Shown in pieces: positions 1 through 37,375 of a DNA stretch of 37,375 nt. The position numbers and the translations under genes are program-made. Every line of letters begins with the position of its first letter. Position 1 is the first letter of the stretch. Under the pieces are notes generated by a model. That model saw only the letters and a program-made list of their open reading frames with translations, was not told where the DNA came from and did no database searches. Where the stretch lies: NCBI GenBank assembly GCA_020853795.1, contig JADYYF010000137.1:1-37375 (forward strand), in the 5' to 3' direction. This DNA comes from Candidatus Zixiibacteriota bacterium. GTDB lineage: Bacteria; Zixibacteria; MSB-5A5; CAIYYT01.

Positions 1-391
1 GCAGGCGGCGGATTTTCCAGGCGTTGTAGGCGCCGATCCAGCAGGTGCCGAGTCCGAGTTCGACGGCCTGCAGGGTCATGAACGCATTGGCAACGGCCAA
101 ATCTTGCAGGCGGATTTCGCGTTTGCGCGGCTCGAGGCCGAGGCAGTTGGGGATGACGGCGCAGATGGCGACGGCCGCTTCCGCGACGTGCATCTGGTCG
201 TCGCAAGCATGCGCCAGCTTCTTGAGGGCTTCGCGCTGGCGAACGATGATGAATTTCCATTGCTGGTCGTTCCAGCCGGAGGGCGCGAGGCGGGCGGCCT
301 CGAGAATGGCTTGCAGTTTTTCCGGTTCGATCGGCTGGTTTTCGAAGGATCGGATCGAGTGCCTATTTCTAATTACTTCGGCTACAGTCAC
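1..391 (-). CDS. Nitroreductase family protein (3' end cut by window edge)
   Basis: A flavin (FMN)-dependent oxidoreductase of the nitroreductase family, probably reducing nitro-aromatics, quinones or related compounds with NAD(P)H; the true substrate cannot be read. The first 130 codons are visible. Near the N-terminus is RHSIRSF, the family's Arg-x-Ser-x-Arg FMN-phosphate contact, then APSGWNDQQWKF, the usual flavin-side loop, and later a stretch ending GTCWIGAYNAWKIRRL that fits the second FMN-binding segment. Start: GTG at 391, preceded directly by an in-frame TAA and, 8 nt upstream, by GGGAG on the minus strand. No ATG is available in frame near there. It is divergent from the sigma-factor gene at 540, so the 148-nt gap should carry promoters for both directions. 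The C-terminus lies outside the window. Confidence 0.88.
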   Translation of the reverse strand, partial: MTVAEVIRNRHSIRSFENQPIEPEKLQAILEAARLAPSGWNDQQWKFIIVRQREALKKLAHACDDQMHVAEAAVAICAVIPNCLGLEPRKREIRLQDLAVANAFMTLQAVELGLGTCWIGAYNAWKIRRL

Positions 392-539
392 TTACAAAAC
401 TCCCGGTTAGGTGCGGTTTCGGGACTAATGTACGCAGCCAAGCGTCCGAAGCAAGAAGGAAAGCGAGAAATCTGGAACAACGGCGGCGGGCGGTTGTATT
501 ATTGCTTAGCAACCATTGGGCAGATATGGAAAGGACACG

Positions 540-1139
540 ATGCTGAACAGAGAGTCACTACCGGATCTGGAGTTGATGAAGCGTGTGCAGGAGGGCGACA
601 TGGTCTCCTACAATACGCTTGTCAATCGCTACAAAGACCGTCTGTTTAATGTGCTCAATCGCATGCTGTCATCGGAAGAGGAAGCGAACGATCTGCTTCA
701 AGATACCTTCCTGCGCGTGTGGCAGCACAAGATGTCCTACGATTTTCGGTTTGCGTTTTCGACGTGGATTTACACGATCGCGTTGAATTTGGCGCGCAAC
801 GAGCTGCGCCGACGCAAGAAAATCAAGTTTTTTGATATCTTCGATTTTGCTGACAAGTTGCCGGCCAAGGAAGAGAAGGCCGAGAACAATTCCGGGTTGC
901 GGAATTTATTGGAGACGGAAATCAAACGTTTACCGGAAAAATACAAGACCGCCTTCGTTTTGCGCGACGTCGACAATCTCTCGTACGAGGAGATTGCGCA
1001 AGTTTTGGGCGTGCCGCTGGGCACGGTCAAGTCGCGTGTGAACCGGGCTCGTGCGATCCTGCGCAACCGCTTAAAGCCGCGCATGGAGGAGTCATATGAA
1101 TTGTCGAAAGGCTCGATCCTACCTATCAGCATCCTATGA
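540..1139 (+). CDS. ECF-type RNA polymerase sigma factor (sigma-70 family, RpoE-like)
   Basis: Directs RNA polymerase to a small stress or envelope regulon. About 199 residues, normal for the ECF group. Region 2 is seen around LLQDTFLRVWQHK with the aromatic promoter-melting patch in FRFAFSTWIYTIALN; region 4 is the helix-turn-helix LSYEEIAQVLGVPLGTVKSR near the C-terminus. A charged linker (KEEKAE) separates them and there is no region 3, as expected for ECF factors. I choose ATG 540 because AAGGA lies 5 nt upstream; a TTG at 516 in the same frame would add eight unlikely residues. Its last 44 nt overlap the following anti-sigma gene, which suggests translational coupling and a fixed ratio of the two proteins. 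The target regulon cannot be seen. Confidence 0.92.
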   Translation: MLNRESLPDLELMKRVQEGDMVSYNTLVNRYKDRLFNVLNRMLSSEEEANDLLQDTFLRVWQHKMSYDFRFAFSTWIYTIALNLARNELRRRKKIKFFDIFDFADKLPAKEEKAENNSGLRNLLETEIKRLPEKYKTAFVLRDVDNLSYEEIAQVLGVPLGTVKSRVNRARAILRNRLKPRMEESYELSKGSILPISIL

Positions 1140-1830
1140 TGGTTCATTAAACTCGAATCTCCTGAAGGAGATGGAGGCACATATAAGATCTTGCAAAAGT
1201 TGTGAACGTGAAAAGCTCTACATCGAAGAGATCGTAGCCGCGGCGCGCGCGCTGCCGCAGAAGCACGTCCCCGAAGATTTTAATCTCCAACTGATGAACC
1301 GCATTTTCGCGGAGCAGCACCGGCCGACCGAGAGCTATCTGCCGCTGCGGGAGCCGTCGTTGTGGCGGCGGCCGCTGGCGTGGGCTTCGAGCCTGGCAGC
1401 GGTGGGCGTGTGCGCACTGTTGGCGTTTACGTTTTTGCGCAGCGACCGGATCCCGAATCCGAATGAGCCGGCGCTGATGAGCGATGCGGCTCCGGCGACG
1501 CAAGCGCAGTTCGTCAACGCTACGCCGACCGGTGAGCGGTACCAGGAGCCGCCGACATTTTACGAGAATATCCTCGGTGTGTCGGGCCAGCGGTCGAACT
1601 ACCGAGCGACGTCGGTACAAAACGTCAAGTCGCTGCGCCTGACCAGCGCCACGATTGAGTCGCTGTATGTTGCCTATTTGAAGCGCATGGGGCGCCGGAC
1701 CAGTACCGGCGACTACGCGACGCAGGCCGGGATGCGGTATTACCAGTTGCCGCAAGCGCGGCCGCAGGCGCCGTTCTTCAAGCCGGTCAGCAGCGATTCA
1801 CCGCTGCTGCGGAATGCCGCAGCGCGCTGA
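1096..1830 (+). CDS. Zinc-type membrane anti-sigma factor
   Basis: Likely holds the upstream sigma factor inactive at the inner membrane. The N-terminal cytoplasmic part has Cys3 and the ZAS signature His29-x3-Cys33-x2-Cys36, a Zn-binding anti-sigma fold. Residues about 95-114 (LAWASSLAAVGVCALLAFTF) form one transmembrane helix, leaving a periplasmic tail of about 130 residues with no recognised domain, rich in Ala, Pro and Gln. The start at ATG 1096 is backed by GGAGGA 6 nt upstream, which lies inside the sigma gene. The 44-nt overlap and gene order (sigma then anti-sigma) support partnership. The signal that releases the sigma factor, whether proteolysis or redox change at the Cys/His site, cannot be told from sequence. 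Confidence 0.85.
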   Translation: MNCRKARSYLSASYDGSLNSNLLKEMEAHIRSCKSCEREKLYIEEIVAAARALPQKHVPEDFNLQLMNRIFAEQHRPTESYLPLREPSLWRRPLAWASSLAAVGVCALLAFTFLRSDRIPNPNEPALMSDAAPATQAQFVNATPTGERYQEPPTFYENILGVSGQRSNYRATSVQNVKSLRLTSATIESLYVAYLKRMGRRTSTGDYATQAGMRYYQLPQARPQAPFFKPVSSDSPLLRNAAAR

Positions 1831-1861
1831 GAGCGCCGACTTCGAGCCAAAACGACAAGCG

Positions 1862-1898
1862 AACGCCGTCGGAGGATGCCGACGGCGTTTTCGTTTTT
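1862..1898 (+). terminator. Rho-independent terminator after the sigma/anti-sigma operon
   Basis: A perfect 11-bp inverted repeat, AACGCCGTCGG (1862-1872) and CCGACGGCGTT (1879-1889), with a 6-nt loop, followed by TTCGTTTTT. It begins 31 nt after the anti-sigma stop codon and clearly closes that operon. Confidence 0.92.
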
Positions 1899-1982
1899 GT
1901 TGTGTATGCCGTCGCTTCAACTATTACATTAGGTGATCCTGAGAGCGAATGCTTTGGCGATCAATAGGATGAACGGGAATCG

Positions 1983-2585
1983 ATGGAGCGATTGATAGCG
2001 GTAGCCCGGCTGGCGGACGCACTGGCGCCGGGGAAGCTTGAGGCATTGCGCGTGGAGTACGAGCGGGCAATTCCGCAGCCGCTGGAACTACCGATCGCCT
2101 ACGAAATTACCCTGCAGTCGTATCTGTTTTTCGGCTACGCCCAGACGATCGAGGCGACCAAGGTGCTGGCGCAAGTACGCGCGGCCAAGCAGATCCCCAA
2201 TCCGGTGACGGTGGCGGAGATTCACGACTGGCAAGATTGGCGGCGACGGGGGGAGATTTTGTGTGCGACAATTTACAGCCCCAACTTCGAACGGTTGGTT
2301 GCGAACATGGCTTCGGTCTCGCCGGAACTGGCGGAGTGGATGGTGGTGGAAGGATACGGCAAGGTGTTGTCGCGACCGGGGCCGACGGCGTTGGAGCGAG
2401 AAGTTGCCAGCATCGCGTTCCTGGCGAATTCGAATCATCCGGTGCAGCTTTATAGCCACGTGCGGGGGGCGCGCAATCTGGGCGCAACGGCGGAGCAACT
2501 GGCGGCCGTGATGGCGGCGGCCGGCTTGGCGGGGCCGCAGCGCCGGTTGATCGCCGGGACGGTGGCGCGGGTGTACGGCGGATGA
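1983..2585 (+). CDS. Carboxymuconolactone decarboxylase (CMD/AhpD-like) family protein
   Basis: A 200-residue, mostly helical protein of the CMD superfamily. The best-conserved part is about 136-182: a helix with EREVASIAFLANSNHPVQLY, then His159 and HVRGARNLGATAEQL, matching the CMD pattern of helix, His, and Gly-(Ala/Val)-Thr turn. The N-terminal half (about 27-66) holds a second, weaker copy-like helix pair. The Cys-x-x-Cys of peroxidase-type AhpD members is absent; only Cys94 is seen, so disulfide peroxidase activity is unlikely. The natural reaction is unknown. Its stop overlaps the tamB start (ATGA, 4 nt), so it is translated with an outer-membrane assembly gene although no known link explains this. 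SD signal is weak (GGGA before ATG 1983). Confidence 0.72.
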   Translation: MERLIAVARLADALAPGKLEALRVEYERAIPQPLELPIAYEITLQSYLFFGYAQTIEATKVLAQVRAAKQIPNPVTVAEIHDWQDWRRRGEILCATIYSPNFERLVANMASVSPELAEWMVVEGYGKVLSRPGPTALEREVASIAFLANSNHPVQLYSHVRGARNLGATAEQLAAVMAAAGLAGPQRRLIAGTVARVYGG

Positions 2586-5500
2586 GGTATCTCTTCCACA
2601 TCCCGATCGCGCTGATCCTCGGCTTCATCGCGGCAGTGGCTTTGACGTTTTATCTGGTGACGCAGACGACGCTGGTGCCGCGGGCGATTCATTTGCTGCT
2701 GGCGCGGTACATCGAGTCGAAGTACGACGTCACGATCGAGTTTGAGCGGCTGTCGGGTTCGTACTGGAGCGATCTGACGGCGGAAAACGTGCGCGTCGAC
2801 ACGCGCACTCCGGGCGAGAGTTACCGGATGGTCAAGATCGACCGGATCGACGCCTACTACGATTTCCGCCGGTTGTGGCGCGGCGACTGGCATATCGACA
2901 GTTTGTTCATAACGGCGCCGGCGCTGATCTTGCGGTCCGATTCCACCGGCCGGGTGCTGCTGCCGAAGAACGGCGCGGCCAAGCCGGCGACGGCCGCGAA
3001 GCGCGCGTTGCCGAATGTTACGATCGACCGGTTTGTGCTCGATGACGGACGGTTCCAGTGGTCGCGGCAGAAGCAGACGCTGTATTTCGACAGCATCTAT
3101 GTGGCCCTCCGGGGATCGTTGCAGAATGACGTCATTGCAATCAACTTCGACTCGGTCTCGGCGCACTATCCGCATCGATCCTTTCACCTGCGCGAACTGC
3201 ACACCGGGCTGGCGTACTCCAACGGCGCGCTCGGCCTCGACTCACTCTATGTGTTGACTGATTCGTCGCTGATAGTCGGCGGGGGGCTGTATCCGCTGAC
3301 GGATTCGCTGCCGTTCCGGTTCAGCATCCGCGACAGCCATGTCTCGCTGACGGAGATCGGCAGTTTACTGGGGATTGCGATGCGGGGGGCGTTCGATTTC
3401 TCCGCCGAGATCACCGGGCGGCCCAAGCTGTTTGAGGGGAGAGCGCAGGCGCGCGGGGTGTTGTTTGAGCGGGAGCTGGGTCCTTTCAGCAGCGATCTGA
3501 CCTTCGACCGCGGCATCCTGAAGCTGACGAATTTTGACGGGCAGATGTTCGGGGGCACGATGACGGGGGCGGTCGAGATCAATTTTGAAGCGCGACCGGA
3601 GACGTACAGCGGTGATTTGGTAGTGCGGAGCTTCAATCTGGAGAAGGTATTACCGGGGACATTTCCGTCGCGGATGAACGGCACGGTTGCGCTAAACGGG
3701 AGCGGCTTCGGTGAGAACTCGTTTACACTTGACCTGACGGTTGATTGCCCGCCGGGACAGTTCGACTGGGTACGCTACGACTCGTTGCGCGGCGAGATCA
3801 CGCTAAACGTCGAGGACATGTATTTTCAGCCGGGGTTCTCGATGTGGTATGAGAATTCACGGTTCACGACGGAAGGCATTGTGCGCTACGATGGCGATAT
3901 GCTGCTGGCCGGCGATTTCCGCACTTCCCAGTTGGCGGACTTCTGGGGTGATTTGTTTATCGAGGAATTGTCGGGCGGGGCATACGCCACCTATGAGGTT
4001 TCGGGGCCGGTGCTGGATCCCGACATTCGCGGCCGCTTCTTCGGCGACTCGTGCAGTTTCTACGGTTTCTCAACCGACAGTCTGGTGGCGGATTTCGACA
4101 TCGCCAGTTTCATGTATGGGCAGCGCGGGTACGTTGACCTGTTCGCGTGGAAGAGCGATGTCTGGAACTTGCCGGCCGACAGCGTGCGGCTGGCACTGGA
4201 GATCGACTCGAACGAGGTCGCGATCAACCTGGCGCGCACGTATCTCGATATTGACTCGGCGGCGATCGAGACGCCGATCTTGCAGCGCAGTCACCGGATG
4301 ATTCTGGACGGCCGGGCACACGCGACGATCATCGACAGCACGGCGTTCGTCACCGTCAGCAACTTTACGATGCAGTGGGATTCGCTCGAGTACAAAAACA
4401 CGCAGCCGGTGCAGGTGGATTTCCTGGCCGACCGGATCGACGTGAAGGATGTGCACTTGCAGGGCGACGCGGGGCGGGTTGCGATCAATTGCAGCTATGG
4501 CTTCGACACGACGATCGTGCTGAGCCTGGCGACCGAGGACTTCACCTACACCGACTGGATCACGAATCTCACCGGCGACACACTGCTGGGCGGAGCGTTG
4601 AGTCTCGATGGCCGGATGGTGGGCCGCCTGGCAAATCCGGCAATGACCATCACCGGCACGATCGCGGGGCTGGTGTACGGCGCGGATTCGCTCGGGAATC
4701 TGTCAACGGAAATCCGGTTCGCCGATTCGCTGTTGTCGTTCACGAACCTGAATCTGAAATTTCGCGGCTACGACATCAACGCCGACGGTACCTTCCCGCT
4801 GGTGATGAATCTTGACAGCGGCGTGACCTACGTTCCGGAGAAGCCGCTGGACCTGAATATTCGCTCGGCCGGGAACGATCTGGGTATTGTGTCTTCGTTC
4901 AACGACCAGATCGAGTCGTTGACCGGCGACTTCAATCTTGACCTGGAGATTTACGGGACGCCGCAGCAGCCTCAGTCGCGCGGCGAATTCAATCTGAGCA
5001 AGGGGCGGCTGAAGGTGTACCAGATGACCAATCCGATCGAGGATATTGAAGCCAAGATCACCTCGAACGGCAAGCAGGTGATCGTCGAGTGGGCGGAAGG
5101 CACGGTGCGGCACAAGCGCAAGAAGCTGCTCGGGTCGTCGTGGCGGTCGGGGTCAGTCCGGACGGCGGGCGAAATCAATATCCTAACGCGCGACCTGTGG
5201 GACTACCAGCTGGCGGTGGTCGGTTACGACGTACCGATTCAGTACGAGCTGGGGGAGATCTACGGGCGGGCGGACTTCGATCTGGAAGTCCGGGGCGCCG
5301 ATCCGCCGCTGATTTCGGGGGACGTGACCGTCTACGAGGCGGAGTATCTCGACGAATTTGAGAACGAATATACCACGATGGTGCTGGAGGACGTGGACAC
5401 CACGGCGCTGTGGGACTACAATCTCAATGTCGAGATGCTGCCGGGGTCGGTGCGGGTGAAGAACTCGGACGTCAACATGGTGGTGGACGGCACGGTGCGG

Positions 5501-6172
5501 GTGTTGCGCGAGGATGCCAAGGACAACTACATCGGCACGCTCAACGTCGCACGCGGGACATTCTATTTCCTGGACATGCCCTGGCGAATCGAATCGGGCA
5601 GTTATCTGGCGTTCAACAAGCCGGAACCCGATCCGGATTTGTACATCGACGTATCGACGCGGGTGCGCAGCGCTGCGGCCGGTGTCGGCGGTTCGAGCGG
5701 CTATATCGACGTGAATGCGACGGTGCGCGGGACGATCAGCCAGCCGCAGTTTGCGGCGGCGGCGGGTTCGGAACTGAGCATCGAGGACATGATCATGCTG
5801 ATCCTGGTGAATCAGACGGCTTCCGGCGCAAACAGCTCGCAGTTGGCCTCCGACTTCCAGAACCGCATCCAGGTCGGCGCGCTCGGCTATCTCGGCACCA
5901 TCACCGGCCAGGCGCTGCTGCGCAACTTCGGGCTGGAATGGTTCGAGATTACGCCGGTGGTGGGGGAGAAGAACAACATCGAGGGCGCGGCGGTGTCGCT
6001 GGGGTTGTACACGCTGCCGAACGTGTACACGTACGTGTCATCGCTCACGGTTGACGGCCGGGCCGATTACGGCGCGGAGTACCGGCTGGGGCGGCATTTG
6101 TCGGTCAACGGGCGCTACGATCGCGACCGGCTGTGGCGGCTGGATCTGCTGGTCAACTGGGAGTTTCGCTGA
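2582..6172 (+). CDS. tamB: TamB-like translocation and assembly module protein (DUF490)
   Basis: A 1196-residue inner-membrane-anchored periplasm-spanning protein. Residues about 5-25 (FHIPIALILGFIAAVALTFY) are the single membrane anchor; the rest is long runs of short beta strands typical of AsmA/TamB proteins, which form a hydrophobic groove for lipid transport or barrel-protein assembly. The C-terminal 300 residues carry the TamB (DUF490) domain, including VDGTVRVLRE and ARGTFYFLDMPWRIESGSY, followed by a GTI-x-QP-type segment. It overlaps the gene before by 4 nt and the next barrel gene by 1 nt (TGATG), the classical TamA/TamB pairing in reversed order. Family assignment is secure; whether it mainly moves phospholipid or assembles barrels is not resolved for the family. 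Confidence 0.9.
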   Translation: MRYLFHIPIALILGFIAAVALTFYLVTQTTLVPRAIHLLLARYIESKYDVTIEFERLSGSYWSDLTAENVRVDTRTPGESYRMVKIDRIDAYYDFRRLWRGDWHIDSLFITAPALILRSDSTGRVLLPKNGAAKPATAAKRALPNVTIDRFVLDDGRFQWSRQKQTLYFDSIYVALRGSLQNDVIAINFDSVSAHYPHRSFHLRELHTGLAYSNGALGLDSLYVLTDSSLIVGGGLYPLTDSLPFRFSIRDSHVSLTEIGSLLGIAMRGAFDFSAEITGRPKLFEGRAQARGVLFERELGPFSSDLTFDRGILKLTNFDGQMFGGTMTGAVEINFEARPETYSGDLVVRSFNLEKVLPGTFPSRMNGTVALNGSGFGENSFTLDLTVDCPPGQFDWVRYDSLRGEITLNVEDMYFQPGFSMWYENSRFTTEGIVRYDGDMLLAGDFRTSQLADFWGDLFIEELSGGAYATYEVSGPVLDPDIRGRFFGDSCSFYGFSTDSLVADFDIASFMYGQRGYVDLFAWKSDVWNLPADSVRLALEIDSNEVAINLARTYLDIDSAAIETPILQRSHRMILDGRAHATIIDSTAFVTVSNFTMQWDSLEYKNTQPVQVDFLADRIDVKDVHLQGDAGRVAINCSYGFDTTIVLSLATEDFTYTDWITNLTGDTLLGGALSLDGRMVGRLANPAMTITGTIAGLVYGADSLGNLSTEIRFADSLLSFTNLNLKFRGYDINADGTFPLVMNLDSGVTYVPEKPLDLNIRSAGNDLGIVSSFNDQIESLTGDFNLDLEIYGTPQQPQSRGEFNLSKGRLKVYQMTNPIEDIEAKITSNGKQVIVEWAEGTVRHKRKKLLGSSWRSGSVRTAGEINILTRDLWDYQLAVVGYDVPIQYELGEIYGRADFDLEVRGADPPLISGDVTVYEAEYLDEFENEYTTMVLEDVDTTALWDYNLNVEMLPGSVRVKNSDVNMVVDGTVRVLREDAKDNYIGTLNVARGTFYFLDMPWRIESGSYLAFNKPEPDPDLYIDVSTRVRSAAAGVGGSSGYIDVNATVRGTISQPQFAAAAGSELSIEDMIMLILVNQTASGANSSQLASDFQNRIQVGALGYLGTITGQALLRNFGLEWFEITPVVGEKNNIEGAAVSLGLYTLPNVYTYVSSLTVDGRADYGAEYRLGRHLSVNGRYDRDRLWRLDLLVNWEFR

Positions 6173-8079
6173 TGCTGAGGCGGTTCAGTTTGATCGGCCT
6201 GTTAGTGTGCCTGCTGGCGGGGGCAGCGACGGCGCAGAAGCAGGAATTGATCCGGATGCTGAGCAAGCGGCCGATGATCGAGAAGATCGTGATTACGGGG
6301 AACCATGCATTCGACGAGAAGACGATTCGCAAAAACATCGCGTCCAAGGAGGACGGTTTCTGGCAGTCGGTGAGCCTGATGCGGGCGAACCGCTACACCA
6401 AGGTGACGTACGAGCGGGACCTGATCCTGCTGCAGTATTTCTACCGGAGCAAGGGATTTGACGATGCCGAGGTGGAGATCACGCTGACGCCGGGGCACAA
6501 ACCGGAAGCGGCGGTAGTGCATATTGCGATCAGCGAGGGGCAGCGTTACCGGATCGCCAAACTGAATTTGACCGGCGATTTGGGCAGCGACGGTTATCGC
6601 ATCAGCGTCGCGGCCAATGCGCTGCGGGAAGGGGAGTATCTCAACCGCTTTGCGGTCAACGAAGCGCGCAACGGGATCAAGGCGATCTTTGCCAACAAAG
6701 GCTACCCCTATGCCGACGTGGCGGTTGACGTCGACAAGGACACGGCGCAGGCGCTGACGACGGTCAATATCAATATCACGCGCAACCAGCTGGTGCTGTT
6801 TGGCGACGTGATCGTCGACACGAATTTGCTGACCAGGCCGAACATCTTCCGGCAGGAGATCACGTTCAAGAAGAACGACATCTACTCGCGCGACAAATTC
6901 TTTGAGTCGCAGCAGCGGTTGATTCGCACCGGGCTGTTCAATTTCGTGACGCTGAAGTTACCGGAGTCGATGAACTCGCTGGACAGCCTGCAGCCCGACT
7001 TCTACGTCAGTGCCGTGGAGCGCAAGCCGCGCTTTGCGGCGGTCGGTGGCGGCGCGGCGCAGGACGAGCAGGCCGGCGTGGCGTTCAACGCGATCGGCTC
7101 ATTCGGTGATCGTAATATCCGCGGGACGGCGCGCAGCGCCAATTTGTCGCTGACCACGAGTTTCACCTTCAAAGACTCGCTGTTCGTGCGGCCGAAATAC
7201 CAATTTGTTTATACCGAGCCGTACCTTTTTCGGATTCGGATGCCGCTGATTCTGACGTTCAAGTATGAGCCGCGGGCGGCGTCGCCGTCGTTGAAGTACC
7301 ACTATCGGTCATTTACGGTAGACGCGACGGCGGTGCGTGAATTTTCGCTGAAGACCAAGCTGTCGACTTCGCTGAACTACGAGCAGGTGGATGTCGATTC
7401 GGCGGTGCTGCGGGCGGCGCTGGAGCCGGAAGGGATCACGATCAACCGGCGCTTGATTCTGCAACTGGAGCGCGACAGCCGGCCGATTCAGAGCCGGTTC
7501 AATCCGAGCAGCGGGTCATATACGGTGTATCGGTTCGAATATGTCGGCGGTATTCTCGGCGGCGACAACGACTTCATCAAGCTGCTGTATAGCTGGTCGA
7601 AGTACAATCGGTTCGGGTCGAAGACGGTGTTTGCATCGCGGATTCGGCTGGGCTATGTCAATGAATTCGGGACGTCGTCGGACGTACCGGCCAAGGAGCG
7701 CTTCTACCTGGGCGGCGCGTACACGATGCGCGGCTTTCCGGAGAATGACTTCGGCCCGCACGAAATGGTCCCGAAAGGCAGCGGATCAGACACGACGCTG
7801 GTGAGCGTGCCGGTGGGCGGCGAGGCGACGGCGCTGCTTAATCTGGAGTTGCGGCGGCCGTTGTTCGGCAAGCTGTGGGGGTCGTATTTTATCGACAGCG
7901 GCTTCAACGTCGACAAGCTGCGAAACGTAACATTGAAACAAGTGGCAGTGACCACCGGCGTCGGGCTGCAGTTCATGTCGCCGGTGGGGCCGGTGCGGCT
8001 CGACTACGGCCAGCGGATCAGCATTAACCGCGTCGACTCCGGCGGCCAGTTTCATGTAGGGATTTTGTATGCCTTCTAA
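6172..8079 (+). CDS. Outer-membrane BamA/TamA-family barrel with POTRA repeats
   Basis: A 635-residue Omp85-type protein. A signal peptide covers about residues 1-22 (LIGLLVCLLAGAATAQ end). Three POTRA-like units follow: the first opens IEKIVITGNHAFDEKTI, the second around YRIAKLNLTGDL with FANKGYPYADV, the third around VLFGDVIVDTN and RTGLFNFVTLKL. The rest is a 16-strand-type barrel with the loop-6 MRGF motif (FYLGGAYTMRGFPEND), the strand SPVGPVRLDYGQRI, and a terminal Phe. Three POTRAs and the preceding tamB suggest TamA rather than BamA (usually five POTRAs), but in FCB bacteria both roles can fall to such proteins. Start ATG 6172 overlaps the tamB stop; an upstream in-frame start at 6133 would lie inside tamB and spoil the signal peptide. 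Confidence 0.88.
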   Translation: MLRRFSLIGLLVCLLAGAATAQKQELIRMLSKRPMIEKIVITGNHAFDEKTIRKNIASKEDGFWQSVSLMRANRYTKVTYERDLILLQYFYRSKGFDDAEVEITLTPGHKPEAAVVHIAISEGQRYRIAKLNLTGDLGSDGYRISVAANALREGEYLNRFAVNEARNGIKAIFANKGYPYADVAVDVDKDTAQALTTVNINITRNQLVLFGDVIVDTNLLTRPNIFRQEITFKKNDIYSRDKFFESQQRLIRTGLFNFVTLKLPESMNSLDSLQPDFYVSAVERKPRFAAVGGGAAQDEQAGVAFNAIGSFGDRNIRGTARSANLSLTTSFTFKDSLFVRPKYQFVYTEPYLFRIRMPLILTFKYEPRAASPSLKYHYRSFTVDATAVREFSLKTKLSTSLNYEQVDVDSAVLRAALEPEGITINRRLILQLERDSRPIQSRFNPSSGSYTVYRFEYVGGILGGDNDFIKLLYSWSKYNRFGSKTVFASRIRLGYVNEFGTSSDVPAKERFYLGGAYTMRGFPENDFGPHEMVPKGSGSDTTLVSVPVGGEATALLNLELRRPLFGKLWGSYFIDSGFNVDKLRNVTLKQVAVTTGVGLQFMSPVGPVRLDYGQRISINRVDSGGQFHVGILYAF

Positions 8080-8087
8080 GCGAGGGA

Positions 8088-8855
8088 ATGCAAGGCGAGA
8101 GCCTGGGGGCGGCGGTGAGTAAGCCGGTCATCGGTGTGGTGCTGGCGTTGACCGCCGAGGATCATGATTTTCGGCCGTTGCCGGCCTATCGTTTCGAATT
8201 CCTGAAGCAACATTATTACGAGTCGGTCGAGGACGCCGACGCGGTGGCGGTGGCGATTCCACTGACGGAACGGCTGGAGCACATTGACGACTACGGCCGC
8301 ATTGTCGACGGGCTGTTGTTTGTCGGGGGCGAGGATGTTCATCCGGAGCTTTACGGCGAGGCGATTGATCCGCTCTGCAAGCCGCAGTTCCCGCGGCGCG
8401 ACCACTTCGAGGCGCGGCTGATGCAGGCGGCGTTCCAGCGGCAGTTGCCGATTCTGGGGATTTGCCGGGGGCTGCAGATCATGAATGTGGCTTTCGGCGG
8501 ATCGCTGTACCAGGACTTGTCGTATCAGCCGGGGGCGGGTAATCATTCGCAGCAGGGGGAGCTGGACTTTGCCACCCGGCATCCGGTCACGGTGGTGACG
8601 GGGACTTTGCTGCACCGGATTGTCGGGGCGACGCAGATTGAGACGAACACCGCGCACCACCAGGCGATAAAACGATTGGGGGAGGGGCTGCGGGTTTCGG
8701 CACGAACTGCCGATGGAGTAATCGAGGCCGTCGAGTCGGACGGTTTCACGGTGGGATTGCAGTGGCACCCGGAGGCGTGGGGACACGATCCGGTCAGCCG
8801 CCAATTGTTTGCGGCGTTGCGCGAAGCAGCGGCGCGGTACCGGAGCGGCCGGTGA
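8088..8855 (+). CDS. Class-I glutamine-amidotransferase-like hydrolase (peptidase C26, PuuD-like)
   Basis: A cytoplasmic hydrolase resembling gamma-glutamyl-gamma-aminobutyrate hydrolase, which cleaves gamma-glutamyl bonds. The nucleophile elbow is GICRGLQIMN with Cys126, and the catalytic pair is His227 and Glu229 in LQWHPEAW; the family glycine-rich GLLFVGGEDVHPELYG precedes the nucleophile. Length (255) is normal. ATG 8088 lies 8 nt after the barrel gene and has GAGG close upstream; GTG 8115 is an alternative start that would match the usual family N-terminus (KPVIGVV) more closely. The natural substrate is uncertain; being cotranscribed with envelope genes, a peptidoglycan-peptide or polyamine role are both guesses. 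Confidence 0.85.
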   Translation: MQGESLGAAVSKPVIGVVLALTAEDHDFRPLPAYRFEFLKQHYYESVEDADAVAVAIPLTERLEHIDDYGRIVDGLLFVGGEDVHPELYGEAIDPLCKPQFPRRDHFEARLMQAAFQRQLPILGICRGLQIMNVAFGGSLYQDLSYQPGAGNHSQQGELDFATRHPVTVVTGTLLHRIVGATQIETNTAHHQAIKRLGEGLRVSARTADGVIEAVESDGFTVGLQWHPEAWGHDPVSRQLFAALREAAARYRSGR

Positions 8856-8930
8856 GCGGGGCAACATTTCCCTTGCCGGAGATTGAAAACTTTCTAACTT
8901 GTGCCAACTTTACGGGGATGAAATAGCGTA

Positions 8931-9959
8931 ATGTCGATTTTCAGCAGATTTTCCAACGATATCGGGATCGACCTCGGCACGGCCAACACGCTGGTATTCG
9001 TGCGCGGGCAGGGGATTGTGCTTAACGAGCCGTCGGTGGTGGCGGTGGAGGTGGCCAGCGGCAAGATCTTGGCGATCGGGTCGGAGGCGCGCCGGATGCT
9101 CGGGCGCACGCCGGGCGAGATTGCGGCGATTCGACCGCTCAAGGACGGCGTGATTGCCGACTTCGAGATCACCGAGCGGCTGCTGTCGGATTTCATCCGC
9201 CGCGTGGTACGGCACAAGTTCCTGATGAAGCCGCGGATCGTGATCTGCGTCCCGTCAGGAATTACCGAGGTGGAGAAGCGCGCGGTGCGCGATTCGGCGG
9301 AAAATGCCGGCGCGCGTGACGTGTATCTGATCCAGGAACCAATGGCGGCGGCGATCGGCGTCGGACTGCCGGTGGACCAGCCCTCGGGCAACATGATCAT
9401 CGATATCGGCGGCGGGACCTCGGAGATCGCGGTGATCGCGCTGAACGGGATCGTGAACAATACCTCGATTCGCATCGCGGGCGACGAGATGAACGAGGCG
9501 ATCGTCATCTACATGAAGAAGAACTTCAATCTGCTCATCGGCGATCTGACCGCCGAGGAAATCAAGATGAAGGTCGGGTCGGCGATCGAATTGGAGCGCG
9601 AAGACTCGATGGAGATCAAGGGGCGCGATCTGGTGGCGGGGGTGCCGAAGAACGTCAAGGTGAGTTCGGCGCAGGTGCGTGAGGCGTTAACGGAGCCGGT
9701 GTCATCGATTATCGATGCCGTACGGCTGTCGCTGGAGCAGACCCCGCCGGAGCTGGCCTCCGATATTCTCGATCGCGGCATCATCTTGACCGGCGGCGGC
9801 GCGCTGTTGCGCGGGCTGGATAAGCGGATTCGGCAGGAGACCAACCTGCCGGTGATCGTGGCGGACGATCCGTTGACGTGCGTGGCACGCGGGACGGGTG
9901 CGGTGCTGGAGAACATGGCCAAGTTCTCGAAGGTACTGATTCGCAGCCGGCGTGACTGA
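8931..9959 (+). CDS. mreB: Rod shape-determining actin homologue MreB
   Basis: Forms ATP-dependent filaments under the inner membrane that steer peptidoglycan synthesis. Length 342 is typical. ATP-site motifs are intact: DIGIDLGTANTLVF (phosphate 1) near the N-terminus, IDIGGGTSEIAVIALNG (phosphate 2) in the middle, and ILTGGGALLRGLDKRI (adenosine) near the end. The N-terminal SIFSRFSND is a short amphipathic lead. The gene has a 75-nt upstream gap and so probably its own promoter. The usual partners mreC and mreD do not follow; the next gene encodes a macro domain. Confidence 0.96.
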   Translation: MSIFSRFSNDIGIDLGTANTLVFVRGQGIVLNEPSVVAVEVASGKILAIGSEARRMLGRTPGEIAAIRPLKDGVIADFEITERLLSDFIRRVVRHKFLMKPRIVICVPSGITEVEKRAVRDSAENAGARDVYLIQEPMAAAIGVGLPVDQPSGNMIIDIGGGTSEIAVIALNGIVNNTSIRIAGDEMNEAIVIYMKKNFNLLIGDLTAEEIKMKVGSAIELEREDSMEIKGRDLVAGVPKNVKVSSAQVREALTEPVSSIIDAVRLSLEQTPPELASDILDRGIILTGGGALLRGLDKRIRQETNLPVIVADDPLTCVARGTGAVLENMAKFSKVLIRSRRD

Positions 9960-10013
9960 TTCATCTTGCCATTCGTTAATTCTTCCCATTAGTTTGACCG
10001 CGGCGAATTTCCT

Positions 10014-10535
10014 ATGACAATGCAGGAGCGGCTCAAAATCCATCTCGGTTCGATTACCGACCTCGATGTGGATGCGATTGTCAATGCCGCCAATACGACA
10101 CTTCTGGGTGGCGGCGGAGTTGACGGCGCGATTCACCGGGCGGCCGGGCCGGAATTGCTGGCAGAATGTCGGGCGTTGGGGGGATGTCAGACCGGCGATG
10201 CGAAAATCACCAAGGGGTACAATCTCAAGGCACGGCAGGTGATTCACACGGTTGGGCCGGTGTGGAAGGGCGGGGATCATAGCGAGGACGATCAGCTGCG
10301 ATCGTGCTACCGGCGATCGTTCGAACTGCTCATCCGGGCCAAGCTTCACAGTATCGCGTTTCCGGCGATCAGCGCGGGCGCTTACGGCTATCCGCTCGAA
10401 GACGCGGCTGAGATTGCGGTGCGGGAGTCGGTGAATGCGCTCAACCATCACCGGTCGATCAAGCTGGTGGTTTTTGCCTGTTTTGACAGAACCGCAGAAG
10501 CCGTGTACGAGCGATTACTCACGAAGCACTTCTAA
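10014..10535 (+). CDS. Macro-domain protein (O-acetyl-ADP-ribose deacetylase / ADP-ribosyl hydrolase type)
   Basis: A 173-residue stand-alone macro domain of the YmdB/MacroD class, binding ADP-ribose and likely removing acetyl or ADP-ribosyl groups. Seen motifs are LGSITDLDVDAIVNAANTTL with the ligand Asn and catalytic Asn, GGGGVDGAIHRAAG (the substrate loop), TKGYNLKARQVIHTVGP, and FPAISAGAYGYPLEDAA, the second phosphate loop. The set matches active members. Two starts six nt apart exist (10014 and 10020), neither with a strong SD. It sits between mreB and RNase R. In Escherichia coli YmdB is also reported to affect RNase III; here the link to the RNase R gene is only positional. Confidence 0.92.
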   Translation: MTMQERLKIHLGSITDLDVDAIVNAANTTLLGGGGVDGAIHRAAGPELLAECRALGGCQTGDAKITKGYNLKARQVIHTVGPVWKGGDHSEDDQLRSCYRRSFELLIRAKLHSIAFPAISAGAYGYPLEDAAEIAVRESVNALNHHRSIKLVVFACFDRTAEAVYERLLTKHF

Positions 10536-10580
10536 GTTCCTGCCATTTTGACAGAATTTCTTCCAACTTGACAGTTGAGG

Positions 10581-10609
10581 TTGACTTGGGGGGCGATGGG
10601 GCATAGGTT
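10581..10609 (+). promoter_or_regulatory. Candidate sigma-70-type promoter for the RNase R gene
   Basis: TTGACT (10581-10586), exactly 17 nt, TAGGTT (10604-10609), with the ATG at 10617, so the expected start of transcription falls on or next to the start codon. TTGAC also occurs at 10548, 10568 and 10609, which lowers confidence in any one of them. Confidence 0.45.
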
Positions 10610-10616
10610 TGACACT

Positions 10617-12782
10617 ATGAAGAAACTGGAGACACGGATAGCAGCGGAGGTCGCAGCCCTTGGCACCCGACCGCTTAAGATTCGCGAACTGGCCAAGAAG
10701 ATGCAGATACCGGCTGCGGAGTACGTCGAGTTCCGGCGCACGGTCAAGGGAATGATGAAGTCAGGCAAGCTCAATCGCCAGCGCGGCGGGCGAGTCGGCG
10801 GGCAGCGCAAGGCCGAGGCTACAGTGGTGGGCCGGTTGAGCGTCACGAAATCGGGGCGGGCGTTTGTTCAGCCCGAGGGCGACAAGGAAGAAATCGTGAT
10901 TGAGGAATGGGGGCTGGGGACGGCGCTGCACGGGGACCAGGTTGAAGTGCGGATGCTTCCCGCCGCCAAACGCGCGCGCCCGGCCGGTGAAATTGTCAAG
11001 GTATTGGAGCGGGCGACGACCGAGGTGGTCGGCAAGTTTTATCAGAGCCGATTCCACACCTTCGTGCTGCCGGACGATCCACGGCTGAAGATTGAGATCC
11101 GGGTAGAGCCACCAAAGGGGACACCATTGCGCGACGGCACGAAGGTGGTCGTGCATCTGGAGGAATGGACGAACGAGCGCGACATCCCGCGCGGCAAGAT
11201 TCTGCACGTGCTGGGCTTGCCGGGGGAGAAGGATGTCGATGTCCTCTCGACGATTTACAAGTTCAAGCTGCCGACGGCGTTTCCGGCAGCGGTGATGAGC
11301 GAGGCGGCGGTGATTGCCGAAGAGATTCCGGCGGAGGAAATTGCGCGGCGGCTCGATTTGCGCAAGACGACGACGTTTACGATTGATCCGGAGGACGCCA
11401 AGGATCACGATGACGCGGTCTCGGTCGAGCGCTTGGGGGAGGGTTACCGGTTGGGCGTGCACATCGCCGACGTCAGCCAATACGTCGAAAGCGGCACGAA
11501 ACTCGACAAGGAGGCGCGCGGGCGAACGGCCTCGGCGTACCTGGTGGATCGGGTGTTGCCGATGCTGCCGGAGAAGTTGTCGAACAATCTCTGTTCGTTG
11601 AAAGAGAAGCTGGACCGGCTCGCGATGTCGGTGCTGATCGATCTGGATGTCGCCGGGAACGTGAAGAAGTATAAGATTCACGAGAGTGTGATTCGCTCGT
11701 GCGCCAAGCTCAGCTACGAGCAGGTGCAGGAGACGTTGGACGGCGGCGCGGGCCTAGACAAGCAGAAGCGGGTCGTGCAGGCGATTCGAGTCATGCACGA
11801 GTTAGCGCTGAAGCTAATCGACCGCCGGCGCCGGCAGGGATCGATTGATTTCGATCTGCCGGAGTACAAGGTTTTCCTCGACGACTACGGCATCGTGACG
11901 AAGATCGTTAAGCGCGAGCGCAAGATGAGCCACCGGATCATCGAGGAATTCATGCTGCTGGCGAACCGGCTGGTAGCGCAGGAGATGCTGGGGCGTACGG
12001 TGCCGGCGCTATATCGGGTGCATCCACCGCCGGATGAGGAGAAGCTGGCGAATTTCGTGGAATTCGCGCGCAGTTTCGGCCATCGCGCATCGTTCGGATC
12101 GCCGCCGCAGCCGAAACATATCGCGGAGTTCATCGAGTCGATCGAAGGACGGCCGGAGGCGGACCTGCTCAACGAACTGCTGGTGCGCTCGATGCAGAAG
12201 GCGACGTATCAGACGGAGAACATCGGCCATTTCGGGCTGGCGTTCCCGCACTACCTGCATTTCACGTCGCCGATTCGCCGCTACCCGGACTTGATTGTTC
12301 ATCGCACGCTGAAGGAGGTGCTGCGCGGGACGTTCAAGAAGTCGAAGGCGGGGGGATTGAAGGCGGCGCTGGATCGGATCGGCGAACATTGCTCGCAGCA
12401 GGAAATCGTGATTATGGAGGCGGAGCGCGAGACGATCGCGATCAAGCAGGCGGAATTCTTGTCGCGGCAGTTGGGCGAGGTGTTCAACGGCGTGATCAGC
12501 GGGATGCTGAGCTTCGGATTCTTCGTGCGGTTGCTGGATATCGGCGCGGAGGGGATGGTGCGGCTGGCGACGTTGGAGGATGATTATTATCACGTTGAAC
12601 TGGAGCGGCATGAGATCATCGGCAAGCGCACGCAACGTCGGATGCGGCTGGGGGACAAGGTGCAAGTGCAGGTGATCAATGTGGCGGTCGAATCGGGGCA
12701 GATCGATTTCCGGCTGATCCAGGATCAAGCCAAGCCACGGTTACAGGCGTATTCGTATCGCAACCGGAGACGTTGGCGGTGA
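10617..12782 (+). CDS. rnr: Ribonuclease R (RNase II/VacB family 3'-5' exoribonuclease)
   Basis: Degrades structured RNA processively. About 721 residues, in family range. The N-terminus is a winged-helix-like segment (RPLKIRELAKKMQIPAAEY). Next come cold-shock domains (VVGRLSVTKSGRAFVQPEGD), then the RNB catalytic domain from about residue 240, with the metal-binding acidic cluster TIDPEDAKDHDDAVSV and GVHIADVSQYV, and the C-terminal S1 domain (GVISGMLSFGFFVRLLDIGAEG). The highly basic long tail of the E. coli enzyme is short here (PRLQAYSYRNRRRWR). Upstream in-frame starts exist at TTG 10575 and ATG 10596, the latter after GGGGGG; ATG 10617 is preferred because it begins at the family-like N-terminus and sits at the correct distance from a possible promoter. 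Its stop overlaps the following gene by 4 nt (GTGA). Confidence 0.93.
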   Translation: MKKLETRIAAEVAALGTRPLKIRELAKKMQIPAAEYVEFRRTVKGMMKSGKLNRQRGGRVGGQRKAEATVVGRLSVTKSGRAFVQPEGDKEEIVIEEWGLGTALHGDQVEVRMLPAAKRARPAGEIVKVLERATTEVVGKFYQSRFHTFVLPDDPRLKIEIRVEPPKGTPLRDGTKVVVHLEEWTNERDIPRGKILHVLGLPGEKDVDVLSTIYKFKLPTAFPAAVMSEAAVIAEEIPAEEIARRLDLRKTTTFTIDPEDAKDHDDAVSVERLGEGYRLGVHIADVSQYVESGTKLDKEARGRTASAYLVDRVLPMLPEKLSNNLCSLKEKLDRLAMSVLIDLDVAGNVKKYKIHESVIRSCAKLSYEQVQETLDGGAGLDKQKRVVQAIRVMHELALKLIDRRRRQGSIDFDLPEYKVFLDDYGIVTKIVKRERKMSHRIIEEFMLLANRLVAQEMLGRTVPALYRVHPPPDEEKLANFVEFARSFGHRASFGSPPQPKHIAEFIESIEGRPEADLLNELLVRSMQKATYQTENIGHFGLAFPHYLHFTSPIRRYPDLIVHRTLKEVLRGTFKKSKAGGLKAALDRIGEHCSQQEIVIMEAERETIAIKQAEFLSRQLGEVFNGVISGMLSFGFFVRLLDIGAEGMVRLATLEDDYYHVELERHEIIGKRTQRRMRLGDKVQVQVINVAVESGQIDFRLIQDQAKPRLQAYSYRNRRRWR

Positions 12783-14206
12783 GCGCAAACTATGCGCTGT
12801 TGGCGGTTCGGGGCGACCGCGTGTTCGAGGAGGCGCTGCGATCCCTGCGCGTCGAGGGTTTGACGGTCAGTTGGGCCGAGTCGGTGCAACAGGCGATGGC
12901 GGCGCTGGGCAAGGAGGCGCCGCGTTTTGTCGTGCTTGATGCCGACGCGCTCGGAGCCGAGACGATACCGTTCATGCGGCGGTTGCAGCGGCTGGCGCCG
13001 CTGACGGATATTCTGTTGTTGGCGCGCGACGGCAAGTTTGATGAGCCGGCGCCCGACAGTTTGATCGACAAGACGTTGCCGCTGGAGGAAATCCGGGAAT
13101 TGCTGACGGAGGCGCTCGCGGTACGACGGCTTCTGGACGAAGCGGGGATGTTTGGACATTCACCGAATTTGCGCGAGGCGGCGCGGCGGATTCAGCAGGT
13201 GGCGCCGACCGATATTTCGGTGCTGGTGACCGGGCCGTCGGGCAGCGGCAAGGAGCTGATTGCGCGGGCGATTCACAATAACTCGCCGCGCGCCGACCGC
13301 GAGTATATCTCGCTGAATTGCGCTTCGATTCCCGAGGCACTGCTCGAATCTGAGTTGTTCGGTTACGAGAAGGGGGCATTTACCGGCGCGGATCGAACGC
13401 AGCCGGGTTTGTTGCAGCAGGCGCACGGGGGAACGTTGTTTCTCGACGAGATCGGGGAAATGCATCCGCGCCTGCAGGCGAAATTGCTGCGGGCGATCGA
13501 CACCAAGACGTTTATGGCGGTCGGAGGGCGCAAGACGACAGCGGTGGACGTGCGTTTCATCGCCGCGACCAATCGCGACCTGCAGTCGGAGGTCGAGGCG
13601 GGGAATTTCCGGGCGGACTTGTACTACCGCCTGAGCGTGATCACGATCCAGATGCAGCGGCTATCGGAGCGGCCGGAGGATATTCTGCCGATTATCGCGC
13701 ACAATCTGGGCCGGCTCAAGAGCAACATCCGGTTCAGTCCGGAGGCGACCGAGTTGCTGCTGCGGTATTCGTGGCCGGGGAATGTGCGGGAGTTGACCAA
13801 TTTTCTGCAGCGGCTGTTGGTGACGAATCCGTCCGGTGAGGTGAGCCGCGAGACGGTGGCCTCGCTGCTGGACAAACATCGATTGGACGATCGCAGCCTG
13901 CCGGTCGTCACGAATCTGACGGCGGAGGAGTCGGGTTACCGGCTGATTTATCAGGCGCTGTTGAATCTGGCCAACGAAGTGATTGACTTAAAGCGCTTGA
14001 TTCACGAGCGTTTGGGTGGAGCGGTGCCGGCGCAACCGCAGGCGGTTCACACCGAGCAGTCGGGCGGAGATTTGGAAGCGATGGAAGAGCAACTGATTCG
14101 GGAGACGTTGCAGCGGGTCGGGGGAAATCGCAAGAAGGCGGCGACGATACTGGGGATCGGCGAGCGGACATTGTACCGCAAGCTGCGGAAGTTCAATCTT
14201 ATGTAA
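12779..14206 (+). CDS. Sigma-54-dependent response regulator (NtrC-like)
   Basis: An enhancer-binding transcription activator of about 475 residues. N-terminal receiver-like domain: probable phospho-acceptor Asp in VVLDADAL (residue 54 from this start) and conserved Lys in LIDKTLPLEE, but the usual acidic pair near the N-terminus reads VRGDR, so the Mg site is partly degenerate. The central AAA+ ATPase is complete: GPSGSGKELIARAIH (Walker A), FGYEKGAFTGADR with the sigma-54 contact GAFTGA, and GGTLFLDEIGEM (Walker B). The C-terminus is a Fis-type helix-turn-helix (GGNRKKAATILGIGERTLYR). GTG 12779 overlaps the rnr stop; TTG 12773 is possible. No histidine kinase is nearby. It is followed 3 nt later by a predicted outer-membrane protein gene, which it may control along with the next block. 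Confidence 0.9.
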   Translation: MSANYALLAVRGDRVFEEALRSLRVEGLTVSWAESVQQAMAALGKEAPRFVVLDADALGAETIPFMRRLQRLAPLTDILLLARDGKFDEPAPDSLIDKTLPLEEIRELLTEALAVRRLLDEAGMFGHSPNLREAARRIQQVAPTDISVLVTGPSGSGKELIARAIHNNSPRADREYISLNCASIPEALLESELFGYEKGAFTGADRTQPGLLQQAHGGTLFLDEIGEMHPRLQAKLLRAIDTKTFMAVGGRKTTAVDVRFIAATNRDLQSEVEAGNFRADLYYRLSVITIQMQRLSERPEDILPIIAHNLGRLKSNIRFSPEATELLLRYSWPGNVRELTNFLQRLLVTNPSGEVSRETVASLLDKHRLDDRSLPVVTNLTAEESGYRLIYQALLNLANEVIDLKRLIHERLGGAVPAQPQAVHTEQSGGDLEAMEEQLIRETLQRVGGNRKKAATILGIGERTLYRKLRKFNLM

Positions 14207-14209
14207 ATC

Positions 14210-15823
14210 ATGACTCATAACATAGCAAAGTGGGTGGTGGCTGCGCTGGCGATCGTGTGGCTGCCGATAACATCGAGTGCTTTGCCGATTTTCTTCACTG
14301 ATCAGATCTTCAAGTCGATCGAGCAGTTGGACGAAGCACTGGCGGCGGGGGAGATCTCGGAAGAGGACTACGAGTTGGTGCGGGAGGCACTGTTGGGGGA
14401 AAACTGGCTGATCGATGGGAATCAGCTTCCGCCGGAGACGGCCGACCATGCCGAGGGGTTTGCGCCGAAGAATTTCGTGGCCGGCAGCACGAAGTCGGTG
14501 TGGTCGTATCGCTCCACGCACACGATCAGCGAGCTTCACAGCCGGATCGACCGAATGAGTTTCAGAGATTCCAGCTGGTATCTTGACGTTGAAGTGGAAC
14601 GGACGCGGACGGGTGATTGGCGGATGCGGAAGCGTTCGTTCGGTTACCATTGGGGCCGAGTGGCCGGGGTCGGTCTTGGCGATGTCGATCTTTGGAGTTG
14701 GGGAATTCTGACGGTAGGCAATCGCAGCGCACCGGCGGCGTTGCGGCAGATAGGCGACTTTGGTTCAAGCTGGTTGTTTCCGAGCCTGACCCGGCAAAAC
14801 GGTATCGGCGGGTGGTTTCAGAATGGCCGCGTTGGTCGCAACTTGCGGCTTCAGGGCTATTCCTCGCACGTGGAGGGGAATCGGCATTTCCGCACCAGCC
14901 ACGCGCTGGCGATTGAGATGAGGTTGAGGGCAGACCAATATGGCTTAACGGTGCTGCACCAGTCGATCGGTGAGCTGGGGCGAACGCCGCGGCGGGCGGT
15001 GTTTCTGGCGCCGCAGTTCAAGAAGGAGCTGGAGTATTTCACTCTCTACGGCGAATCGTCTTTGATGACGGATGGGGGCGCGGCGCATCAGTATCAGCTT
15101 GAAGTCCGACGCGGCGGGAGCCGGCTCGACATAGTGGCCTTCGCCTACGGCCGCAATTATCGCAATGTCGAGTCGGGCGGGTACGCTTACGGCGATTACG
15201 GTACGACGGAGATTTCCGAGATCGACTTCGAGTATTCCGACAAGCGCACCGGTCGGCGCGGCGTAGCGGTGGAGGTGGAACACCGTCCGAGTCGCGAGGT
15301 GACCTGGCGGAGCGAATTGATACGCTGGCGGAACAGCCTGGTGGGGCGCGAGGGCGTGGCGGTGCGGGTTGTGTGGATGCGCAGCGGCCGCACCCGGACG
15401 TCACTGGTGCGGATGTTGCGGCTGCAGGGATTGTGGGAGGACCTCGATCTGGCGGCAAGCGCGGCAGATTCGCGGCAGTGGTTGACGGCGACGACGGAAT
15501 TGCGGCTGTCGGAACGCCTGCGGAGCGAGTCATTGGTGCGCATCGGCCGGCGCACTTTGAGTGCAAGGGAACGGGCAGAGTGGCGCGCGCGGAATGAGAT
15601 CGAGGCCAAGGTGGCGGAGAAGTTTCGCCTGGCAGCGGCGGCCGACTGGCGCGACAGCGACTGGGGCAGAGGCGGTGATGAGAAGCTGCTGTTGGCGATC
15701 AGCGAGCGCTATGTCGACAGCGCCTTCAGTGGGATCTCGCTGGTGGTGCAAACGCGGTATTACCCGGAGCGCGGCAAGCTTGACGATTGGGAGGTTCGGC
15801 TCGACACGAAGCTTGAATTTTAG
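14210..15823 (+). CDS. Predicted outer-membrane beta-barrel protein, function unknown
   Basis: Not recognised as a named family. Residues about 1-24 form a signal peptide ending SSA before LPIFF. Residues 30-65 (IEQLDEALAAGEISEEDYEL) are a short helical segment reminiscent of the helix-hairpin leader found before barrels in FCB outer-membrane proteins. From about 95 to the end the chain alternates polar and hydrophobic residues in short strands rich in Arg, Tyr and Trp, with a Gly-Asp-x5-Trp-Gly stretch (VGLGDVDLWSWGILTVGNR) and a final Phe, both typical of outer-membrane barrels. It starts 3 nt after the sigma-54 activator stop and is likely in one transcript with it and RNase R. A role as transporter or secretion pore is only inference. 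Confidence 0.65.
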   Translation: MTHNIAKWVVAALAIVWLPITSSALPIFFTDQIFKSIEQLDEALAAGEISEEDYELVREALLGENWLIDGNQLPPETADHAEGFAPKNFVAGSTKSVWSYRSTHTISELHSRIDRMSFRDSSWYLDVEVERTRTGDWRMRKRSFGYHWGRVAGVGLGDVDLWSWGILTVGNRSAPAALRQIGDFGSSWLFPSLTRQNGIGGWFQNGRVGRNLRLQGYSSHVEGNRHFRTSHALAIEMRLRADQYGLTVLHQSIGELGRTPRRAVFLAPQFKKELEYFTLYGESSLMTDGGAAHQYQLEVRRGGSRLDIVAFAYGRNYRNVESGGYAYGDYGTTEISEIDFEYSDKRTGRRGVAVEVEHRPSREVTWRSELIRWRNSLVGREGVAVRVVWMRSGRTRTSLVRMLRLQGLWEDLDLAASAADSRQWLTATTELRLSERLRSESLVRIGRRTLSARERAEWRARNEIEAKVAEKFRLAAAADWRDSDWGRGGDEKLLLAISERYVDSAFSGISLVVQTRYYPERGKLDDWEVRLDTKLEF

Positions 15824-15860
15824 AAGCCGGGCATTCCAATCAGTTGACTGAAGATTACGA

Positions 15861-15889
15861 TTGACACCGGCGGTCCAATGCACTAACAT
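15861..15889 (+). promoter_or_regulatory. Sigma-70-type promoter of the LTD / PorV-like / dGTPase block
   Basis: Perfect -35 TTGACA (15861-15866), 17 nt, and TAACAT (15884-15889) matching four of six -10 positions including the conserved ones. Predicted transcription start near 15896, leaving a leader of about 50 nt. A tiny ORF of eight codons (ATG 15909) lies in that leader and may be chance. Confidence 0.68.
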
Positions 15890-15944
15890 GGAGCGACTTG
15901 ACCACTACATGAGGTCGCAAAAGTCTTTGGGCTGAGAAGCAAAG

Positions 15945-18900
15945 GTGTGCAGTATTCTTCGGTATTGCAGAGTATTCGGGCTCGGTGTGATTGTAGCGCT
16001 GCAATTGGCGGTGTCGGCAGCGGCATCGAGCCGGCTGGTGATCAATGAGATCATGATCAACGAGCCGGGCTCGGAGACGGCGCTGGAATGGATCGAGCTG
16101 TTCAACGTGTCGAGTTTGCCGGTGAGTCTGGTCGATTTCGCGCTGATCGACGGCGTGGACACTTCGCGGTTTGCGGCGGTTACGATCGAGTCTGAGGGTT
16201 TTGTCGTGCTGTCGCGCAAGCCGGTGGCGGCCGACAGCGGGGCGAGTTTTGAATCGCAGTGGGGAAACAGCTCCGGTGTCTGGGGCGATACTCCGGAAGA
16301 GGACTTCCCGGTGGTCGCGGCGAAGTTCTCGCTGCGCAACGCCGGTGATACGATCTGCATCATTGACAAGGCGAGCGGCGTGGTTGAGCGGGTGGGGTGG
16401 CGATCATCGCCGCCGGACGGGGTTTCGCTGGAGCGGATCAACTGGGCGATTTCGGCGCGCAGCAGCAATTTTGGTTTGTGCAAGGACAGCACGGGATCAA
16501 CGCCGGGGCGGGTGAATTCGATAATCGCGCCGGAGATCAATCTGGGACTGGTTCCGGATAGTCTCGAGCTCGAGGTGCCGCCGACCGCTGATACGCCGGT
16601 GTTGTTGCGATTGGCGGTTGTCAATACGGGACGACGCTCGCACTCAGGGCGGATCGTGGTCTATTTAGATACCGGGCGCGACGGAACAATTGACAGCGGC
16701 GATTCGCTGATTAATCTGGAATTGCCGTCCTTGGCGCCCGATTCGGAGGCGGCGCTGTCGATCGAGATCGCGGCTGCGCGCGGACGCAATCTGTTGGCAT
16801 TGACGCTCGATGCGGACGGCGATTCGACTGACAATCGAGCCGAATTCCGCCTCTACCTCGACGCGACGTACCGTGAAGCGTGCATCAATGAGTTTCTACC
16901 AAAGGCAACCGAAGAAGGGGGCGGCGAGTGGATCGAGGTGGTTAATCGCACCGACTACAATCTGCCACTGCGGGGCTGGATCATTGAAAACGACGGCAAG
17001 GTTGATTCGGTCAGGACTGATGCGGAGTTGGCGCCGGGGGCATTTGCATTGATCTGCGGCGACAGCGCGGCGGTGCGGCGGAGCTTTCCGGAGGCCACGT
17101 GCGCGCTGATTGAGATGCAAGAGTGGCCGGGGCTTGATGAAAAGCAGGGGCAGATCGTGATTCGCAATGATTTTGCAGTGATGGCGGACAGCATGGCGTA
17201 CAGCGGCGCAATCGCGGCCGGGCGGAGTTGGGAGCGCGATGGGGATTCGACGAGCGGCGATTTCTTGCGCGACTTCTATGTATCGAGCGCGGCGAATGGC
17301 AGCACGCCCTGCGCCGTAAACTCGGAGCGAGTTTTGCCGCCGGCACGCGACTTGGGGTTTGTGGGCAACAAGATCGGGACAATTCCGGCGCTGGACCAAC
17401 CGAATGAGATCGGGCTGTTGTTGCGAGTGGTCAATCATGGAGTGCTGCCGTCGCCGGAGTCAATCATTGAGGTCTTCGACGATCGCGATCGTGATGACGT
17501 GATCGACGACAGTGAATTGCTGCAGACGCTGATTGTGCCGGTCGTTGGCGTTGGCGATTCGGTCGATGCACCGTGCCATTTGATGCTGCCCTCGGGGCGG
17601 CATTGGCTGCGCGCGCGCCTGAGCGCGGATGAGGATGCGACCAACAACGACGCTGCTGTGGAGTTGACGCTGGGCCGACCGACGCGGGAAGTAGTGATTA
17701 CCGAGTTTCTGGCTGATCCGACCGGGGGACTGGAATCGGAATGGGTCGAGGTACGGAACAACTCCGAATACCCGGTTGTCATCAGTCGCTGGCGGATCGG
17801 CGATGCCGGCGGACAACCGGGACGGTTTGCCGATTGGCTGTTGATGCCGCAAGCGTACCTGGTGCTGGCGCAGGATTCGGCGGGGTTCGCGGATTACTAC
17901 GGCGGCGATTGCGCTGCGGCCGCTGTCGCCAGCTGGAGCAATCTGAACAACGACGGCGATGCGATCAAGCTGCTGGATGAATTCGGGCATCTGGTGGACA
18001 GCGTCGTGCATGCCGTGGCGGCGGGCGAGAACCGCTCGCTGGAGTTGAATGAGCTTGAAGATCGGCCGGGCGTCGCGCGCTGGTTTGTTAGCGAAGACGA
18101 GATGGGTGCGACCCCGTGCCGAACAAATTCCGTGTCGCGGATTCTGCCGGACTTCGACCTCGCCTTCGGCGGCAGCGGTCTGATGTTGGCGCGGGATGCA
18201 GAGTATCCGCTGATGGTTGAGGCGGAAGTGTGGATCCGGAATGTGGGCAGGAGTACGTCGCCGGCGGCGGAATGGAGTCTTTTCAGCGACGAGGTTGCAC
18301 CCGTGAGAACGGTGATTGCGCCGCTGGCGGCGGGCGATTCGCTTCGGCAAGAGGCGGTAATTGAGTTGGCGCCGGGACGACACCGATTGATGGCGATGCT
18401 GTCACCGGACGACAATCCGGCCGGCGATACAGTTACGGCATCGATCACAACCGGGTATCGAACACGAGAGATTCTGATTACCGAGATCATGGCGGAGCCG
18501 CGATCGGGGTCGGCGACGGAGTGGGTGGAAATCCGCAACAACTCCGATGATGCGCTTGATCTGGCGGGATGGAAGCTGGGCGATGCATCGCGGCAATCGA
18601 ACATCGTAGCGCCGGTGGTGCTTTTGCCTGAGACCTATGCCGTGGTCGCCCAGGATACCAGCCTGATGCGTGCAGAGGTTGGGCCCGATTGCCCGCTTCT
18701 GACGACGGAGGTCTGGTGTAGTCTGAACAACAGCGGCGACGAGATCAGGCTGATTGACGAATTTGGGTCGCTCGTCGACAGCGTTGCGTATCGCGGTGTT
18801 GCTGTTACGGGGCAGTCGTACGAGCTTGACGAGATCGGGGGCGGATGGTATCCGGCGACGGCGGCAACGGGGTCGACACCCGGCAAGCCGAACTCGGTGA

Positions 18901-19214
18901 GCGGACCGGTGCAGCATGCCGTGGAGTTGTTATTGCCGAAGCGTGTTTTTGCGCCGAATGAGGGCGAGGCGCTCACTCTGGCGATCAAGTGTCCGCCGGC
19001 GACGCCACTGACGATTGAGGTGTTCGATCTGGCGGGACGGCGTCATTGCGTCATTGCGGAGGCGCGGCCGTTCTCATCAGGCGAGTACTGCTACGACGGA
19101 GCTTCCGAGTACTGCGGTCGTCTCCCGGTTGGGGCTTACATTCTCAAGTTAGCCGCAGACGACGGGAGCGGCTTTGAGATGAAAGCGGGGTTTGCGGTTG
19201 CGGCGGGTCATTAG
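15945..19214 (+). CDS. Giant secreted protein with alternating lamin-tail (LTD) and CARDB-like domains
   Basis: A 1089-residue secreted protein. A signal peptide spans about 1-28 (LGVIVALQLAVSAAASS). Domain order, read from repeated motifs: LTD about 30-190 (RLVINEIMINEPGSETALEW), CARDB-like about 193-307, LTD 308-463 (ACINEFLPKATEEGGGEWIE), CARDB-like 466-578, LTD 580-733 (VVITEFLADPTGGLESEWVE), CARDB-like 735-838, LTD 840-985 (ILITEIMAEPRSGSATEWVE), and a final beta-rich domain 990-1089 (TIEVFDLAGRRH, then LPVGAYILKL) like a FlgD/type IX C-terminal domain. Lamin-tail domains occur in extracellular nucleases and surface proteins; here no nuclease domain is seen. The start is GTG 15945, with GAGAAG upstream. 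Adhesion, matrix or wall attachment are possible roles. Confidence 0.85.
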   Translation: MCSILRYCRVFGLGVIVALQLAVSAAASSRLVINEIMINEPGSETALEWIELFNVSSLPVSLVDFALIDGVDTSRFAAVTIESEGFVVLSRKPVAADSGASFESQWGNSSGVWGDTPEEDFPVVAAKFSLRNAGDTICIIDKASGVVERVGWRSSPPDGVSLERINWAISARSSNFGLCKDSTGSTPGRVNSIIAPEINLGLVPDSLELEVPPTADTPVLLRLAVVNTGRRSHSGRIVVYLDTGRDGTIDSGDSLINLELPSLAPDSEAALSIEIAAARGRNLLALTLDADGDSTDNRAEFRLYLDATYREACINEFLPKATEEGGGEWIEVVNRTDYNLPLRGWIIENDGKVDSVRTDAELAPGAFALICGDSAAVRRSFPEATCALIEMQEWPGLDEKQGQIVIRNDFAVMADSMAYSGAIAAGRSWERDGDSTSGDFLRDFYVSSAANGSTPCAVNSERVLPPARDLGFVGNKIGTIPALDQPNEIGLLLRVVNHGVLPSPESIIEVFDDRDRDDVIDDSELLQTLIVPVVGVGDSVDAPCHLMLPSGRHWLRARLSADEDATNNDAAVELTLGRPTREVVITEFLADPTGGLESEWVEVRNNSEYPVVISRWRIGDAGGQPGRFADWLLMPQAYLVLAQDSAGFADYYGGDCAAAAVASWSNLNNDGDAIKLLDEFGHLVDSVVHAVAAGENRSLELNELEDRPGVARWFVSEDEMGATPCRTNSVSRILPDFDLAFGGSGLMLARDAEYPLMVEAEVWIRNVGRSTSPAAEWSLFSDEVAPVRTVIAPLAAGDSLRQEAVIELAPGRHRLMAMLSPDDNPAGDTVTASITTGYRTREILITEIMAEPRSGSATEWVEIRNNSDDALDLAGWKLGDASRQSNIVAPVVLLPETYAVVAQDTSLMRAEVGPDCPLLTTEVWCSLNNSGDEIRLIDEFGSLVDSVAYRGVAVTGQSYELDEIGGGWYPATAATGSTPGKPNSVSGPVQHAVELLLPKRVFAPNEGEALTLAIKCPPATPLTIEVFDLAGRRHCVIAEARPFSSGEYCYDGASEYCGRLPVGAYILKLAADDGSGFEMKAGFAVAAGH

Positions 19215-20019
19215 CATTGGCGCGGTGTTACTGCTGCTGGCTTCCGCAGTGAGTTCGTCGGCGGCCGCGCAGCAAATGGACGGGTCGTTGCGATCGCAGG
19301 CGCTCGCTGGTGCAATTGACCTGATGTGCTTTTCGCCACTTGATGTTCAGCGCAACCCGGCGTTGCGCGGCGAGCGGCGCTGGGCGGTCGCGGTGGATTG
19401 GACGCGCCTGTACGGCATGGGCGATTTCGAATTGGCCACCGGCGGAGGTAGTTACGGCAACGGGAGCTGGAGTTTGAGCTTCGTGGTGCAGCAGTTGGCG
19501 GGTGGCGATTATTTTTGGGAGCGCAGCTACCTGGCGGCGCTGTCGCGGCGAATTGCCAAGGAGCTTGCTGTCGGCGTAGGGTTCAACTACCTCGATCTGC
19601 AGTTTGGCGAGGGTTATCGTCGGCTCAATGCGATGGCGGTATCGGCGGGGATTCGGTATCAGGTGCGATCGGGGCGGGTCGTTGCGTTCGCGTGGCGGAA
19701 TCTGAACCGACCGCGGTATGAGAACGGGCTTGATCCAATCGGGCGCGAAGCCGACCTGTCGGTGACGTGGCAATTGAGTCCGCTGATTGCCGTGTGCCTG
19801 AATCAATGCCTGATTGAGAGTCTACCGGATCGTTTCTCGGCCGGGCAGGTATTTCGACTGGCGCCGGAGTTATCGCTGCAGATGGGGATTGTCACGGCGC
19901 CGACCGATTTTGCCGGCGGGATTTCGCTGAAGCTGGCGGGAATTGAGTTTGAGTATGCCTATCGGAATTCCCTATATTTGGGCGGCACACACTTTGTGGG
20001 GGTGCTGTATGTGCGATAG
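19192..20019 (+). CDS. PorV/PorQ-like outer-membrane barrel (tentative)
   Basis: A 275-residue predicted outer-membrane barrel. A positively charged signal peptide (MRLRRVISIGAVLLLLASAV) is followed by RSQALAGAIDLMCFSPLDVQRNPALRG, which resembles the Gly-Gly-Ala ... Asn-Pro-Ala N-terminal signature of FadL-fold PorV/PorQ-type proteins of the type IX pathway; the rest is short amphipathic strands to a C-terminal VGVLYVR. The start is TTG 19192, 23 nt inside the LTD gene; later starts would cut off the signal peptide, and this overlap implies coupled translation. With the preceding secreted protein it could form a secretion or attachment pair. Family is inferred from pattern, not search. Confidence 0.55.
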   Translation: MRLRRVISIGAVLLLLASAVSSSAAAQQMDGSLRSQALAGAIDLMCFSPLDVQRNPALRGERRWAVAVDWTRLYGMGDFELATGGGSYGNGSWSLSFVVQQLAGGDYFWERSYLAALSRRIAKELAVGVGFNYLDLQFGEGYRRLNAMAVSAGIRYQVRSGRVVAFAWRNLNRPRYENGLDPIGREADLSVTWQLSPLIAVCLNQCLIESLPDRFSAGQVFRLAPELSLQMGIVTAPTDFAGGISLKLAGIEFEYAYRNSLYLGGTHFVGVLYVR

Positions 20020-20021
20020 GT

Positions 20022-21194
20022 ATGCAGTATTTGGTCACGCGACAGTTTCTCGAAGAGCAGGAAGAGCGGACGTTAGCGCCGTACGCGGCCCACAGCGCGC
20101 GTTCGCGCGGCCGGCAACATCCGGAGCCGGAGCACGGTTATCGCACCTGTTTTCAGCGCGACCGCGACCGGGTGATTCATTCGGCTGGATTTCGCCGGTT
20201 GAAGCACAAGACGCAGGTATTTGCCTCCCCCAATGACGATCATTTCCGCACGCGCCTGACCCACACGATGGAGGTCGCGCAGATTTCGCGGACGATAGCC
20301 CGCGCGCTGCGATTGAACGAAGACCTCGCCGAGACGGTGGCGTTGGTGCACGATCTCGGGCACACGCCATTCGGCCATGCGGGTGAGGATGCGTTGCGGC
20401 AGCTGCTTAAAGACGAAGGCGGATTTAATCACAACGCCCAGTCTCTGCGGGTGGTGGATTTCATCGAGGACCGCTACCCCAATTTCCGCGGCCTCAATCT
20501 GACATTTGAGGTGCGTGAGGGGATCGTCAAGCATGAGACCGACTACGATATGCCGGTGGTCGGCGATTTCGATCCGCAGTTGCGGCCGACGCTGGAGGGG
20601 CAGATCGTCAATTTTGCCGACGAGATCGCCTACAACGCGCATGATGTGGACGACGGCTTTTTCTCGGCAATTCTGGCGGATGAGGAAATGCGCCAGGTAC
20701 CGGTGATATCCCGCCTGCTCGAGCAGTCGTTACAAGCCTACCCCGATCTGCCGCGGCGCAAACGCCATTACCATTTGATCCGGCTGCTGATCAACTGGGG
20801 GGTGTCGGATATCATCAACAACACCGCCCGACGGCTGGAAGAAGCCCGGATTGAGACGTTTGCCGATGTGGTCAACTGCCGCGAGAACCTGGTGGCGTTT
20901 TCGAGCGATGCGGCCGCCGAGGCCAGGGAACTGAAGACGTTTCTCTTCAGCCGGCTGTACCGCGACCCGCGGCTGGTCGAGATCAACCAGATTGCGATTC
21001 GCATCGTCACCCAGTTGTTCGAGGCCTATCTGGCCCAGCCGGAGCTGCTGCCGGAGAAGTTCCGCAAGCGGCTTTACGACCAGCCGATCCGCATGGTCGT
21101 GAAGGACTACATCGCGGGAATGACCGACCGGTTTGCCTGGCAGGAGCACACGCGGCTGATCGGCGGCGTGCGTCCCGAGCAACTTGCTATCTGA
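20022..21194 (+). CDS. dgt: Deoxyguanosinetriphosphate triphosphohydrolase-like protein (dGTPase, HD superfamily)
   Basis: Hydrolyses dGTP (and often other dNTPs) to the nucleoside and triphosphate, tuning dNTP pools. Length 390. The HD metal site is complete: His81 (RLTHTMEVAQISRTIAR), His110-Asp111 (VHDLGHTPFGHAGEDAL), and a later Asp in FADEIAYNAHDVDD. The N-terminal YRTCFQRDRDRVIHSAGFRR and KHKTQVF are standard for the family. ATG 20022 lies 3 nt after the PorV-like stop, giving it no room for its own promoter, so it is transcribed with the surface-protein genes; that pairing has no obvious functional reason. Confidence 0.95.
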   Translation: MQYLVTRQFLEEQEERTLAPYAAHSARSRGRQHPEPEHGYRTCFQRDRDRVIHSAGFRRLKHKTQVFASPNDDHFRTRLTHTMEVAQISRTIARALRLNEDLAETVALVHDLGHTPFGHAGEDALRQLLKDEGGFNHNAQSLRVVDFIEDRYPNFRGLNLTFEVREGIVKHETDYDMPVVGDFDPQLRPTLEGQIVNFADEIAYNAHDVDDGFFSAILADEEMRQVPVISRLLEQSLQAYPDLPRRKRHYHLIRLLINWGVSDIINNTARRLEEARIETFADVVNCRENLVAFSSDAAAEARELKTFLFSRLYRDPRLVEINQIAIRIVTQLFEAYLAQPELLPEKFRKRLYDQPIRMVVKDYIAGMTDRFAWQEHTRLIGGVRPEQLAI

Positions 21195-21210
21195 CCAAAT
21201 CGCGCCCTCG

Positions 21211-21239
21211 GCTGCACAGCCTGTGAAACGGCTTGCAGC
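21211..21239 (+). other. Imperfect stem-loop after the dGTPase gene
   Basis: GCTGCACAGCC (21211-21221) pairs with GGCTTGCAGC (21230-21239), a 10-bp stem with one bulged C and an 8-nt loop. There is no following T-tract, so it is not a textbook terminator; it may stabilise the mRNA 3' end or act with Rho. Confidence 0.4.
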
Positions 21240-21435
21240 ACATTGAGAGTCTCACCCCACGGAATCGCACCATCTTTCACGAGTATCGGTTTTGCCCCGC
21301 ATCTAAGCAGTTGTTTTCAAGGCAGATATCAATCGTCGTGAGGCCACGGCGACGCCAGATGGTGTGATCACGACCGGCGGAAGCGGCGGCATGGGGTTTG
21401 CTGTAAATCATGGCACAGCAATGAGGAGGACTGAG

Positions 21436-21816
21436 ATGGAATGCTACTTCTACGCCGAAGTCAAAGACAAGCGCACCGACGGTCTCCATAATGCCGTGAT
21501 CTCATTTGCGGTTCCGGATGTGGGGATAGTCTTCCGATCGCGCTTTGCCGGCTCTCCCGCCGAATGCGAATATGCTTCCCTCCTCACTTTGCTGGAATTC
21601 GTCGAATTGAATCCGCAGGTATTTCGCGACCGGACGATCGAGGTTTACGGCGACAGCTTCACGGTGGTCAACCAGATCAACGAGAAGATGTACTGCAACA
21701 AGGACCTGCAGCCGTTCCGCAACATGGCGATGATGTTCCGGAACAAGTTCAGTTATTCGCTGAACTGGATTCCGCAGCGCGAAAACCCGGCGACCTTAGG
21801 TTTGGCATCCGACTGA
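21436..21816 (+). CDS. Small RNase H-fold protein, apparently lacking part of the active site
   Basis: 126 residues reading as one RNase HI/RVT_3-type fold: beta strand CYFYAEVK, two more strands, then AECEYASLLTLLEF (the helix carrying the conserved Glu45), VYGDSFTVVNQINEK (strand and helix with Asp73), then a helix and WIPQRENPATLGLASD. In active enzymes four acidic residues bind two metals. Here the first Asp (usually in Tyr-Phe-Asp-Gly) is replaced in CYFYAEV, and the last Asp (usually Asn-x-x-Ala-Asp) is missing in NPATLGLA. Only Glu45 and Asp73 remain. It might bind nucleic acid without cutting. ATG 21436 is chosen for AGGAGG six nt upstream; longer in-frame starts lack an SD. It has its own terminator, with no gene partner. 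Confidence 0.75.
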   Translation: MECYFYAEVKDKRTDGLHNAVISFAVPDVGIVFRSRFAGSPAECEYASLLTLLEFVELNPQVFRDRTIEVYGDSFTVVNQINEKMYCNKDLQPFRNMAMMFRNKFSYSLNWIPQRENPATLGLASD

Positions 21817-21840
21817 CATTACACTACCCTCCCAACAAGG

Positions 21841-21873
21841 CAGGCGAGGCTTCGGTCTCGCCTGTTTTGTTCT
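21841..21873 (+). terminator. Rho-independent terminator with a TTCG tetraloop
   Basis: CAGGCGAG (21841-21848) pairs with CTCGCCTG (21857-21864); an inner G-T and C-G pair closes a cTTCGg tetraloop, and TTTTGTTCT follows. It lies 25 nt after the RNase H-like gene. Confidence 0.9.
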
Positions 21874-21900
21874 GACCGCCACCGCCGCAGCTCTGTCTGA

Positions 21901-21929
21901 TTGACAAGCGCTTTGAATTGGCATACCAT
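21901..21929 (+). promoter_or_regulatory. Sigma-70-type promoter of holA, possibly leaderless
   Basis: Perfect TTGACA (21901-21906), exactly 17 nt, TACCAT (21924-21929; four of six, including T1, A2, A5 and T6). The predicted transcription start is about 21936, the first base of the ATG of holA. This is the clearest promoter in the window. Confidence 0.72.
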
Positions 21930-21935
21930 CAGGGC

Positions 21936-22949
21936 ATGGAGAAAATGAGCTTTGCGCAAGCGCTCGACCGGGTCGAGAGCGGCAAGCTGGATGGCGCCTA
22001 TTTGCTGGTGGGCGAGGACTATCACCAGAAATTTCTGATCACCGAGCAGGTGACCAAAGCGCGGCTGGGCAATCAGAGCGGCTCGCTGAACCGGTACTCG
22101 TTGATCGGGCGCAAGGCCACGCCGCCGACGCTGGAACAGCTGCTGGCGGGCGTGCCGCTGTTCGGCGGCAATACGGTCGTGATCGTTACCGATATCGAGA
22201 AGCTGCCGGAGAAGTCGCAGGAGCTGTTGCCGCGGCTGTTGAAGCATCTGGATACCGGAACGACATTCATTGCCACGGCCACTAAGCTGGACGGGCGCAA
22301 GGCGTTTGCCAAGGCGCTGGCGGCATTGAGCACGGTGGTCGAGACCAAGGAAATCTACGACAACCATCTGCCGACTTACATCCAGTCGCGGTTTGCGGCG
22401 CGGGGGTTGACGATTGAGGCGGCTGCCGTGAACGAGATTGCGCGATTAGTGGGCAGTGACTGCGGCGATATCGAGAATGAGGTGGAGAAGATCGCGATTG
22501 TCCATCACGGCAAGAAGCGGCTGGCGCTGGCGGATGTGCAGTCGTATTTGTCGGCGAGCCACTTTTTCGATCAGTATCAAGTCGCCGAGAGCGTGTCACA
22601 GCGGAAGGTGCGCGAAGCGCTGGTCGCCTGCCGGCAGTTTCTCGAAAGCTCCGGTTCGGACGGGCGGGGGCGGCTGTTCTGGGCGCTGTACAATCAATTT
22701 GAGCGGATGCTGACGTTGCATACAGCCGATGCCCGGATCAAGGGCAGCGAGCTAGCCGGCAAGCTGCGGATGCATCCCTTTTTCCTGCAACGACTTCGCG
22801 AGCAGGCGCTGAAGCAGAAGCCGGAAGTTCTGGCGGCCAATTTGCGGCGAGTTTACGAAACTGAGGTAGCCGACCGCTTTTCAACCGAATCAAAACAACA
22901 GATATTCGAACGCATGATTCTCAAGATCGCCGCAACGATCAAGGAATAA
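21936..22949 (+). CDS. holA: DNA polymerase III subunit delta
   Basis: The clamp-loader subunit that opens the sliding clamp. About 337 residues, normal for HolA. Features are the N-terminal AAA+-like fold (SGKLDGAYLLVGEDYHQKF, a degenerate nucleotide site as in all delta subunits), LFGGNTVVIVTDIEKLPEK, and a C-terminal collar domain (LFWALYNQFERMLTLH, then the Leu-rich helices to the end). The start is uncertain between ATG 21936 and ATG 21945; 21936 coincides with the predicted transcription start. TTG 21918 lies between -35 and -10 and can be excluded if that promoter is right. It is followed 24 nt later by a sigma factor gene. Confidence 0.9.
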   Translation: MEKMSFAQALDRVESGKLDGAYLLVGEDYHQKFLITEQVTKARLGNQSGSLNRYSLIGRKATPPTLEQLLAGVPLFGGNTVVIVTDIEKLPEKSQELLPRLLKHLDTGTTFIATATKLDGRKAFAKALAALSTVVETKEIYDNHLPTYIQSRFAARGLTIEAAAVNEIARLVGSDCGDIENEVEKIAIVHHGKKRLALADVQSYLSASHFFDQYQVAESVSQRKVREALVACRQFLESSGSDGRGRLFWALYNQFERMLTLHTADARIKGSELAGKLRMHPFFLQRLREQALKQKPEVLAANLRRVYETEVADRFSTESKQQIFERMILKIAATIKE

Positions 22950-22973
22950 TCGTTGTTCCTGCTGGTACTATTG

Positions 22974-23546
22974 ATGGCGGGGTTCGCGGAGTCGCCCGAT
23001 GCCGAGTTGATTCGGCAGGCGAAGCGGGGCGATCGCAGCGCGTTTGGCGAACTGGTGCGCCGTTACCAGAAGCGAGTATATGCGTTGTGCTTCCGGCTGG
23101 GCGGCTCGCACGATGCCGCCGACGATCTGACGCAGGAGGCCTTTATCAAGGCATTTCAAGCGATCGCGACGTTCGACGAAGCGTACCCGTTTGCGGCGTG
23201 GATTTTGAAGATCGCGTCGAACAACGCCATCAATCAGATCAAGCGGCAGAAGTTCCAGCTCGGCAGCGAGGAGAGCGAGGCGATCCTGGAGCAGCAAGTG
23301 GCGCCGCGCGGCGAGTCGGATCCGCTGGAGGTCTTGAGCCGCTCAGAAATGGATAAGCGTTATCAGGCGGCGGTCAACGCATTGCCGCCGGAATTCAAGG
23401 TCGTGTTTGTGCTGCGGATGCATGAAGATTTGAGTTACGAGGACATCGCCGCCCGGCTGCGGATCAGCGTGGGCACGGTGATGTCGCGGCTGCATCGCGC
23501 CCGGCAACGGCTGGTGGAGCAGTTGCGCGACCTGTTGGAGCAGTGA
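22974..23546 (+). CDS. ECF-type RNA polymerase sigma factor (second copy type)
   Basis: 190 residues. Region 2: DLTQEAFIKAFQAIATFD and FAAWILKIASNNAINQIKR; region 4: LSYEDIAARLRISVGTVMSR as the DNA-binding helix-turn-helix. It differs strongly from the sigma factor at 540 in the linker and region 4, so the two are not recent duplicates. ATG 22974 is preferred; an in-frame TTG at 22953 would add seven hydrophobic residues before it. There is no good SD, so translation may depend on readthrough coupling with holA, 24 nt upstream. Its stop overlaps the next gene's ATG by 1 nt (TGATG), marking that gene as its likely regulator. Confidence 0.9.
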   Translation: MAGFAESPDAELIRQAKRGDRSAFGELVRRYQKRVYALCFRLGGSHDAADDLTQEAFIKAFQAIATFDEAYPFAAWILKIASNNAINQIKRQKFQLGSEESEAILEQQVAPRGESDPLEVLSRSEMDKRYQAAVNALPPEFKVVFVLRMHEDLSYEDIAARLRISVGTVMSRLHRARQRLVEQLRDLLEQ

Positions 23547-24754
23547 TGGATCGCAAGTATTTGGAAGAGCATCTTTCGGCTTATCTCGACCACGAGTTGG
23601 ACGAAAAGACGATGCGCGAGTTCGCGGAGAAGCTGAAGCAGTATCCCGATCTCGAAGCCGAGCTGCGCCGGCTGCAGCAGCTCAATCAACTGGCGCGCGC
23701 TGCGGAGGTCCCGATGCCGGCGGAGGGCTATTTCGACAGCCTGGCGCAGCGGATCGAAGCGCGGATCGAGCGGGAAGTGCCGCGCGAGCGCGGGAGGATC
23801 GTCGATTATCTGTTGGCGCGGCGCCGGGCGGTGGCGATCATCAGTTCGGTGGCGGCGATGATCCTGATTGTCGTGACCGGCGTGATGTTTTACGGGCCGG
23901 AGAAAGAGATGTATCCGCGGCAGATTCAGCGGACGATTGACGTGACGCCGGGCGAGACCAAGGAGAAGGCGCCGACGCCGCAGGCTCCCGCGACCAATGA
24001 GAATGATGCGGCGCATCAGGCGCAGCCACCGGTGCAGGCGTACGGAGATACCGTTGTTGTTCGAGGCGGGCGTGCCGCCGAGAAGTCGGTCGTGATCGAC
24101 AAGCGCGACGAAACAAAAGCGCCAGAGCAGCCGAAGGAAGCGCCAATCCGGGATACAGCTCAGGAAGTCGCACCGGCAACCACGCCAGCGCCACCGACCA
24201 CGGAGGAGTCAAAGGAAATCAAGATCGTGCCGACTGAGCGGCAAGTCGAGCCGGCCAAGCCATTGGGTTTTGATTTGCCCAAGCCGGAAAGTTCCAGCGT
24301 GGTTGTCCTGAAGCGGCAGGCGGAAGGAATCAAAGCCGAGTACGAGAATACTGTGCTATCGGTGCAGGCCGGTGATCCGGGCGAACTGGTATGGCCGAAG
24401 AGCGATCCCGACAGCCTCGAGCAGTTGGTGCAGGGGATGATCGATGCCAACAACTGGAAGAGTCTGGCGGCGATTCCGGCGGCGGCCCAGGCGGGGCGGG
24501 AACGGGACTTGGCCGAATTCCAGCGCAGCAAAGTTAAACCTCCAGCCACCGCGCTCGGCGGCGATAGCGGGATCGAATACCGGCAGGCGGTGCGCGCGTT
24601 TGAGCTGGCGCGCAACAGTTCCTTTACGCGCCTGTCGTGCGTGTTTGCTCGGGTACTGATCGCGCACTATCTGTCGCGCGGGGATGTCGAGGATCGCGAG
24701 TTGTGGGAAGCCCGGCTGGATTCCGTGCGCACGGCGGAACGCCGCTATCGTTAA
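23546..24754 (+). CDS. Anti-sigma-like membrane protein with a long Pro/Ala/Glu-rich periplasmic region
   Basis: 402 residues. The N-terminal 90 residues are helical and acidic (LEEHLSAYLDHELDEKTMRE), like anti-sigma factor domains, but without Cys or His zinc ligands. Residues about 92-115 form one transmembrane helix (AVAIISSVAAMILIVVTGVM). Then comes a disordered stretch, about 130-240, rich in Pro, Ala, Lys and Glu, long enough to cross the periplasm, with VVVRGGRAAEKSVVID in it. The final 130 residues look folded (LEQLVQGMIDANNWKSL, then FELARNSSFTRLSCVFAR) but match nothing I recognise. GGAG 5-7 nt before ATG 23546 supports this start. The 1-nt overlap with the sigma gene argues for anti-sigma function. 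Confidence 0.72.
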   Translation: MDRKYLEEHLSAYLDHELDEKTMREFAEKLKQYPDLEAELRRLQQLNQLARAAEVPMPAEGYFDSLAQRIEARIEREVPRERGRIVDYLLARRRAVAIISSVAAMILIVVTGVMFYGPEKEMYPRQIQRTIDVTPGETKEKAPTPQAPATNENDAAHQAQPPVQAYGDTVVVRGGRAAEKSVVIDKRDETKAPEQPKEAPIRDTAQEVAPATTPAPPTTEESKEIKIVPTERQVEPAKPLGFDLPKPESSSVVVLKRQAEGIKAEYENTVLSVQAGDPGELVWPKSDPDSLEQLVQGMIDANNWKSLAAIPAAAQAGRERDLAEFQRSKVKPPATALGGDSGIEYRQAVRAFELARNSSFTRLSCVFARVLIAHYLSRGDVEDRELWEARLDSVRTAERRYR

Positions 24755-24761
24755 CAACGAT
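24747..24761 (+). promoter_or_regulatory. Inverted repeat abutting the recG -35 element
   Basis: ATCGTT (24747-24752), 3 nt, AACGAT (24756-24761): a perfect 6-bp dyad whose last T is the first base of TTGACA. It also contains the TAA stop of the preceding gene, so it may be chance, but the position suits an operator. Confidence 0.3.
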
Positions 24762-24789
24762 TGACATTCACATCGATCTGAACCACATT
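24761..24789 (+). promoter_or_regulatory. Candidate sigma-70-type promoter of recG
   Basis: Perfect TTGACA (24761-24766), 17 nt, then CACATT (24784-24789), a weak -10 keeping A2, A4 and T6. The ATG is at 24797, 8 nt after the -10, the same geometry as holA and rnr. Confidence 0.45.
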
Positions 24790-24796
24790 TGGGGGC

Positions 24797-26893
24797 ATGG
24801 CGTATAGCAACAATCCCGCTGACATCGCCGTCACGTACCTGAAGGGGGTTGGTCCCAAGCGCGCCGAAGCGCTGGCGACGGTGGGGATCACGACAGTTGA
24901 AGACCTGCTGTACTACTTTCCGCGCAAGTATCTCGACCGGTCGACATTACTGCCGATTGCGCAATTGCAGGAGGGCATGCCGGTCACAGTGATGGGGCGG
25001 GTGGTGATGCAGGGATTGCTGCGGGCGCGCAAGAACTACTACGAGGTTGTGATTCAGGACGATTCCGGCCATCTGCCGCTGATCTGGTTCAACGGGATCA
25101 AGTTCGTCGAGAAGCGGTTCAAGCGCGACATGACACTGTCGGTGTCGGGCACGGTGACCAGTTTTCGCGGCCTGCAGTTGGTGCACCCGGAGGTGGAGAT
25201 CATCTTCGATACAGAGGAAGAGGCACGGGTGCATACCGGCGGCATCATTCCGATTTACCCGAGCACCGAGGTGTTGAAGCGCAACTTCCTGGATTCGCGC
25301 GGATTTCGTCGCATCATCCGGCCGGCGCTGGATCAGTATACCGAGCTGTTGCACGATCTGGTTCCGGCGGCAGTGGTCCAGGACGCCAAGCTGCTGCCGT
25401 TGGGGGAAGCGGTGCGGCAGGCGCATTATCCGGAGAGTTTCGAGAAGCAGCGCGCCGCGCGGCAGACACTGGCGCTGCGCGAGTTGCTGCTGTTTCAAAT
25501 CCTGGTGGCCGATCGGCGCAACCGGATTGCCAAGCAGCACAAGGCGCACGAGATTCAGAAGCCGGATCAGTCGTTCGGCGCGTGGGTCAAGGGGTTGCCG
25601 TTTAGATTAACCAAGGCGCAGAATCGGGCAGTGGCGGAGATCTTCGAGGACCTGTACCGCCCGCATCCGATGCTTCGGCTGATGCAGGGGGATGTCGGCT
25701 CCGGTAAGACCGTCGTGGCGGCGATTGCGATGGCGCAGGTGGCGCGGTCGGGTTTCCAGGCAGCGATGATGGCGCCGACCGAAATCCTGGCGCAGCAGCA
25801 TTACCAGACGGTGAATTCGCTCTTGCAGGGCAGCGGTCTGCGCATTGACCTGCTGACCGGATCGACGCCGAAGCCACAGCGCACGCAGGTGCTGCGCGGG
25901 CTGGCGTCGGGGGAGAGCGGCTTGATCGTAGGCACCCACGCGCTGATTTCGGAGGACGTGAAGTATGCCGACCTGGCGCTGGTGGTGGTGGACGAGCAGC
26001 ATCGTTTTGGTGTGTCGCAGCGCGAGGCGTTGATGGCGAAGGGGAAGTCGCCCGACCTGCTGGTGATGACGGCGACGCCGATCCCGCGCACGCTGGCATT
26101 GACGGCGTACGGCGATCTCGATTTGACCGTGATCGATGAACTTCCGGCCGGCCGCAAACCGGTGCGGACCGCCTTGCGCACGGAGGGTGATCGCCCGAAG
26201 ATCTACAGCTTCCTGCGCGAGGAAGTGGCGAAGGGCAACCAGGTCTTCATCATCTATCCGCTGGTGGAGGAGTCGCTGAAACTGCAATTGAAGGCGGCAA
26301 CCAAGGCCTTCCAGGAATTGAGCGAGGAGGTGTTCCCGGAGTTGCCGATCGGCCTGGTGCATGGCCAGATGAAGCGCGACGAGCGGGACGAGATGATGCG
26401 CCGGTTCACCGCGGGGGAAATCGGAATCCTGGTGGCGACGACGGTGGTCGAGGTCGGGATCGACATTCCGGATGCGACCGTGATTCTGATCGAGCATGCA
26501 GAGCGATTCGGGCTGAGCCAGTTGCATCAATTGCGCGGGCGCGTGGGGCGATCGGACAAGAAGTCGTACTGCATCCTGATGACCGAGATGGAGCCGGGAA
26601 GCGAGGCGTATCAGCGTCTGGAGCGGTTTGTTGAGAGTACCGACGGCTTCAAGATTGCCGAACTTGATCTGGAGTTGCGCGGTCCAGGGGATTTACTCGG
26701 TGTGCGGCAGTCGGGTGTGCCGGCGTTTCGTGTCGCTAACTTGCTAACTGACTTAAGTTTAATCTTGACCGCGCGCGAATATGCCGATAAATTGATGCAC
26801 AATGAACTGAGCCTAACCGACGAGGAGAGGCTCCGGCTGAAAACCTTTGTCAAGCAACAACGCGAGCGAGAGTCGACGGGTGGCATCTCATAA
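24797..26893 (+). CDS. recG: ATP-dependent DNA helicase RecG
   Basis: Branch-migrates and reverses stalled replication forks. 698 residues, full length. The wedge (OB) domain is N-terminal, with a helix-hairpin start TYLKGVGPKRAEALATVGI and MPVTVMGRVVMQGLLRARKN. The helicase core has GDVGSGKTVVAAIAMAQVA (motif I, about residue 297), MAPTEILAQQHY (Ia), VVVDEQHRFGVSQREAL (motif II, DEQH), MTATPIPRTLALTAYG (motif III), VVEVGIDIPDATVILIEHAE, and QLHQLRGRVGRSDKKSYCIL (motif VI). The C-terminal RecG tail ends VKQQRERESTGGIS. GGGGG lies too near the ATG for a normal SD. The following small gene overlaps its end by 14 nt. Confidence 0.97.
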   Translation: MAYSNNPADIAVTYLKGVGPKRAEALATVGITTVEDLLYYFPRKYLDRSTLLPIAQLQEGMPVTVMGRVVMQGLLRARKNYYEVVIQDDSGHLPLIWFNGIKFVEKRFKRDMTLSVSGTVTSFRGLQLVHPEVEIIFDTEEEARVHTGGIIPIYPSTEVLKRNFLDSRGFRRIIRPALDQYTELLHDLVPAAVVQDAKLLPLGEAVRQAHYPESFEKQRAARQTLALRELLLFQILVADRRNRIAKQHKAHEIQKPDQSFGAWVKGLPFRLTKAQNRAVAEIFEDLYRPHPMLRLMQGDVGSGKTVVAAIAMAQVARSGFQAAMMAPTEILAQQHYQTVNSLLQGSGLRIDLLTGSTPKPQRTQVLRGLASGESGLIVGTHALISEDVKYADLALVVVDEQHRFGVSQREALMAKGKSPDLLVMTATPIPRTLALTAYGDLDLTVIDELPAGRKPVRTALRTEGDRPKIYSFLREEVAKGNQVFIIYPLVEESLKLQLKAATKAFQELSEEVFPELPIGLVHGQMKRDERDEMMRRFTAGEIGILVATTVVEVGIDIPDATVILIEHAERFGLSQLHQLRGRVGRSDKKSYCILMTEMEPGSEAYQRLERFVESTDGFKIAELDLELRGPGDLLGVRQSGVPAFRVANLLTDLSLILTAREYADKLMHNELSLTDEERLRLKTFVKQQRERESTGGIS

Positions 26894-27098
26894 GCCCAAC
26901 AACATCAAGGATGATCTTCAGGAGGTCTTGCGCAGCGCGCGCGAACTTTCGGAAGAAATCGCTCGCCTGCTGGGCACCACGTCGAACTACGATCTGATGC
27001 GGCAGTTGAAGAAGGTCGATGCCGAGATGCTGGATGTGCAGCACAACTTGATGTTGGCAATCGAAATGCAGGAGGATACCGATGACGCCGCCGAATGA
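26880..27098 (+). CDS. Small helical (coiled-coil-like) protein of unknown function
   Basis: About 72 residues: a short basic head (ASHKPNNIKDD) then one long helix pair with heptad-like leucines (LQEVLRSARELSEEIARLL, then LMRQLKKVDAEMLDVQHNLM) and an acidic tail. No known family recognised. The start is GTG 26880, with GAGAG seven nt upstream, 14 nt inside the end of recG; a TTG at 26847 in frame is less likely. Its end overlaps the DUF1844 gene by 17 nt. This tight nesting suggests a real translated gene. A partner or adaptor role for the neighbouring DUF1844 protein is a guess. Confidence 0.65.
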   Translation: MASHKPNNIKDDLQEVLRSARELSEEIARLLGTTSNYDLMRQLKKVDAEMLDVQHNLMLAIEMQEDTDDAAE

Positions 27099-27420
27099 TG
27101 ATGCGCGCGCCCAGGCGCTGTTTTCGGCGCTGGTTTTCAGTCTGCATGCGGCCGGGATGCAGCAGTTGGGCAAGATCATGAACCCGATGAGCGGCAAGGT
27201 CGAGCGCGACCTGGAGCAGGCGCAAGCGACAATCGAGATGATGGAGATGTTGAAGCGCAAGACCGCCGGAAATCTCGATGATTACGAGGGCAAGTTGTTG
27301 TCGCGGCTGCTGGCTGAACTTCAAATGAATTATGTCGATGAAGTTAACCGGGAGCAGAAAAGCGGAACCAGCGACGATGCCGCCGGTAAAAATGTATCGG
27401 GTGAAGCCAAAACGAACTAA
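27082..27420 (+). CDS. DUF1844 domain protein
   Basis: 112 residues. The DUF1844 signature is clear: FSALVFSLHAAGMQQLGKIM, then a conserved NPMSGKVERDLEQAQATIEM and EMLKRKTAGNLDDYEGKLL, ending in a helix RLLAELQMNYVDE. The function of DUF1844 is unknown; the first helix is hydrophobic enough to lie at a membrane or partner surface. The last 25 residues are disordered and polar. Excellent SD: AGGAGG seven nt before ATG 27082, inside the previous gene. It sits between recG and murB. Confidence 0.85.
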   Translation: MTPPNDDARAQALFSALVFSLHAAGMQQLGKIMNPMSGKVERDLEQAQATIEMMEMLKRKTAGNLDDYEGKLLSRLLAELQMNYVDEVNREQKSGTSDDAAGKNVSGEAKTN

Positions 27421-27477
27421 ACCTCTCCCGCACCGGTACCGGGGCGAATTTACTGCTGATTAGGGACTCGCAAGACG

Positions 27478-28407
27478 ATGATGCAATTGACAGAAAAGGC
27501 TCTCTTGGCCGCCGACCTGGGTTTTCGCATCGAACGCGACTATCCGCTGGCAAAGCTGACCACCTTCGGAATCGGCGGACCGGCGGACTGGACGGCATTT
27601 TGCACAAAGCCGGAACAAGTGATCGCGGCGGTGAAGCTCTGCAGCGACTACGGTTTGGATTACTTTGTTCTCGGCGGCGGCTCGAACGTGCTGGCCTCCG
27701 ACAAAGGATTTCGCGGGATGATCATTTTACCGCGCATCGAGTCTTTCCGTGTCGAAGGCACAGCGGTCAGCGTCGGCGCTGCGTTTTCGCTGGCGCGGAT
27801 GATCGAGATCGTTGTCGAAGCCGGTCTGGGGGGATTGGAGTCGCTTTCGGGAATCGCCGGTACGGTGGGCGGTGCGATTGTCGGCAATGCGGGGGCATAC
27901 GGGCAATCGATTTCCGACACGCTGATTGACGTGCAGCTTTATCATCCCGACCGCGGTCTTTACACGGAGGTCAAGGAGAACCTGGGCTTCAAGTATCGTC
28001 ACAGCAATCTCAAGTGGTCGAAGAACATTGTTCTATCGGCGCGGTTCGGTTTGAAACAGGATGATGTCGAGATGCTGCGCGATCGGGCGGCGGAGATTCT
28101 GGAGCAGCGCTGGTCGCGGCATCCGCACGAGGACATTTCCGCGGGTTGTTTTTTCAAGAACATTGAGGACAAAAATGCTCCGCACGGCAAGATTGCGGCG
28201 GGGTTTCTGCTGGAGCAGATTGGGGCCAAGCAGACGACGGTCGGTCAAGCCGGAGTGTATCCGAATCATGCGAACATTCTGATCAACAAAGGCGGTGCGA
28301 GCGCGTCTGATGTGCGGAAGCTGTCGCTGCTGTTGAAGCAAAAAGTTAAAGAAGCCTATGGCGTGGAGCTCAACGAAGAGGTAGTATTACTGGGTGACTT
28401 CAGCTAA
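27478..28407 (+). CDS. murB: UDP-N-acetylenolpyruvoylglucosamine reductase (MurB)
   Basis: Reduces UDP-GlcNAc-enolpyruvate to UDP-MurNAc with NADPH and FAD, the second committed step of peptidoglycan synthesis. 309 residues. FAD-binding motifs: LTTFGIGGPADW, VLGGGSNVLASDKGF and SLSGIAGTVGGAIVGNAGAYGQ. The FKYRHSNLKW segment carries the substrate Tyr-Arg. The proton-donor loop reads SAGCFFKN, with Cys224 where E. coli has Ser229. The last conserved Glu is in LNEEVVLL. Two adjacent ATGs (27478, 27481) can start it; no strong SD. It sits apart from other mur genes and immediately upstream of the SprA gene. Confidence 0.95.
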   Translation: MMQLTEKALLAADLGFRIERDYPLAKLTTFGIGGPADWTAFCTKPEQVIAAVKLCSDYGLDYFVLGGGSNVLASDKGFRGMIILPRIESFRVEGTAVSVGAAFSLARMIEIVVEAGLGGLESLSGIAGTVGGAIVGNAGAYGQSISDTLIDVQLYHPDRGLYTEVKENLGFKYRHSNLKWSKNIVLSARFGLKQDDVEMLRDRAAEILEQRWSRHPHEDISAGCFFKNIEDKNAPHGKIAAGFLLEQIGAKQTTVGQAGVYPNHANILINKGGASASDVRKLSLLLKQKVKEAYGVELNEEVVLLGDFS

Positions 28408-28439
28408 CGGAGGTAGATATCGACAATAATAGATAACGA

Positions 28440-31400
28440 ATGAATTTATTGACTTGTGATCCGTTGAGACAGTTTCTCTTGCACATACTTGCGATCCTTG
28501 CCATTGTCGCCGCCGGACTGGGGCTGGGCATAGAAGTTGCCGAAGCCGCTCCGGGGGTGAGCATTGCGCTGAAGTTACCTCCCAACAATCTGACGAAGAT
28601 CGAGCCGCGGGCGCCGGAAATCGGGTTTTCGAATTCGGCCGAGCCGCGCGGGCTGTTTGATTCCAATTACCTCAAGCGCTCGATTACCTTCAACTACGAA
28701 GACTACAGCGCCCTGCTGGTTTTCAATCAGAGTATAGGCCGCTTCGGCGGGTTCTCGGTCCCAATCGCGGCCGAGCCGAATGCGTTGCGCGACCGCATGA
28801 TTGAGATCAATACGCGACGGGTGTTCCAGGAATCGGTGAAGAGTTCGCAGATGCGCCGCACGCAGCAGGGCGGCGGCGGTTTGCTGGAATTCGACATTCC
28901 AATCCGCACGCCGAAGGCGATCAAGTCGATCATCGGCGAGGGCGGCGCCGGGCTCAAGGTCAATGGCTACTACAAGATTTCGTTTGCCGGGCGCAGCCAG
29001 TGGCAGGACGGCGAGCGCGTGACGGCAGGGCAGAGCAAATTTCCGTCGTTGCAGATGGAACAGATCTCCAACTTCAATATCTCCGGCACGATCGGGTCGA
29101 AGATTTTCGTGGACGTCAATCAGGACTCCAAGCGGCAGGAGACGTTTGCCAATCGCATCCAGTTGCGCTACAAGGGGGAAGAAGACGACGTCATCAAGAC
29201 CATCGAGTTGGGCAACACCAACCTGGCGTTGCCGTCGACCCGGTTTATCGGATATTCGCAGCGAATTCAGGGCTTGTTCGGGATCAAGACGACGGCCGAA
29301 TTGGGAGGGTTGCGGCTGACAACGATCATGTCGCAGGAAAAGTCCTCGAACAAGTCGGCCGAATTCAAGGCGGGCGCGGAAGCTTCCAACCGCGTGATCC
29401 GAGACTGGAACTACATCGATAATCAGTACTTTGATCTGACGCGCCGGGACACGCTGGGCCTGTCGTTCGCCGATCTTCAGCCGGGGGACAGTATCACCAA
29501 GTGGGAAGTTTACCAGTCGTTTTCGAGTTACCAGGACAGCAAGATTCCCAAGAAGACTGCCAGTGTTTACGTCGACCCGTACAACCCGAACAAGTATCGC
29601 GAGGAGTTCACCGGCGGCACGTTTATTTCTTACGGCGCCGACCGCCAGATCAGCGACCAGACGCAGTACATCCTGGTTCATCCGACGGAGCACTACATCC
29701 TCTTCGACCAGCCGGTGCGCGATATCGCGATCGGGATCTACATGGAGTACCGGCGACGCCTGAACGACGGGCGGGATACGATTATCTCGGTCGGCGATCT
29801 GGGCAGTTCCGACAACGACACGCTGATCACACTGAAGTTGCTTAAGCATAACAATCCCCAGCCGCAATTTGTCAGTTGGAAATATGTCTGGCGCAACGTG
29901 TACGACGTCGGCCGGGTAGACAATCCCGACGATTTCTATGTGCATGTATACAAGGGCAACGCCACCGATGCCACGCAGCGCGAGGAGTCGGACCTGGACA
30001 ACCAACAGGGAGTTAGCTACATCAACCTGCTCGGGATTGACAACAACAACGACGGGCAGGTGGACGGCTACAATCAACAGATATTGGACCGTGCGCGCGG
30101 TCATCTTCGCTTCCCGAATCGCCGGCCGTTTGACAGCGACGTGTTGTCCGAGCGGGTGCCGGAAGCCTACGATGCGGCTCCGAACAACACCGACCGCACC
30201 AACAAGTCGAAGTACTACTTGCTGGTGACCTCGAAGACGCGGCAGAAGCAGTTCTCGCTCGGGCACTTCGATATCGTACCGGAGTCGGAGTCGGTCACGC
30301 TCAATGGCCGCACGCTCAAGAAGGATGTCGATTACCAGATCACCTACGAATCGGGGCAGATCACCTTCCTCAACGATGAGGCGCTGAGCGCGGCCGCGGA
30401 TGTCAAGATCGACTACGAATACGCGCCGCTGATCTCCTCGGAAAAGAAGACCCTGCTGGGCGCGCGGGCAGAATACGACGTGATGCAGAATTTCAAGATC
30501 GGCGCGACGGCGCTGTACAAGTCGGAGAAAGAGACCGACCGCAAGCCGAAGCTGGGTGAGGAGCAGGCGACGTTTGTGAACCTGGATGTCGATGCGTCGT
30601 ATACGTTCGAGACGGAGACTCCGACCAAGCTGATCAATCTGTTGCCGTTCATCGACTCGAAGACGTCGTCGCGCGTGATGATTGCCGGCGAAATCGGGCA
30701 GTCGATGCCGAATCCGAATATCAAGGGCGAGGCCTCGATTGACGATTTCGAGGGTTCCAAAGAACGTTACGGGCTGGGCGTGGTGCGGGTCGGGTGGGGA
30801 CCGGCCACGATTCCGGCGCAGATCGACACCAATTTCGCCTCGCGGGGCAAGCTGATTTGGTACAACCCGTACGATCAGATTCCGATCACGGAGGTCTACG
30901 AACGGGATGTGCGTGCGGGAGAGAACCGGACCAACATTCTGGTGATGCGGTTCATGCCGCAGGCGTCCGGCAGCCGGGAGAAGAGCGCGTCGTTTGCGGG
31001 GATCATGCGGCCGCTGGCCAAGAGCGCGTACAACCAGGAGAAGACGCGATTCATCGAAATCCGCATGCGCGGCGAAGTCGGGACGCTCCACATCGACATT
31101 GGCGAAATCAGCGAAGACCTCAACGGCAACGGTCAATTGGACGCCGAAGTGACCGACAAGGAGTTCGTCAACGAGGCGGAGGACAAGGGGCTGGACAAGC
31201 TGTCGGATGCCGAGGAGTGCGCCTTGTGCGCGGCGGGGACGGCGCCGGCGTGGTACAACTGTCCCGCCGAAGGGGCGAGTTGTGTCGATCCGGCCGGAGA
31301 CAATTGGGCTTACAGTTCCTCCGATCGCGACAACTACGACCGCATCAACGGCACGGAGGGCAATCGCGGCGATCTGTCGCGACTGAACCGTCCCGACACC

Positions 31401-34400
31401 GAGGACTTGAATGCCGACGGCCGGGTGATCACCGACAACAGCAATGCCTATTACTCCTATGCGATTGATTTGGCCGACAATCCGTTCCGGGTCGAGGGGA
31501 CGACCAACAAATTCGGTTGGTACACCGTCCGGATACCGTTCCAGGACACGTCGCTGGTCGACGTGACGGTCGGCAATGCCAGCAAGGCGAACATACAGTC
31601 GGTGCGACTGTGGTTGAACGGCGTCACCCGGGACACCGCTTTTGTCGAAATCGCCGAAATCGAGTTGACGCGCAATTCCTGGGAAGCGCAGCCGCTGCTG
31701 CCGCTGAATCGTGGACGGCTGGACGACACGCGGTTTGAGGTGTCGGTTGCGAATACCGAGGAGGATACAGTCTACGTCTCGCCGCCGGGGGTGGAAGGAT
31801 TCTACGACAAGACTACCGGCCTGCGGGAGCGCGAACAATCGCTGCGGTTTGACTTTGTCAACTTCGCTCCGGGCGACACCGGTTTTGCCGAGAAGATCCC
31901 GTTCAAGTCGCAGGACTTAAGCGGCTACAAGAGGCTGGAGATGTGGATTCACGGCGATCAAAACCGCGACAACATGCTCTTCTTCTTCCGTTTCGGCCCG
32001 GACGAGCGCAATTATTACGAATACAAGACGGTGGTCAAGGAGGGTTGGGACCGGGATGCGGCCGTCAATATTCCCTTCGACGAGATCACGCAGGTCAAAC
32101 TGAAGCTGCTTGATCTGAAGCAGGAATTTCCCGACACCAACGAGTACTCCGAGGGCAAGTATCGCATTTTCGGCAACCCGTCGATCACGCGGATCAAGTA
32201 TTACGCGCTCGGCATCACCAGCACGGACTCGCTGGCGGCGCCGGAGCGCCTGACCGGCAACGTCTGGATCGACGAATTGCGGGCGACCGAGGTGCGGCGC
32301 GACCAGGGGATTGCGGCCTACCTGTCGGGGTCGATGTCGTTCGGCGACGTGGCGTCGGTGGCCGTCAACTATACCAAGACGGACGAGTTCTTCCGCACCC
32401 TGACCCAGGCCGACCGGCGCGATCTGGGATCGGGCAGTCAGAACGTGGCCTACGGCTACTCCTTCAGCTTCAACGTCGACAAGTTCTTCCCGCCGGCGGA
32501 AAATGTGCAGATTCCGTTCAGCTTCAACTGGTCGCGCACCGAGCTGTCGCCGCGACTGATCACCGGTTCCGATATTCTCGTGCCGACGGATCGGCTGGAG
32601 AGCGAGAAGAGCGTGAATACGAACTACGGCTTCTCGATCAGCGAACGCTGGAACAAGCGCACCGGGAACCCGCTGTATACGGTGCTGCTGAACAAGTTCC
32701 AGGGGAGTTTGTCGTACACCAAGCTGACCTCGCGGACACCGACGGTACCGGTGAGCGACAACGAGGGCTACACGGCGAAAGGACGTTACAGCACCGGGAT
32801 CGGGATCAAGGGTGGGATCGGAATCTTCTCGTGGCTGCGGGGATTTCCCCTGGTGCCGGGGCGCGTGGTGGCGACGCAATTCAATCCGCTGCCGAACCGG
32901 CTCGCTTTTGACGGCGAAGTCAACCGCCGGACGGAGAACCGCACCAACAGCTTCGGCGTGCAGACCAATCGCTACACGCGGACGCTGCGCGGTAATTTCG
33001 ACACCGGCGCCAACCCGATCACCGGCGTCGAAGTCGGCTATCGCTTCTCCACCGACCGCGACATCAGCAATCCGGATTACGTCAAGTTTTCGTTCAATCC
33101 GAAGGACATTATCCTGGGTCAGGAGCGCCGTTACTCCGAGGCGGTGACGATCAACTACTCGCCGAACGTGCTGCCGTTTATCACCGGCACCAAACTGGGG
33201 TTCACGTCGTCGCACGATGAGAACTTCGACCAGACGAGTTCGACGAACACCATTTCGGATCTGCGACGGATCAACAATTCGCGCTCCTTCAGCGCCGGCG
33301 CGACGCTCAACTTGCAGAAGCTGCTGGGGCAGAACACCGGCGGCGCGCCGCAGCGGGGACGAGTGACGCCGCCCAAGCCGAAGCCGAGCGGATTGGATTC
33401 GTTGCGTCGCGGCGCCGCGGCCGATACGACGAAGGGTAAGCCGCCGGTGGTGTCGCAGCCGAAGGTGCCGGGCACGCCGGTATACATGTACCCCTTACGA
33501 TTCGTGCGGTTATTTACCGACCAGATCGATCCGGTGGCGACGACGTTCAAGTGGGACGAGCGGATTTCGCTGGACGGTTTTGTCGAGCGGCCGAGTTGGA
33601 AATATCGCTTCGGCTTTTCCAGCGATCCGGACGCCGAGCGGCGCAGTGGTACGATCGGCACGGGGCAGTTGGATGCCTACACGCGTACGCGCGGGTACAC
33701 GGCGCGTTCCGGGGTGCGGCTGCCGCTGGGGATGGCGGTCGGCGTGGGCTGGTCGTATTCGATCGCGGACGGGACGGGCCGCCAGACGCGCGACAAAGGC
33801 ACGGTTTGGCCCGACCTGACCTTCCGCTTCGGCAAGCTGGACTTCCTCCTGTTCCCGAAGCTGTTCGCGCGCTCGTTCACGCTCGATTCGAAGTTCTCGC
33901 GCAAGGACAACTTGTCGGAGAACGTCGCGACCGGTTTCAAGCGGAACCAGACGATTGCCGACGACTGGTCGCCGCTGCTGTCGGCGGGAATTGAGTGGAA
34001 GTTCGCGCAGGGCTTGCGTTCGACGGTGAGCTACACGACGAGCAAGGCGAAGAAGCTGCAGTTCCGCGACGGTGCGACGCAGGACGGCGGGTTATCGACC
34101 GACACGCGCGACTTCTCGTCCGGGGTGTCGGTGCGCACGTCCTACTCCTTCCGCGGCGGTTCGAATCTGTGGTTGCCGCTGTTCGGGCGGATGAAAATTC
34201 AGTCGACGTTGACGCTAGATCTTGACGTCAGCAAACGCAACACCCGGACGGAGAATCAGAGTCCGAACTACACGAATGCGGACAAGACAACGTCCGACCG
34301 CAGCGAGTTGACGATCCAGCCGTCGGCGAGCTACAATTTCTCGACCAATATCAAGGGCGGTTTGACGGCGCGCTGGACCGACACCAACGATGCCCGGGCC

Positions 34401-34451
34401 GGCAACCGCCACGTGCGCGAGCTGCAGTTCTGGGTGGAGATCCGATTCTAA
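28440..34451 (+). CDS. sprA: SprA-family giant outer-membrane protein (type IX secretion translocon type)
   Basis: 2003 residues. In Bacteroidota SprA is the very large (36-strand) barrel that moves proteins through the outer membrane in type IX secretion and gliding. Signal peptide about 8-38 (LLHILAILAIVAAGLGLGIE). Family-typical stretches seen: GGGGLLEFDIPI, SGTIGSKIFVDVNQDSKRQ, VKIDYEYAP, IDDFEGSKERYGLG, RVGWGPATIP, NGTEGNRGDLSRL and TEDLNADGRV, ANIQSVRLWL, and a long C-terminal strand-rich region to ELQFWVEIRF. A four-cysteine cluster at residues 927-948 (C-x2-C-x10-C-x6-C) looks like an insertion, and the mature protein has no other Cys by my reading. ATG 28440 lacks a good SD; GGAGG is 26 nt upstream. 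It lies directly between murB and a ComEA-like gene. Function in secretion is inferred from family. Confidence 0.9.
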   Translation: MNLLTCDPLRQFLLHILAILAIVAAGLGLGIEVAEAAPGVSIALKLPPNNLTKIEPRAPEIGFSNSAEPRGLFDSNYLKRSITFNYEDYSALLVFNQSIGRFGGFSVPIAAEPNALRDRMIEINTRRVFQESVKSSQMRRTQQGGGGLLEFDIPIRTPKAIKSIIGEGGAGLKVNGYYKISFAGRSQWQDGERVTAGQSKFPSLQMEQISNFNISGTIGSKIFVDVNQDSKRQETFANRIQLRYKGEEDDVIKTIELGNTNLALPSTRFIGYSQRIQGLFGIKTTAELGGLRLTTIMSQEKSSNKSAEFKAGAEASNRVIRDWNYIDNQYFDLTRRDTLGLSFADLQPGDSITKWEVYQSFSSYQDSKIPKKTASVYVDPYNPNKYREEFTGGTFISYGADRQISDQTQYILVHPTEHYILFDQPVRDIAIGIYMEYRRRLNDGRDTIISVGDLGSSDNDTLITLKLLKHNNPQPQFVSWKYVWRNVYDVGRVDNPDDFYVHVYKGNATDATQREESDLDNQQGVSYINLLGIDNNNDGQVDGYNQQILDRARGHLRFPNRRPFDSDVLSERVPEAYDAAPNNTDRTNKSKYYLLVTSKTRQKQFSLGHFDIVPESESVTLNGRTLKKDVDYQITYESGQITFLNDEALSAAADVKIDYEYAPLISSEKKTLLGARAEYDVMQNFKIGATALYKSEKETDRKPKLGEEQATFVNLDVDASYTFETETPTKLINLLPFIDSKTSSRVMIAGEIGQSMPNPNIKGEASIDDFEGSKERYGLGVVRVGWGPATIPAQIDTNFASRGKLIWYNPYDQIPITEVYERDVRAGENRTNILVMRFMPQASGSREKSASFAGIMRPLAKSAYNQEKTRFIEIRMRGEVGTLHIDIGEISEDLNGNGQLDAEVTDKEFVNEAEDKGLDKLSDAEECALCAAGTAPAWYNCPAEGASCVDPAGDNWAYSSSDRDNYDRINGTEGNRGDLSRLNRPDTEDLNADGRVITDNSNAYYSYAIDLADNPFRVEGTTNKFGWYTVRIPFQDTSLVDVTVGNASKANIQSVRLWLNGVTRDTAFVEIAEIELTRNSWEAQPLLPLNRGRLDDTRFEVSVANTEEDTVYVSPPGVEGFYDKTTGLREREQSLRFDFVNFAPGDTGFAEKIPFKSQDLSGYKRLEMWIHGDQNRDNMLFFFRFGPDERNYYEYKTVVKEGWDRDAAVNIPFDEITQVKLKLLDLKQEFPDTNEYSEGKYRIFGNPSITRIKYYALGITSTDSLAAPERLTGNVWIDELRATEVRRDQGIAAYLSGSMSFGDVASVAVNYTKTDEFFRTLTQADRRDLGSGSQNVAYGYSFSFNVDKFFPPAENVQIPFSFNWSRTELSPRLITGSDILVPTDRLESEKSVNTNYGFSISERWNKRTGNPLYTVLLNKFQGSLSYTKLTSRTPTVPVSDNEGYTAKGRYSTGIGIKGGIGIFSWLRGFPLVPGRVVATQFNPLPNRLAFDGEVNRRTENRTNSFGVQTNRYTRTLRGNFDTGANPITGVEVGYRFSTDRDISNPDYVKFSFNPKDIILGQERRYSEAVTINYSPNVLPFITGTKLGFTSSHDENFDQTSSTNTISDLRRINNSRSFSAGATLNLQKLLGQNTGGAPQRGRVTPPKPKPSGLDSLRRGAAADTTKGKPPVVSQPKVPGTPVYMYPLRFVRLFTDQIDPVATTFKWDERISLDGFVERPSWKYRFGFSSDPDAERRSGTIGTGQLDAYTRTRGYTARSGVRLPLGMAVGVGWSYSIADGTGRQTRDKGTVWPDLTFRFGKLDFLLFPKLFARSFTLDSKFSRKDNLSENVATGFKRNQTIADDWSPLLSAGIEWKFAQGLRSTVSYTTSKAKKLQFRDGATQDGGLSTDTRDFSSGVSVRTSYSFRGGSNLWLPLFGRMKIQSTLTLDLDVSKRNTRTENQSPNYTNADKTTSDRSELTIQPSASYNFSTNIKGGLTARWTDTNDARAGNRHVRELQFWVEIRF

Positions 34452-34883
34452 ATGCTCGGGTCGATCAAAGAGGTGTTTGCCTTTACGCGCGGCGAGACGA
34501 TCGCGCTGTGCGTGTTGCTGGCCATCACGCTGATCGGAGGCGGGCTGGTGATTTACGACCACTCGCGGCAGAGCCTGCCGCCGCGGTTGATTTTCGAGGC
34601 GCTGGAGACCGAGCCAGCCAAGGTGACCGAGACGGCGCCGAGCATGCCGGAGCACAAGCCGCAGACCGTGGCGCTGCCGACGCGGCCGCTGCGGCTAAAC
34701 CTCAATACCGCGCCGGCGGAGAGTCTGCAACTGCTGCCGCTGGTCGGCGCGACGCTAAGCCGCCGCATCGTCGAGTATCGCACCCAGCATGGACCGTTTG
34801 CCTCCGTCGACCAACTGGTGGCGGTCAACGGCATCGGCAAGAAGAACCTGGAGAAGCTGCGTCCGTACCTGATCTGCGAATAG
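34452..34883 (+). CDS. ComEA-like helix-hairpin-helix DNA-binding protein
   Basis: 143 residues. One transmembrane helix at about 14-36 ([20 protein letters not shown]), a periplasmic linker rich in Pro and Glu, then a tandem helix-hairpin-helix domain at about 82-141: [20 protein letters not shown] and [12 protein letters not shown], the classic ComEA pattern (Leu-Asn-x-Ala). This family binds incoming DNA in natural transformation; some members act in other envelope roles. ATG 34452 immediately follows the SprA stop, so the two are very likely one transcript. Confidence 0.85.
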
Positions 34884-34920
34884 CCCCGCCAAATCTGGTC
34901 AGAACCGACCTATATTTCAG

Positions 34921-34949
34921 TTGAAAATCGCCGCCGACTGTGCTACTTT
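34921..34949 (+). promoter_or_regulatory. Sigma-70-type promoter of the lpxC-fabZ operon
   Basis: TTGAAA (34921-34926; five of six), 17 nt, TACTTT (34944-34949; T1, A2, T6), with an AT-rich stretch just upstream (CTATATTTCAG). Predicted start near 34956, giving a leader of about 31 nt with GGAGGA before the ATG. Confidence 0.6.
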
Positions 34950-34986
34950 GCGCGACTATTACGGCAGTAGCGGAGGAGAGCAGCGA

Positions 34987-36381
34987 ATGATTGTCGAACA
35001 GCAGACGATTCGCCAGAGCGCCAGCGGCTCGGGAGTCGGGCTTCACACCGGATGTCAGGCCACGATCACGTTTCGACCGGCGGAGGTCGGCAGCGGCGTG
35101 CGCTTTGTCCGCGTCGATCTTCCCGGCCAGCCGGAGGTTCCGGCCGACATTGATCACGTCGTCGGGTTGGAGCGCGGCACCGTCTTGCAGCGCGGTGAGG
35201 CGCGGGTGCATACGGTTGAGCACGTGCTCGCGGCGGTGGCGGGTCTCCAGATTGACAACCTGATTATCGAGCTGGACAATATCGAACCGCCGGTCTTCGA
35301 CGGTTCGGCGCTGCCGTTTGTGGAAATCCTGCAGCAGGGCGGGATCGTTGCGCAGGGCCAGCCGAAGAATTACTTCGAGATCGACACCCACGTCAGTTAT
35401 TCCGAGAAAGACCGCGGCGTCGACATTGTCGTGGTGCCGTCCGATCAATTTCGCATCACCTTCCTGGTGGACTATCGCAATCCGGCGCTGGGCACGCAGT
35501 ACACATCGCTGGTGAGCCTGGAAGAGGAATTCGTCAACGAGTTCGCTCCGGCGCGGACGTTCTGCTTTCTGTCGGAAGTGGAGATGTTGAAGGAGAAGGG
35601 GATTATCCGCGGCGGCGGGCTGGACACGGCGATCGTGATTTGCGATCACGACATTGACCAGGCCGAGGTTGACCGGCTGAAGCGGCTGTTCGGGCTGGAG
35701 ATCGACGTGCGGATCGGCCAGACCGGGATCCTCAACGATAAGCAACTGCGCTTTTACAACGAGCCGGTGCGGCACAAGGCGGTGGATCTGATCGGGGATC
35801 TGTTCCTGATCGGCGCGCCGATCAAGGGACACGTGCTGGCGGCGCGTTCGGGCCACGCGGCCAACGTGGCGCTGGCGCGCAAACTGCGGTCGATGTTCCA
35901 GAAGAAGCAACTGCGGCAGAAGTTTTCCGGCCGGGCGGCGGGCGACTACGTGCTTGACATCAATGCGATCATGAAGATTATGCCGCACCGCTACCCGTTC
36001 CTGCTGATCGACCGCATCCTCGACATCGTGCCGGAACAGTCGGTCACGGCGATCAAGAACGTGACGATCAACGAGCCGTTCTTCAACGGCCACTTCCCGG
36101 GGCATCCGATCATGCCGGGCGTGCTGATTGTCGAGGCGATGGCGCAGGCCGGCGGGTTTCTGCTGTTGAATACGGTTGAAGATGCGGATAAGAAAATAGT
36201 ATACTTCATGGGCATCGACGGCGTACGCTTTCGCAAGCCGGTGTTGCCGGGGGACCAATTACGTTTCGAGCTGAAGATGGTATCGTTCCGGCGGTCCACC
36301 TGCAAGATGACGGGGCAGGCGTACGTGGGTGAAACCTTGGTGTGTGAAGCCGAGATGATGGCGGCCGTAGTTGACCGATGA
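34987..36381 (+). CDS. lpxC-fabZ: Bifunctional LpxC-FabZ: UDP-3-O-acyl-GlcNAc deacetylase fused to 3-hydroxyacyl-ACP dehydratase
   Basis: 465 residues, two enzymes in one chain. LpxC (about 1-305) removes the N-acetyl group in the committed step of lipid A synthesis; zinc ligands His79 (VHTVEHVLAAVAGLQIDN), His263 and Asp267 (RHKAVDLIGDL), catalytic Glu78 and His290 (SGHAANVALARKL) are all present. FabZ (about 320-465) dehydrates 3-hydroxyacyl-ACP; IMKIMPHRYPFLLIDRI, catalytic His369 in FFNGHFPGHPIMPGV, and Glu383 in IVEAMAQAGG are intact. The fusion joins the two users of 3-hydroxyacyl-ACP and is typical of Bacteroidota, Chlorobi and relatives. ATG 34987 follows GGAGGA with a 9-nt gap; the longer in-frame start at TTG 34921 coincides with the predicted -35. 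It overlaps lpxA by 4 nt. Confidence 0.96.
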   Translation: MIVEQQTIRQSASGSGVGLHTGCQATITFRPAEVGSGVRFVRVDLPGQPEVPADIDHVVGLERGTVLQRGEARVHTVEHVLAAVAGLQIDNLIIELDNIEPPVFDGSALPFVEILQQGGIVAQGQPKNYFEIDTHVSYSEKDRGVDIVVVPSDQFRITFLVDYRNPALGTQYTSLVSLEEEFVNEFAPARTFCFLSEVEMLKEKGIIRGGGLDTAIVICDHDIDQAEVDRLKRLFGLEIDVRIGQTGILNDKQLRFYNEPVRHKAVDLIGDLFLIGAPIKGHVLAARSGHAANVALARKLRSMFQKKQLRQKFSGRAAGDYVLDINAIMKIMPHRYPFLLIDRILDIVPEQSVTAIKNVTINEPFFNGHFPGHPIMPGVLIVEAMAQAGGFLLLNTVEDADKKIVYFMGIDGVRFRKPVLPGDQLRFELKMVSFRRSTCKMTGQAYVGETLVCEAEMMAAVVDR

Positions 36382-37148
36382 GCAACAGCCGAATTCACGA
36401 GAGCGCGATTGTCTCGTCGCGCGCCGAACTGGGCGCGGGGGTGACGGTCGGACCATACGCGGTCGTCGAAGATGACGTGGTCATCGGCGACGGCAGTTCG
36501 GTCGGCTCACACGCGCTGATCGCCGCCGGAGCGCGAATCGGCAAGGAGGTGCATATTCACCATGGCGCCGTCGTGGGCACCGTTCCCCAGGATTTGAAAT
36601 TCGGCGGTGAGAAGACTTTGCTGGTCATCGGCGACCACACGGTGATCCGCGAATATGCCACGCTCAATCGCGGCACGCTGCACCGGGGCCAGACCACGGT
36701 TGGCGCGCACTGCCTGCTGATGGCGTATTCGCACGTGGCGCACGACTGTATTCTCGGCGATCACGTGATCATGTCGAATTCCGTGAATTTGGCCGGGCAC
36801 GTCGAAATCGAGGAATGGGCGATTATCGGCGGCATGGTACCGGTGCATCAGTTCGTACGGATCGGGCGGCACGCGATGGTGGGGGGCGGATTCCGCGTCC
36901 CGCAGGATATCTGCCCGTATTCGCTCTATGGCGGAAAAGTGATCGGCGTCAACCACGTCGGACTCAAACGCCGCGAATTTTCAGCGGAAGCGATCGCGGC
37001 TCTCGAACACGCCTTCCGCATTCTATTTCGTTCAAAGCTTAATACCACGCAGGCGGTCGAGCGCGTCCGGGCGGAGGTTGAATTGACCGCGGAGGTGCAG
37101 CATGTGCTTGATTTCATCGCCTCGTCCGAACGCGGCATCTGCAAGTAG
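36378..37148 (+). CDS. lpxA: Acyl-ACP--UDP-N-acetylglucosamine O-acyltransferase (LpxA)
   Basis: First step of lipid A synthesis: transfers a 3-hydroxyacyl chain onto UDP-GlcNAc. 256 residues, left-handed beta-helix hexapeptide repeats (IGDGSSVGSH, IGKEVHIHHGAVVG). Catalytic His122 and the neighbouring His119 are in AYSHVAHDCILGDHV (E. coli His125 and His122). The residue that sets chain length in E. coli (Gly173) is also Gly here (HAMVGGGFRV, Gly170), which fits a long acyl chain near C14. The loop around E. coli His191 is about three residues shorter (YGGKVIGVNHVGLKRREF). It overlaps lpxC-fabZ by 4 nt (ATGA). A Gfo/Idh-type gene follows 6 nt later. Confidence 0.95.
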   Translation: MSNSRIHESAIVSSRAELGAGVTVGPYAVVEDDVVIGDGSSVGSHALIAAGARIGKEVHIHHGAVVGTVPQDLKFGGEKTLLVIGDHTVIREYATLNRGTLHRGQTTVGAHCLLMAYSHVAHDCILGDHVIMSNSVNLAGHVEIEEWAIIGGMVPVHQFVRIGRHAMVGGGFRVPQDICPYSLYGGKVIGVNHVGLKRREFSAEAIAALEHAFRILFRSKLNTTQAVERVRAEVELTAEVQHVLDFIASSERGICK

Positions 37149-37154
37149 GCTGGT

Positions 37155-37375
37155 ATGACCGCCAAGCTCAGCTACGGGGTTGTCGGCTGCGGTCATTTAG
37201 GGCGCTTCCACGCGGAGAAGATTGCAGCGATCCCCGATGCCGCGCTTGCGGGCGTTTTTGACATCATCCCCGACAAGACCAAGGCGACGGCCGAAGCCAA
37301 TCACTGCACGGCGTGCACGTCGATCGAGCAGTTGCTGGAGCTGGTGGATGCGGTGTCGATCGTCGTGCCGACGGA
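37155..37375 (+). CDS. Gfo/Idh/MocA-family NAD-dependent oxidoreductase (5' part only)
   Basis: The first 73 codons are in the window. They show the N-terminal Rossmann fold: LSYGVVGCGHLGRFHAEKI (Gly-x-Gly-x-x-Gly), GVFDIIPDKTKATAE with the acidic residue at the end of strand 2, and DAVSIVVPT, as in Gfo/Idh/MocA dehydrogenases acting on sugars. ATG 37155 lies 6 nt after the lpxA stop. In some bacteria such a gene beside lpxA is GnnA, which oxidises UDP-GlcNAc for 3-amino lipid A; others in this place are of unknown role. The rest of the gene is missing, so the subfamily cannot be told. Confidence 0.82.
   Translation, partial: MTAKLSYGVVGCGHLGRFHAEKIAAIPDAALAGVFDIIPDKTKATAEANHCTACTSIEQLLELVDAVSIVVPT

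Follow-up and report, generated by a model that had tools for sequence, protein, structure and literature searches.

Three consecutive genes in the analysed window (the whole 37,375-nucleotide stretch of a Candidatus Zixiibacteriota contig) appear to form a conserved type IX-type cargo module, and this reading is considered reasonably probable. The candidate cargo is a secreted protein with lamin-tail (LTD) domains, which would have its own carrier and anchor and would probably be displayed beside a large outer-membrane barrel. The initial annotation had proposed a linked substrate with a private carrier. That proposal is supported at the level of sequence, where genes for proteins with a type IX-like C-terminal domain (CTD) and PorV-family genes recur as pairs genome-wide.

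The gene content and order were computed directly, and the genes named in this paragraph lie on the forward strand. The first gene (P0001, 14210..15823) encodes a large outer-membrane barrel of 537 aa and starts 3 bp past the end of the gene for a sigma-54 activator (12773..14206). The second (P0002, 15945..19214) has a GTG start and encodes the LTD protein, a probable cargo of 1089 aa with a putative signal peptide, four lamin-tail domains and the CTD (18912..19211). The third (P0003, 19192..20019) encodes a PorV/PorQ-type barrel of 275 aa, which is the probable dedicated carrier and anchor. Its TTG start lies inside the P0002 gene and the overlap with the end of P0002 is 23 nt. The ORFs, starts and overlap are as initially described for three consecutive envelope genes. 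A dGTP triphosphohydrolase gene (20022..21194) follows and is a frequent downstream neighbour outside the unit.

The sigma-54 activator is likewise a frequent upstream neighbour outside the unit. It adjoins the trio in many relatives, and at its N-terminus it has a receiver-like region with a weak match to the receiver family. It was considered as a member of the trio and rejected because it is missing at the two loci where the trio has moved (L047 and L199). The activator had been placed directly before the barrel, which is correct, but a tie between it and the unit does not hold. A sigma-54 promoter check of the trio gave no -24/-12 site above chance.

The trio is widely conserved. The small barrel was found by BLAST in 57 of 78 relatives, and its profile matches proteins in 113 of 117 genomes; in most of these a single strong match is accompanied by weaker matches to other proteins of PorV type. 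The large-barrel profile has matches in 115 of 132 genomes of the phylum, almost always in single copy, and in 72 of the 78 good-quality genomes. Gene order was compared at 41 loci (40 relative loci from 38 genomes and the window). The genes for the large barrel, LTD protein and small barrel stand next to one another in that order in 31 of them, as the initial annotation would predict. Most of the other ten loci either lie at contig ends or belong to a paralogous module. Contig ends account for L034, L039 and L189, masked bases break the ORF in L036, and a recognised barrel or CTD partner is missing next to the carrier in L038, L196 and L200. The remaining three (L190-L192) are a paralogous module of one family (f4). 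Conservation of the order in relatives indicates that these genes are not a chance run of ORFs. The usual order is RNase R, sigma-54 activator, trio and dGTPase. At L047 and L199 the trio is found at other genomic sites with the three genes still together; therefore, the trio itself is the unit.

The small barrel is predicted by AlphaFold2 to have 14 strands (pLDDT 90). A fold search of the PDB gave solved matches that include FadL (TMq up to 0.68) and OmpG, and PorV itself is absent among the best 50 matches. Pfam gave nothing above cut-off for either P0001 or P0003, and searches of the PDB by sequence gave no convincing match for either barrel family. P0003 alone scores 12 bits against the PorV_fam model NF033709, for which the curated cut-off is 90 bits. 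The best score of its relatives is 75 bits (E 7e-21) against PorV_fam and 45 bits (E 6.5e-12) against PorQ, both under the curated cut-offs. Some relatives lean to PorQ, in families such as that of L188. The initial description of a PorV/PorQ-like barrel thus fits the predicted fold and the family-level scores. Matches to the PorP/SprF family (TIGR03519) are weak and limited to 4 of 19 small-barrel homologues (best 8.5e-5), and on these profile scores the P0003 family does not appear to be a PorP/SprF-type carrier.

P0003 was also considered as the PorQ or PorV of its own genome. This was rejected since the genes on contigs C73 and C91 fit PorQ and PorV, respectively, far better. A tree separates 39 P0003-type proteins, of which 36 come from trio loci and three from the paralogous module, from ten other PorV-type proteins of the genome at one supported branch (97/87). 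This split, together with the separate C77/C91 and C73 genes, indicates that the trio carrier is an extra lineage that is neither the housekeeping PorV nor PorQ.

P0002 begins with a typical hydrophobic stretch and an AxA site, which by eye resembles a Sec-type signal peptide. Pfam identifies its four LTD domains with an E value of 2.6e-53, in agreement with the 1089-residue secreted repeat protein first described. The number of LTD domains per homologue varies from one to five across trio loci. The CTD has about 100 residues. The CTD in the window is below curated cut-offs (13.5 bits for TIGR04183, cut-off 23), and the homologues were scanned singly. TIGR04183 is matched by 15 of 17, weakly (best 2e-5), FlgD_ig by 12, CHU_C (type IX; type B-related) by eight and Por_Secre_tail by five. 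A profile of the trio CTD has 46 matches in the genome, in ORFs of widely differing length, which is the pattern expected of a sorting domain, and further matches in relatives. These results place the trio CTD, by sequence, in the type IX/FlgD-Ig superfamily, in line with the resemblance first noted, and it appears to be more than an ordinary Ig-like fold. The trio CTD scores 110 bits against its own profile, which was built from sequences that include it, and the other CTDs score at most 48 bits; the trio CTD is therefore regarded as a distinct subtype. A lysine near the C-terminus is present in at least 90% of family members, including the copy in the window. In translocon structures of F. 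johnsoniae a near-invariant lysine close to the CTD C-terminus contacts PorV (PMC10994853). From its position, we infer that the lysine of the trio CTD may be equivalent. The literature search found no paper that connects type IX secretion with lamin tail domains or with Zixibacteria.

The pairing of CTD and PorV-type genes is seen beyond the trio. Six of the nine PorV_fam genes above cut-off in the genome adjoin a CTD gene; in one of these six cases a tandem PorV gene lies between the two. Among four complete relatives at least 8 of 45 PorV_fam genes immediately follow a CTD gene, where 0.12 are expected and random placement, which ignores operon structure, gave a maximum of 3 in 2000 placements. 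Distances among the trio CTDs correlate with those among the trio carriers (partial r 0.36 with two neighbouring genes controlled; 1 of 1000 permutations), which gives modest support for co-divergence of the two at the sequence level. In two of the six sets of the genome, on contigs C5 (L178) and C48 (L175), a TonB-dependent receptor, a CTD protein and a PorV-family gene follow one another. The order of barrel, cargo and carrier there is as in the trio, with a different large barrel. On contig C170 (L180) a CTD protein that has CARDB domains is immediately followed by a fusion of a PorV-family barrel with a long C-terminal region.

The genome also encodes type IX machinery. Profile searches found SprA, PorU-like, PorV-like and PorQ-like genes. 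The SprA translocon gene (28440..34451, forward strand; TIGR04189, 625 bits) is the likely export pore and lies 8.4 kb downstream of the small-barrel gene. The initial annotation had noted a SprA-type gene about 9 kb away. Its presence stands, but its nearness is not conserved in relatives. Nearness was rejected as evidence since SprA is far from the trio in the complete genomes G020 and G060 and close only at L047. SprA itself is present in 74 of 78 genomes of the class. Directly 3' of SprA is a small helix-hairpin-helix (HhH; ComEA-like) protein (34452-34883), followed by an apparent LpxC-FabZ fusion as judged by eye (34921-36381). The PorQ-like gene on C73 scores 187 bits, and both it and the PorV-like gene on C91 are below the equivalog cut-offs (NF033711, NF033710). 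A C25 peptidase (PorU-like, PF01364) adjoins a PorV-like gene split over contigs C77 and C91. At these loci (L184, L174) the peptidase carries a CTD, and the PorV-like gene, which is broken by contig ends, has a large insertion and is followed by a CTD protein that matches M6 peptidase and FG-GAP weakly. The insertion is also present in G019, G020, G060 and G081 (ORFs of 868-920 aa). GldM (TIGR03517) gave no match, and the control genomes gave no match either.

P0001 has a signal-peptide-like start. A short, conserved segment of two helices comes next, at about residues 37-63, with a consensus around EExLxEALxxGEIxxxExLxLLE, and the rest is predicted to form about 24-26 strands (pLDDT 71). Profile searches and a PDB sequence search matched its family to no known sequence family. 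Usher-like fold matches (FimD/PapC) have a TM of about 0.5 and 6-11% identity, and they reflect only the size of a large barrel and not kinship. A ComEA-type HhH barrel was considered as a possible relative. Profile comparison of the two gives a probability of 19-29%, against less than 1% for unrelated controls and 2% or less for the small-barrel family A1, and the trio large-barrel family has no HhH domain match. HhH matches in five genomes were also considered as barrels and rejected, since those inspected are two Tex-like proteins and one peptidase-like protein. The constant linkage of the large barrel to the LTD gene suggests that the two proteins work together, and P0001 is tentatively proposed to be the partner of the LTD protein in the outer membrane, next to which that protein would be displayed.

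The cargo-module reading suggests the following route. The LTD protein would cross the inner membrane by Sec and would be exported through the SprA pore by virtue of its CTD. The 14-strand barrel P0003 would bind the CTD, collect the LTD protein at the pore and then hold it on the surface, as PorQ does with PorZ and SprF with SprB. The LTD protein would probably be displayed beside P0001. In this scheme the gene set, the carrier fold, the CTD family, the SprA and PorU-like genes and the recurring CTD/PorV pairs are computed directly. The steps that we infer are export, binding of the CTD by the carrier, anchoring at the surface and, least securely, the association with the large barrel.

The trio could instead be core envelope machinery, an extra attachment complex that processes or anchors many type IX cargos, with the LTD protein in the role of PorZ, the carrier in that of PorQ and the large barrel as a scaffold. 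The near-universal, single-copy occurrence of the trio, which is about as widespread as SprA, its fixed order beside housekeeping genes and the lean of some carrier relatives (L188) to PorQ would all fit such a role. However, a much better PorQ (C73) and PorV (C91) are already in the genome, a Pfam search found no PorZ-like beta-propeller in P0002, and the variable number of LTD domains is as in a displayed protein, so this role is unlikely. An essential attachment or assembly complex specific to the phylum is also improbable; in it the orphan large barrel, the LTD display protein and a third PorV-type barrel would add a type IX export step that Bacteroidota lack. An ordinary uptake set would consist of a FadL-type small-molecule channel, a porin and a protein with a plain FlgD-like Ig CTD that is exported by a route other than type IX. 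OmpG and FadL are indeed the best solved fold matches of the small barrel, FlgD_ig is matched by most of the scanned CTDs, and several family-level scores are under cut-offs. PorV itself, however, is a FadL-family barrel (PMC9143113), relatives of the small barrel match PorV/PorQ profiles, most CTD members match type IX profiles, CTD/PorV pairs recur and the CTD lysine is conserved; an uptake set is accordingly very doubtful.

Another possibility concerns the purpose of the trio and is compatible with the cargo-module explanation. The LTD protein could bind nucleic acid or nucleotides at the surface and the large barrel, as a distant relative of the HhH barrel, could take them up. The paralogous f4 module (L190, L191, L192) encodes an OB-fold CTD protein, a PorV-like carrier, an HhH barrel of 825-846 aa, a FadL-like protein and a secreted 5'-nucleotidase, and from its sequences looks like a system for surface capture of nucleic acid or nucleotides. 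Together with the faint profile link of its large barrel to that of the trio, it makes the capture of nucleic acid or nutrients a reasonable guess at the purpose of the trio, and no more. The link has the low probability given above, the trio barrel is without an HhH domain match, and the OB-fold match is weak in one f4 member and modest in another. Capture of nucleic acid or nucleotides by the trio is considered unlikely.

The private cargo carriers described in the cited papers are mainly PorP/SprF proteins, which serve type B cargo in Bacteroidota. The pairing here is of PorV/PorQ-type carriers with individual cargos, with several pairs per genome and apparently in another phylum. One such pair, together with an orphan large barrel, makes up a gene set that is retained in single copy across nearly the whole phylum. 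The specificity of carriers, and the use of shared or private carriers, becomes testable by comparison. The trio also suggests that this poorly known lineage has an as yet uncharacterised envelope complex.

Among known systems, the FimD/PapC chaperone-ushers resemble P0001 in having a large barrel of about 24 strands, but P0001 has no chaperone or pilin genes with it. The SprA-PorV translocon with type A cargo (PMC10994853) resembles the genome of the trio, which has a SprA homologue, a PorV-fold carrier and a CTD lysine near the C-terminus. The trio differs in that GldM was not detected (controls equally silent) and in a highly divergent carrier that is apparently paired with one cargo. In the attachment complex of P. 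gingivalis, the PorQ:PorZ and PorV:PorU pairs consist of a CTD surface protein held by a barrel (PMC5562754, PMC8545088). The trio is similar in that a PorV/PorQ-type barrel of its own would keep a CTD surface protein at the outer membrane, but it has LTD domains instead of the PorZ propellers or PorU peptidase and an adjacent large barrel, and its host genome has separate PorQ-like and PorU/PorV-like genes. Cognate shuttles are a precedent for cargo-specific carriers (PMC12618676), and SprF:SprB and PorP:PG1035 pair type B cargo with PorP/SprF carriers (PMC9143113, PMC12618676). As in the trio, the carrier gene is directly downstream of the cargo gene and there are several pairs per genome; however, the trio has a PorV/PorQ-like carrier and a type A/FlgD-like CTD of about 100 residues, and it belongs to another phylum.
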